This document shows, in pieces, positions 1 to 64,000 of a DNA stretch of 64,000 nucleotides. Source of the DNA: Earliella scabrosa. Its lineage: Eukaryota; Basidiomycota; Agaricomycetes; Polyporales; Polyporaceae. The translations under genes and the position numbers were made by a program. The stretch's first letter is position 1. Every line of letters begins with the position of its first letter. The notes beneath the pieces are model-generated. The model had not been told where the DNA came from. It saw nothing but the letters and a program-made list of their open reading frames with translations, and made no database searches. Location: positions 62,001 to 126,000 of the forward strand of contig JABYQQ010000024.1 in NCBI GenBank assembly GCA_022605405.1, given 5' to 3'.

Positions 1-25
1 GCACTGTTGACCATACTTCGCCTCT

Positions 26-1524
26 TCATCCCGACAAAGGGCTGAGGTGAGATCGTCGCGGGCCCTTCTTCTAGTTGAAACCAATTGCACTATACCACAT
101 CCACGATCGTAAACCACACATTCTACGTGTAGTAGTAGGATAGAAGACGAACCTGCAAACTTCTCTTGGTACAATTATTGCAGGCAGGCTTTTCCTCATC
201 GCACTGAGGTTATATCGTTAATAAGAGTTTGAATGGCCACATGTGAAATAATATACCTTGATCCTCTTCTGCCTGCACGTCGCGCACCCAGTCTTGGTGC
301 GAGAGGCACGGGTGTAAGGCGTGTGCCTATGCTGATTAGCTCCGATTTCACTCCTAGTGACGGACCCTTCGGCGGAAGCAGGGGGCATGGGAGCGGAAGC
401 GGAAGCGGGTCTAGAAGTGATAGCAGAGATGGAGGTCGCAGGACACGACAGGATGGAATAAGAGGGAGAAGACGTGGAGCAAGAGTCGACTGCCACGAAG
501 GTTGCAGTTGTGGCGCCAGAAGCTGGCGACGATGGTGAAGGGTTGAGCGTTGGAGAAGGAGAGCGAGGAGCGTGACATGGCGGCGATAGTGACTGTGAAT
601 GAAGCTGACGGGGCGCAAAGTGTGTTCGTTCTGATCCCGAAGTACCCTTGGCGGCACTGGAAGAGACAGACCGATTGTCTAGATCTGTATGAGCACGCCT
701 CTGAGGGCTGCCAAGACCAACTGTTGCATCCGGTACTTTGGGAGAGTCGATGGACGTGTTCGGCCTGCCGGCAGATACCGTGCCGGTGGACGAGGCGGTA
801 ATCGGGAGGGTAGTAGTAGAGGGGTAGCCAGACGGCGCGGTGGTAGCTTCACGAGGGTCTATCGACGTGTCCTTTCTGCTAAGAACCTGCCGATTAGGAA
901 GGGCGGAGGACGAGACCGTGCTTGCGGATGTAGCAGTAGCGGGGGCGCCAGATGGCAAGAATGGTGCTTCGTACACATGGGGATGCTGCTGCGGCCACGT
1001 TGCTGCGGCCGATGTCGCTGGTGGTGCGGGGTATGCATAAGGGTAGGCGTTCGACGATGTAGACAAAGAAGGAGGAGCATTATGTGTACCAGACGAGCCC
1101 GAGCCGTGAACGCTGGCGGGATGGGAGCCGTAATGAGAGGGGAAGGGAGTGTTGGGATAAAGTCCAGTATAATAGTTTGTTGCGGATGCGGGTGGCGTAG
1201 CGTATGGATTCCAAGGTGGGGGGGCGGGAGGGGCGGGAGGGGCGGGAGGGGCGGGAGGGGCGGGAGGGGCGGGAGGGGCACCGTAGGCGTGCGGGTATGG
1301 CGGATACCACATCGCGGCAGGATGAGGCTGAGGCTGAGCGGGTACAGACACTCCGTGATGATGAGGGTGCCCGCTCATGGCCGGCCAAGATGCGTGCGGA
1401 TGAGCTGGATCTGGATACCCAGAGTAGGGAGCGGGGCTGGGATAGAAGCTGGGGGCGTGGTGAGGGAGATTCTGGGTATGTTGAGCTTCAGTAGGGTACG
1501 ACGCGGGATTGGTCGCGTATCGCC
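26..1524 (-). CDS. Pro/Ser-rich protein with C-terminal Zn2Cys6 cluster
   Basis: Likely a fungal transcription factor acting in the nucleus. The long exon (about 1524 to 279) encodes a His/Pro/Tyr-rich then Ser/Thr-rich disordered region. The exon ends in TGCATCRQKRIK. A 53-nt GTATAT...CTCAG intron follows, then an exon reading CDEEKPACNNCTKRSLQ, then a 63-nt intron ending GGTATAG, then CNW plus a short tail to a TGA near 26-28. Together these give C-x2-C-x6-C-x6-C-x2-C-x6-C, the complete binuclear zinc cluster. The C-terminal position is unusual, since the cluster is usually near the N-terminus. An ATG lies at 1378, but the open frame continues upstream to an acceptor at 1524 (branch CTGAC, ATCAG), so an unplaced 5' exon is expected. 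The last exon could instead splice on, out of the window. Confidence 0.75.
1219..1279. repeat. 9-bp minisatellite encoding (Pro-Pro-Ala)n
   Basis: About six to seven head-to-tail copies of GGGGCGGGA on the + strand. Read on the - strand in the frame of the Zn2Cys6 gene they give a run of PPA triplets near the N-terminus of the protein. Because the unit is 9 bp, copy-number change keeps the frame. Confidence 0.9.
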
Positions 1525-3482
1525 CTGATAGTCAGGTCAGTATGTCTAGGAAACCTTCGAAGCGTTATACCAACAATTGTCTGCACCCTCTGGGCCACGT
1601 CGCGAGCACGGCCGGGTGGTAGAATAGCATTGTTCTAACTAATGGTCAACGACGTGAGTTGATTCGGCACTAAAATCTGACTCGCCATTACATGTATGGG
1701 TGTGCGAATGCGGACCACCATTTGGAGGGATCGACGGGGGTCCACTGGACTCGGAGAGGAGCTGTGAGCAAGATATGCGGCTATGGCGTAGGAGACGAGC
1801 GTACGGATAGGGTCTGCGAGTGTTGAACGGATCGGGCTGGCGATGGAGTGGCCAAGGCGAGGATGCAGACATTGTTGGGAGGAGAGACTGAGGGGGGCGA
1901 ATCGATTGGGTTGGCGAGGGAGCGGCTAAGGCAAGGATGGGGCAAGGATCGAGGATCGAGACGTGAGACTCGGAGAGCTGGTGGCGTGACGAAGATCAGT
2001 CATCAACAGGTAGCCGGGAATCCGGCGCGAAAGAACGCAGCGGCCAAGCGGCATCGTGGGTCAGAAAAATTGTTTGCCGCAACTCAGCTCGACGTGTCAC
2101 CGAAGTCTGATCGGGGATGATCATCTTATTGCAGGTTCCCGTCGGGTTGCATACTGTGCTCCGAGTAGAAGTGGGGCGTGACATCACTGCCACTGAACAA
2201 AGGTAACTGGCGACCCTTCATGAACACTCATGGATGCCAACTAGTCAAGTGCCGCACAGGGAGAACAACCATCCATGGAGAACATAGAAACCTACGAGCA
2301 TCAAGCGACTGCTCGTGATCGCTCGTGAACACGAGGAAGTAAGACAGACAAAAGAACAGAGCAATAGAAGATACCGTGGTTCGCTGCTCACCATGATCCA
2401 TGACCATGAGGGTGCGCCGGAGGTCAGGAGTAGTTGCTAGTAGCCCCTTCCTAGTAGTATACTTGGTAGACAGCGTTTCCGATGAAATTCACGTACCCTT
2501 ACCCATACTTGCAGAAAACGCCCCGATACCGGATCCTGTACAGGCTGTGAAGCTGGTCGCCAGACATACTCGCCTGAAGTGCTGCAGTCTGCAGACAATG
2601 AGAGACAGGTTGTTTTCGAGCGAGCGTGAGAACCATGAGTAATCATGCTTGCTGAGGTCACACGTTACCCCACGTGGAGGTGATGTGACGGTCACATGAG
2701 GGTTATTTCTCCCTAAGACGACTGAGCCTGGTGTACTTCGGTCATCCACAATTCTGCCTATCCCATCTCCTATCATGCACCTGCTACGTGTTTCAAAGTC
2801 GTCTCACTCTAATTGCCAACTTATGCCTGAACTGTTGCGCAGCACCACGGACGCTTATCTCGACTTGCACAGGTACTCGCTCAGTCCCGGAACATATATC
2901 GTTGAGAAGTACGAGCTGAGACGCCGCGAGAGTTGCATCTTTACGTCTTGAATTCAGAGCTGCTAGCCGGAGGCGTAAAGCCGTTCGGAACTTGCTCCTT
3001 TGTCATCTATGCCGCCGCTTGGGCATCCTCGCGAGAGAAGAGCCAAGAGGTGCGCGGTCGGAGGTTAGTCTGGCCCAGCATCGCCTCAACAGGGTGGGAT
3101 CCATAGCGGCGCGTCCCTGATGCCGTCTGCTCCCATCTTGCCACCTGTTCCCCCGGACCTCACCTTTCTGGCGTCCCCGCTCGTCGAGAACATGTCCGAG
3201 TCTTTGCCCTCCGCGGCGAGCACAGACCCTTCGGAGGGTCGAACGGCCCTTGCGATGAGCACACTGTAAGGATTTCTCTCCCTTCCCCAAGACTGCCTAT
3301 CTCATGGTTGCATTGCACCGTCAATAGGGCTCCTATGTACACGAAGGACCTTCGAGTTCGTCCGGCCCCTGCTTGGCTTTGCTGCACTGGCAAACACTGA
3401 CGACCGTCCATAGTCTCTTATACGTGCAACGCTAGATGCCAATTCTGGTAACACCGCGAATCTACTCAAACGAGGACCATTG
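1525..3482. other. Intergenic stretch, no supported gene
   Basis: Holds the unplaced 5' end of the minus-strand Zn2Cys6 gene. An open minus-strand stretch at about 1639-1872 is a weak candidate for its first exon. Between 1.9 and 3.45 kb there are only short open frames on both strands, with no recognisable motif or coherent splicing. No RNA gene or mobile element was recognised. Confidence 0.5.
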
Positions 3483-6400
3483 ATGAAACGAGCGGCATCA
3501 CTCACTGTGAACTGGCAGCGCATCCGTTGCTGGTACCAGAGTCCAGACACGAAGCTTGGAGACAAATGTCCTCAACGTGGTCTTGCTCGCACACACTGGA
3601 AGATTGACGAGTGTGTGTTTCAGCTGGTGCAGTCCAAGGCGATTTCTATTCCCGACGAGGTACGGATCTACACTCAGTCATGGCAAACTTCTCGATATCA
3701 ACTGTCTGTGTTGCAGCCTGCTGGGGGCTCTGAACAGTTGCAGAAGGCGTTGTGCCCACCGACGTACACCCAGCTCGATGCCTCAGGCTCGAGGATCTCA
3801 GTAACCGATGGAGCCAACCCCCCACGCTTGCCCTCGTCCCCCAACAACGTTGATGGCGGGGTGACTCAATCCCTCACAACTTCGTCGATGGAAGACATCC
3901 GAGGGGAGCTCTCCGTTCCGAGACACTTAAGCAGCCCACCAATCCCCGTCATGGCGACGACCGCGGCTTCCACGTCGGTGACGTATCCACGGACCCCCAC
4001 GGTATGTTGGTAGTGCCGCTAGACTAGTCCCATAATCTTCACACATCTTCACAGACTCAACAGAGAGAAGTGGGCGACTCATCGAAGGACGTACATCTCA
4101 TGAGCCTGCAGCGTCCAGGTGTGGTGTCTCCTAAGGTCCATCCCACCAGAGTTGACTTGGAGGTCCCGCGGACTGTGCTCCCCGAGCTGAGTCCCTCTCT
4201 GGCCTTCCCTTCCTTAACAGTCGGGGTTGAGGACGTCATCATGCACCAATGTGATGACGAGGTCTCAAGAGTTGTTTCGCCCGCCATCCCCACTGCCGCA
4301 GCTATCTCGTCTGGCGACGATGGTCCTGTGCCGCCACTCCCTTCGAGCCAGTCACAAATGGCCCAGACTCCACGGAATTCCTTGTCACCGCCGTCACACG
4401 ACAAGTCCGCCGCACCTAAGCCGAAACCCTCTAAACCCATACGATGTCTAGTAGATTCGGAGTTCGACCTAACGCAGCTAGATCCCCGCTTACATCGAGC
4501 TCTGGAAGCGTGCCGATTTGTAGGTTTTATACATTCATGTGCGACGTCCCCAACAGGCAACTGACTCCTATCAGCTCGATGACGATTACGATGCAACGCG
4601 TGCTTCATCACCGACGAGTGAGTCGGAGTCCGAGGAGTTGGACTTGGACTCTCCGATCTCCGATGACCTTGACATCAACTGGGAAAGTGGGTTGTATGAG
4701 CACCGGGAGGCTATCAGGGAAACTCAGTTGCTTAAGGTGATTCGTAACCTTTCTTCTCGCAGTCGATTATGTTCGCGCTGACAATATCTATGTTGCACGT
4801 TACTCAGGCTGAACAGGTATGTACTTGTCAGGTGTGACTGATACGCAATGATATGGTGCTGAGTCAATTATCTGATATCCAGCACGCCTCCGGCGTATGT
4901 ACCGCTTGTGCGACTATGCTGTTTACAGGGTAACTCATTATAGACATTTACAGGAACTTCCAGTCTATCTATTCACTCCACCGAGGCGTCTGGCATCGGC
5001 TGTCATTGCGAATGGTGATCTCGAGGCCCTCAGGAGCGCATGGCCTGGCATCGAGAAACTGATAGGGTGTGGCAAGATTGTCGCGATGGGCGTCGATCAC
5101 CGCGATGTGAAGGCCGCCGAAGGCACTCCTGTTCTTTACGTCTTCAAGGATGTGGAGATGTTCTTCTACCCTGGGGAAGAACGGACGGTTATCCAGGCCT
5201 CAACTCTGGTCAGACTTCTCAAGGATACGGTGAAGGTTCCTCACGGTCAGTCCGTAGTCCTCCTGCCTGATGTTTTCGCTGAGGCAGTCTCTAGCTGGCG
5301 TGTACTTTAGCCTGCAGCACATCGTCAATGGTCGGCGCTCCTACGATCATCTTGCATACATCAATGAGTCGCACGAGTTGGAACTTCTAGGGGAGGACCG
5401 ACCCATCGACCTTGAGTTGCTGGATCTCAAGAAGACGTCCCAGAGTCTCCGCTTGAAGGGAGTGCACTTTGCTGCCTTCTATCATGTTCTCTCCGTGAGT
5501 CCATGACCCCGCACATTCTCCTGGTTGATAACGCCCTTATCATGGTCGGTTGATGATATAGGCGTTCTCTCGGGACAAGCGTCGTCGCTCCGACTCTGAT
5601 CTTCAAGAGGATCCAGTCCACGATTCCCCACAGGGCCGTCGGCGGACCGGGACTACGTCTCGTTCGAGGAAGGGGAAGACGCCACGTCTTCGTTACACGC
5701 CACAACAGAAGCTCGCACAGACGGTTGCATGGTTGGAGACGACCCAGGATGGCAAGTTTTCGAAAATGCCAGAGGTTCAGGAGATGCAGGAAGACGACGA
5801 GAACGACATCAACAAGTATGGTCCGCAGCCCATCCGCCGTCTGCTGAAGTGGTTTGACGTCGCACACTTATTGCTTGGGCTGGGACGAGTTGACCACACT
5901 GCTGGCCCTGCCGCCGCTGGACGGCTCATCACTCATAAAGCGGTGGCCAAGTTCTTGCACCGCGGACACCACTGGATCACGCACTCAAAGACATGTCTGA
6001 CCGCCATTCAGTCCGGTAACCAAGCGGTCGAGGCGATCATGAAGAAACTACTGGATGCGAACGAGCCCATCGGGGCAGATAGTCTGGCGAAGATGCTCAA
6101 GGATGCATTTGAGGACTCCTACGGCGCGGCGACTCGCATCACCAAGAAGGGTCGAGTCAACTTCTCCCCCACTCCGGCCATGTCGGAGAGCAAGCTTGAC
6201 GATGGATTCAACTCTCCTCCTCCCAATCAGCTGGCTGCGAAGCCCGATCGACACAAGCTCGTACCCATGCCCAAGCCCGTACCCAAACCCAAGCCCGTAC
6301 CCAGACCGAAGCCCGTACCCAGGCCCGCGTCGCCAACCGCATCTGAGATCTCTTCAACGTCCTCATCTACAAAGCCCACGTCGACAACGCTTTCTAAGAA

Positions 6401-7281
6401 GAAGACATATACAACGGCCACCTCCAAGGTGAACTTATCGACGAACTTCGAACTTCGCAACCAGCGTCAGCAATCATCTGAGAGCGAGATGGACGACAGC
6501 TCAGACCGGGAAGTCCTGGCTGAACGATTCAAAGTATTTGCGCGCAGACGGGAGGACTTGGACGACGGAGATGAAGGCGGGATTGCCGGGGGCTCGGAGA
6601 TGGAGGATGAAGAAGAAGAGGAAAGTGGTCAAAGGTACACGGATGATGAATCGTCCGTGGTCACTGGGGTCATAGAGGATGAAGACGATGCAGACGCGTC
6701 CGAGTCGAGCGACGAAGGTTCGACGGTGGACTCATTCACTGACGGCACCGTCAACGGCTCTACGAAGCATAATTCCCTGGGTGAGATGATTCGAATCGAT
6801 GACAACGGCCTGTTATGACTAACCTGAGGCTCAGATCGTAGTGCGAACATGGAAGGTGGTCCGGACTGGTCGAAGTCTTCAGATGACGAGGGCGACAATC
6901 ATATGAACGGGACTGGCTTGCACAGTGACGGTAAGCTCGCTGTCAGTATGTGCAGAGTACTACTTGGTTGCTCATTAGTTGATAGCACACACCTTCTCTG
7001 CGCGTGCGGACAGTCCGGATTTTCCAGAGCCCCGGATGCCTCGCCCTCGCCCTCGATACAGAGGCATGAGTCCACGATGTGCAACGCCAACAACGCGTGG
7101 ACTTCCTACCGAAACACGTGTTGCCGAGTCCCGCAATGGACCACATGAGGGGCCGCGTGCGAGCTCCAGTCGCACCAAGCTGTCAGCGGAGGATCATATA
7201 GTTCCGCCCCAGAATGCCGCACATAAGATGGAATGGAAGCCTGTGCAGATAGGAAAGTTCCGCATCGAGGTTCCTCAATGA
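3483..7281 (+). CDS. Large multi-exon protein of unknown function
   Basis: I do not recognise the family. The well-supported exons are about 3483-4001, 4055-4520, 4557-4740, 4897-5230, 5291-5497, 5562-6780, 6836-6932 and 6987-7281. They are joined by good introns, for example GTATGT...CACAG at 4002-4054, GTGAGT...ATATAG near 5498-5561 and GTGAGA...TGACTAAC...CTCAG near 6781-6835. The join between about 4740 and 4897 is unresolved: three readings are possible and none is fully clean. The protein has a Ser/Pro-rich N-terminal part, an acidic tract (SESESEELDLDSPISDDLD), a more globular middle (4.9-6.2 kb, with RYTPQQKLAQTVAWLE), a Pro-Lys-Val repeat and an acidic C-terminal third. No catalytic motif, signal peptide or membrane span is evident. 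The first ATG is at 3483 and an upstream exon cannot be excluded. Confidence 0.6.
6262..6330 (+). repeat. In-frame 12-bp repeat coding for KPVP units
   Basis: A degenerate 12-bp repeat (AAGCCCGTACCC) present about four to five times inside the unknown 3.5-7.3 kb gene. It gives alternating PKPVP/PRPKP units, a flexible proline-lysine linker between the globular middle and the acidic tail. Confidence 0.85.
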
Positions 7282-7289
7282 ATAGACGT

Positions 7290-7690
7290 ACCTGTATCAT
7301 GTACACAAAATTGAACGAACATTCAGCTCATCGCATAAGATGGGCCACACGTTGACAGAGAAGCGCAAATCCGCCACACATAATGCACGATTGCAAAACC
7401 GAGTATGGAAACAGCGAAGAGCTCTTCAAAAGTCCACCAGGACGTGCCTGCAACCATTTCCGCCGCCACCGAACTACCTCCTTCTATACAGCATCACATT
7501 TTGTATCAGCCGGAGGTGCAGGGGATGATTACGGGTCCAGCGACGATGAGCGGGGACGACGCCTGCACCCCGTCGCAGGACTTAATTCGGATTCGGACTC
7601 GGATGAGTACAGCGGCACGGACGACTATCGCCCGGGCAGGCTTTCTTTCTTCTTTCTTTGTCTCCTTGTTTATTGTCCGGGAGGGCTATG
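7290..7690. other. Intergenic, pyrimidine-rich tract
   Basis: No supported gene. A run of TTTCTTT units lies at about 7640-7675 on the + strand. It could be a 3' or promoter pyrimidine tract of flanking genes, and nothing else stands out. Confidence 0.4.
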
Positions 7691-8900
7691 CCCTATGATA
7701 GACAATACATGCGCTGATCTACTATGTGTGCGAGGGCGGCCGGTCCGTATTGTGTGGCGAGAACATCCTTCGTCGGCCCGGGCAGGCTGAACGTGCAGAA
7801 GGTGCGCGCGGCCGTGACGGCCCCTTGCTGCTGCTGCAGGAGAGCCTGCCGGGCGCGCTGCGCCCTCCGCCCCGCGCGCTTCTGGTCCAGCTCGTCGCGC
7901 ACCTGCCCCCAAATCGTGTTCTGCGCCTTCAGCACCCCAACGGCACGCAAGGATCCGCCGTGCGAGTGGGAAGTCGTCGTCCATGCTCGGGGGCCTCGTG
8001 TCGTGTCTGAAGCGCACCGCATACTGTCGTCCGCGGCGGAATCGTCCGTCCCTGCACCCGAGCAGAGCTCGCCATCGAAACCAGTCGGACGAAGATGTTC
8101 CCGAGCAACCTGACGAAGGTGCCTGCTGTCCAGTCGGGCTCGGGTTCGAGTGCGAATGCAGCGTCCTCGGGTATTGCCGGGGTGCCCGTATCTTCGCTGA
8201 CCCCGCTCTCGAAGCGGACCTCCATAGATGTCCCGGAGCCTTTCGTGTCGTTGTCTCGTGGGCGGACGATCACACCGGACCACCCGGCCTCGCACCCGTC
8301 GGCGCGTGCGCCGGCGCCCGACATTGGAAGGATACGCTCCTTCCACCGCCCGCGGAACGATGGCTCCGCCGGCGGGTGAGTCCATGCTCGGCCGAGTCAG
8401 AATTGATAGAGCGCGAGCGGCATGAGGGGACGCTTGCATGTCCTCGTTATCAACCGGGCGTCGCCGGCACCCCCTCTTCGCCGGGCATTGCACGCTTGCC
8501 CTCTGCGACGACTGCGAGCGCGCCTTGATGGGTTAACCGCGCATCCCACCGCCGATCCCGGTGTTGAACATGGTGCGCGCGAACGAGGGCGTCTGGGCCG
8601 GCCTCCACATCGCCCGACCCCGCGTCGACGTTCTCGCAGCCGGGCAAGGTGCAGGCGCAGGGCCAGATGGAACATGCAGCGCGTCTGGTCGAGATCGGCT
8701 CGGGGACGAATGAAGATGGTCGATGGGGAGGGCGCGCTCGACCGGGTGCGGGGAACGGGCGGGTGGATCCTGTGGGAGGTTTCGCAGGACTTTGGCATGA
8801 GTGAGTTACGGCCTCTTTCGATCCAGGAGCGCGAGGTGTGCTGACGGTCCATCCACCTATCCGGGCTGGGTGCTGTTCTAACCATGGTGAGTTCGCCATT
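7690..8900 (-). pseudogene. GC-rich block with broken coding-like pieces
   Basis: The base composition rises sharply, and long overlapping open frames appear on both strands, which is expected from GC content alone. The most protein-like piece is on the minus strand at about 7693-7945, where a segment reads QNTIWGQVRDELDQKRAGRR and ends at a stop near 7693. Upstream minus-strand pieces (7929-8324 and 8450-8899) look partly coding but lie in different frames with no convincing introns joining them. This would fit an eroded gene, but no family was recognised, so random GC-rich open frames remain an alternative. Confidence 0.25.
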
Positions 8901-11285
8901 CACCTTGGAAGCGCAGTTGCATCCATGTCACGTCCCTGCATGATGCTCGTCAGCGATGTGACGAGTCCACACGGCCGTTTCGGGGCGGCGTACTGACAGC
9001 ATTCAGTAAGTCCGGTCCAACCGGGGGGACACAGCCCGCCCGTTCGCACGCGACGTACCCGCCGATGATGACCTCCGCGGGTGCGACGTCGCATGAAGCC
9101 ATCACGGTACAGCACAACCGGTCGCTCGACGCTCGGGGCTGGGCAGTCTTGGTACATAAAAAGGTCTGTTCCTATACACATACAGAGCACGCCGTCAGGT
9201 CCGCACTCGCAGTTCCGTGAGAAGAAGAGAAGAGAGCGAAAGATAGCTCACCTGCGGAGTGTCCCATCTTGAACGCCTAGTGCGTCACGACCTCGACTTG
9301 GCCATCGAAGACGTCCACGCCTGAGGCCTGAGTGTCGTGACAAAAGCCTGGGTTCTTGATGGAGTTGTCGCGGCCCACACTCTTGGATCGCTTTACGCTC
9401 TGCAGGCCTGTCCGGGGAACCAGTAAAGTCCCAGGTGTCCACGTCTATGAGTTGATTGGGGGTGATGAAGTGCGACAGACACGGGTAGCGTCGTCACATT
9501 GGAATGTGAGGGCGAAGACGAACAATAGCGTGTTAGATATCGTTGTATGCGTGGGAGTGTAATCAGGTTAAGAACATATCAAGAAGCAGATCGGGGACAC
9601 GTACCTTTGGACTTGACGACAGAATTTGTACTTTCGGAGGACCCCCACAGGACCCCCACGATAGGATGGCACCGAGTATATGAGGAACCCATGATGCCGA
9701 GTTTGCTGCGCGGTCTGAGAGAGGGTAGGAAAGACAAGAAACGAGAGACGGACCTGAGATCGATCTTCGTCCAGCCACCGGCACTCAGACCTTGACCCAA
9801 CTGCTCTTTTCGAACGGTGATCCTCCTGTCATATCAACACGACACAACGGTATCGCCAAACTTTTGGGTGTGCACATACGGCCTGTATGCTGGTCTCGAC
9901 GCGTTCGCGAATAGTGAGGGAGAAGACTCACCCTCCAATGGTGCTGTGTCTCCCCATCCATGGAGTTGAACAGCGAGTCGTTTTCCGCGGTATCCTAGTT
10001 GTGTATCATGCTATTCCGCGGTCAATACGCGTTACGCATCCGTGGGTGTCGGAAAGACGCGAGACGCACAATCATGTTATGGGATCAACAGTCAGACAAA
10101 GACAAAAGACGCGGCTGGGACGCGAAGAGGTATCTAGAGATATCCGCTCACGATGTAAGCGCAGTTGATGACTAATGATTATGTAACGCATATGCCGCGA
10201 CTTCGCTTGCATCTGTTTGGCAGGTCCACTCACACCGTGACGCTCGACATCTTTCGTGCTGCAACCCAGAACATGGTCTGCGGCAGTCCGACACTTCGCT
10301 GGGATCACATGCACACGGTACGGCACGTACGAGAGGCCAAGAGAGCTTTGAATTTGATATAGCCTCTGCTTTGTACTAGTAGTACATCGTCAAGGGCACG
10401 TCTGAACGGACTTTGTCCCATACATCGTTCTGAATCTATTATTCCCCCAGGCTGCGCGACCCCTTTCAAGGCACATTCACAGCACACAACGCAGGCTCGA
10501 AATAAATAGTGGTGTTATTCAGAGGCGGTAGCTCACAAATTCACTGTACGGCAGCTGCGGGTCTTGGGCGTCGGACCTACCGAATATGGCCATTGTCGGT
10601 GCCGCCGGCGCCCCAGAGCCCTCGGTCACGGTGGTCGCCGCCTGCGGGTGGTCACAGGTCACACCCGGCGGCGCCGCGTTGGATTGAAGACTCAGAGTAC
10701 GGCGATGTTGCAGGGAACACGGAGGTGCAGCCGGAGCCAACACAAGCCTACTGGGCGTCGGGGAGAAGCTCAGCCGTTCTGACGGGCAGCTCATCGAACA
10801 CTGCTAACTTTCTACGCTCATCGACTACAGACGAAGTTACAATTGGCGTCCCGCCGCTCACGGAGTGTATCATGAGGGGTCGTCGGACTGCAGCACACAA
10901 TTGGCAAACGGTGCGTCCCCGTGATATATGCTGCTGCAGCCGGTCAGAAGCTGATAGCGGGACGTGCACATGAATGTCCGCATCCCGTAACGCCATGTGC
11001 ATCTAGGATCACTTTCTCTTCGCTTGGGCGGGAGGTCAATATATATGTGAGAATGCACGGTGGTCAAACAGGTCTTTTCCCCTCCCTCAAAACCCACGGT
11101 TTCATCTTGGCTATCCGTCCTGCGTGTGCCTACCAATGCGGCACGCTCCTCGACCGAATACGATGTCGGATCCTTGCCGACTGTTTGGACGTGACATCGG
11201 GAGACAAGGAGCAAGGGCGCAATCTTGGCCAGAATATGGAGGACCATGTGGTATTGAAGACAGGTGTACACATGGTTGGCGATGG
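8900..11285. other. Intergenic stretch, nothing recognised
   Basis: Only short, mutually overlapping open frames with no coherent exon chain. No RNA gene, terminal repeat or known mobile-element motif was seen on either strand. Confidence 0.45.
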
Positions 11286-11425
11286 GGTTGGTTGAGGCCG
11301 GTGATGGTTAAGGTCGGAGATGGTTGAGGTCGGAGATGGTTGAGGGATGGTTGAAGTAGGGGACGGTTGAGGTCGGGGACGGTTGAGGCCGGGATAGTTG
11401 AGGTCGGGAACAGTGAAGTTAGGGA
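11286..11425. repeat. Minisatellite of GGTTGAGGTCGGAGATGG-like units
   Basis: Degenerate tandem copies, mostly about 17-18 bp, built on GGTTGAGGTCGGRGA with scattered substitutions and shortened copies. It lies about 230 bp upstream of the zinc-finger gene start, so copy number could affect that promoter, but no function is shown. Confidence 0.85.
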
Positions 11426-11655
11426 AGTCGGGAATGGTCCATCCTGTATCGCGGTATCGGCAGCGCAGCGGCTCGGTAGGCTCGGGCCAGGACTTGGAGT
11501 GGTTCGTTTTGACGGCAACCACGAGGGCGCAACCGTCGCCACCCTTGCCGTGCGACTGAAACAGTCAACTTCAACCGCGTATCCCGCGTCTCGATCCTTC
11601 GCTCCTGCCACATCCTCCCCCTTGCCCTCCCCACATCGTACCCTCACGCAACACA

Positions 11656-13120
11656 ATGAATGCAGCATCCCACTCGTTTACCTCTAAGGGCCACTGGGCA
11701 CCAGACTTCGCAGATTTTCCCGAACTGCCTCCCCTGCAAGTGCACGAATCGTTCGACTCGTCTACTGCGATCGACTCTTCGGAGTTCCTCTTTGCCGATG
11801 AATCCTGGCACAGCCTGCTCCAAGTCGAGGCGAATTTTGATAGAGCAGAGGAATGCTGGATTATCCATGTTATCAATCTCGCGATACCGCAACTAGTTTC
11901 CAGGGTATGTGCCCTAATCTGCCTGCTACACCCCCGTGTTCACCCATTGCGACAGGGCTTCGCATTTGCAAAGGAGACCGTGAGAACTGATCATCGAACC
12001 TTCGTGGAAGTATATGTGAAAACCAAACGCCACACGCCGCGCCAATACACCCTCCTCGATGTGAGCACCGCCGTTGCACTCGATCCTAGCAGACGCTGAA
12101 GTCTCTTCCTATGCACTTACCTCCAGGAGGCCCCCGCTGACGAAGAGTGGGAGTATTTACGTCTGCATATCAAGATGGCAACTGGTGAAACACCATCGGG
12201 TGACGTCGTCGAGACTGTCATGGTTCGTGATCACGTATTCGTCGTCACGGTTCTGACGAGCGGAGCACTCAATGCATCGTCCCTCTCTAGATCTTCCCAG
12301 TTGAACTACCGAATGATCGCATGCCCTCCTGTGGCGAAAAGCGAAAGGGAGATGCGGGAGACCGTGTAGACGACGATGAACAAGAGTCTGCGTCTGCGGG
12401 TACAATGGACGAGGACGGTCACGAGAAGGAACGCCAACCTAAGATGAACGTCCAAAGCGAGCCTGACGTGGACAATGACCACGAGAACCAACCCGCGCGC
12501 TCCTCCAGAAAGAAGATCCACGCGGAGGCATACAAGGACGTGCAGAAATATGTCATTCTCCCGCCCGCACCTGCACCTCCTCCGGAAGTGCGATGCGGTT
12601 GGGACGGGTGTACGCAGGTCGTCTCACGCGGCAACGTGGCGGCAGGGGTCGAGCACTGGCGCACGCACTTCGTGCCTGGTTCTTCCAAAAACCAGGGGAG
12701 TCGATATCGCTGCAAGCATCCCGACTGCGGTCACAAAGTCGAGACGTGGACTTACAGTCCTTTAGAACGGCATTGGGTGCGCGATCACTTCGGAATCACA
12801 TGGCGCTGCCCTGTAGCAAACTGTGATATGTACCACGAGCCTCTGACGCGACGGGATGCGATCGCTCAACGGCGCAAAATCCATGAGGTGAGTGACTCTG
12901 CCGTCGAACCAAACGACGGCTAATAGAGACCATCTTGCGGACTACATAGAAGCGGGAGAACGCCAAGCAGAAGCGCGAGGATGTGAGGAAGAAGCGGGAG
13001 GAGGCGAAAGCGAAGAAAGATGAACAGGCGCGAACACTGAGCAACGTTGCCCGCCGTACGGCGGACGGAGAGGCGGACGCGCCACCTAGGAAGCGGCACC
13101 AGACGGAGGCGTTCTCCTAG
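11656..13120 (+). CDS. Protein with three CCHH-like zinc fingers
   Basis: Exons 11656-11904, 11956-12060, 12127-12222, 12291-12887 and 12950-13120 splice in frame; the donors are GTATGT, GTGAGC, GTTCGT and GTGAGT. The N-terminal part (exons 1-3) is acidic and hydrophobic without a named motif. Exon 4 has an acidic Asp/Glu stretch and then three consecutive Cys-x4-Cys...His-type modules: CGWDGCTQVV...HWRTHF, CKHPDCGHKV...HWVRDHF and CPVANCDMYH...RRKIH. The last exon is strongly basic (KREEAKAKKDEQ) and could act as a nuclear signal or helix. The architecture suggests a nuclear nucleic-acid-binding protein. The spacing of the Cys and His pairs is longer than in classical C2H2 fingers, so DNA binding is inferred. 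The start is the first ATG of the open exon. Confidence 0.8.
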
Positions 13121-13690
13121 TATAGCTGTCGCTGGGTACTCTACTAGCTCTGCATGTACATGATGCGAACAGTGTAATTCTTCTCAGATCAAAGCAAGAG
13201 GCCGAGTGTATCCAAAACCACCTGCTTCAATTACCCCTCAAACCATCGACAAGAGCTGGCCACCCTGTCGCATTCCCAAAGCACCCAAAAAGCAATCTCA
13301 GACGACGAGGCACGGTATACGTCAACTACTATGCATTGCGTCGAGAGCCTCGCATACACAACAGCTATTACAAATCTAAGCCTCGCGCTCCCACCGCACG
13401 CTGCACACACCCGAATTGAAGCTGTAGTGCTCGCCAAACACACGTCGAGCGGGATCGTACGTACTAGTGCGGGCGCAGGTCCAGCACCAACACCGACAAG
13501 CCGAACGTCTGGGCGACAAGGCACGGTTGGGCGGGCGGCGTCAGCTATGGAGAGGTGGGGACGAGGACCCAGCGAGGACCACCGTGAGCATGCAGCCGCT
13601 GCACGACGGGCCGTGGTAGATGCACATCGTCCTGTATTCTGCTTGATTTGATCTTGTCATGTCTTCAACTTGCGCCTTCGTGGTCGAGCG
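13121..13690. other. Intergenic, possible far relics of the GCFC-like gene
   Basis: Short minus-strand open pieces continue beyond the recognisable part of the adjacent GCFC/NTR2-like pseudogene, but I could not align any of them confidently to that family. No plus-strand gene was seen. Confidence 0.35.
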
Positions 13691-13849
13691 TTGGAATAGT
13701 CTGAACGGGGGATTGGCGAACGACCTCACAACTGGGGCGTGAAAGTGGTGTATGCGCCTTCGGGGGGAGGGGGGGCGGGAAGTGAAGGATAGACGTTCTT
13801 CCGAAACATACGTTCCTCCGGTTCATCTCCACGCTCGCAGGATTAAGCC

Positions 13850-15197
13850 TGTACATGGGCCCCGACGCGTTGATAAACTCGTAAGCACATTGTCGAGCAG
13901 GGGGTCTCGGCATTTGGCCGCTTTGACGTCTGCCATGAGCTTCTTGCCATCCGCGAGAAGCTTTCCGACAGCCGTGCGGCTGGGGTCCGCGTCCGCGGGC
14001 AGAAGCGGGCCCTCAGTCGAGTAGCTAAGCCCTCTTGCTCGTTGAGCTGATTCTAGTTGGTGGCGCGACGTTGCATAGGCTGCGCCTGGCGTACGGTTGG
14101 CGGCGCGGTAGGTGAATTGACGGATGGGATGACACGCTCGAGTTCGTCCACCCCATCATCTTTGGGCTAGAGAGAAGGCGGAATACTTAGTAAGAGTGTG
14201 AGATCCTCGCTGTGCAATCATGTCTGCGCGTTCTTGGGAGACATGCTCCTTCTCGAGCTTCTCTAGGGGTAAAAACTAGCGGTGGGACGGACGGAGGCAA
14301 CTGTTAGACGGCGAACAATGGAGATGGTATCACGATGATTTAATTAGCTTACCCGCTCGCCTAGGAACACTCTCGACCCACTCGCGGAACGCAGTGACCC
14401 AAATTTGCAGCGCCCGTTGTACGGACAGACGTATACTATGGTCGGTTGAGATTCGTTGGTTGGTACGAAGATGGACTGGTAGACGTACTTGGAAGTTGGA
14501 AAGGGCCTGTACGTCGGCTTTGGTACTGGTTCAGCAGATTGGGGGCGCCGGCCACCACGGCACACCTTTTCGACACCCATCCTCTTGTCTCTTCGTCTTA
14601 TTCATCAGTGCGGAGTCTCCGAATGAGGGAACAATTGTGCGATACCTACGCGTCTACAATTATCTCGTTCATCCCTTCACGCTTCTGCGCTTCTTTCTTT
14701 CGTCGGCGATCCTCTCCTGAGCGCCGGTGTACTCGGCAAACCCTAGGAATCGTGATTCAGCAGGGTGACCTGTATGTGTTAGAGATGAAGTATATGCATC
14801 CAACTCGTCCTCTTCCTTCATCGGTCTCCTTTCAGGATGTGGCCCTTTCGAGTAGTCGTCCCGCTCAGTCAGAGATGATGAGATGTAATCGTCATCCGGC
14901 TTGCTCGCGCGGAGACGCTCCCGCTTCTGTATAAAGCCTGTGTCTTCATCTAGTTGTGATGATAAGCTAAGGGCCGCAGGGAAAGATTCGTGAAGACATA
15001 GCTACCATACTGCTGAGGGCTGACAACTGGGCCGGGGCCGGGGAGTCGATGTCCATGGAAATATCTGCATCATACAACTCCCCTGCTGCTAGTGGACGCC
15101 GTGCGGAAGTTGCCTTGAGTTGCAACATGTACGCAGCATCGTAGGTCGGCCCAGTGGATGGTGGTTTGTCAGTCGACTCGAAGTTAACGTCGTCCAT
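13850..15197 (-). pseudogene. GCFC/NTR2-like splicing factor, main part, frame-broken
   Basis: Family proteins (PAXBP1/GCFC2/NTR2 type) act with the spliceosome disassembly machinery. The order of pieces matches the fungal family as I recall it: GPTYDAAYMLQLKA and ELYDADISMDID near 15100-15197; then GPHPERRPMKEEDELDA and FAEYTGAQERIAD (about 14700-14840); KREGMNEIIVDA (about 14650-14680, in another frame); RGGRRPQSAEPVPKPTYRPF (about 14500-14555); TAFREWVESV (about 14370); EKLEKEHVSQERADMIAQR (about 14215-14270); VDELERVIPSVNSP (about 14110-14150); and YSTEGPLLPADAD to KCRDPLLDN (about 13900-14010). Introns are retained, so this is not a processed copy. At least two frameshifts break it, near 14700 (after QERIAD) and near 14055 (stop after RRATN). 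The rest of the GCFC domain is not recognisable. Confidence 0.7.
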
Positions 15198-15377
15198 GTC
15201 CGGAGGGTCAATCTATGGATATCTGACTGCCATGGCCCGTAGGCGGCCGGTGCGGGCGCATCCACCTGCTCTAGAACGCTTTAGCACGCCAGGATGACTT
15301 GAACGTGGATATCATTAGAATAGCGTAGCGTACATGAGGGCTCAGGGGTTGTGATGCTGACCGCGTACCCCTACACC

Positions 15378-17400
15378 TTACACAAACGCCGACAGACCGG
15401 CGGCCTGCACCTTCGCAGGCTCCTCGCGGTTCAGCAGCCCGATGAGCGGGATGAGCTCCGCGCGAATCTGGTCGCCGACCTGATCCGGAGCGGTGGGGTC
15501 GAGCACGAATGCGAACACCTGCAGGAGCTTGTCGAGGTACGGGTGCAGGACAGCCGGCTGCGTCTTGAACAGGTGGAAAATCGCGCGGAAGACGGGCCGG
15601 TTCTCGAGGTAGCCGTTCCGGAGCTGGAGCGCATCGAAGAACACGGGCAGGACCTGGTCGAGCGGCACCGCCGCCACGATCATCCGCACCACGGCGCCGA
15701 CCGCGTTGTCGCGAGCGTTGAACTTCGCCGCGGGCGCGTCGGGCGCGACGACGAAGATCGGGCGGAGGGCGGTGAGGATCTGGAGGTACTGAGGCGAGAG
15801 GTCCATGTCCGAGTGCTCGATGAGGAGACCGGACGCGAACGCAGCGTTGCACTGCACTTCCGGCTCGTTGTCGCTCAACGCGGTGAAGAAGAGGTCCATC
15901 AGGAACTGAGTCCAGGGCGTTATGGCGTTCTTCATGCCGCCGATGATCTCGGACAGAGTTCCGATGGCAGATGAACGATCGCTGAGGGAGCGTTTCTTTT
16001 TCTGAAGACGCACGACATGTTAGCATACAATAGGGACGATGACAAGAGCGTGTACTGACGTAGTACTTCATGATCAGAGGCGCAAACTTCTCGTGACCAG
16101 ACACACAATGCGGCCCAAGAACGGTGGCGAGCGCAGCGACGATGTCGCCAGCAGACGAGATGAGGATCGAGTCGTACATCGGCCTCGTCCTGGTCAGGGT
16201 CCTGCTGGCAGATGGCCTTCTGCTCAAGGACCTGGACGGCGATGTTCGCGAAGTGGTCTGCACCTGTTACGCAATTGATGGTCAACCAACGAAAGGGGAG
16301 AAGAGGTATATACGACACGCACGGTCCTCCAAGAATGCTGGGCCGAGCTTCTGGATCGTCTCGGCGAGACCGACGCACAGGCTCGAGACGACCTTCCTGT
16401 GAACGAATTTCTAGTCAGTATCAAGTAGACGAGGAGAAGATCAGGGAACAGAGATCTGTACTATATTAAGGTCTCACGCGCCCGTTGGGCATCGAAGTGA
16501 GCTGAGTTAAATCTTTCATCACATGGCGCGCTCGCCAGAAGAGGCAGCACACTCGGACGGCAGAGAAAGGACACGTACTTGTTGTCCTCGGTCTCGTACA
16601 TCTCGAAGAGCTGCGGGACGATGTGGGAGACAAGCTGCTTCACCCTCGGTTCGAGAGGGACAGCGTTCTGCGATGTGTTACACATTATCAGCATACCCTA
16701 CAGAACATCGAGTCGTGCTTCGAGACCAACTTACAGTATAACCAGGCTGCCACTCCTTCGGTTCGCTGAGTTCGTAGAACGTGCGGGTGATCTCGAGCAG
16801 GGAGTCGGTCGCGCTCTTGCGGATGCCCTCGTAGAAGTGCGGGAGGAGGGCGAGCAGCTTGAGCGTGCACTGCTCGACGTACGGCGGGAAGTGGGTCTTG
16901 GTCGCCGCAAAGACCGTGCCGATCGTGTCCGCCGCAATCTCCTTCTCGATGTAGATGCCGGTGCTGGCCTCGAGGATCGAGTCCAGGTTGACCTCCTCGA
17001 CGTTCACGTCGTCAGAGACGTTGATCGCGCTGGACGGAGTGAGGCCAGACGCGAAGTTCGCAGCCGTCCAGCTCGAATGTCGGTCAGCACACGATGGACG
17101 AGCACTCACAGGTCGTTCTTCATCGCCTTGATCGGGCTCGTCATAGCTCTGAAAGAGCGCCTTGACGACCTCCGGGAGGTACGGCGCGAATTCTTCCTCG
17201 CTGAAGAACAAGAAGCTGCACTCCTTGAGGCGCGCGCCGCCCACCTGGATGCCGTTGAACGCCTGGCCCATCATGTCCGCAAAGTACGGGTGGAGGGCAT
17301 CCTTGCCTACCGCCTCGGCGAAGGTGCCAACGGCGTCCATCGTGATGCGGCGGAGCTCCTCCTTGGACGCCGCCTTTCTCAGCTTCAAGTAGGAAATTTG
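15378..17400 (-). pseudogene. Importin-4/Kap123-type importin, C-terminal half only
   Basis: Importins of this class carry ribosomal proteins and histones into the nucleus through HEAT repeats. The sequence begins in mid-protein (RRITMDAVGTFAEAVGK near 17350) and runs through EKEIAADTIGTVFAATK, YEGIRKSATDSLLEI, VVSSLCVGLAETIQKLGPAF, CQQDPDQDE, YDSILISSAGDIVAALA and KKKRSLSDRSSAIGTLSE to a stop at 15378. Introns are intact in style, for example after WQPGYT at 16734 and after TEDN near 16590. The N-terminal half (about 550 residues in the family) is absent: sequence upstream of 17400 belongs to another gene. A frameshift lies near 16180 between DPDQDEA and MYDSIL, and a short segment between SFLFF and EEEFAPYLP seems deleted. 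It is therefore a truncated, decaying copy. Confidence 0.8.
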
Positions 17401-17410
17401 ACGACTCACC

Positions 17411-17607
17411 TCCTCGTTTCCACCGAACTGAGCGTACATCTGGCCTTCCTACGCGTCTTCTTCAGCTTCGCGGCGGGAACACTCGGTGGTTCGTCCGCCT
17501 CCGTCCTCTCAGCGGGTCAGCGCAGTGTCCTGATCTGGCGTGAAGATGCGTGCGCGCTGTGTGGGTTTTGACTTCCTGCGTTTGAACATCACTGGGGCTC
17601 CGGCCAT
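17411..17607 (-). pseudogene. GCFC/NTR2-like splicing factor, N-terminal piece
   Basis: The minus-strand ATG at 17607 opens MAGAPVMFKRRKSKPTQRAR, the characteristic basic start of fungal GCFC/NTR2-like proteins. The frame hits a TGA near 17510. The next frame resumes family-like sequence with ADEPPSVPAAKLKKTRRKA, and a third frame gives AQFGGNEE followed by a GTGAGT donor at about 17410. These three pieces match the order in the family, so at least two frameshifts have occurred. The rest of the gene resumes 2.2 kb away at 15197, on the far side of the importin fragment. The gene is divergent from the acidic coiled-coil gene starting at 17809. Confidence 0.65.
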
Positions 17608-17808
17608 TTTTTCAGCCAAGGCAGTTCCAGTGAAGCCGCAGATCTAGAGGGCGATGCACATAAGTATGATAGAGAGCAAGGACAAACGTCCGAGACTCCG
17701 AGTCTTGACTCTCCGTCGCAAACGGCGCGGACCCCGGACACTCCCCGGTATGCGGCAGGTATCCGGGCGTCTAACTGTCTCTCTCGTCTTGCCTCCATTA
17801 ATCTGCAC

Positions 17809-18541
17809 ATGTCCGATTCCGAAGACTACTTCGATGACGATTTTGTTCTCGACGAACACGATCGGGCTGTACTCGACGCCCAAGAGAGGAAGTATTTAGA
17901 AGGGCAACAGCAACAGCAGCGGCTGCAGCGGCAGCAACAACAACAACAACCCGCACCACCACCCACGGCGGAGATGACCCGTACGGCCCTCCGACGGCCA
18001 ATCGAGTCAGATGTGTCCCTTCCTGCAGCAAAGAAGCCCAAGACGGTACATGGGGCGCGATCGGTCGCGCCCACGGAGATGCCGATAGGCGTCGGAGGTA
18101 CGTCTGTTCGTCCGACATGTGTTTCGAGCACCTCCTGCTGTTCCTCCTCATTCTCATCATCGTCGCGTCCCTATTCCTGGCCCTTTAACGTGGCCTCCCG
18201 CTATCGCAGGTTTGCGGAACAGGCGACCGCAATCTACACTAGGACAGATCCAGACTGTCCGAGCTGAGCCGCCCATCCAGAACCCATGCCCCTCGAGCTC
18301 TCCTGGAGTCGCGCCATCACAGTCAAATGCGACCCCTTCTTCCAGTACTATCGACCGACTAGGATCTGTGGATGGTCACTCGCGTCAAGCAAGTGTCCCG
18401 TCAGCAGCTCCACGGCAACCACAGCCTTTGCCCGCGCGCGAAGGTATCCCCGAACGGGATCTTGGAGCAGAAATCAACGCGTTACGGGCTGAGATCCAGG
18501 AGGTGCGTCGTATGGTGAACGAGCTGAGACGCAGTGATTGA
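17809..18541 (+). CDS. Acidic-N-terminus coiled-coil protein, function unknown
   Basis: Two exons, 17809-18097 and 18210-18541, with donor GTACGT and acceptor CGCAG, give about 206 residues. The start MSDSEDYFDDDFVLDE is acidic. A Gln-rich stretch follows (CAG/CAA microsatellite at 17906-17951), then a KKPK-type basic patch, a Ser/Pro linker and a C-terminal heptad-like helix (AEINALRAEIQEVRRMVNEL). The acidic Tyr-Phe-Asp start plus a later coiled coil recalls the N-termini of ATRIP/Rad26-like checkpoint proteins and of Mph1/FANCM-like helicases, but that resemblance is weak and no helicase domain follows. It is divergent, about 200 bp from the ATG of the GCFC-like pseudogene. Confidence 0.65.
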
Positions 18542-18544
18542 GTG

Positions 18545-19860
18545 CAGCAGCGAGCGCGTGCGATGGCGGTGGACGGCATCGAAAAGCGGCGGTCAGTCAA
18601 GCGCTCCGCCCTATCAGCTCCACGATACTCATTCAGACATCCAGACTGTATATGGCACACAGGCGGCGGGCCATATATAACGAAATCCAATTCAGGTTTC
18701 TTTGTATGACGTTGGAAGCGCCAGTGCGAGTCCTGGCCCTCTCGGTGCGTACAACTGTTGTTCCTGACATCTCAGGAAATGCTGACAACGCTTCCACCCA
18801 GATTTATCCGTCTCCTTTCTTGACGCAGCTATTGCTAGATTTCCACTCTCGTTGGGTGACTTGGTCTTCGCAGGTTCGAATTTTCTGTGTCAGACCGTCG
18901 TTGTTGGGCCCTCAAGTATTGTCGTCCATCTCATGAGCGCGTGGTACTACGCATAGCACAGGGATTCATGATCAATATCTGCATACACCTCGCACATTGT
19001 CTTCGTTCACATATCTTCCGTCGATCCTGTTGAGACCAAATTTGATCATGGGAACCCACCAAGTTGACGATATACGCGACCAAACATGCTCGCACATCCC
19101 TCGCCCAAGTAGGCGCAAGTCCACACCTACAGGCGATCTGATCCAGCTGCACATGGTGGCGCCAATATATATAAGGGTTGCTCACCACCCGGACGTGACA
19201 GTGGCGCATGTCTGCTGTTCAACCGGCTCCGCCCGGGCGCCCACAATGGCCACAACTCCTGCCCCGGCCGGCCCTCCCCCCACAAATGCCCTCTAGGCAG
19301 TCCTAGGTGCCGGCTCAGCTATGGTCCTCTGGTTTCAAACCTTACAGTCAAAGTGTGTAGTACATATGACATAGGTATCCAGTCAATTAGAACGTATTCC
19401 AAACCCATTGTTGCCTGCCCGGTCTGTCCAGCTAGCCCACCATCCAGCTTCTGCTTCACAGTGGACGCAGTGAGCTTTGTCTCTACCTGTGAACACTTCT
19501 CATCCCCCTGATGGCCTGTCATTGTTACTGCATGCTCCTAGGGAGACTCACTGCGAGTTGTATTCCAATAGTGGCTCCCGACGCTGGTCTGTATTGAGAG
19601 ACCTCAATCAGCATATGGTGGTGCTGTCGACCTGGTGCTGTGGGAGGCCACTGTATACCGTTACTGCCACTCACGCCGGCTGGTATACTCAGTCTCATCA
19701 AACAAAGCTGGCTGGCCGGGCGTGTCATACTTACGTGAAGGCCCAGATCTACTCCAGCAGCCACACTGCCCCGCTCGCGATCCCCTGCACCGTTCGAGCC
19801 ATTTTGTCAGATCATACTTACTAATAACAAACTCGGGCTACTAGTACATCCAGGGACCAT
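18545..19860. other. Intergenic, left flank of the KDZ/TET island
   Basis: No supported gene. Short open frames on both strands lack splicing logic or motifs. A GGCCGG-rich patch at about 19255-19275 resembles the GGCCGGCC-rich sequence near 35.1-35.7 kb on the other side of the island. I could not identify a clear terminal inverted repeat or target duplication by eye. Confidence 0.35.
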
Positions 19861-19861
19861 G

Positions 19862-21100
19862 TCATAACTCTTCGTCATCGCCAGTCTCTCCTTCCCCGTT
19901 CCCGGCCTGCGCAAAGAGCATTCGGTTATAGTCCAACCAATGCCTTGCCGCGTTCTGCGCACGCATCCCAACTGTCCGGCCGAGAGCACGTCGGAGCTCC
20001 ACGAGTGAGTTCCTTTCGTCAACAAGCTCGGCTAGCATCGTGCGCGAGTGGCTGAGAGCCTGGAGGGTGTGATCGCGCGCCCCCTCGGCTGCTGTGTGTT
20101 TCGAGACGAGCGGGGACAGCCGCGGATTGTCGACTGGGGACGGAGATCGCTCGCTGTTGAGCTCGGAAAATGACAGCTTCCGGGCGGCACGAGCATCTCC
20201 CATTCCTGTCGCTGACGGTCGGTCGGCTCGTGGGGTCCACTCTCCAACGGGCCCGGGACTCGGCAAGCCCGCAAAGCGGTCGATTTGCGGGCTGGACACC
20301 TGGAAGGCGCGGTCGAGCGTATCCCGAGCCGATGTGCTTCCGCCCCCGTCCATCGGCGACGGAGATCGCTCGCGCTCGCTGTTGAGCAGGGCGAACACCA
20401 GCTTTTGAGCGGGTCGAGCATCCCTCACTCCCGTTGCCAATGGTCGGTCGGCTCGTGGAGTCCACTCTCCGACGGGCCCTGGAGTTGGCAAGTCCGCGAG
20501 GCGGTCGGGAGTGCGAGGGCGATCCCCATCCCCTGCAAGTCGTCTCGGCGGAGTTGTAGCAGCGCGGGCCGGCTCGAACCCGCCCTCAGCCTCGCCCACT
20601 GGCCCCAATGGAGGTGATGCGGCTAGCGAGCTGTTGCGCGGGATGGTCGTCGGCAACCGCGCCGGCGCGGTTTGTGCTCGACCGCCTGCAGGCCGAGACG
20701 CACGCTGCGCGTCGCGCGTCAGCTCCATGCGAGACAGGTCGTCCGCGCATTCCAGGGTGGGACTATGCTCGAGACCGGCGTCCTGCCTCTGCTCGCCGAC
20801 AGGCACAGTCGGTGACAAAAAAACCGGGGTCGGGGAGTGGATGCGCACGCGCCGCGATCGCAATGGACCCGTCTCATTTGCGTCCTCGATGTTGTCGACC
20901 TCTGATTAGACGCGATGAGAAAGTTGCTGAAGTACATTCTAAGACGCGTCCTCACCTATCCGCTCGGCAGATGTCGACCGGCCGTGGCCGCTGCGAGTGC
21001 GAGTGCGTTTGCGAGGAACCTTGGGCTGCTATCGGCATCAGAAGACTCCTTTGAGTCAAGGTCGGTCCGAGCTCCAGAGAACACGCACCTTGTTGGACAT
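19862..21100 (-). CDS. Ser/Pro-rich island protein with duplicated segment
   Basis: Three exons: 21089-21100 (four codons, MSNK), 20956-21028 and 19862-20901. Introns of 60 and 54 bp join them, and the coding length of 1125 nt is a clean multiple of three (374 residues). The second exon is highly basic (QPKVPRKRTRTRSGHGRS), a likely nuclear signal. The long exon is disordered and holds two copies of a roughly 50-residue unit containing PGPVGEWTPRADRP and LNSERSPSP. The C-terminus (ALSHSRTMLAELVDERNSLV) is predicted helical. No enzyme motif is present. It starts 155 bp from the divergent Zn2Cys6 coiled-coil gene, so the two probably share a promoter. Its role is unknown; the setting suggests a nuclear accessory protein of the element. 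Confidence 0.75.
20150..20510 (-). repeat. Intragenic direct duplication, about 225-bp period
   Basis: Two diverged head-to-tail copies inside the Ser/Pro-rich island gene. Both encode a D-R-x-A-x-L-P-x-P-G-P-V-G-E-W-T-P-R-A-D-R-P core followed by an Asp-Ala-Arg, Lys-Leu and Ser-Glu-Arg-rich segment. The reading frame is maintained. Confidence 0.8.
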
Positions 21101-21255
21101 GGTTTGGGTTCAGAGGCCGCCGCGAGCTCGTGCGGGCCCGCCGTCCGCGATCTCCGAACGAGCGCCGCAAATTTTGCGTCGGGCGCCTAATCCGAAATCC
21201 GGCTTTCAACATTCCCCTTCACTCACCTGCAAACGAGTCCCTGCACCACTGAACG
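21101..21255. promoter_or_regulatory. Divergent promoter between island genes
   Basis: Only about 155 bp separate the ATG of the minus-strand Ser/Pro-rich gene (21100) from the ATG of the plus-strand Zn2Cys6 coiled-coil gene (21256). Both transcription starts must lie here, so the pair is probably co-expressed. No TATA element is obvious. Confidence 0.6.
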
Positions 21256-24200
21256 ATGGCATCCCGAGACAGCAGCATCCCCACCTCGAGCCGAGATCCA
21301 CCTACCGCTCAGCTCATTGCTGATGCCTCGGATTTTGTCAGCCAGATTCATTACTCTCACGCCCAACGCCCACCGGCTGGTTCTTCGGCTCGACAAAGCT
21401 GGGATCTCCATTTCACACAATGCTGCAAGAATCTTGCGAAGATCCTCGCCCTTGCCGCATTCGACGAGCTTCCCGCATTCGCGATCGGCACGATCTGGGA
21501 GTATAATAAATTGTACTACTCCCGGACGGCCGTGGTCGATGCGGAAGCAATTCGCCCCGCTGAAGATGAGAGGCACCCTGCCCTGGACCCGTCGAACCAC
21601 CGCCGCTTGCGTTACCGACCCAACGAGCGCGGCATCGTCCGGGTGCTGCCGCAGGAGGAGATGAGAAATGTTTGGTGGGAGCGCGAAGTTGAGGGTGCGT
21701 CATCCCCGCTCGTCCTCTCGGACCTTCACGCTCAGCTGCGCTTAGCCTCGGATGAGCGCGACAGCGCGATGGAGCCACAAGATGAGCCCGGACCGTCCAG
21801 GCGAGAGGAGGAATACGAGTCGTCGTCCGGAGAACCCGAGGTCGATGCGGCTGACATCGAAAAACCCGAGCTCCACGCGGCCGACATCGAAGAACCCGAG
21901 GTCGACACGGCCGACATCGAAGAACCCGAGGTCGACGCGGCCGACATCGAAGAACCCGAGGTCGACGCGGCCGACATCGATGAAGACGAGGTCGATGCGG
22001 CCGACATCGATGAAGACGAGGTCGACGAACTCGACGAAGACGACCCCATGTCTGAACCCGCTCGCGGGCGCAAACGCGCCCGCAGTGACCTCTCATCGCA
22101 GTCCGAGGGCCGCTCTCGATCGCGCCGACGACGCTCTACGCCGCCGGCCGCCGGTTCAGAGACCCCGGCAGTGGCCGAGGAGGACACTTTGTATCTCCCG
22201 ATGGAATCATTCCCCCCAGTGGTGCCCATCGTAAGTGCTCTATCGTGCTGATTCTGCGGGCTCTAAGTTGCGAGCCGCATTTCCGACAGGCGGCGGGCTA
22301 CGGATGCGAGAGCTGCCGGAAGGCGCGGACCGTCTGCGAGGTTAACCTCACCACAGGGCAGACATGCACGCGTTGTAAGCAGTCCAAGATCCGCTGCTCG
22401 TTCCGACAGGTCGCGTCGAAGCCGCTTCGCACATACTTGATGTGGCGGATCTGGAAGCTCGGCGAACGCGGTCACAGCGCATGCCGTTTCCTCCCCGCGC
22501 ATTTCAAGTTGCCGGGGGCGGCACCCCCGGATTGGTGGATCGACTTGACCGTGGAGAAGCCCGCGTCGACATCCACCGGCAAGAGCGCGGCGTCTCGCCA
22601 CCGCGCTCGCTCCGTCGGCCTCACGTCGTCCCGGCGGCGATCCAAGACACCGGCAACGCGACCTGTCGCCGCCAGTCGTAGATCGCGGGCGCGCTCGCAA
22701 TCTGCATCGTCCGACCGGGCCGCCGTCGCCGTGCACCCATCCGCAAGAGCCGATGCCGGAGATTCGTCGCCACCATCTGGCGAAGACGACTCGGTCAAGC
22801 AGCTGCCGGTCCGCCAAACGCGCAGCCGCAAGGGCAAGGAGCGCGAGGTCCCGCGTCCGCCCAGCGACGAGAGCACTGCGTCGCACCTGCTAGCGGCAAT
22901 GCGCATTTCATCGCGGACTGCAAGTCCGCCCCCTCCACGCTCCGAACCAACGCCACCAGCAGCCCCCGCGCCTCCCAGCACCCAGCTGCAGGAGTCCTCG
23001 TCTTCCGAAGGCACTGCACCGGCGTTGGAAGAGCCCCGCCTGCAGGGTCGCATCGTGCGCCGAGTTCGTACGGGGCGACCTCAATTACTCATCCATTCCG
23101 AGGGCCTGACACAAAGTCCGAAGCCGCCGCCGGCAGAGGACATTGAAGGGCAGCTCTCGGCGGCCACAGCTGCCGGGGACGGGACCGGAATCGAGGCGAT
23201 GGACGGGAATGCGCGGCAGGTTCTCCGCGTTCCGACAGTGGACGGTAGGGCGATATTCCTCCCATTTCTATCCGCGCAACTGACGTGCTCATTCCCGCAG
23301 ATTCATGGCGCAGTCTCCCGGCCCTTGACGCCACGTCGTCGGACACTATGCTCGAGGTATCTGGCCTCGACTACATGTTCGCGCCGCCGGCTAACTATGT
23401 CATGCCTCGGAACTGGCAGGCCCTCGCCCGCGCCGCTGCTCGTCCGGACCCGATGGTCAACGCCGCCGTTTGGTCCCGCGATCCACCGCCCGTCCCTGGC
23501 ACAGCGTTCCGCATCGGTCCTGCGACATCCCGCAGCCTGGAGCATCTTCGCGACCAATTGCGCCGCCTGGACCACCTCCGTCCCACATTCCAGAATGCAG
23601 CCGCTGAAGCCGAACAGCTCGCCCGGCATATCCATAACGCTCGACTCGCTGCTTCCACGCAGATCGCAGAGACCGAGGACCCCGACGCCGCAATTCGCAT
23701 CCTGCTGACGGAACATGAGGAACTTGCTGCCCAAAGCCGGCGCTGTGCGCAACTCATTGCAGACGTCGCGACATCGCTTTCCGCGGTTACTGAGGCGTTC
23801 GGCCAGCTTCCGGCAATTCCTGTCGATGGCCGCGCAGTTGCGGAGCTGCAAGACCTGGTCCACCAGCTGCGCGCCCTCTACGGCGAGACTTGGCAGCGCT
23901 TCGATGCCCTCCGGGAAGACATTCGCCCGGTGCGCGAGGAGCTCCATCGTCTGCGCGTCGACTACCAGCAAGCCATCGAGATGGTCGAGCAAGTTCCAGC
24001 CGCCGCTGCGGAGTCCGTGCAACCGGTGGTTGACCGGCTCTACGACCGAGTTTCCAAGGGGATCGAGCAAATCGGCGACAGTGTCCGGAAGTCCCTCGGA
24101 CAGCTCGCACAGGCACTCGATGATGTCACGTTGCACGCGGAGGACAGGGTTCGCCTTGTCAACGCTCTTTGGAAACCGCTGTCCGACGCAATGACCGAAG

Positions 24201-24637
24201 CGGGCCAGATTCGCGGCACGTTTCCTCGTCCGTCATCTCCTCCGGCGCGGCTCTCCGATCTCATCGCTCGCCTCGAGAGGGTGGAGGCCGAACTCAAGCC
24301 CAATTCCCCTCCCCTCCAGCTCGCCGTCGATGACCTCGTTCAGCGCGTGCGGCGATTGGAGCTTGCCTCCACTGGTCATCAGCCCGAGGATGCCCAGGGC
24401 AGTGAGCCGCGACCGAGAGACATCGCCGCTGCTCTGGCTCATCTTCGAAGCCGTGTCGAGCATCTGGAAGAACATCCCGCCGGTGAGTCCATAGACGGGC
24501 GTCGGGCGGATGTTCGGGATTATCTACGCGAGTTCGGACTCGGGCCCGAGGAGCTGACTCGGCTCGGGCGATCGACCATCGCACGCGGCACGCAGTTCAC
24601 CTTCCCCGGTCACGATTTCGGCATGTCGCATTCATAA
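21256..24637 (+). CDS. Zn2Cys6 coiled-coil protein of the KDZ island
   Basis: Exons 21256-22230, 22290-23244 and 23301-24637 total 3267 nt (1088 residues) with no frame problem; the donors are GTAAGT and GTAGGG. Residues about 1-180 are globular. About 185-260 hold an acidic tandem repeat. Residues 331-361 form a complete binuclear zinc cluster, C-x2-C-x6-C-x9-C-x2-C-x6-C (CESCRKARTVC then CTRCKQSKIRC). A long Ser/Arg/Pro-rich disordered region follows. From about residue 690 there is extended alpha-helical, coiled-coil-like sequence (EHLRDQLRRLDHLR, LRALYGETWQRFDALREDI). Zn2Cys6 clusters are fungal DNA-binding modules, so site-specific DNA binding with coiled-coil dimerisation is inferred. 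The context points to a regulator or end-binding partner of the transposase rather than a host metabolic regulator. Confidence 0.85.
21830..22030 (+). repeat. 33-bp in-frame acidic tandem repeat
   Basis: About six copies of a unit coding for EVDAADIEEPE-type 11-mers inside the Zn2Cys6 coiled-coil gene. The last copies drift to DEDEVDAADI. The unit is divisible by three, so copy-number change would keep the frame. Confidence 0.9.
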
Positions 24638-24746
24638 TTCGGACTCTCTATGTAATATACCGTGTCATTGTTACTCCGTCGTTCGAATGAATGGGAGACA
24701 GCCTGCAGTTGCCTCCGCTTACACCAAGTCCGTATCCGCGCAGCGT

Positions 24747-27700
24747 CTACCTGCGACCTCCGCGCGATGACCGAGTCTGGCGCCCGCCTTTGGCCGGTGG
24801 AGGCTGGCCGACTCGTCCCGCATCGTCTCGCCCGTCTTGCTCATTAGTCGGCACTGGAACGCGACTGCGAGTGCGCCGCCCGATGCCCTCAGTCGCCATG
24901 TCCGCGGCTGCGGTCGCCGCTGTGACTGTCTCACTTCGAGCGCGTTTCCGACTGTTGCGCGTCGGACGAGATGGTCCCGGCTCTCCTTCATTCAATGTCG
25001 GTAGATCCTTCGCAGGCTGCGCAGTACGCGACGACCCTGATTCCGCGTGCTCGTCCTTCTGTTTCGAGGATTTCGAGCGCGCAGCCGGTGGGTTCCCCGC
25101 CAGCACGTCCGCGGGGTTCCCCGAGTTATCCGACGCCGCGGTCGCCCCCGGCTCTGCTCCGGTGCGGGCGCGGAGTGGGCGCGCGGCAGGAGGACGATGC
25201 TTGACTGAAGTGCAGACTTCCAACAGCTCTTCCTGAAGCTGGAAGTCCATCGTCGAAGTCGCGAAGAAGGACGGCAGATCCGCGGGAAGGTCGTCCGGAT
25301 CTTCAATCGTCTGCACACGCATGAGGTCCCGCAGGAGGAGACCCATGGTGAGACAATAGCGTTGGGCCACCTCCGCCGATGTCGGCCTTTGCGGGCCGGC
25401 TTTCAACCATTCCACTACACGGCCGAGGGCACCCGACTGCTCGTGAAGTGTCCTCGGGAGATGGGAGGATGACATCGACCAAGTCGCAAACTTCACAGGG
25501 TCTCTTCCAGTGACCTTGACGTCTTGAATCAACTGCACAAAGACTGTCAATACGCGAACCGGGCTGCGAGCGTGCCGACACTCACCAACGGATGAAGCCG
25601 GTCGAGCATCTCGCGGAACGCGTTCTGCTCGCTCAACGCATGGAGGAACTGGAAACGAGCGTCACCGGTGTTTGCAACGCCGCCAGGGCAGGTGGGCATG
25701 GGTGTATGCGAGGACTTCGCCTTCTCCTTTCCTTTCGCCCGCCTCCGTGAGCTAGTGGGTTGCGGAGGGAGCTCCGGGTCGGGCTGCAGCTGCGAGGTTG
25801 AGGCGGATAGCCTCGGGCTTGGCTCGCGGTCGCCTCTCCGGCCACCTATCGTGCTCTTTGACCGCGATGGTGGGGCGCGTTCGAAGCCCATGTGTAGGTC
25901 GCGGGTCTCGGTTGCATCGTCTTCTGCGTCGGCTTCGTCTTCGTCGGACGGCGTGCCCGCTATCGTGGACTCTACGGCGGCAAGATCTTCGTCCAGGTCC
26001 TCGTCCTCAAGTCCGTCGCCATCGTCTGAAGACGAGCCGTCGCCTTGGAGCTCCTTCCATCCCTCGTCGTCGGAGTCCGACGCCTCGGACTTGCTCCACT
26101 CCGCCTCCGCCTCCTCCTCCACGCGTTTCTTCTTCTTACCCTTGCCACCGGCCTTCGCTGCACGCTTACCATTCCCTCCAGCCGCCCGAACCGCCTTCTT
26201 CGCCTTCCCCAGCTCGCGGGTATACTCCTGAGTCGCCTTCTCTAGGCGCGTGAGGGCAGCTCGCTTGTCCGAACGCCCCCGCCCACTCCGCGCGTTCGCT
26301 GCACGCCTCGCAATGTCTTCGATGTCCGACGCGTCAACATCGGGACCGTAATCGTAACTGCGCGCGTTGTCGTCCGCGGGACTCTTGGCCGGCTTCACCG
26401 CCGAGGGCTGTGGGTTCCGGTAGACCGCGTCCTGGATGGTCGCATGGTCTCCCGTCCCGTCGCGATACGCAGACAAACGGAACCGACGAGGTTCCTCGTC
26501 AAGGCCATGGGCAGCGGGGTTCTCCATCCTGACGACGTGATCCAGAAAGAGCTGAAGGTGTTCGGCCGGCATGTGCTCAGGGTCGTACAGTAGAACACCC
26601 TCAGGGAGCATTCCAGGAGCGAAAAACTTGTCGGGTTGCTCCTTGAAGAGTGCCCACGGCTGACGGCGGAGTGACTCCTTGCCACCGGCCCACTCTAGAA
26701 GATTCTCAGCGTCACACAGCGCGGTTGTACCGGTTATTGACTCACGGTGGTGTATGGACATGTACTCCCGAATGATGGCCTTGCATGTCTTGGTGGACAG
26801 GGAGTTGCCCTGAGCGTCGCGATTGAAAAGTATGGGCGTTCCGTCGTCATACCTCTCGAAGACGATGTTGGGCTTGGAGCTCTTCTTTTTCAGCGTCTCG
26901 TGCAGCTCGGTGGTCTTCTCGGTACTCTTCGCGGGATTGATGATACCGGGGAAGAACGCCCAGAAGTTCTCGCGGAACTCGGCATCCCAGCTCTTCATGT
27001 CTCGAAACAGCGGCACCTCGGGGTTTTGCTTATGCAGCATCTGCGACACGTCGTAGCTGGGGCTTGTCAGTATCAAGGCTCAAGGCGAGGTGTGGATAGA
27101 CAACTCACACGACCCCTCGAAACTCGCCCTCTTTGTCCTCAAAGAGACCGTACATGAACAAAGCGACCTTGCATTGGTCCCAGAACATCTCGCAAACCGC
27201 GCGCATCCAGGATAACGCGCGCCGTTCGGCGATTCTGCAACACAGTGGGGTCATTAGTTTCAGCGGATTCGGGAATTGCATATGGTCACTAACTCGGGTT
27301 TGTACTCGTCGTCGGGACCGACTTCATTGAACTTGTGGCACAATGCTATCCACTTCTTGCGCGCTTCGTCGCTGAGGTTCTCCCACATGCGCGTCCATGT
27401 CTCATTCCATATCTGATGTAGCATGGGTCGGACTCGGAGGTGTCTGCAATTCGCGACGGAATGAACGTACCTTGATGTAGTGATCCGATGTCTCCTCCAC
27501 CTCCTCTGCTACCGCCGCCTTGATCTTCTCGGCTTCCGCAAGCGCGAATACTCGCTTCGGCGTGTAGTGCTGTACAATTCTCCTGGGCAACCGAGTCTTC
27601 TTCCCTTGCCGGCTGTTCTGCAAAAAGTTCGTGACTTTCTGCGGATGAAGCGGTCAACAGCGTCAATATCTTGAGAGAGCCTGAGTGTGGGAGGACTCGC

Positions 27701-27915
27701 AGCCGCTGGACGCAGGACGGCCATCTCACCTTGAAGATACAAATTTCGGCGTACTTGTCATCTTCGCGCAGGTTGCGCATCGTCATCAGATGTCTAGTCA
27801 TCCGAAGACGATAGGCCTCCTTGTCTCCATGGGGAGTCTGACGATACGAGTACAAGTGCTCCTCGAGATACGTCTTTTCAGCCTTGGTGAGAAACGAAGG
27901 ATCTTGGACCGGCAT
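24747..27915 (-). CDS. Large KDZ-island protein of unknown function
   Basis: At least six exons read from ATG 27915 (MPVQDPSFLTKAEK): 27730-27915, 27471-27638, about 27301-27416, about 27115-27240, about 25579-27060 and 24747-25528. Donors include GTGAGA, GTACGT, GTTAGT and GTGAGT, and all joins keep the frame. The first 200 residues are helical and Trp-rich (TWTRMWENLSDEARKKWIAL), vaguely HMG-box-like. A globular domain follows (FRENFWAFFPGIINP to EEPRRFRLSAYRDG). The middle is a Lys-rich and acidic disordered region. The C-terminal part is helical (EWLKAGPQRPTSAEVAQRYC) and ends in a basic tail. I do not recognise the family. It is divergent from the TET/JBP gene, and placement between that gene and the Zn2Cys6 gene suggests an element-encoded nuclear protein. 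Confidence 0.75.
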
Positions 27916-28222
27916 TGGAATGTTAAGTTGAGAGGATTTATCAGGACTGGGACGGCAGGGCCGTAGAGATGGAGTAGCTTGAAGGTCATGATGCAGCACG
28001 CTGGATTTTTATTGCGTTCCTGTACTCCATCGCACTGACTCAACGTGCAGACCGACCTAAGTCGAACAGATTGACGCCAGGGCGTATGCCCACATTGGGT
28101 AATGATCAATGCAGTGCCTCAGATAGCCTCATGGCCGCCTCGTGTGCAACCTCGCAGAACACGATTGTACTGCGCTCTTGCTCGCACAACGACCCGTCCT
28201 TACCTATCTGCTCACACTCCCA
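27916..28222. promoter_or_regulatory. Divergent promoter of the TET/JBP gene and its neighbour
   Basis: About 307 bp separates the two ATGs, 27915 (-) and 28223 (+). Both 5' ends must lie here, which suggests joint regulation of the dioxygenase and the large unknown protein. No specific operator was recognised. Confidence 0.55.
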
Positions 28223-29538
28223 ATGTCGAACCCCGGCGAGAAGCGCGAGATGATCGCCCACTTCATATGCAAGTTGTATGAATACTACTTACACGTTCAG
28301 ACCGCCGCAACTGCGGGCAGCGAGACGATGGTGGCCCTCCCCGATCCGCCCATCAATATCAGCACCATTCTGGTCGAAGAAAGTCATGCGGTGGCGGCCC
28401 AACTGGCACGCGCAGTGCGGAACAAATGTGCGATATGCTGGGTAATCTGATTTCAACCAACATCCGGAACTAACGAATTTCCAGACGTGGTCACCTGGAA
28501 GGCCGACGAGTATGCGGCGGCCCTCAAAAAAACCGCCGTAGGCTCCAAAGACTACGAGGACAATCTCCTGCGCAAGTTCCCGCCGCTAGGAGATGTCAAC
28601 GACGTTTTGAGAGGAGAACTCCCGTTGAAGACCGTCCGAAAGTCTGCTGTATTTGCAGATTGCGAAGACAATCTCCTCGCGTGGAGTCTGCCCGGAATTC
28701 TCTCCGGGCGCATTCAGGTACGCCCCATCGCAGGTTACAGTTCGATCGTCCCGCTGACACCAGCCCCAGAATATCCTCATGCGTTCCACTCTGATGATCG
28801 AGAGTCATCTCACCCGCGACCGCAACGCCGGAAGTGCCGCCGACGTCAGAGGTTGGCGCAAGGCGGCGCGTTTCTTCGCGCCGGATGGTGCGATCACGCC
28901 TGGCCAGGTGTTTTTGGGCCCTGCTTGGTTTCCTCCAGGACACGGGGTGAGTCCGCCAAGCCGCGAGACAGTGCTTGCATTGATTTCCCGTGCCGCAGCC
29001 TCCTAGATATCCCATCATCGTCCTCTCCCCGACCAGATCCCCGGAGGCTCGGGATTGGATGGAGAGTATGCAGGAGGTCGGTGGCATCTTGGACGGCATT
29101 CTCGCGGTCGCGCATCCCGAGCAATACGAAGCCGGCCGGGAAGTCTTCCGCCGCTTGTACGCGGACGATCCTGCGAGTCGTCGGATTGCGGACCAGTGGC
29201 CCTCCGTCATGCATGCCCTGCATGTAATCGCGAATCGGGAGAGCATATACCATCGGGACACCAACGGGCGGCCGCAGTGGTATGACCTCTTGGCGACTGT
29301 GGGCACGTACGGCGAGACGGGCGTGTTATCGATGCGCACTCTCGGAGTGAGCGTGCCGTACGATTCGGGCTCGGTCGGGCTAGTCTGCAGTCGGGTAGTC
29401 TCGCACGGGGTGCCTGCGGTGGTCCCCGACCGAGTCTGCTATGCATGGTTGATGCGGGAGGACGTGCTCGCGAGCCTCGGCGTGAGCGCGCCGGGCTGGT
29501 CGCAGGGGGGCCGGCGGGTGAACCGGTTTGATTCGTAG
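28223..29538 (+). CDS. TET/JBP-family 2-oxoglutarate/Fe(II) dioxygenase
   Basis: The family oxidises the methyl group of 5-methylcytosine (TET) or thymine (JBP) in DNA, using Fe(II), 2-oxoglutarate and O2. Exons 28223-28427, 28485-28717, 28770-28946 and 28999-29538 total 1155 nt, 384 residues, all in frame. The catalytic fold is in the last exon. ANRESIYHRDTNG supplies the HxD iron ligands (about His290 and Asp292). The distal ligand is about His341 in SRVVSHGV. DRVCYAWLMR (about Arg350 or Arg358) supplies the 2OG-binding arginine. PPGHGPPRYPI and WYDLLATVGTYGE also match fungal TET/JBP proteins as I recall them. The N-terminal 200 residues are helical and typical of the stand-alone fungal form. 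All expected catalytic residues are present, so it looks active. It sits directly upstream of the KDZ transposase. Substrate is inferred, not shown. Confidence 0.85.
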
Positions 29539-29649
29539 CACTCTGTATCCAACTCTCTCGTCAACATCCTCCATCTCTACGTCGTGCGCTCGCCCGAAAT
29601 CGACCCTGTCCTCCTCGCCGCATTCTACTCTCTAGTCAACGCGCCGATA

Positions 29650-32600
29650 ATGGTTGGGCATCGAGGGCCGAAGCCTCAAGGCCGCTTCAAGGAGCTAACC
29701 GCCGATGTGCGCGAAACGCGCCGAGGCACTCAGACAGTCGTCAAGCGAGTGCGCACGGAATACGTTCAAGACTCCCGGTCGGGTCTCCCGACACCTCCTC
29801 CTGCTCATCGTGCCGGCGATCAGACGATGCAGGGACCAAGTCAGTTTGCGGACGACCGATTCAACGAAATCCGAGCGCCGTCGGAGACCCCACGGAAAGG
29901 CAAGGTGAGCGGGTTTCGCGAGTCTCATGGTGGGCTCGGGTCGAACGGCATCGACAGTCTCAGAATGACTACCAACGCGAATTCCTCACGGTTCGCGACA
30001 AGTACCTCGCCATCGACCTTGAGCGCGAATCGCCGCCCTCTTCCGGAGTCGGAAGCTGCGGACATCCCGCGGTTTGGCGCTGCGTCACCTGCATTCGGAC
30101 GCCATCGTATTGCACAGCCTGTCTCAGGAGCAGCCACGAGTTCCTGCCGCTTCACCGCGTCCAGTTCTGGGAGGGGTCGTACTTTCGGAACGCATGGCTA
30201 CGGCAAGTCGGAGTCCGGATCCACTGCGGGCACGGCGGACTATCCTGCCCGAACCCAGATGCCGACGACGGTTGCCCCGCGGGCCAACAGTCCGCAGACC
30301 TCGCTGCATGGGACGATGACACTCTCCTCGATGAAGAGGAGGTTCCCGGTGAGAGCCTGTTCTTTGTCGAGGAAGAGTTGGGTGACCTGGAGGACGAGGA
30401 CGGGGAGGTCGACGTTTTGCTGGTTGATGAGGATGGAGAACCCGACGGCGTGGCGATCGCAGACCTTCCGGACTTTGAGCGGCATGACACACACCTTCCC
30501 GCCGCGGGAAACATTGTCGGGTCGGACCGGATGGTTTGCGTCGTGGATATCAACGGTGTGCACGAGCTGCCGATTGTGTTCTGCCGATGTGCGAACGCCG
30601 AACGAGACGATATCCAGCTCCTACGGCTCGGCTTGTATCCCGCGTCCATACACCGGCCTCGAACTGCATTCACCATCCGCGTCCTCGACGACTTCCTTCT
30701 CGAGAACCGCGAGTGCCATACATCGGCACGAAACTATTTCAATAAACTCCGCAGGACGACCAACGCGGCCTTCCCCCACATTGTTCCGGTAGGTCGCTCC
30801 GCCTCGCTTCGATGGCCCGAGCTGACAGACGTTGCAGGATCGCTACAAAGAGCTGTTGCGGCTCTCCCGCCAATGGCGCAACCTGCAGATGCGGAAGCGT
30901 GCCGGCTTTGGCCATCGTACCGACCCGATCAAGCCGGGAGACCTCGCGATAAGATGTCCGGCCTGCCCCGATCCCGAACTCAATCTGCCGTCCGACTGGC
31001 AGGACGATGAGCAGCAGTACGTGCACCCGAACCGGACGACCCTGCCGCGCTGATGTATCATATACTTACAGATGGAAGTATATCCGCTCGGTCGTCCTCG
31101 ACGGTAATTTCTCCGCGCAGCACAGGCGCATGAAAAATCCCGAGGATGACGTTGCCTTCGCGGATGGCCATTGCTTCATGGTTGAAGATGCCCCGTACAA
31201 GGCGCATCTGAAGGCGGCAAAGGAGTTCAAGGAGGTGCGAGGCTCACCCAGCACTGCGGCGCATGACTGACGCATCCAGTGCAGGATAACACCTGTAACG
31301 ATCACCGTGCGGTGTTGACATCGAAAATGGAGCGCGGAAATCTCGAGGCCACCGGAATAGGTGCGGCGGCATGCTCCCGCCACGGATTCTTCAGTCCGCA
31401 TACCTGCGTGGACTTTGATAAAGGAGAGGGGTGCGTCACGGACTCCGCTGCCTCCTCGCGTTGCGCCCTCCGACTGACTCATGACCGGCCAGTCAACGGC
31501 ACATGGATTACGCGACCAATTGGGTCTTGGCCTTCCTGAACGGGATTGCGACGGTGCTCCTTCTCTACGACATAATGTGCCAGTACTGCGTCCGTTTGCG
31601 CGACCGGTTTGAGCAGAGCCCACACCTACACTGGCCCCCGGGAATAAAGCTCCTGCGGGGCATCGGTCAGTTTCATGTACACGGTCATCTTCCGCGATGC
31701 TTCGCCCGATATTCAGCAAACTTCATCAAATTTATCGGCGTGCAGGACGGGGAGATTTTGGAGACCCTCTGGGCCCGTTTGAACGAGATCGCGGGGAGCA
31801 CGCGCGGAATGTCGTCGGCACATCGGCGGGAGGTAATCGACGATCATATGAACGACTCTAATTGGATGAAATTGACGCGAATGGGTGAGTGGATCGATGG
31901 ATGAGTGGTGCGGCTACTAAACGACGCACAGTCCATGCGCTCAGTCGGAAATGGCGCCGGGTTTGCAAGGAGCTGCGTCCAGCCGTGGAGGCTTTCGATC
32001 TTCTAACCCGAGCGGCCGGCCCCGAACTCGTAGCGACATGGACCGCCGATGCCGAGGCAGCGGATGCCACTCGCGACGAAAACATCGAAGCCATGGATAT
32101 TTATGACATACATAAGAAGCCTCGTGAGTCGAAATGATAATGGCCCCGGAAGACAGCCGCTAACTGACCGAAGTCCCGACGCGGAAGGACGTACAAGCAC
32201 TCCTGGTCGAAGAGGAGATGCTCGAGGCTCCCGATCAGGGCAGCAGTGCTGCTGAGTGGATTTCCGACGGCCTCCGTGTCGAACAGAGAAAGTACGTACA
32301 CTCTATGTCCAATGAACTCCGACCTAACGGTGCCCGTGCAGGCTGACTGTCGCATTCGCCGCCCGTACACTCAACTTGTCGACGGATGGCAAGAACCGGC
32401 TCAGCCTCGCCCAGCAAAGGCAGAAGCTGACCGCGGCCATCGCGTCGTTCCATCGCGCAGCGCAGGAGCACCTTCCCTCCGGACTCTTCGGGGCCTCGCT
32501 CGGCCTCTCTGTCGATCCGACCGACCTCGGGGCTGAATGGGACGCTTTCGGTGAAAGCGAAGCCGACGCCGCGGAAACTGCCCCGGACGACGATGTGCTT

Positions 32601-33423
32601 GCCCCGGAACGTCAGGCCATCGCGTTACCATCCACCCTTGGTCTGCTCTTTTTACGAAGTCACGACCTGCTGCATCTCGCCGTGAAGGAGCGGCAGCTGA
32701 GACAAGGGCAGATGAATGATGCGCTCCAGGGGATCCGCACGGCCATCGGGTACAAGTCTCTGTTGTATCGCACCAAGATCCGGAAGGCACCGTCATATCG
32801 TGCGAAGCTGCGAAGCTTTGACGATGTTCACGTTGCGGATGAATCCGTGCGGAAGCACGTACGCATCTACATGCAGGCTCGGAAGGCGCTGGAAAGACTT
32901 TACGATGCAGGGCGGCCTGATGAGGCCGCAGAACGGGATACGCTCATGGCAAAGTACCGTCCGATCCTCAAGACCGACTTGAAGGTGGAGACCGCAATCA
33001 TCGAGGCGTTCACCGGCGGGTTGCGAGACAAAGCTTCGGCCTGGTTCTGGCACTTGGAAGATAACGAGGCGGCCAAAGGGAGTGGATGGATGAGCGGACG
33101 TGAGTTGTCTGGCCGTCCGTGTTCTTGCCTTCGGGTGCTGCACCGACTGACTCTCACTGTCACCCTAAGTGCGACGGATGCTCTGGCTGCGCGCGTATGC
33201 CCGCAAGCAGCGATGGGAGGAAGAGGAAATTATTGTCCGGTTTGAGATGGACTGTACCGAGCGGTTCTTCCGTCGGTATGCCGACAGATGGCGAACTTGG
33301 GGTGGCAGCGGGCTCTCGGTCGGTCACGCTTGCTATGCGGCGAAACAGCGGGGGATGTGGCTGGGCCTTGCAGATCATGCATCCCGGTCTTTCTCGCATG
33401 TTCTGGCTGTCGTTAAACCGTAG
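29650..33423 (+). CDS. KDZ-superfamily DDE transposase with CxC2 cluster
   Basis: Ten exons (29650-29904, 29964-30788, 30838-31016, 31072-31234, 31285-31430, 31493-31884, 31932-32123, 32174-32291, 32342-33099, 33170-33423) total 3282 nt, an uninterrupted 1093 residues. The N-terminus is basic (ETRRGTQTVVKRVRTEYVQD). Residues about 117-145 form a cysteine cluster of the KDZ-associated CxC2 type (WRCVTCIRTPSYCTACLRSS, then PLHRVQFW). Catalytic candidates are Asp430 in VVLDGNFSAQHRR, Asp549 in LLLYDIMCQY and Glu610/Glu613 in QDGEILETLW. Flanking family hallmarks are MDYATNWVLA, GQFHVHGHLPRC and a C-terminal region with LPSTLGLLFL and RQGQMNDALQGIRTAIGYK. It would cut and paste the element in the nucleus. 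The first ATG is chosen; the open frame begins slightly upstream with a non-ATG codon. The intact frame and introns suggest a young copy. Confidence 0.9.
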
Positions 33424-33489
33424 ATTTATCCTGTACATGTACGGACGCTGTCTTGCGAAAGTCAATCCCAGCAAACCCAACCAATGTGA

Positions 33490-33512
33490 CGTCCGTGACG
33501 TCACAATGGCAC
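33490..33512. promoter_or_regulatory. TGACGTCA palindrome near the small island gene
   Basis: Two neighbouring GTGACGTC motifs, the second a perfect TGACGTCA 8-mer, lie about 60-80 bp upstream of the ATG at 33568. This is the CRE/ATF-type bZIP site. It may be a promoter element of the small downstream gene; function is inferred from the motif alone. Confidence 0.4.
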
Positions 33513-33567
33513 CGCAAAGCCGAACCCGATCAGCGAATGTCTTCGCCAATACCCTCCACCACACGAA

Positions 33568-34288
33568 ATGCCGAGACGCGGTCGGATCCTCGCGGCCGCT
33601 CGACTGGAGCTTCTGCTCATCACTTGGCGCGTCGGACAGGCGCTCCGATGCCTGGAGGATGTCCCCGATCGTATGACGGAGATGCGATGGAACCACGGCA
33701 TCGCACGGGAAATGGTAAGTAAGACTCCGACGCTGCCGAACCACTCTGACACTGCAGCGGCAGTGGTTTGCAATTGAAGGCATGGGCATTGCAGCAGCCG
33801 TCGGCGGTAGTCTGGCGCGGGCCGAACCCGGAACCGGAAACGAGCCTCTAGCAAGCCTGCTCGCTCACGCGTCGTGGAACAGTGATCTCAGCCTGACGTT
33901 CAACCTAGCCACATTCAACAGGCCGGCCTTTCTGGCCGTAGTGAAATCGGACGTACCCGAGCTGGACAGATTGGATGCGGCGCGAGGCCAGGAGCGGTGG
34001 TGGACTTGGGCGGGCGACCCGATCGACGATGCACCCCGCCCAACTTGGTGGCATGTCCCGGTCGCATTCGTCGTGAGTATCCGTCTCCCTCCTGTTGATT
34101 TCAGCCTGACGGAACCACTGCAGCCGCGGCCCGTCGCCATGCATACGTCCGACCTGGCGGACATGCATCGTCAAGCAATGCACCTGGCAGGAGAGTTGGA
34201 TAGAATCGTATTATCGAAGGCACGCATGACGGAAACACTTACCGAGCACGTAGCAGAGCTGGAGCGGGATCTGTACGCTGTTGCATAG
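33568..34288 (+). CDS. Small helical KDZ-island protein, unknown
   Basis: The first exon from ATG 33568 (MPRRGRILAAARLELLLITW) is joined through a GTAAGT...CACTGCAG intron (33715-33758) to an exon reading RQWFAIEGMGIAAAVGG and LASLLAHASWNSD. Probably another intron at 34072-34114 or so leads to the final exon, ending ETLTEHVAELERDLYAVA at 34288. It is about 200 residues, mostly helical, with a C-terminal coiled-coil-like helix and no known domain. It follows the transposase by 145 bp on the same strand. The exon joins, especially the second, are less certain than in neighbouring genes, and the start could lie further upstream. Confidence 0.5.
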
Positions 34289-34289
34289 T

Positions 34290-35850
34290 GTCTGATTGGA
34301 ATACTGGGCTTGCCGGACCGAACCTCAACTGCCTCCCGGAGACCTGTGCTCCGTGCTCGCTGGATAGGATAAGGATCTAGCGTGCTCTGCATGCCCTGTA
34401 GGATGGGAGACCTCAAAGTACCGACCGGCCGAGCGCATCACCAGTGCCCGATCGGTCCGTGAACGAGAGGTCAGTCTGTCTCATCCAAGCTAATACGACG
34501 GTAATCCCGGGCGGGCGATGCACTAGCCAGCGATATCCGTGCGGTTCCCGTGTGCCACAGCAAGTGCCGAGCGAGCTGTCGCGGTAGCGGGCATCGGGTG
34601 CCCTCCAAACCGGCCGATGGCGGGCAGAGTGCGGGCGGATGTTCGGAATCCAGAGCTAGCCGGGTGCAGGTGCAGGTCATCGTTAGCGGGATGCGAAAGA
34701 CGGTGCATGAAGGGAGCTCGCGAGCGACCTAGAGGAAGACGATGCCACAGCGCCGAACGACGGGATGACCGGTCGTTCGGGACGAGTGCAGTATTCTCGA
34801 TACGCCGGGGAATTTCTGGGATACTGTTTATCTCAGTGATCGTGCATTGTAGACGACTCCGTGCGGAGTTGATCGCGGAAATCGGGCGGCTAGGGGTCCG
34901 CAACGCGAGGGATCGCGCGAGAGAACGGCGACTGAATGGTGAAGAGAGCTGGACGATGTAGCGGCGAGATTCTCGCGAGGTAGGCCGGAGGTTGCACAAA
35001 ATCTAGTACGGCGCACCAAACTGGGCGGTAGTCGCTGCCGCACAGGGCCGAGCACCTGCATGTGCACACGAGCTATGCCGCCGGGATACCTGCATGTACG
35101 CACTTCCCAGGCCGGCCGGAGACTTGCATGGACGCACTTCCCAGGCCGGCCGGGAGACTTGCATGTACGCGGTGCCTGGGCCGGCCGGATAGTCCACGCA
35201 ACCTACGCCCGATGCAAGTACAAGGAGGAGGAGCAGATGCGGTTGTGAAGGAGGAGGTGCAGAGGTGGTCATGCGGATATCATGAGGTGTAGGAGTCGTC
35301 GCTCAGTGACGTACGTGGAGAATGAATGCACTTACTGGGGGGCCGGAAAAGCGGAAGCAGGATGGGACGTGACCTGCAGCGGCTGGATGGTGTCCTATCC
35401 CCGTGCATGACCCAACTAGAAGCCCATACACCCAATGGCAATGGACAGAGCCGTATAGATGCGACACAGCCGCAGGAGGAAGGCGTGGATGGGTGGCTGG
35501 GCCGGCCGGGCATTGTCCAAGGCTAGCATCACTGGCCCGGCCGGGCATGGTCGTGTCTTCCAGACATATCAGCAGTAAAACCTTACCAGATGCAGGAATT
35601 CGCGCAGACAGACATGGTATGCACGGCACATGTGCGGTGCTTGATGATTTTCGAGCAAGGGAGGCTGATATGAGGGAGGTAGCTTCAGGGACCGGGTGGA
35701 GGCCGGCCGGCCCAGGCGCCGTGGACATGGGAGACCGCCGGCCGGGGCCGGGTGACAAGCAAATATCCGGTTCTGTCACATCCGGTCGAGCACAACATCT
35801 GAGTATTGTAAGGCAATGGACTGTGGTCAGGTCATCATTGACTCATACTG
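34290..35850. other. Right flank of the island, GGCCGGCC-rich
   Basis: No supported gene up to the KDZ-like fragment at 35.86 kb. The right boundary of the element presumably lies here or shortly after 34.3 kb, but I could not pair an inverted repeat with the left flank. Several GGCCGGCC/CCGGCCGG octamers occur between 35.1 and 35.75 kb, including the short repeat listed separately. Confidence 0.4.
35078..35195. repeat. Short tandem repeat with GGCCGGCCGG and TTGCATG
   Basis: Three degenerate copies of roughly 40-45 bp, each holding an AGGCCGGCCGG-like block followed by GAGACTTGCATG and ACGC. They lie in the flank of the KDZ/TET island. GGCCGGCC octamers recur at 35.5 and 35.7 kb without the rest of the unit. 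Confidence 0.7.
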
Positions 35851-35859
35851 TTCCCCAGG

Positions 35860-36305
35860 CTTTTCTTCTCGCAACCTTCCCTCACGAGTTGCCTCGTTGT
35901 CAGCCGTCATTCTGCTTCTTTGACAACAACTGCATCCTACTCAAGCACATCCTGGCGTCGGGCGAGACCCGGCTCTCAAACGTTGGTCTCCCCGTCGACG
36001 TCTTCCACGCTACCGTCAAGCACAAGGATACCGACGCATTCTGCGCAATGAACTGCAACCCCGCATCATTTCCCGAGCTCATGGACGGTGCGAAGTGGTT
36101 GTTCAACTCTTCAGTAGCGGAACAGACCAATGGCTGGTACGGCAAGTTCCTCCCCATCGTGCGTGAGATGACTCGAATCCACCACAACTTCTTCTTGGAT
36201 GAGATGGTATCGGTGTACAATGACTGGAAAGTGTCGACACTATCGCAACGGGCCGCGAGGCCACGTACCATTCCTCTGGAAGAGTTGCGTCTACCTAGGA
36301 AGTAG
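35860..36305 (+). pseudogene. 3' fragment of a KDZ-like (CxC5/CxC6-type) protein
   Basis: After a good acceptor (GTTCCCCAG near 35858) an open exon encodes CFFDNNCILLKHILASGE, PVDVFHATVKHKDTDAFC, NCNPASFPELM, WLFNSSVAEQTNGWYGKF and HNFFLDEMVSVYNDW, ending with a stop at 36305. This is the C-terminal signature of basidiomycete proteins annotated as CxC5/CxC6 cysteine clusters associated with KDZ transposases; I recognise it by pattern only. The upstream open frame does not resemble the family and contains the GGCCGGCC repeats, so the N-terminal part is missing. It is a truncated relic and differs from the complete transposase at 29.6-33.4 kb. Confidence 0.65.
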
Positions 36306-36309
36306 TACT

Positions 36310-37085
36310 AGTAGCTTCGTCTAGCCGTCGCACCGTGGCACTTGGCTCATTTATTGTATCACCTGGCTGTTTGTTTGCTATCAGATTCCCCTGCATGTTC
36401 ACCGCCTTCTCCTTCATGCCGATAGTAATAAATGGAACAATGTCTGGTTACCCATAGTTCTCAGGTGAACAATGTCAACTCCATGCGTGTTAACAGGCAA
36501 GTCTTGGACACCCGCCCAACTAGTCCTCCCAAGATACGATCTATCGGCGGGGAGATGGGTCAATAATATGTGTGCATCAGTGGATTTGACCATATTGGCC
36601 ACCGGGGTCATGGTGATGGCTGGACAGTGGACACATGGAGCGGCGCGGGTGGGAGAGCATGGCGCGATCGTGCGTGGCGTGGGACCCAGGTGTCAGCGCT
36701 TAGCAATGGTCCCACTGCGCTCAGCTCCCGCTGCTCAGCCCTCCTCATCTGACATCAGCCCTTCAGGCCCACAAATACGCCCATCCTAGCATGCGATGGA
36801 GACCGGTGCGGGCTCCTGCTGTGCAGTTCATCTCCTCCGAGGCATGTGGGTCTTGCGAGGATGACTCAAGGCATGTCGCTAGCTTGTGCCGTTGGTGTCT
36901 CTAACCTCTGGCCCCCGTTCCGACCATGGCGTGGCGGCGCGAACCCCAGGCGATGCGCATATTGAGGAAGGTAAGCATCTTATAGTTCACTGGATGTGTG
37001 GAGGTGTTGGTTTGAAGGGACACGATGTGGAGCGGTGCCGCGCGTTGGCAGGGAATCGACTCTTACACACCTTCCCCGGCAGAGA
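36310..37085. other. Intergenic, nothing recognised
   Basis: Short open frames only; no splicing logic, RNA gene or repeat was recognised. Confidence 0.4.
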
Positions 37086-37089
37086 TTGT

Positions 37090-37870
37090 TATGGCTCCGA
37101 AAGACTATGACGAGCTCCTCGACTGCCTCTCTACCATGTCCAAGAGACTTGTGAGTCTCCGTTGCTCAAAATACTGTCTGACTTCCACTACTCTCATGCA
37201 CCTGCTCGCCCATGCTATCCATTCACTCGACTCGCCCTGCCTGGCAAGAGCGTGGGGAGACTACGTGAGTACTGGCGCCATCGTTTGCGCCCCCGAACTC
37301 ACTGACGTGAGCCTGCTCCCTTCCCTAGGGCTTGCAAACCCCGCCCCGCACGGTCCAGACCCGGACAAGATGACGCGGCCCAAGAAGAACCCGGCCACTC
37401 AGAGCATGGACTCGCAGCACGGTCGTGGAGCAGAACTATCCGCACACATACTATGATGTTGAGACGGGCAAGCACGTTCAACCCCCAAGTCGACGATTCA
37501 TCCCTCCCGCCGATCGTCGGCATCGCTATCCTCGAGTTCCGCGTCGGTCGAGGTCGGTCAAGGTGCGCATCCATTTACTTACACTTCATATCTCGAGAGT
37601 GGTGCTCAACGCATCGGGCCATTGGTCGCTCAGTTCATGGCCCACAAGTTGCTGTTCAATCCGGCCTGTCGCGCGCAAATTTGAAGCTCACCGACGAGTT
37701 CGACCTCTCCGACCTGGACATTCCCCTCGCGGTTTCCACCTCCAGGCCGGCGTTGGACGAGTACCCCAGTGGACCGGCGGCCATATCACGCAACAAAAGC
37801 GAAGAGAAGTTGAGATGCACGCACCAAGAACAAACGCCACAGCGTAGCCTTCCCAAGGGTCAAGGTTCAT
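37090..37870 (+). CDS. Possible small multi-exon gene, unassigned
   Basis: A candidate first exon starts MAPKDYDELLDCLSTMSKRL (about 37090-37149) and ends at a GTGAGT donor. Later plus-strand pieces look mildly coding: one reads VEQNYPHTYYDVETGKHVQP near 37430-37490, and a Leu/Asp-rich piece lies near 37685-37740. I could not join them into one clean frame, and no family is recognised. It may be a decayed gene or chance open frames. Confidence 0.25.
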
Positions 37871-39370
37871 AAGCGCGTGATGAACCCGACGCAATAACGA
37901 CGGGCACGGTGGAACCTGGCCGGAAGCTCTATGTGCGGGCGTGTTGGCCTGTTCGTCGTGGGGACGACGGGGTAGGCGTTGTGCATGTGCGGCATGCTCG
38001 GTCGACGTCGTTGGCTCCCGTCCAAAGCGCCTGTCCGAGTAGGCTGCACTTCTCGAAGGACTGCACAAGCTCACAGGTGAGATTGCTCTATCCATATGAT
38101 CAGGTTCTGACGACATCCCCTAAAGTGCGGATTCCAGTGGTCGTCTCTAGAGACGGTATTCCGCATGGAGGGTCAGGCTAGTTCTCACCATAGCTGAGTT
38201 CAGCAAACACGCGAGCGGTGAAGTACCTGTCCGATGACTGGTTGGTAGGGTGCGACGTGGACGAGGCCGACGGGGACACGGAATACAGGGCAACGACGTC
38301 AATAGATCGCGCGCAGGTGGGTTAGAGCGGTTGCCTTGGTGTGATATATATACATGACCCTGCGTTCCTAGTCCCATGTCCAACGACAAAGCGAAGACTG
38401 CCGGTTTCCCAGTTGAAACAAGGGCATGCTGCATGATGCCGATTGACACAAAGGGAACGACGTTACGAAGGTACGTACGGTACCAAAGGTATTTCGTGCA
38501 CGACAGTTCATGCGCAGGCGTAGGGACTGGTCATACTGGCTGGGGGAAAAGAATGTTACACCGTCGACTTAAGCGATACCGACGGGCGAGGCTTGTAGAC
38601 TGGACCCCGACTGGAAGTATTCATGTGATTGCGCGAGTATAGACTGGACGTATTCATGTGATTGCGCGAGTAGAACGTGGTTAGAAACGCCGGTGATCAG
38701 CCCAGTTGATCGGAGTGGCGCGGTTGCTATAACGGGCGATGCTACTGAACTCCAGGTGACGCGCCTAATTAGGCATTCGGGTGGCCGCTCCGTCCGCTCA
38801 CGCTCCCCCGGGTTTCGCTGAGGCACAGAGGACTGAGGGACCTAGCGTAGGCACCGGTGAGTGATTCTTTACTTATATTGCACAGTTATCGTGCGTAATT
38901 GATAGCGAGCCTCCTGCAGCGCCAGGGTTTCAGTGGAAGAATAGTCCTAGAGGTGCGTCAGCCCTTCCATAGGACCTAGTACAACGCAACTGGTGGATAT
39001 AAGCATCTGGCGTACTAGGTGAGTTCGTGAATATGACTTTATATGGACTTATGGCAAGTTAACTGGGAACTTAGAGTCTTATGCACTGTTTTGTTGGGAA
39101 GCATACAGCAGGGACAGCTAGGTGACCCGGACATTCATCAACGTTTCCAAGTCTTTCACGGTTCTATCTCAACAGTGTTATCTTAATAGCTCGTATGTGC
39201 AAGGAGACTGCCTTGACTTTGCAGGCAGCAGAACCACAGCGGATATAGGCGCCCATGAAAATCGCTGTGGCAGCGTTCAAAACCCTAATACACGCCTCCC
39301 TCTCTGCCTCTCTGCTGTTCCTTGCACTCTAAACCCTCCATTACTGCTGTATAAATCATCTCTGAACTAC
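37871..39370. other. Intergenic stretch
   Basis: No supported gene. Contains the 33-bp direct duplication near 38.6 kb and otherwise only short open frames. Confidence 0.4.
38617..38677. repeat. Tandem duplication of a 33-bp unit
   Basis: The block GTATTCATGTGATTGCGCGA appears twice, about 33 bp apart, each followed by GTA and preceded by an ACTGGA-type sequence. It looks like a simple two-copy tandem duplication in intergenic DNA. Confidence 0.85.
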
Positions 39371-39374
39371 AACA

Positions 39375-39765
39375 ATGGGTCGTGCAACGCCAATGGCGGC
39401 TGGTGGCAGCAAGGATCGTCGTCCCAGGGAAGAAAGAGGTGAGTTCAACTGTGATGGGTGATGGGTATATCCTCCCTAGGTTAACAGTTGTGTGAATAGG
39501 GGGAGATCTGCCGCGCTGCTCAGCGGTTAGAAGAGATAAGGGAAAGGTCATAGTCCACTCTAAGGATGCTGGTAAGTTTCCTTGCTCGCATTCTTTACGC
39601 GGCCCGGATACTGACTTGTTGATAGTGCCCAAGAAACCAACGAGGCCTCTCAAGCACACTGTCCTAAAGCTATATACCTTGAGAAAGGTAAGGAGTATGC
39701 TGTCTGCTCGTTTGTTCGACCGCTAACAAGTCGTCTATAAATCTAGTAGATTGGGTCGGAGCGGA
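39375..39765 (+). CDS. Possible small spliced basic protein
   Basis: Four short exons can be read from the ATG at about 39375 (MGRATPMAAGGSKDRR), with unusually canonical introns: GTGAGT to GAATAG, GTAAGT to TGATAG, and GTAAGG with a GCTAAC branch to TCTAG. The joined protein is about 66 residues, highly basic (RRDKGKVIVHSKDAVPKK, then LKHTVLKLYTLRK), and stops at the first codon of the last exon. No family is recognised. The quality of three consecutive splice-site sets is the main support; its small size and the stop position are reasons for caution. Confidence 0.35.
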
Positions 39766-39779
39766 TGTCGAGGGTTTGA

Positions 39780-42400
39780 ACACAAGGTGTGAGAGCGCGT
39801 GGACAGCTGTGTCACGTAGTTTGCGCAGCTGCGTAGTTCCAAGCGAAGACGAAAGACGAAGCCAGTGATGCGAGGTTCGACCGTGTAGTGTATTCGTTTT
39901 GTCAGTAGTACAGGCTATCCATTAGCTACACGCCCTCTACGCTCGGCTGCAACAGACACGGGTCAGTCCACGCGCTCGTCAGGCTGTACATCGCGGCTGA
40001 CGGGTACGTGCAGGACACGTTCGCCCGTCAGGAATTGAGTCAGTCTGCGCTGACCTGCAAACTCTGCTAGCCCCTCACCTCGCACTCCCATGAACGTCGC
40101 AAGTGTTCGCCCTTGTTTGTGACGTACGCCGCTGAGTGTCCAAGTCGTCGCAGCTCGTCCATGCTGCACTCGGACGGCAAGTTGAGAACGGTGCGTCGTC
40201 CTACGCACACGCCATACGGAACGGAGCCGTCGCTCGCCCTAGGCAGTCAGCGAGTCTTGTCCTCCGTCTCGTCGGACCTCGACTTGCACGCTCACTCGCC
40301 TTCCGCAGCTCGAATGCGCCGCCATGCATTGCGGAGCTACCGAGGTACGTGTCGAGTGCCTTCGTTGCGTCTGCACAGTGCGTCGTGTGCTGACGATCTC
40401 TGGGTCTAGTGCAGGTCCCGAGTCCCGACTGCTCCGTTCCACCCTTTCCAGTCTGCGAACTCGAGGTGCGTGCGCACCCCCCGTGCCATTACGTGCGAAG
40501 CGCAGGTGAGCGTCGGGCATCGTCGTCTCTTCGGGCCCTAGTTCGCGTGCTCACCAGACCCGCTCTCTTCCAGTCTTCCACGGCCACCGCGCATGCCGGA
40601 TCTAGCGCGCGTTAGGGCGGCATCGTACTGGCTCGCGTCAGGTCCAGATGCGTGGCATGGTTGCTCCGTAAGTCCCTACCCTGCCGACGTTGAGGCCTTA
40701 TGGCTGACGGCTTCATATGGAAGGGGCCGCATCCCGCATTCGTCCGACGCGAAGCGTCCGTCCGTCTCTTACGCCGTATGTCGCACCGTATTGACTGCAC
40801 ATGCAGAGAAGCGGGTCGACGCGTCTCCGCCGCCCGTCTCGAGCTTGATGGAGAGGCTGACAAATCTGTTACAGCGAACATCAGCGCCTGCACTGGAGCT
40901 GGATGGTTCGTGCGCACCATTTCCGGCTCACCGCGTGAATCCCGCACGTCGTCCTGTGTCGATTTGGGCATGTATGTACGTACCCCCCGAGGGCGGGGAT
41001 CGGATGGGCGGGTGCGAGTAACCTTGCGGGGTGAGTCGAAAGGGGAATGGGACGCGAGGAGTGCAGCGTGAAGGTCGAGCGGGGAAGTTGGAAGGAGGGG
41101 TCCGCTGCATTGAGCAAGAGAGCAAACTCGGGCCTCGCGCTGCCCACTGCAGCCGAGAGTAAGTCCATGGCGACCGTTGACGGACGGAACGGGATGCGTG
41201 CGAGACGGGGAAGTGAAGCGAGCGCGGCACGAGTCCGAATACGGATATGGGTGTCGATTGCAAGTGCAGCCGATATCGGAGCCTCACCGGACGCGAGGGC
41301 TCGTGTGGGAGTCCGACCTGGGTCGGATGTCCGTGAAATGACCGATTTTGACCACTTGTTCGACTTGCGCGGAGACGGGCGCGGCTGTGTCTATGCGTTA
41401 GGAGCTGTTCAACGCTGCCTAGACGTGTATGTCAGAGCAGAATACGAGCGAGATACGACGAGATATGCGCACCTTTGGAGCTCACGCGAGACACGTTGAC
41501 GTCTTGCGAGCGGCAGAGGTGTTGCAGCTCGTGCGAATACGCGTTTCCACGAGTATGGCATGCGTCGTGCAGCCGGCAACGAGTGCGAGGCGGCTCGAGG
41601 CGTTCGAGGGACCAAAATGGGCTGCGACGTTGTCGGGGAGGTGTGGACGGGCGAAGGTCGAGTTCGTGGAGGACGGCATGACAGAGGACGGCGGACAATG
41701 CTCCGGTATGTGCGAACGGTGCGACGCTTCCTGTGTGAAAGGGGAGAACATTAGCAGGGAAGAAAGGAGATAGGTTGGGCGTACCATGCGAAGAGAATAG
41801 CGAGTGTCGGGCGAGTGCGGACGTGCCACAGCCTGCGTAATCAGGGCGGTCGCACGACGACAAGGAGTGCACTGTACAAGATGCATTAGTGCGGGGTCTG
41901 GATAAGGGAGAGCGCGAGCTAGGGACGGATGGGCGAAGTGCACAAGAACAATATCTGTAAAGCATGGAGTAATGCAGTCAGTATTCACACAATGCATCGG
42001 CGTAGACGAGCACATACGTAGTGGAGAGTCGAGGTTGATGCCGAGGTGCATGAGCTGATGACGGCGGAGAGGAATCTGTATAAGTCAGCTCGCGCAACCA
42101 GGCGAGCAGAAGCGACAGGCTCCCGCGGCCGTCGCAGGCCTATATCGACTCGGAGATCGGTCCAACCTGCGCACTCCTGCCCTGTTGCTCCTCCTGCCCT
42201 CCCTCTCTAAGCTCTGCTCGCCTGCGCACTGTGCTCGCCCTCCCCGCGCCCGTTCTCGACTCCATCCTCCACTTCGCTGCCTCTCTGCACGGGTCGCGCA
42301 TCGCACAGGCCTAGGTGCGAGAAGGAGCGCCGTGCGAGTGCATGCAGGAGACGTCGAGCCCGTCCTTGCGCTGACAACGTCGACGTCTGCTGTCCGCGGC
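39780..42400. other. Gene-poor GC-rich stretch
   Basis: Long overlapping open frames occur on both strands, as expected from GC content. None shows a domain or a consistent exon chain. No RNA gene or mobile-element end was recognised. Confidence 0.4.
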
Positions 42401-42404
42401 GCCA

Positions 42405-44044
42405 TGTGCAAGAGAGATCGCCGAAGATGCGCTAGAACTTGAAGAAGCGTTTACGTCGCAGCATGATACCCGGCACTTCCTCAGTACCCTCGGTCCACTT
42501 TGTCAGCTGTTCAACTTCAACGTTCAACATGCACATTGCCTGCCAACTTCGGGACCGATCCAGGATGCGAGGCGGTGAGTAACGTTCCCCAAATCATGTT
42601 CGAGTGCGCCCTGAATGCGCCTACAAGGCATCCCGACTAAAGCGCCGCATTCCCCAGCTTGCTTCACGACCACAACGTGCTCCGCCTCTCCTTTGTCCAC
42701 GGCCTCTGCGCATGTGTGATTGAGGCCGATGTTCTTCTTTGTTCATCCTCTCGCTCAAAGGCGGCTCCAGCGGAAGGTCAGTCGCCACCGCTAAGCCTTG
42801 CTGAAACCCCCCTGACTCGCCACACCCCCCCTGACTCGTCACACTTCCCCACAATCGTTCCTCGCAACAGCTCATGACAATCGCTCAATGGTCGACTTTG
42901 AGCTCGGACACGATCTGCCGGAGACATGGGACTGGGAGATTGACGAGGACGATTGGTGGAAGACCTCTCTCAGAGCGTTCTCCTGGGCCAACAAGACAAG
43001 CCCGATCATCCTCGACCCCCGCACTACCACGACCACCTCGCGCGCGGGAGACGGAGAAGAGTGACAGCGGATGCCCAGAGCCGGTCGGGAGCTGCGAAAC
43101 GGGACGAATGCCGGGCTGAGTGGCGTGCGAGCTGCGGAGGACGCTCACAAACGGTACGAGCTCGATGCTGCCATTCATCCTTCGCCCCCAGTCCTCGACC
43201 AAGATGAGGATCCGTCCCCGTGCTCCCAGTGCGCTGTGGAGCAGTACGTCTTGGAGGAGAAGGTGCGGAGCAGCTCGGCGGCATCCTCGAGGACGGCCCG
43301 CTCCTAGAGCTCGACTCGTTCTCCGCGGACGTCCCCCTCTATGATCTCGACAACCTCGAGAGCCCAGTCGATGGGTCGGGCTCCTCCGCGTCGTCGTCCT
43401 CGGGCTCGTCTGGGGAGTCACATCCGCCACCGTCGATACCGAAGCCCAAGACGGCCCTGAGCTGCGCCGGTGCGGTCTCCGGAGGAGCAATCACGAACTC
43501 TCCCACTGTGCTCTCCCCCCTCCCATCCAAGGTGCTGAACAAGGCCGCCCTGCCCTTCATTCCCGCTACCCCAGCCCGGCTTTCGTCACGAGAACCGATC
43601 ACGCCACCCCTTACGCCTTTGTCCGGCTCCTCCGACTCGCCCTACTCTTGTCCGACGTACAACTTCCACTTTACCTCCCTGAATTCGGCCTCGGGCAGGA
43701 ACGAGACACGGTCGCTGCCCATCTTGCTGCAGAAGGACGAGGGCGGGTTTTACATTGAGGTCTCGGATGACGCCGTGCCGGTAGCGACACAAAGCCTGGG
43801 CGGGACTCGGAGCGGTACCCCTCGCCGACCTTCGACGGTACTGTTCCCAGTGTTGACGAATGGGTCTCCGACATCGCGCTCGCGCTCGTCTACGCGCGAC
43901 ATGGTCGATGAAGTCCGGTCGAGTACGGTTTCTGAGCGCAGGCCGAAGAAGGTGAATTGTCGGCAACAGAAGCGTCGGCCGGGCGTGGAGGCGAGGGATG
44001 GCGCTCACGGCGGGCCGATCTGGCGGCGGCTCGCGTGTACATAA
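42405..44044 (+). pseudogene. Ser/Asp-rich multi-exon gene with inconsistent frames
   Basis: Several plus-strand pieces look coding. The first holds EIAEDALELEEAF and TRHFLSTLGPLCQLFNFNVQ (about 42413-42572). The second starts with ATG at 42888 and reads MVDFELGHDLPETWDWEIDE and KTSPIILDPR. The third reads RAAEDAHKRYELDAAIHPSP, then DQDEDPSPCSQCAVEQYVLE (about 43120-43265). The fourth is a long Ser/Pro/Asp-rich exon (about 43255-44044) beginning GEGAEQLGGILEDGPLLELD. The second stops at a TGA near 43062, and the third and fourth overlap in different frames near 43255 without room for an intron. This suggests frameshifts, or a structure I have mis-read. No family is recognised; the product would be largely disordered. 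Confidence 0.4.
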
Positions 44045-44127
44045 CCACTCACCGAATATAGTTGTTTGCGCAGAAAGAGGACGAAACATCCAGAGCAAGG
44101 ACGGGTGTTAGGGACAGTTTCCAGAAG

Positions 44128-44225
44128 GAATCCGGATGGGCAGCAGGAATCCGGACGCACAGAAGATATCCGGACGCGCAGAAGATATCCGGACGAGCGG
44201 AAGATCCCCGGACGTGCATTCCGGA
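44128..44225. repeat. Short tandem repeat of about 21 bp (ATCCGGACG units)
   Basis: About four to five degenerate copies of a unit containing GAAGATATCCGGACGCGCA, beginning with shorter GGAATCCGGACG copies. It lies about 85 bp after the stop of the Ser/Asp-rich candidate gene and has no recognised function. Confidence 0.85.
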
Positions 44226-44909
44226 CACGTAGCAATCCCGACAGGTAGAAACGCTGCGCTTGCAGCAAACCTCAACAAAGCAGCCACGCTCACTTGCAGT
44301 GCAGACGCATGCAGACAGTCGTGCTCCGCGCAGCTGAAAGCGCGATTGCATACGCAGACGGTGAGTATCTAGTTACATCTCCAGTTCATCTGGCTCATAT
44401 TGCTGTTCTGTGTTTTGCGCAGGATGGCTGTCGTGGTGTTGCATCACCTCGTCTCCGCGCTCAGATCGTGGACAGACGTCTAGGACTCAGTTGTGCGTGT
44501 CTGAGACTGACCGAGCAGGACAGGCGGCCGCTTCCCGTCGCAGAGACGACCGAGGGCTCACTTGACGTTCCCTCGAACGAGCTGGAAGACGGGACTCACG
44601 TTCACCAGGGCGTCGCCTCCATGATCGTGCGCAACGAGAGGATACCGCTGTCGCCCACGCGGCGCACGATTGAAGCGCGCCGGCATTGCCGAGGGAGAGA
44701 ATGAGGGCGGGGCTCGGCGTGCGGTGCCGATGTCGTCCTCGGTCGGCGAGGAGGTAGCCGATGATGGGCTCACCGCCGGGGACGTAGGTCAAGTTCCATG
44801 TCGTGGTTTCGAGGTCAGCCCTTGAGGACGTACTCGTTGCGGCGGACGAGACCTGCATAACCCTGGACGGAGTACTTCATCTTCTTGACCCGCCCGCCCG
44901 AGCTCTTGT

Positions 44910-45605
44910 TTGCACGATCGATCCGCAGCAGTACGTCCGAGTCGCCGAGATGGGTTCCTGGGCAGAAAGGACTCACTGATGCCGGCATTCAAGCACACGT
45001 GGAGTTCGGCGCGAAGTCGGACGAGACGACTGGGAGCTGACGGAACCGAGACCGAGCGTGTGCAGTGCTCGCTCAGCACCCGGTTCGATATACTTATCAA
45101 CGCACAAGCACGGTCTTTGCCTGGCGCGCAATCCCAGACCAGGGCAACACAAGTCCAATCTCGTCCTCCGCGGAGTCTGCCAAGCTCGATGAGTCCCTCC
45201 GTCAGGGTCCACACGGATATGGAAGTGGCGCAACCACAGACCATGTTCGCCTCTCGGTCTTTACACAATCCTCAGGCTCCCTCCCCGTCCGTGCGTCCCT
45301 CCGAGCCATCTTCATGTTCGCATGCTCATCCTACTACTAGCCTAGTCCTCCAGACATCTCATGAAGGGGTCGAAGACGATGTACCGCCAGTACGCACCCC
45401 GCGTCTCCGTATGGTGCTCGAACGATGGACCTACACGGTGCCTGCGCACTCACAAGAGCGCTTCCGGTCATTCACGGCAGATCGAAATCGGGGACCCGCG
45501 AGGTCGTTCCCTCACGAAGATCGCCCATCTCCAGGCACGAAGCACACATCCAACACTCATCCACGTCGCAAGCGTGCGTACATCCATCCGAAGAAGCTCT
45601 GTTGA
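44910..45605 (+). CDS. Ser/Arg/His-rich open frame, doubtful gene
   Basis: A 231-codon open frame with a low-complexity Ser/Arg/Pro composition and no domain. The ATG at 44910 is usable, but no splicing, promoter or homology supports expression. It may be a fragment of a disordered protein or a chance open frame in GC-rich DNA. Confidence 0.2.
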   Translation: MHDRSAAVRPSRRDGFLGRKDSLMPAFKHTWSSARSRTRRLGADGTETERVQCSLSTRFDILINAQARSLPGAQSQTRATQVQSRPPRSLPSSMSPSVRVHTDMEVAQPQTMFASRSLHNPQAPSPSVRPSEPSSCSHAHPTTSLVLQTSHEGVEDDVPPVRTPRLRMVLERWTYTVPAHSQERFRSFTADRNRGPARSFPHEDRPSPGTKHTSNTHPRRKRAYIHPKKLC

Positions 45606-45609
45606 CAGT

Positions 45610-47160
45610 CCGGCGCTGACTCCCTTCCAGGTCACTCAATACTCGAAGGTCTGTTTGCCGGCTTGGTGCAGCACCGGTTGCGAGGCTTAGGTGTTGGACT
45701 CTTCCGGCACCATCCACCGCATGCAGTTCACGTTCTTCCCGATGCACGAACCGCGGGAGCAAGTCAATTTGCGAAGAAGTGCACAATAGCCCGCATCCGA
45801 GCATAGTGGGTGTTTGATCCCCGTTGTTTCTGACGGCACGCTCTCAGCAATGTTTCTTCCAGCAGGTTGCTATGTGCAGAGGATTGGAGCTATGATCCGA
45901 CTGATCTCGCTATGTGTGCAGCCGATTTTCCATATCCGCAGATGACAATTCCGCAGACATTCAGTCCTCGGGAAGCATCGCTGTGTCTCACTAGCCAGTT
46001 TTTCCCAATGTATCTCGACCTCCGTAATATCCATTGTGTTGTGCAGAAATCTGTCGGAGTGCATGACCAGCTCGCAGGGACAGAACGTCTGTACCTATTC
46101 TGATGGAACAGTCCGTGAACTGTGCACGTCATAGCAGTCTTGGAAGCAGCCCCGCGACGCGCCAGGATGAAACTCGGCCACCTCGGGAAGTCCACGACGT
46201 GCAGAAGGAGTGACTAAATCGTCTGCACCCTTCTGAAGCTCGTGGACTGTTCACTAAGTCAAGCACACTTCAAGTGACAAGTGACAATCAAAGAACTCAA
46301 GACTCGATGAGGATGTCCGCAGCAATGCATATAGTCCGTCCCTCGTGATGACGCGGTCTCGTGGCTCGAAGGCGCACAATGACCTGACGAGCGGACGAAG
46401 TGACGAAACGCATTGCATTGGGGCAAGCACACTACCTACGAATGTACAGAGACCGCCGCGGAGAATACGGAGCCGACACGTGTGGATGGTCCTGCACCAG
46501 GGTGAGACCATCCAGACGTAATTCCCGACATGCATGGACCTGCCTGTCAGTCGCGCGTACGGACCAGATACTTAGACCAGACGCGAGTGACACCTCGCGC
46601 ATCTCACCTTTTTTCAAAACCCGTCCATGCACGTCCCCTCACTCCGTTCATCGCTCCTCGTCGGTCCTCTTCGTGCGCTCGATCCCTCCGCACCCGTCGA
46701 CGCTCTGCCTCGACTTCGCATGGACCATGTATCTGTCCGTGAACTTTGAGCGCATGCGGCCGTCTCGCCCTTCTGCCAGCCTCGCGTGTGAGTTCATCGC
46801 GCACGCCCGCCAGTCTTCGATGCGACCACTCACTCCCCTTGATTGTCTTGTTCGCCTCAGCAGACGTGCCTGTGGTACCGGGTGTTCCCCGCGGTGAGTT
46901 CCACACCTCGACGCCTCACCTACTCTCCGTTGCGGCAGGCGTCCCGTGGGCCCTCGACTCGCACGCTAGCCAACACCGTCTCGCATTCCGTAGTTCGACT
47001 GCCGACTCTGGAGCCACGCAGGGCAGAGCGACCAAGGTGCGACGATATGGTACACTTCGTGCTGATGCAGCGTCTTCGACTTCCTACGGCGCGTCCTGGA
47101 TTCGCCCTCAGTCGCCCGCCGCCACGCGCAGCATACTGCACCCCGCACCTCCGCACTGCG
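45610..47160. other. Intergenic stretch, nothing recognised
   Basis: Only short open frames on both strands, with no domain, repeat or RNA gene seen. Confidence 0.4.
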
Positions 47161-47166
47161 GTCCCT

Positions 47167-47893
47167 CTATAGGAGATCATCGGAGGAGGCGTGGGGCCCG
47201 AATATGACCACCATGATGACAGGCTTGCCGTCCTCGCTCTTGCTGGCGCGCATCGCCTGAAAGGCCTTGACGGCCTCGTTGAATCGGTGCGTGACGAGCG
47301 GCTTGAGGTCGACCTTGCCCTGCACGACGAGGGCGATGGCGAGGTTGTAGCCGCCGGGCTGGCGGGTCGGGGAGACAAGGTTAGCGATGGGCTTGTTCGG
47401 AAGACGAGAAGCTGGCGAACGTTTGTACTGAGTACTCACGCTCCTGGACCTCACTCAGCTTGGCCCATACCGAGCTGCATATCGAGAGTGTGTGTCAGCG
47501 GGGGAAGCGCAGAACCTCCGCCACGGGTGACGGTGCGAGCACATGTACCTGAACAAAGAAGGAGGATGCTGGTCTGAATGAACACCTCTGCGCCGCTCGC
47601 CTCGACGATGAGGTCGATGGCAGTGGGGCCGCGCTCCTCGAGGCCGAGCTGCTGCATCTTGAGCTTCGCGTTGCGCTGGAACTTGGGCGGGACGTACGTG
47701 TCCATCGCCGCGTACGCTTCGGCGAACTCAACCCGGCTGAGGACGATGTCCACTGCGATTACGCCGCACGCGCGAGGCTCCGAGCGCGCGCCCGGCGGCA
47801 GGCTGACGGCGCCCATGCCGAAGACGACGGCGGACTGGTTCGTCTTGAGCCCAGCGATGTTCGCTCCCGAGTGGACGGCGCTCCAGGAAACAC
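47167..47893 (-). pseudogene. Truncated xylitol/sorbitol-type dehydrogenase
   Basis: Zinc-type polyol dehydrogenases oxidise xylitol, sorbitol or arabinitol with NAD+. The minus strand shows AVHSGANIAGLKTNQSAVVF at the 5' side, then GALGASRV-like sequence in another frame, then VIAVDIVLSRVEFAEAYAA, GLEERGPTAIDLIVEASGAE (about 47570-47660), a QLGMGQAE remnant and finally YNLAIALVVQGKVDLKPLVT and KSEDGKPVI before the stop at 47167. The catalytic N-terminal half is absent: homology ends where the 144-bp satellite begins. The nucleotide-binding loop is frame-shifted, and the segment before the YNLA motif is shortened. It cannot encode an active enzyme. It could derive from either xylitol dehydrogenase or arabinitol dehydrogenase. 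Confidence 0.8.
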
Positions 47894-47904
47894 GCGAAAA
47901 GGGC

Positions 47905-48482
47905 GCATCGCCGCACGGTGTGCGGGATGGTGGAGGAGGTGCGGAGGGGATCTGGAGTACACCCTAGGTTAGTCCAAATGATGCGGAAGCAGAAAAAAGA
48001 TATACGGAGGTCAACATGGAATGCGCGTAGGCCGTCTATCCGTGCGACGACCCTCCGCACGGTGTGCGGGATGGTGGAGGAGGTGCGGAGGGGATCTGGA
48101 GTACACCCTAGGTTAGTCCAAATGATGCGGAAGCAGAAAAATGATATACGGAGGTCAACATGGAATGCGCGTAGGCCGTCTATCCGTGCGACGACCCTCC
48201 GCACGGTGTGCGGGATGGTGGAGGAGGTGCGGAGGGGATCTGGAGTACACCCTAGGTTAGTCCAAATGATGCGGAAGCAGAAAAATGGTCAACATGGAAT
48301 GCGCGTAGGCCGTCTATCCGTGCGACGACCCTCCGCACGGTGTGCGGGATGGTGGAGGAGGTGCGGAGGGGATCTGGAGTACACCCTAGGTTAGTCCAAA
48401 TGATGCGGAAGCAGAAAAATGATATACGGAGGTCAACATGGAATGCGCGTAGGCCGTCTATCCGTGCGACGACCCTCCGCAT
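47905..48482. repeat. 144-bp satellite, four tandem copies
   Basis: Near-identical units start at about 47911, 48055, 48199 and 48333 (CCGCACGGTGTGCGGGATGG). The period is 144 bp, except that the third copy lacks 10 bp (ATATACGGAG side) and is 134 bp. A diverged copy continues to about 48600, and scattered TGCGGAA-type words continue to about 49050. The array abuts the broken 5' end of the dehydrogenase pseudogene. Each unit contains a small inverted repeat (CCGCACGGTGTGCGG). Confidence 0.95.
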
Positions 48483-48599
48483 GGTGCGCGGGACGATGGA
48501 AGAGCGGGCGGAAGGGTCCGGCAGTATGGCAAGAGAGATGCGGAAGGGCTCCAGAGTCCGTACTACGCTAGCCCAAATCATGCGGAAGCGGCGGGCGGA

Positions 48600-49800
48600 C
48601 AGGGATGGAGTTCTAGGTAAAATACCACAAGCTGCTCCGGAGCGGAATGAGCCAAAACCAACATATGTACGCCAATTCCCGTAGCACCTCAGCGCAATAG
48701 ACGAGGGACATAAGGTGTGCGGAACTGTTCAGACTGAATGCGTGCGCAGCTGCGAACAAAGGCGGCGTGAAATCTGCGAATCGGGACGAGAGAGGAACCA
48801 TTCCGTACGTGCAAATCGTGGGTGGGGAGAAGTGCGAAGCGGTCCCGCACCACGATGGTATGGTGTTCTGTATTGTGCGAAGCAATTGCGCACTATCCGC
48901 ATTCTACAGGAGGGTTGGCGATGGGCGAATGCAGATCCGTCGTATGTCAGAATGTCATACTGGGAGTGGATTAGTGCGGGACCCCTACCATCATTCAATG
49001 GTATAGTGCGGAATGACTACCCCTTGTCGTAGGGATGTGCGGAATGGTCCAAGTTGATGGGTTTGTCGCATTCGTCACGCATTACAATTTGTAAGTGTCA
49101 CTTGTTACGTATTTGTACTGTCACGCGGGTCCGGCGGACGTCCGGCGGACGCTAGACCGTAGTCGCTATGATCTCAGGGAAACGATACACGCCCCAGGGC
49201 AGCCACGAGTTTGGCCACGTCGACGCGGGCGTCCGTCGCAGCAGCCGTCATCCTACACTCCCGCTCACCGACCCTCACTGACAGGATTTGACACGGCACA
49301 TGAATGACTCAGGCTTGGAAAGCTCGGTTAGCCAAAAGATCTGAGCAGCATTGGCAAACCATCCGAAATACGGTCGACTATCAAGGGGTTCAAGCCTGAG
49401 CGATATGTACATAAGTGCCACGTGGCAGTGGCGAGGCCGCGAGCGCTTGTTGTCCGCCTTCAACCTGCAGGTTCTCAAAGTTCAGACATAGTGCGATGCT
49501 ACCCCCATTGCGCACGGAAGTAGTCGTGGGGAACGCGGCCAGAGTTTAGAGGTGGAACCCTATAGGCCTATTGCAGACCGCAACTGTCCATTCAAGCCAT
49601 CATGCATCACGATCCATATCCCATTATACTATCCTCGACGACATCTACCGACTGCGTGTGCGGAGTACGAGTGCGGGTGCGTGCGGTATGTCCAGGTAAT
49701 CTACAAGGTACTACTCTACTGATAAATATGCGTCTAGACTTACACTGGTGCACTATGCAAGCGACTTCTCACCAAGAAACGACCAAGTCCGACAGTATAT
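48600..49800. other. Intergenic with scattered GTGCGGA words
   Basis: No supported gene. The first 450 bp repeats TGTGCGGAA/GTGCGGGA-like words at irregular spacing, probably decayed satellite sequence related to the adjacent array. The remainder is unremarkable. Confidence 0.45.
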
Positions 49801-49803
49801 GGC

Positions 49804-51198
49804 TCATGCAGAGGTCTCGGACAACGCAGCAGCAGCCTCCAACGCCTGCTCAACGTCCGCAAGCAAATCCTCTTCCTCCTCGACACCCACACTCAACCTG
49901 ATCAAGTTGTCCCCAATACCCAGCAGCTCCCGCTCAGCCGGCGGGATGCTCCCATGCGTCATCTGCGCCGGAAGCTCCGCCAGACTCTCCACGCCGCCCA
50001 AGCTCTCCGCAAGCGTGAACAAGCGCGTCGAAGTGAGGAACTTCTCCGCCTCCGCCGCGCCCCCACGGATGCGGAACGAGATCATGCCGCCGTACGGGAA
50101 CCCCCCAGCTGCGTCCCCGCGCTCGCGCACATACCGGTCGACAAACGTGCGCGCGTGCGACGAGAGCGAGCGATATGCGAGGTCGTTGCGCGGGTGGGTC
50201 GCGAGCCCGGGGTAGATCACCTCCTCGACGTGCGGGGACGCCTGGAGGAGGCGCGCGACGGCGAGCGCGTTCGTGCCGTGCGCCTTCATGCGGAGGTGCA
50301 GCGTCTTGGCGCCGCGCTGCGCGAGCCAGCAGTCGTACGCGCTCGGGACGGCGCCGATCGCGTTCTGGAGGAAGCGGAGCTTCTCTGCGAGCGCGGCGTG
50401 ATGGGCGGGGAGGATGAGCGCGCCCATGACGACGTCCGAGTGACCGTTGACGTATTTGGTAAGGGAGTGCATGACGATGTCCGCGCCGAGGACGAGTGGG
50501 GAGGAGTAGAAAGGCGAGAGGAAGGTGTTGTCGACGAGGACGAGGGGGCGCGAAGGTGCGGCACGCGCGAGGGCGACGATGCGCGGGATGTCGATCAGAC
50601 GCAGGGTAGGGTTTGTTGGGGATTCGATCCAGATGAGCTACGCGCACCTGTGAGACGGACGGGTGGGTCTGACAGCGACGGCAAGACGCACCTTTGTGTT
50701 TGGCCGGAACGCATCTCGGATGGTGTCATCGTCCGCGTTCTCGAGATCGACAAAGGTTGTCTGGAGACCCTGGTTCTCCGCCGCTACGCGCGTCATATAG
50801 CGGAACGTGCCGCCGTAGACGTCGTTCACGCTCACTATATGCGCGTCCGGCCCTAGGGACTGGAGCACGGTAGCCGTCGTCGATGAGCCTGACGCGAACG
50901 CGATGCCGTGAGCGCCGCCAGCCTCGAGTGCGGCAAGCGTCGTCTCGAGCGCATTCCGGTTGGGGTTCCCTGAGCGCGAGTACTCGAAGCCCTTGTGGTT
51001 CCCGACGCCGTCCTGCTTGTAGGTGGTGCTGAGGGAGATGGAGGGGATGACCGCGCCCGTCTCTGGGTTTGGATCCGAGCCGACGTGGATTGCGCGCGTC
51101 CCGAAGCCGTCGAGGGATGCGTGCCCCTTGGCTGGATGGATGCCGTTCACGCCGTTCGTGTGGTGGGCGTGCTCGCCGTTGAGGATGAGTGGGGACAT
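49804..51198 (-). CDS. CYS3: Cystathionine gamma-lyase
   Basis: PLP enzyme of reverse transsulfuration in the cytosol, cleaving cystathionine to cysteine, 2-oxobutyrate and ammonia. Two exons, 50692-51198 and 49804-50637, are joined by an intron with donor GTGCGT. The start is the ATG at 51198 after a stop-rich stretch. Family features in order are GFGTRAIHVGSDPNPETGAV, STTYKQDGVG, FEYSRSGNPNRNALE (substrate and PLP phosphate contacts), AFASGSSTTATVLQSL, VDNTFLSPFYSSPLVLGADI (the Asp that pairs with the PLP nitrogen), SLTKYVNGHSDVVMGA with the Schiff-base Lys, and C-terminal LAESLGGVESLAELPAQMTH. The length is about 446 residues, normal for the family plus a short N-terminal extension. Cystathionine gamma-synthase is a related alternative, but LGGVESLAELPAQMTH fits the lyase. 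Confidence 0.92.
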
Positions 51199-51199
51199 G

Positions 51200-52250
51200 G
51201 TGACAGCAAGCTAGGGCGTGGTCCGGGGTGTAGGAAGAGATGGTGGAGAGCAAGAGAGACAGCCGGAGCCGTTTTATGTGCACGCAAATGAAGGCGCGAC
51301 AGACTTGCGGCAGCATGACGAGATCGGAGAAGGAGCCTGACGAGCGAGAGCGGGCGGCTGGCTGACAAATTCCATGCTCCGTTCTGCGTTCTTCGTCCCC
51401 CGACGTCGACCACAACTCCTGCCGCTGCACCTCCGCTTACCTACACGCCCGGATCCTGGCTGTCATCTGCTCGCGTTTGCACATTGTCCGCTCGCAATTG
51501 GCCTCCGCCTGACCCCACGCCTGCGCACTCTCGTCGTCTTTACGTGTGCTCGTGTCCAACAAGCATCGATGGTCGACTCTGATCGCTTTCCTTGATCTCC
51601 TCTCTGCGCCGTGGCACGACGGACGTTTGGGATCAAGCCAGCCTCCGGGAGACGAGGGACAGGCCGGGGGACTTGGCGGAGCTGGCTGGCCGCACGATAC
51701 ACATGGGTGATGGATGGCTGAATGGAGATGCGTGGCTACCGTTGCCCGGAACGACCCCAGTACGTCCGAGCGAAGATCAGAGGCAGGTTTCAGAGCCCGG
51801 GAGACACCCACAAGCCTTCGAAGGGGGACGGCGATGATGACGGAGAAAGTGAACGCACTGCAGCCTCCGGTGGAATGTCCGCGCTCCGAGTGGTCGCCCG
51901 CAAGTCTTCCCAAAGTTCAAGTGCGTCGGGCGTGTGCTATCTATACACTTCCTGCATCATCTCTGGCTGCGATCTCGGTATCTTATGGGCAACAAGGCGG
52001 CCCTGGCGCTAGGTGAGCGCATACATACGACATATTCGCCATCCTTCGTCCGTCTATCGTCACTCATCACTGTCAGGCCACTGTCAGGCCTGCTCTCATG
52101 TCGCAAGGAAGAGCTGACTGGGAATCGCAGTACGCTTGTTGGTTGGTTGTACAAATGATGTCTGTCGTACAGAAGATAATCATACAATGTTCTCCTCCTC
52201 GTCCCCAGGTTCTCCCCCTTGCTTCACAGATGTCGTTCGACGAGCATTCT
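51200..52250. other. Upstream region of the cystathionine gamma-lyase gene
   Basis: Contains the promoter of the minus-strand lyase gene and the 3' flank of the small Cys-rich gene. No additional gene was recognised; open frames are short and overlapping. Confidence 0.45.
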
Positions 52251-52255
52251 TGCGT

Positions 52256-52771
52256 TCACTTCCTTCCCGCCTTCTTAGCGGCAGTCCGGGCCCGGGTGAT
52301 CTGCTTCTTCCACCCGTAACACTGGTTGCACGCTGCAAGACAGAACACCGGTCGATCTCAGCAAACCGCTCAAGAGCGCCGAGAGGTATCGAGGAACGTA
52401 CACGGTGATCCGTGCTTCTTGCACTGGTACTGCCCATCCTTGTTCACGCTCGACGCCGGGGCCTCGATGCCCTCGCGGTCGATGGGGTCAAACTGCAACA
52501 CCCCAGGTGAGTCCTCCCGGCAATCAAGACAAAAATAGGAAAACAGGCGTATTGGCGTGGAGAATACGAGCACGGCACGCACCCCGAAGAACGTGTCGTT
52601 CTCTTCCCGTCCGTCGTACGAGCAGTCCGTGCACTACAACCCACGTTCCCTTCAGCACAGCCCCATCGCGACGGAGCACCAGTGGTGGGCACTCACAACC
52701 TCCTTGAAGTGCTGGCAGAAGTAGGCGTCGTTGATCTCGATGGTCTGCGGCTGCTGCGCGGTCTCGGCCAT
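52256..52771 (-). CDS. Small Cys-rich conserved-looking protein
   Basis: Four small exons (about 52697-52771, 52583-52633, 52402-52493 and 52256-52332), with donors GTGAGT, GTGCGT and GTACGT, give about 98 residues. The sequence runs MAETAQQPQTIEINDAYFCQ, then CTDCSYDGREENDTFFG, FDPIDREGIEAPASSVNKDG, YQCKKHG, CNQCYGWKKQITRARTAAKK. The two CxxC pairs (CTDC, CNQC) plus single Cys/His residues suggest one structural zinc site. I recall small basidiomycete proteins of the same pattern without a known function. A basic helical C-terminus could bind RNA, DNA or ribosomes; that is inference. Codon use and splicing look normal. Confidence 0.75.
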
Positions 52772-52779
52772 GGCGACTA

Positions 52780-55030
52780 CGGCTTGCGATGGGGGTGAAT
52801 CTAACGTCTAGACGTCTAGCGGTCTACTGAGCGAGGATACAAGGACGCGGACAGGCCTGAGGAGCTGTCGCCGTTCGTCGCGCGAGGGGGCGGTGGTGGA
52901 GGTGGGGGAAGGAGGTGGGAATGCGTGCTCCCCGGGACTATATAGGGGTCTCACGAGAAGCCCGAGGGCGAGAACGGGGCAGTTCCCGAAGCCATTGAGC
53001 AGCTGAGGGTGGCGGGTGGCTGCGAACGCGGGCCAGATGACCTCGTCAGGAGGGCAGCGCTCGCTCCCAAGATCCCAAGCACCCAGCCTAACCTAGCTCG
53101 CGCGAGACCGCGTCCCGTCACGTGTGGTCCTTTCCCCTTCGCGCGCGCGACGTATAATTGGGTGGAGTGGTACGAAGTTGTAGTTGTTGAGATCCTGATG
53201 TTCTGTCCCTGCACTTACACCGTAAGTTGAGCAGTGCGCGCCGCGCGACTCAGAGAAGGAGGCCGGGATGGTAGGAACAAGCGCTCGTGGCCTCATTTGC
53301 CACGTCATGGTTCGATGAAATCCTACTACTTAAACTCCTACCGTTCGGTATGATATCGATGGTTTGCTACTACTCAGGAATATTCGACTGACAGAGTTTC
53401 TGTGGTTGGTAACAATGCCACCCGACTCTCTTAGCGAGAGTTGTATCGAACGTCCGACCGGCGACCAGCAGGGCGGGGGTTGCATGGTGCAAGATGGCGC
53501 GCCGTTCGTTGACGCGTCGAAACGAGTCCCTGTGGTGTACCGTTTCGCTGGTGTCTGCCGTACAGGTGCGGATCCATTTCGCTCCTTCCTGAGCATGTGG
53601 GATCATTTTCCATGCTGACTTAGCCGCTTCACGCCAACAGACGTAGAAGTTGATTTCCCGCGATCCTACACTCCTCGTTCACGTACCTTTGTACCCTTCC
53701 TCTCCCGGCGCCGATCGCCGACAAGGACGAGCAAGCAATCGAGGCAGTCGATATACCCGGGGAGGCGTTTGTCTATAACGTCACATTGAAGAGAGCAAGC
53801 CATCGAGACCATGAACTGCGTGTTTGAGCGAGCTGTGGAGCGCCTGCAGGGGACGCCTCTACTACTATTGAGCACGGCATATCCTGAACGCACTGAACGC
53901 CGTTGGCCGGGGCCATAATACGCAACACAGCACAATCGTCACTGTCAAAGGATTGCAACGTGCTTCGGCTTGAAGTCTCTCGGTCGCCGAAATGCCCGCT
54001 ATGGCTGAAAGGGTCGAAACCCTGCAACCTGGCGTGTGCCTGGTGGGTGAACAGTCACGCTCAATCACCCGTGCGCGGCGGTGCGCGCAATCGCGCTGGT
54101 TGGGCCCGCAGACAACGCAACCTCTCTGATAGGGCGAAATTACTTCTGCTATGCTGCGTCGGCATCTCGTCGCGCGAATCGTATTGGCTTCCAGCGGTAC
54201 TCAACGCTCCGCGCCGCATGGTACTAGTAGCGCCAGTGAGTCTTCGGTCACGTTTGCATAACTTCTTTTCGGAGCTCACCTACCCCGGTGACACAGGCGG
54301 AAGTCTACTCTTCCATGCAGATGGTAGCTCCTGCCTCAGCGGTACGTACTTGCCAAGCACCCACCGCTATCATTTACGCTGACACTCTTCGTCGCTTCGT
54401 CGCTTCGTCATGTGCCCTCTACACGCGGGCCATGGGGAAGCCGCTTCGGGGCTCGCGGACGTGGGGCAGCGCGGTGGGAAGAAAACTCTCCGGAATCGCT
54501 CGCGCAGGAAACAGCAACGCCCACCTCTATAGCCGCAGAACGATGTCGTCATGGCTGCTCAAAGTCGTTGGCATTGGCTGGCAGAACTGGTGGCCTTCTT
54601 GGGGGCATCTTCATTGCAAATTGCGTAGTCGCGGAGGATGCACTGTGTGGCTTGATCTCTAGCCTCCCGGCGAGCCATGTTCTGGGCCGCGCGTGCTCCA
54701 CGACCCACTCGGACGCTGCACGTAGAAGACGATTTCCATGCATCTGCACGCGGCCATGTGGACATCGATCTCTTCAAGGGCTTTGTGCGGCGAGGTGGAT
54801 CACATCTCCGGTGCGTCCTTGTACCACATCCCCCGCCTATGACAACGGGTTTGAGATGTTCGATAGGTCTCGAAGCTATCTCTCGATGTGTACCTGTACC
54901 GGCCATCACACGGGCATATTCCACGTCAGCTCTGGCGCTGCTGGTTCGCATTAAGAGTCGGGACGGAGTATTCTGCTCTGCATCTCCACGAGTCTCTAAC
55001 TTCCGTGTCGCCCGAGGCCTCGTTCTAGCA
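52780..55030. other. Intergenic stretch before the DUF6533-type tandem
   Basis: The first 150 bp is the promoter of the small Cys-rich gene. The rest has only short open frames, with no domain, RNA gene or repeat recognised. Confidence 0.4.
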
Positions 55031-55033
55031 GTT

Positions 55034-56963
55034 ATGGAGTATGCCGGCGAGCTACAAGAGTTGATGAGCCTGCCGATCGACAGCTTCTCTCATCTGTATT
55101 TCACAAAAGTACGTCCTCAATCCCATCCTGCCACGTGTAACTCCCGGGTCATGAATATCCTATTCTTTTAGTGCACGAAAGGTCAGCACCCTTCTGCCTT
55201 CATCGAATATGCACGCTTGACTGGTGAGCATAGTTGCAGCGATCACCTTCTCCGTACGTGCACTCTATGCCGCTCAACAAAGGCTCTGACTGAGGCTCGC
55301 CTCCGACAGTTGCTGGAGATGATCTCAACTCTCCCTGACGAGGTAGACTGGATTCTTCTCTTTCCAATCACGCTTCGTTGACAACAAGTCGTTCATCATC
55401 TAGATTGCCCTCGTCTGGCCCGCTAGGTTGAATGTTATGAAGGTCGTCTTCCTGGTCAACCAGTACTCCCCTCTTGTGGATACCATACTCGGTATAACCT
55501 GTGAGCACGCCCCCTTTCCTTCCCTTCGATCGAGCTCGGCCCAAAACGACGCTGAGCTTTCGGTGGACATAGCTACATATGATTCTAAGGCATGTGCGGT
55601 AATTGCACTCTACCATATGCGCTGTCCTGACGGTGTACTATTCGGGCTAGTTTTGCGCGACGCAGTTTCAGATCCTGGCTTGTACGTCTTCTATCCACCT
55701 CTGCGTAGCTACAGATACTCACGAGCACATCCCAGATTGTTATGTCGTCGGCACATTATTCTCCGAGTGTCAGATCTCCAGCCTCACCTTCGGTGTCCTC
55801 CGAGCACTGACGCCCCACCCTCCCACAGTTATCCTGATGGCGCGCACCATAGCGCTCTGGGAGTTCAACCGCTACGTCATCGCTCTCCTCGTCATCGCAG
55901 CGGCTGAGATGATTGTGAGTGCACCGGCCGTTTGTATTTCCTCTACACCCGGACTGACCTGCTGCAGCCTCTCGTCCTGTTCGTCGTACATGAGACACTC
56001 TCGTCGATCACATGTAGGTCCTCAGAGAACTTCTGTTGTGGCCCACTCATCCGCAATATACGCACCTTTAGATCCCAGCCCCGAGGTCGTGCGTGCCGTA
56101 GGGTGCGTTCCAAGCATTCAAGACCACGATCTGTGGCCAGCGTACATGTTCTTGATGCTTGCAGAGATGGGTTAGTGCGTGCCCCGATGTTCCCGGCTCA
56201 TCCAACTCACAACGCGTCCAGGAATTATTGGCCTCACTCTGCTCAAGCGCTACATAGAACCCGTTGGTACGTGAACTGCAGCTCGATGATAGGGACATGG
56301 TTAGTGACGTCCTTGAAAGTGGAGGGTGTCTTATTTGACACAATGTATCGTGATGGTGGGTTGCGCATTCGTGAAATGAAGCGAGTAGCATGTTCACATC
56401 CATGGCCAGGATCCCTCTTCTTTGTAATTGTCCTTGGTAAGTCTGACAGTCGGATGTGGACGTTCGTCCACGTTTGCTGAAACACCGAAGCTATCTCTGT
56501 CATGAATTTGCTGGTCATGTTGTCGGCGCCTGTACGTGCCTCAGACTCTGATACGACTACCGACCCGGTGTTTAACCAATGCCGGCGGTTCGTTCATGCA
56601 GCAAGGGCTCTCCTCATCCATGCAAATGTCTGTCCCATCTACCACCTGCATCTTCTCCATTCATTCGGGCTGACTCTATCACCGCCTTCGGGCGTCAACA
56701 GGCCGCTCCGCGTGGTACATAGTGCACTGTGCACACGGGTCCTGCTCAACCTCCGCAAAGCGGCCTTGGCGACCACGGGGGCTCCGCTCAGCAGTTATGA
56801 GAGGCAGGCGACGCTCGTCTTCGATCATGAGCTCGTCGTTCCTCATATCCCGAATATCGAAGACATCGAGACGGCTTCATCGGCGCAAGATACCATCGCT
56901 GCAGCCGACTGGGAGCAATGCGAACGCTCCGACTCGGACACGGCGGTGGGCGTCGACGTTTAG
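55034..56963 (+). CDS. DUF6533-type multi-pass membrane protein, copy 1
   Basis: Many short exons separated by 50-70 bp introns. Reading order: MEYAGELQELMSLPIDSFSH (55034), STLPDE then IALVWPARLNVMKVVFLVNQ and YSPLVDTILG (about 55330-55495), ATYDSKAC, VGTLFSECQISSLTFGVLRA then MARTIALWEFNRYVIALLVI (about 55745-55913), PLVLFVVHETLSSI, an exon ending LWPAYMFLMLAEM, IIGLTLLKRYIEP, VLFDTMYRDGG, LFFVIVLG, MNLLVMLSAP and finally RPLRVVHSALCTRVLLNLRK to the stop at 56963. The W-P-A-R...K..F..N.YSP motif is the DUF6533 signature, and the hydrophobic segments suggest six to seven spans. Function is unknown. The exact 5' exons (55034-55330) are uncertain and the first span looks short. Confidence 0.65.
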
Positions 56964-57314
56964 CCGTCGGGGTCGGTGAGGTTTGATTGGCATATTCTCC
57001 ACAAGAGTGTATTGAGCGTGTTGCATACCTTATTCTTACACACCTTCCATTAACGGGCTTTGTCTCTCGCTCAGCTTTCGTGTGGTCCTGTTCGCTTAAA
57101 TGGGGTTTCACACCTCACCTGCGGCACCCACCTTTCGTCAGTTGGCATGTGCCATTCCTTTTGCTCTTTTAGTTCCAATTCATATTCCAGATATGTGACA
57201 ATCGCTGTATATAGCGACGAACCACCAACCTGCCGGCCCCGAGTTCACACTTCCGGTTAGATCATAGCATACCGCTTCCCTCGTTAACCCTGGTCTGATC
57301 GAGCTGACACCACG

Positions 57315-59626
57315 ATGACGCCCAGTACGCTCGACCAGGTCCGCAATCCTGCTACCTTCTATATGTTCTACGTGACTAGAGTACGTTCTTGTCTACCTCG
57401 CGCGAGTTCGTCCGCTAACATTGATCATCAGCTTATGACAGGTGATGTCTTGCGCATGCTAAAGCAACGCGAACCAACTCAGTTATGATCTACGTGATAC
57501 AGTCAGTTCGTGGACGCTGTCGGTGAGTATGTGACGGCCCGTAATACTATGTCCCTTAGATTAAATGCCTCGCTGCAGTTGCTCGAGATCGTCAACACTC
57601 TCCCAGACGAGGTTAGATGTTCCTCTACCAGACAGGCAACCTACCGCGCTAGCTAACAGTTCTGGGCAGATTACGTTGTTGTGGCCCGCACGACTGAACA
57701 TCATGAAGATCATCTTCTTTGTCAACAAGTATTCGCCTCTACTCGACACGAATTTGATGCTATCTAGTACGCGTTTGCATTTTTTATTTCTACTGCCAAC
57801 TCGCTGACAATCAACGACATAGTGAGCATGTGGACATATGACACCGAGGTACTAGGAGTATTTCCTTCATGATTACTCATCTGACTATTATTGTGGTCTT
57901 CAGTTATGCAAGTCCCAATATTAGGCCCTAGCATGTGAGTGTTAGCTCTAATCATTCTCTCTGTGGTAGCTCAAGATCGCCCCGCGCAAGCAGACATCTA
58001 CGTCGCAGGGATCACATTCTCGGAATGTCAGTATTCCGCTCCGATTACGGCTCTGTTTCTGACCCGAGAAACTCCAGACATTCTCGTGGGTAGAACGATG
58101 GCGTTGTGGGGCTTCAATAAGATCGTGATGATGACGCTCATTGCGGGGGCTATCGTTTTACCCGTGAGTATGAGATTCATGCGCACACATCTGGGGCTGA
58201 CTGATGGTTTGGCTGTCCTAGGGGCTTGCGTTCTCCTCAGCTCAGCAGGCGCTCTCGATCACCGAATGTGTGTAGCAACTTGCTGCTCTCGGGGTTGGGC
58301 AAGATCTGATTAGCCTCCGCTTGACACAGACCCTGCAAGGGACGTCCTTGCGGTTCTCGGATGCAACCCCACTACACAAGACCATATCGCCTGGCCAGCA
58401 TGGGTTTGCGTCATGATCGCAGAAATCTGTACGCATTTTCACAACGATGCATCCCTGACATATGGCGTTCTGATGGCATAGCACATTCCAGACATCGTTG
58501 GGATGACACTAATCAAGCGGTACTCGGATCCGATTGGTATACTTAAAGCTCTCTCACTGGTTGTAGCCTGTCTGAGGTTCCCTAGCCATGGAGAATACCC
58601 CGCGATGCATGCTATTCAAGACCATGTATAGAGATGGTGAGCTCCAACCGCCTTCCTACTAGTGTCATTCTTACACTATTGCTGCAGGTACCCTCTACTT
58701 TGCTATCGTTCTCGGTTCGTCCACTACAAATCGTGCTTCGGGCACACCATTGTCGCATCCCCTGCTCACTGCAACGTTCCTGGACACGAAGTGGTCCAGG
58801 TCTCCTCGCCATCAAACTCCCATCAATCTGGCTGACTAAACCACGTGGCAATGTGTTTCAGGTCGCCGCTTTGAGAAGTAGCCACATGGTCCTTGCGCGC
58901 TTTCGCAACTTGAGCTTTGCGAGATTGCGTGACTTACAGCGGTCCGCGAATTGACTTTAGTATAGTGAAGCTCCTCAAAATACTATGGCTACTTGGCGCA
59001 AACATGACAGCAATCTCTCCTTCTCACTTCTGAGGTCAGTTTCTGTTTGCGCATATGAGTCATTTCTGAATTTCCTCGAACTGAGCATGCGAGGACGAGC
59101 GGGCGGGAGCCGAGCATGGCTTAGCATTGCATAGGCTCCTGCAGTTAGAATCTAGATGCACAAGACGAAGGTTGATAGAGCTTCGTGGACAGGTCTGCCC
59201 GGAGGGCCCATGTTATTTACAGCCATTTCCATCATGAATGTGGTGGTTATGTTCACCGTTCCCGTGAGTCCCGGATCCCGCCATTACCACCAGATTAGCA
59301 CTGATGCGCAGCCCATCTCATCCATAGCACGAACTCTCCTCCTCGATGCAACTGTGAGTAATCATGTCCGACTGGCAGCCGCTGGCTGCCACGCCCGCTC
59401 ACATTTGTGCAGGCCTCTCCGCGTTGTCCATAGTGCGCTCTGCACCCGCGTCTTTCTCAACCTTCGCAAGGCCGCGGCTCGGACGTCAGGGGTGACGCTG
59501 GGCGACTTTACAGTGAGGGAGACCTCATTGGCATTCGCACGTCCGCATTCAGACTCTCCCCGGGCACATGCGCTCGAATCTTCGGATGAACTGGAGCTGG
59601 AGGACCTGGGGTATTACAGAGGGTGA
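57315..59626 (+). pseudogene. DUF6533-type membrane protein, copy 2, interrupted
   Basis: A tandem paralogue of the preceding gene, in the same order: MTPSTLDQVRNPATFYMFYV (57315), LLEIVNTLPDE then ITLLWPARLNIMKIIFFVNK and YSPLLDTNL (about 57670-57760), TMALWGFNKIVMMTLIAGAI (about 58095-58160), DPARDVLAVLGCNPTTQDH, IVGMTLIKRYSDPI, LFKTMYRDG, TLYFAIVLGSS (about 58690-58720), then, after about 490 bp, FTAISIMNVVVMFTVP (about 59215-59265) and RPLRVVHSALCTRVFLNLRK to the stop at 59626. In copy 1 the equivalent gap is about 65 bp, so roughly 425 bp has been inserted here or the intron has grown. Several mid exons are hard to place. It may be a functional gene with a long intron, but a decaying duplicate is more likely. 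Confidence 0.5.
58725..59205. other. Extra sequence inside DUF6533-type copy 2
   Basis: A stretch with no counterpart in copy 1, between the exons ending LYFAIVLG and beginning ISIMNVVVM. No terminal repeats or known element were recognised. It could be a small inserted element or an enlarged intron. Confidence 0.45.
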
Positions 59627-59629
59627 GGT

Positions 59630-61500
59630 TATGGCGGCTCCTTGACTGTAATGACCCCATAACGAAACAGAGCAAAATATATCATTGACATCGACCTCTA
59701 CAGACAACTGAAGATTGTGAATACGTCCAGAATACCCTCGGGATGGCGCGCATTAATCGAGTCCGCCGTTCACATGCTCTCAATGACATGGGCCTCCTTA
59801 TCTCTGAGCGCCCTCCGGCGAGTCTCGAACTTCTCAACTGTGAGCTACGTCAGAAGCCGCACACCTCCGCTGAACCCAAAATATCGACGCTGGCTTGGCG
59901 CGTCCAGGTCAACGTCGCTGCAAGAGGTAACTTGAACATGGATCCCAGCCTCTGTAAAGACCGTGACAGCAGACGCGAATCGGCTCCAGTCCACTGGCAG
60001 TTGGCATCTACGCCGCGATCTCGTTGATCAATACATGCAAGTTCGCTCGAGACTGCTCGAGAGCACCGCGTTGCACCGCGTCGAGGACATGCCGATGACA
60101 CCGGCCATCCAGGGTGCAAGGGACTACTACCACCGAGCTGCATGAGAGATCTGACCTTTCAACTCAACGAGCTGTTTGCATCCTCGCTCAATCTTTGTTG
60201 CTCCGAGGTCAGAACCCGGATGCACGACATTCCAAAGAACAGGCTCAAAGTTGCCCCTATCTCTAGGGTGTACCGCACAACCTTCACGGCATCCGAAACG
60301 AGCCCGCTCCCGCCGGCAAGCACGCGAGTATCATTGCTTAGTCGAATGTTGCACGGAACTTGACCACAACTCCTACGTTCGCGGGCGAGCCGAGCAGATA
60401 CCAGCCTGTACCACGAGTTCATATTCTATTCTTTCGGCAGTGCTCGGACAACTTGCGCGCTGTTCCTCTCAGTCATGTTCAGTGCTCGAGTACCACGCCT
60501 ACCACACCATTCATGTGTATGATCGTCCACATATGATAGATACGTTCCGCTCGGCCGCCCAAGAAGTTGGTGAGTTTCTCTGCGAATTCTTGAATTGCTT
60601 CCTTGGCACGGAGTCGACGCACCAACTCAGCGTTGCGCAGCTCCAGCAGTAGGCTTCTATCTAGTCCCCTCACAACTCAGAAGTTTCTATGCTCTGCGGC
60701 GAAGCGAAGGTCAACGACGAGCTGATCGGGCTCTTGAACGTGCACCCGTAAGGCTAGAGTAGAGTAGTCCTTTTAGCCTCCCTCAGCCTCCGATCTTCTC
60801 CCGCGCTGTCGACCCGCTTAGCGTGGATGCACTTGCAGCCATTACACTCAGAGTAACTCAGAGGTTCGAACGATACAAGCAGACGTCCGCCTACGGCGCT
60901 TCGGAGGGTCGGAGATATTGTGGCGGGATTTGCGTGCGCCGCCGCCGCCCAACTTGACTGATATCGACCGTCCAAGGCGCTCCGACTCCCGAGTCCCAAG
61001 CTTAAGTTCACTGTTTAACGTCCCGCCGTCTAGATCTGGTTCCTGGCCGGACCCCTTCGAGTTAGTCCAGGGTCCATTTTGACTAGCACGGTAGAGCCCC
61101 GCATTGCGCAAACGCGTAAGTATTAGTGCTCCGTGGGCCGCTCCCGGCGGCGCGTTATCAAGACGCTGGACAGAGTCTTGTGAGTCTTGAACGTTGAACC
61201 ATGTATGTAGTCGCTGAGTTGGAACGGAAATCAGCCGTATGTAAGTTTGCGAGTGGCGATAAGCTCGCGCGCAGTGCTGCGTGCTCAGCAGGACACGCGT
61301 CACACAAGGGGAGTACATATATGAAGAAGAGGGCGGGCGATCCCCGTCCCCCAGCGTCGTTGTGATTCCCAGCCTCTGCGCAGGCTTTACATACAAACAA
61401 AACAAGAAGCAAAAAACCAAAGTCGAAACCAAAATCAAGTAGAGAGGCAAAGAACGAAGAGACAGGATATACGAGTACTTTACTTCGAGGGGGAGGGAGA
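59630..61500. other. Intergenic stretch
   Basis: No supported gene. A minus-strand piece near 60015-60090 reads ALEQSRANLHVLINEIAA and looks mildly coding, but I could not connect it to other exons or a family. The rest has only short open frames. Confidence 0.35.
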
Positions 61501-64000
61501 CAGAGAGGTGAGTTCTTCAGTACAGTTATAACACTACATACGTATACAGTTTGAGTTTCGTTTCGTTTCGTGTCGAGGTTGGCGAGAGTTCAGAGATACA
61601 ATGTCGTAGTTTTCTTCTTTCCTTTCTTCGTTCCTTGGGCGGGGCGGGGCGTCTTCCTATTCCTATTCGAGCCTCCTCTCGCCCTCTGCCATCGGGTGCC
61701 GCGTCCTGGTCTTTTTCATCCTAGCTCCCGCCGACGTCGCGTCATCCCAGTCGGAGCCAGTTACACCCGACGACAGACGAGGCGGCGCGACAGGTACAAT
61801 GACAGCGACGCTCCGTTTGGTAGACGTGACGTCAGTCAAAAGGCGGCCAGCTCGTCCGCGGCGTACGACCTGCCCACTCGGGCTCCCCCGTAGGTTGTGT
61901 CGAACGCCAACGTAACGCGCGAGGCCAGGAAGCGCAGTGGTGCCGGACAGGTTGATCGCCGGGAACGCCGACGTCCCTGCCGCCTGTGCTTAGACGGGCC
62001 CGGGTCCGGGCGAGGCCACGCAGTCAGAGTCTTGCATCGCTGGGGGCGGAGGTCTTGACCAGGACCAGGACGGGGACGGGGACGAGACGAGGCTCGAGCG
62101 CGGCGCGCGCATCTGCAAAGATGAAGACAAGAGATGGTCAGCACGCCGCCCACACCACGCTAGAAGGCCAGAAAGCCAAACTGAATGCGGGATGATAAAC
62201 ACGAAATCGAAGGGGAGGGGATAGAAGGGAAAGAAGGGAAAGAAGGTGCAGAAAGTAGCAGAAAGGAGCAAAACGAGCAGAAGGTTCGGACAGCACGGCA
62301 AACAGACGCAGGAAGCGCAAAAAGGATCCTGTGCCAAGCGACACGTCGTGACAGCGATGGGTCCTGAGAGAAGGCGTTTGGGAGCCACGCGGCCCTCCAA
62401 GCCTCCAAGCCTCCTCGCAGGACCCAGCGCGGAACCTCGACACGCCCATTGGGAGCACAGAGCCCGCACCCATGCTCGCGGGACGGCTCCTCTCGTCATC
62501 CCTTATCCCTTATCCCCCTCCCGTCCCCTCCCGGGTGCGCTGCGGAGCAACCCATACCCGGGACGGAAACAGGAAGAACCGGGGGCGAGGGGGTGAGGAC
62601 GACGGAAGAGCCCGCACGCAGCACGCGGCACACGACCACGTCCTCCCAGTCCACCGTCGTCCAAGGTTCGGTTCGGAAAGCTCCAGCCCGCGAAGCCTGG
62701 AGGGCTGACCGACCGACCGCACGAGCGGCCGATAACGCAGAAGCCAGGACGAGAGAGACGGACGCTCGGACGTGCCGTCACCGAAGCTCTGCGCCCCGAC
62801 TGTCCGTCGCCTGTTACGCTCGGTGGGACGGTGGGACGGGGTGGGACGGCGCGGGCCTGGGTGCGCCTTCGCGCGATCTTCCTTCTCCCCATCACGTCGG
62901 ACGTCGGTCGAGACGTGCTGAGATGCGAGTCTGAGATGTGCGTCGCTGTCGCGGCACGTCAGGAAGGCAAAGGGGGTGCCGGGCGAAGCAGAGAAACAGG
63001 AAACGGCGGTGCGTGGTATCGTAAGTATGTAATGTGGATATCCGGGATGGGGAAGAGCTCGGGCGCGCGCGGATGGGAATGGAAATCGCGGCTGCGAATG
63101 CGGGGAAGGAGAGCGCGTAGTGGATCTACTCTGTAAACACGGGCCAGGGCCAAGGGCGAATCCGTGGGGAGGGATGTGGCATCTGGGGAGGGCGGTCATG
63201 CCATATCGTAATCTAGACGTATTCGTAGGCAGGTCGTGGAACCCGACAGACCAGGACTGCCCGGAGATCCATCTGTCTGCACGGTGCAGCACGACGCGCC
63301 GCCCAATCCTCGACAGTCGAGCCGTCCAGTCCAGTCGAGCAAGCGCAAAAGGCTGTGCCCGAGCCGCGACTGACAACTGTCCAGCGTCGGATTCCGAGGA
63401 CGGCGAGGCGCGCGCGAAGCACAAGACTCCCATCTTCGGACGTCCGGTCTATCGGGGGTGGAAGGAGAAGAAGAAGAAGAAGTTGTATCGGTACAAGGGG
63501 GGAAGCCGCAGCCGGGGATGACAAGTCCGAGCCACGGCAGGGGAGTGCCTTGCGGCCACCGATAAGGTGCGAGCAAGACGTCAATCCGTCCTCCGTGGCA
63601 TGGTAGTACACGAGTGTGCCCGGGAAGACAGGGGCGAGATACGTGATGTATGATGCGCGAGCGGTGGGAGAAGGCAGCATGGGCGTGCGGATCTTGGATG
63701 GTCTCCGCAGAAGGAGATGTGTGAACGATGAATGATACCGAGGGAATGGTCTGGATGCGATGGGACGGCAGGTTGGGCGGGTGGGAGAGGAAGCTGGAGT
63801 GGGAGTGGAAGACCGGGCGGGGCAGATAGACGTGGAGGATCCGGAAAGAGGCATGGATAATCAATCAAATACGAGGAGGCCATATTCAGCAGCAGCGAGA
63901 CGACGAGGCGGAGAGACTTCGGAAAGCGCGAGAGCAATAAAGATCGTGCAAAGAGCGAAAAAAAAAAGAGGACAAGCAAGAAAGATCATCGGAAATCAAA
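61501..64000. other. GC-rich right end of the window
   Basis: Long open frames overlap on both strands (62.0-63.9 kb), mostly low-complexity Pro/Arg/Ser, as expected from GC content. A GTTTC microrepeat lies at 61557-61573, and GGGAAAGAAGG runs occur near 62220-62250. No protein domain, splice chain or RNA gene was recognised. It may be the UTR or promoter of a gene beyond the edge. Confidence 0.35.

Follow-up and report, generated by a model that had tools for sequence, protein, structure and literature searches.

Transposons that carry TET genes are already known in mushrooms, and they pose the question of how TET could find the right DNA. A locus of the wood-rotting fungus Earliella scabrosa raises it: in the window, i.e., the whole 64,000-nucleotide stretch of DNA analysed here, a KDZ transposase and a TET/JBP dioxygenase lie among six genes placed back to back (19862-34288, with gaps of 155, 109, 307, 111 and 144 bp). 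What is this group of genes, and could it direct TET to its own DNA?

A six-gene transposon in five copies

The initial annotation had described the same six adjoining genes as a 14.4-kb transposon island and had proposed aligning it with the rest of the genome. That alignment yielded five copies with a common gene set and common terminal sequences. The element is indeed a transposon, but the boundaries given were too short. The window copy (W) measures 16,674 bp, and its ends hold 712 bp (left) and 1,535 bp (right) of non-coding DNA, so that 14.4 kb is the gene span only.

19150..35823, plus strand: whole transposon W, 5'-CACATGG...CAATGGACTG-3', both edges common to copies U, C9, C11 and C19
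19150..19279, plus strand: left terminal conserved block, 80-81% identity to the left ends of C9, C11 and C19, one CCGGCCGG
19862..21100, minus strand: gene A, Ser/Pro-rich protein, 374 aa, 3 exons
21256..24637, plus strand: gene B, Zn2Cys6-like protein with helical C-terminal half, 1088 aa, 3 exons
21828..22027, plus strand: 30-bp tandem repeat within gene B, unit count differing by one between W and U
24747..27915, minus strand: gene C, large protein, 934 aa, 7 exons
27916..28222, no strand: 307-bp gap (computed) between the divergent genes C and T, probably their shared promoter
28223..29538, plus strand: gene T, TET/JBP dioxygenase, 384 aa, 4 exons, HxD motif HRDTNGRPQWYD
29650..33423, plus strand: gene K, KDZ transposase with CxC2 cysteine cluster, 1093 aa, 10 exons
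33568..34288, plus strand: gene F, small protein, 206 aa, 3 exons
35703..35823, plus strand: right terminal conserved block, 85-88% identity to the right ends of C9, C11 and C19, CCGGCCGG pair

A sister copy (U, C24:16636-33339) lies 64.5 kb upstream of W in the same orientation and matches it at 99.8%; over 16.7 kb the two differ by three substitutions and one 30-bp repeat unit, and all six genes are intact in both. Three further copies, on contigs C9, C11 and C19, share about 70% DNA identity with W and keep its gene order and ends. Order and strand of the genes are equal in the gene models of W, U, C11 and C9, and the C19 copy is collinear with the others at the DNA level. All five have 5'-CA...TG-3' termini (left CACATG, right CAATGGACTG). 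Terminal inverted repeats are absent; the most that local alignment detected in W was an imperfect inverted similarity beginning at about base 27 and running inward.

Our new gene models returned the residue numbers first proposed for genes A, B, K and T (374, 1088, 1093 and 384), and the two enzymes named at the outset were identified above Pfam cut-offs. Gene K matches PF18758 (KDZ, 2.3e-46) and PF18803 (CxC2, 1.3e-24). Gene A has no Pfam domain above cut-off. The product of gene C is, letter for letter, NCBI C8Q76DRAFT_802566; a search for an HMG box in Pfam gave no match, and a fold search with a low-confidence structure model gave no clear one. A Zn2Cys6 zinc cluster consists of six cysteines spaced CX2CX6CX5-16CX2CX6-8C. 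Gene B has the cysteines CX2CX6CX9CX2CX6C within residues 330-366, with the same spacing in W, C11 and C9. The original Zn2Cys6 call is thus borne out by cysteine spacing but falls below the Pfam Zn_clus cut-off of 21 bits (whole protein 12.7, W piece 17.2, C9 piece 17.9 in a partial alignment).

Gene T matches PF12851 (Tet_JBP) with an E value of 3.1e-14 and the CcTET chains 7vpn and 8jkk at 4e-27; its product is predicted to oxidise DNA methylation marks. AG-type TET proteins are described in PMC12730594, from which we took the CcTET residue positions, as having HxD, Gly or Ser at CcTET 331 and Asp at CcTET 337. Counted from H326, gene T of W has HxD, and its residues corresponding to G331 and D337 are Gly and Asp; at the 331 place C11 has Ser and C9 has Ala, which departs from the AG type there.

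Target duplications, an empty site and the origin of the window copy

Target duplications, which the initial annotation had named as a hallmark to look for, were found at some of the copies. U has CATGTCA at each side and the C9 copy ATCACCA, both 7 bp; the C11 and C19 copies carry the 7-mers CGGTAAG and TGCAATG swapped between the two, a mark of exchange between copies; and no duplication was found at W, where the flanking 7-mers CCAGCTG and TGGTCAG are unlike. The 8-bp target duplication of Zisupton and Dileera was not observed, the duplications of U and C9 being 7 bp long with a mismatch at the eighth base beyond, at either side. The exact empty site of U is at C21:242001-242500, where flanks of 211 and 296 bp (100% identical) are joined over one CATGTCA; our reading of the homologous C21 block covers five places. 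We conclude that the W/U element is a mobile transposon and that the empty site shows recent movement of U.

Segmental duplication rather than transposition is a highly improbable source of W and U. The two do share one contig (C24) and one orientation, 64.5 kb apart, and the block in which they lie recurs on C21, but their similarity ends at the element edges, U brings a 7-bp duplication and an empty site of its own, and the same edges recur in the diverged copies elsewhere in the assembly, on other contigs. That host genes form a cluster here, with the remains of a KDZ transposase nearby by chance, is scarcely conceivable. In W and U all six genes are intact, and they are constrained and tightly spaced, as genes of a host cluster can be, but the set occurs at several unlinked places with common ends and target duplications, and the empty site of U on C21 refutes this reading.

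The flanks of W suggest a less simple origin for this copy.

17500..19149, no strand: left flank, matching C21:163357-165006 (minus) at 99.8% as far as the precise edge of the element
35824..37700, no strand: right flank, matching C21:140263-142139 (minus) at 100% from the precise edge of the element onward

The right flank begins inside a gene whose C21 counterpart carries a CxC6 domain, and there is further C21 synteny at window 4000-8000. Because the left flank follows C21 to 163357 and the right flank follows it from 142139, 21.2 kb of C21 are missing at W, and it is this other DNA that C21 carries in place of W. W is probably not a clean insertion: two copies 21 kb apart may have recombined, deleting the intervening DNA, or an aberrant transposition may have joined one end to a distant site. 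Both junctions fall at exact element edges with unlike 7-mers, the 1.5 kb of C21 beside the left junction occur once in the assembly, and the swapped 7-mers of C11 and C19 bear the mark of such exchange. Against this, C21:142140-163356 (letters inspected over 1.5 kb at each edge) has no TET or KDZ match, so no second element remains there, and an assembly error or a later insertion on C21 would be an alternative.

Constrained genes and a conserved gene order around TET

Among W, C11 and C9, dN/dS ranged from 0.04 to 0.35 at synonymous distances of at least 0.96, leaving out columns in stretches below 30% identity. Values were 0.26-0.35 for gene A (with an incomplete C11 model), 0.16-0.19 for gene B, 0.09-0.10 for gene C and 0.11-0.15 for gene F (the W models of C and F each retaining one 51-base intron), 0.13-0.15 for gene T, and 0.04-0.05 where computable for gene K, for which the C9 model was incomplete and the W/C9 distance saturated. 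Judged by these ratios, all six genes are constrained, i.e., under purifying selection between the three families.

In a genome census, 18 loci kept genes B, T and F in order and strand. These loci follow two architectures: K lies between T and F at 7 of them and is inverted beyond F at the other 11. At the C1 and C6:1.9M loci, a KDZ or F match is more than 20 kb from TET. Another 21 TET matches fall outside these loci, two of them with F but without B (C14:277k and C6:92k) and seven without any neighbour. All 39 TET rows were included, 10 of which are below the Pfam cut-off; for the other genes one row per locus was used (KDZ 81 of 129, gene C 11 of 34, gene F 23 of 49, gene B 20 of 37). Most of the dropped rows were second pieces of one gene; weak KDZ matches at two or more places of their own (C23:539222 and C2:988044 among them) were dropped as well. 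Matches at most 25 kb apart were joined, and adjacent elements therefore fall in one cluster on C14, C24:553-600k and C26. Since B and F stay beside TET in fixed order while the transposase changes place and strand, their arrangement points to a functional link with TET.

Candidate recognition sites and a CpG trace

The element ends are rich in CCGGCCGG, each site of which contains two CpGs. The 900 bp of ends hold 8 sites in W, 7 in C11 and 5 in C9, compared with shuffle means of 0.05, 0.08 and 0.03; none of 2000 shuffles reached the observed count in any of the three. Across C24:1-126000, 17 of 18 sites fall inside the two elements, 15 of those at most 750 bp from an end. The left-end site of W is at window 19264 (+115 from the end). 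The right-end sites, all downstream of the last gene, comprise the pair in the terminal block (35 bp apart, at -121 and -86) and two further groups.

35112..35188, no strand: three-site CCGGCCGG array, spacing 34-35 bp
35502..35544, no strand: CCGGCCGG pair 35 bp apart (-322/-287), equally far from the right end in each of W, C11 and C9

As the sites at +115, -121 and -86 sit in blocks of 80-88% identity, constraint on the motif is argued mainly by the -322/-287 pair, of which U has lost the -322 site through one change. We infer that CCGGCCGG serves for recognition of the ends, with the zinc-cluster protein of the element as a possible binder.

Between near-identical copies, 16 of 26 substitutions are CpG-context transitions, whereas 21% of bases are in CpG (p ~1e-5); by pair they make up 3 of 3 for W/U and 13 of 23 for C11/C19 over 13.3 kb. 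This pattern suggests past methylation of the elements, rather than removal by TET. CpGs are scarce in the left 712-bp end (observed/expected 0.57), as though protection there were poor.

Purifying selection, the B-T-F order at 18 loci and the phased CCGGCCGG sites all go beyond what the initial annotation had read.

How might TET be directed to the element?

We favour, with moderate confidence, a TET+ KDZ transposon that moved recently and that resembles Kyakuja in kind, judged by termini and 7-bp duplications. In this reading its TET likely oxidises the element's own methylated CpGs and would thereby keep it expressed and mobile. The KDZ transposase would cut at the CA/TG ends. CCGGCCGG may be bound by the CxC cluster of the transposase or by the element's own Zn2Cys6-like protein B, and methylated CpGs within it would block that binding. 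Protein B, perhaps with F, could guide TET to CCGGCCGG and so keep the CpGs there open; TET action on the element would likely aid escape from silencing. A complete self-targeted demethylation system, in which the zinc-cluster protein reads phased CCGGCCGG pairs and brings TET, methylation of transposase sites is a switch that the element resets itself, and B-T-F is a portable unit, seems unlikely on present evidence.

TET and its partners might instead act genome-wide, with untargeted oxidation and CCGGCCGG merely serving as transposase binding sites. Such binding sites are usual in element ends, which is where CCGGCCGG is located, and the KDZ protein has a cysteine cluster of its own, CxC2. 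We regard this as possible rather than probable; B and F stay beside TET in fixed order at 18 loci despite a transposase that changes place and strand, which is harder to reconcile with it.

For the favoured reading, a self-directed TET, the set of copies gives a testable answer on targeting: CpG-containing candidate sites, a candidate reader encoded beside TET in unchanging order, near-identical young copies and the empty site. The 21-kb difference at W and the swapped target duplications at C11/C19 also suggest that large elements of this type cause rearrangement.

Comparison with known systems

Iyer et al. 2014 reportedly associated basidiomycete TET/JBP genes with KDZ transposases, and the abstract is said to mention additional proteins, including one with a divergent HMG domain. 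The TET/JBP-KDZ association is common to those elements and ours; gene C gave no Pfam HMG match. VANC, an anti-silencing protein of Arabidopsis VANDAL transposons, is not known to be a dioxygenase. It binds the transposon's own non-coding parts, often tandem repeats, and methylation is lost (PMC5735166, PMC10398659). This is a working analogy only, as the transposase and proteins are unrelated and binding in Earliella is a prediction.

KDZ1-KDZ3 of Cryptococcus neoformans are mobile elements of about 9-11 kb with a CxC1 cluster in the KDZ transposase (PMC12810828). They share mobility and a cysteine-cluster KDZ with our element, but differ in having terminal inverted repeats of 139-241 bp and duplications of 8 bp (KDZ1) or 4-8 bp (KDZ2, KDZ3), and the passages describing them mention no TET gene. 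In Pleurotus ostreatus, intact KDZ transposases are preceded by a CxC2 cluster (PMC7641404), as in gene K; boundaries, duplications and TET cargo are not mentioned in the corresponding passages.

Our element fits TET+ Kyakuja (Kojima 2025, PMC12730594), which occurs in Polyporales. Elements of that type combine a KDZ transposase with a TET/JBP gene that has AG-type residues, end in 5'-CA..TG-3' without terminal inverted repeats and duplicate 7 bp of the target. The Earliella element has a KDZ-type transposase, CA..TG termini without inverted repeats, 7-bp duplications (U, C9) and an AG-like TET (W), and is therefore of a kind already known. According to that paper, whether such TET genes sit in complete transposon structures had been unknown; here TET/JBP (28223-29538) lies inside defined ends (19150 and 35823). 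The terms "subterminal" and "Zn2Cys6" are absent from its main text, and its supplementary table may list more genes or Earliella scabrosa. Compared with TET+ Kyakuja as published there, the Earliella element has as its own the six genes over 16.7 kb, the Zn2Cys6-like gene beside TET, the CCGGCCGG arrays and the empty site.

A transposon with exact ends and an empty site

The initial annotation's six closely packed genes at 19862-34288, including a TET/JBP dioxygenase and a KDZ transposase, were borne out by gene models and Pfam. The element carrying them is a genuine transposon of a known kind that has moved recently; its ends are exact, and an empty site was found. In the assembly of Earliella scabrosa (Polyporales, Polyporaceae; 51.7 Mb in 48 contigs; window at C24:62001-126000), window positions 19150-35823 (copy W) are 99.8% identical to an upstream sister copy (U), and the match breaks off sharply at both edges. 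A base-level alignment of the two shows 3 substitutions and a difference of one 30-bp repeat unit in gene B. Three further copies were found on other contigs and are named after them.

Copies of the element
W: window 19150-35823
U: C24:16636-33339
C9: 1717003-1732958, ~70% identity
C11: 632159-647985, ~70% identity
C19: 266381-295467, ~70% identity

The left end reads CACATG and the right end CAATGGACTG in all five copies. No inverted repeat was found in the outermost bases beyond CA/TG; the ends of W show imperfect inverted similarity over ~105 bp, beginning ~27 bp inward. Between C11 and C19, identity is 99.8% across 13.3 kb. Gene B of the C19 copy is split by a 13.25-kb insertion (C19:268921-282172) with long frames that, read by eye, resemble gag and pol; it looks like an LTR retrotransposon.

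A search for other copies with equal ends and target duplications had been proposed as the test. Duplications are present at U (CATGTCA on each side) and C9 (ATCACCA on each side) but not at W, which has CCAGCTG on the left and TGGTCAG on the right. The C11 copy has CGGTAAG left and TGCAATG right, and C19 carries the same 7-mers in reverse assignment (TGCAATG left, CGGTAAG right). This swap is the trace expected after exchange between two inserted copies, and misassembly would give the same picture. Segments of the DNA to the right of C19 are also found 1-4 kb away from the C11 copy, with 99.9-100% identity.

The pre-insertion site of U is C21:242001-242500, where both U flanks are present (211 + 296 bp, 100%), joined at one CATGTCA. 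Common ends, target duplications and this empty site support the transposon island. Weak matches to genes B and F were observed beside U (C24:15682-16041 and 37571-38089) and beside its empty site (C21:242884-243243 and 237384-237902); because they flank both, U appears to have landed within an older relative from the same element group.

The DNA flanking W and U is part of a block of some 100 kb with an inverted counterpart on C21, 99-100% identical at the five places sampled. The two blocks may be either haplotypes or a segmental duplicate.

Window flank parts within the repeated block (99-100% identity where sampled, with breaks)
4000-19149
35824-37700
48055-49175

At the W site, C21 holds 21.2 kb in place of the element, the match to the flanks ending exactly at 19149 on the left and restarting exactly at 35824 on the right. 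Within this stretch, the 1.5 kb beside the left junction has no second match in the assembly, and the opposite edge lies within a CxC6-domain gene cut by the junction.

Genes of the element

Gene models, listed in their order along the element (strand; residues; dN/dS among W, C11 and C9, rough values because synonymous distances are 0.96 or more)
A: (-); 374; 0.26-0.35; Ser/Pro-rich
B: (+); 1088; 0.16-0.19; Zn2Cys6-like
C: (-); 934; 0.09-0.10; large protein
T: (+); 384; 0.13-0.15; TET/JBP dioxygenase
K: (+); 1093; 0.04-0.05 where computable; KDZ transposase
F: (+); 206; 0.11-0.15; small protein

From these comparisons, all six genes look maintained as proteins. The gene C model is identical, letter for letter, to an NCBI Earliella scabrosa protein. 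Pfam identified gene T as Tet_JBP and gene K as KDZ with CxC2, and returned no domain above its cut-off for A, B, C or F. In each of W, C11 and C9, gene B has six cysteines spaced as in a zinc cluster, but its score of 17-18 bits is below the Pfam cut-off of 21. Gene T aligned to structures of the reference enzyme CcTET (4e-27) with the HxD motif present, and in W it has the Gly and Asp treated in PMC12730594; the Gly position holds Ser in C11 and Ala in C9.

TET and KDZ genes across the genome

Tet_JBP is matched 39 times in the assembly at an E-value of 0.001 or lower, with 29 of these matches above the cut-off; KDZ has 129 matches, counted per exon. KDZ lies within 10 kb of 25 of the 39 (81 KDZ rows used). 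At 18 loci, genes B, T and F are found as a set in constant order and orientation; seven of these loci have the layout seen in the window (B+ C- T+ K+ F+), and the other 11 are arranged B+ T+ F+ K-. The transposase gene thus shifts place and strand while B-T-F stays constant, a pattern that ties B and F to TET and not to the transposase. Outside these loci there are 21 more TET matches, including two with F but no B and seven that lack any neighbour of the kinds sought. Weak TET matches below the Pfam cut-off were also seen at C17:1180862, C19:368265, C20:170817, C35:85409 and C6:1118005, each with a KDZ match at most ~4 kb away on the opposite strand and without B or F. These five loci show a third, smaller arrangement.

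Recurrent sites in the ends and a trace of methylation

The candidate end-recognition motif CCGGCCGG occurs in W, C11 and C9 at +115 from the left end and at -121, -86, -322 and -287 from the right, the right-end sites being paired at a spacing of 35 bp; W and C11 have additional sites spaced 34-35 bp. Counts per 900 bp of ends in these three copies, all of the window's gene layout, were 8, 7 and 5 (W, C11, C9). Shuffling gave means of 0.05, 0.08 and 0.03, and the observed counts were reached in 0 of 2000 shuffles. Across C24:1-126000, 17 of 18 sites fall inside the two elements, leaving 1 in the remaining 92.6 kb. The right-end sites lie downstream of the last gene and are therefore not promoter sites of any known element gene. 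With these end sites, how TET finds its own element becomes testable.

Every CCGGCCGG site contains two CpGs, and the -322 site of U has been destroyed by a CpG change. Near-identical copies differ by 26 substitutions (3 between W and U, 23 between C11 and C19 over 13.3 kb), of which 16 are CpG-context transitions, with 21% of bases in CpG (binomial p about 1e-5). This excess is consistent with the elements having been methylated in the past. CpG observed/expected is 1.19 in the genes (not depleted), compared with 0.57 (depleted) in the left non-coding 712 bp (window 19150-19861).

Comparison with known systems

Iyer et al. 2014 reportedly mention, in their abstract, additional proteins in TET/KDZ elements, and we therefore make no claim of newness for extra cargo as such. 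Among the best-ranked literature matches, which covered few subscription papers, none dealt with CCGGCCGG sites in elements of this type or with a zinc-cluster partner there. In Pleurotus, intact KDZ transposases are accompanied by CxC2 (PMC7641404), as gene K is here. Cryptococcus KDZ elements differ: their inverted repeats are long, and their duplications measure 8 or 4-8 bp (PMC12810828). TET+ members of Kyakuja, a published KDZ transposon group, are described in PMC12730594 as having 7-bp duplications, CA..TG ends without inverted repeats and an AG-type TET. The present element shares their duplications, ends and TET type, and it is compared with them on these features.
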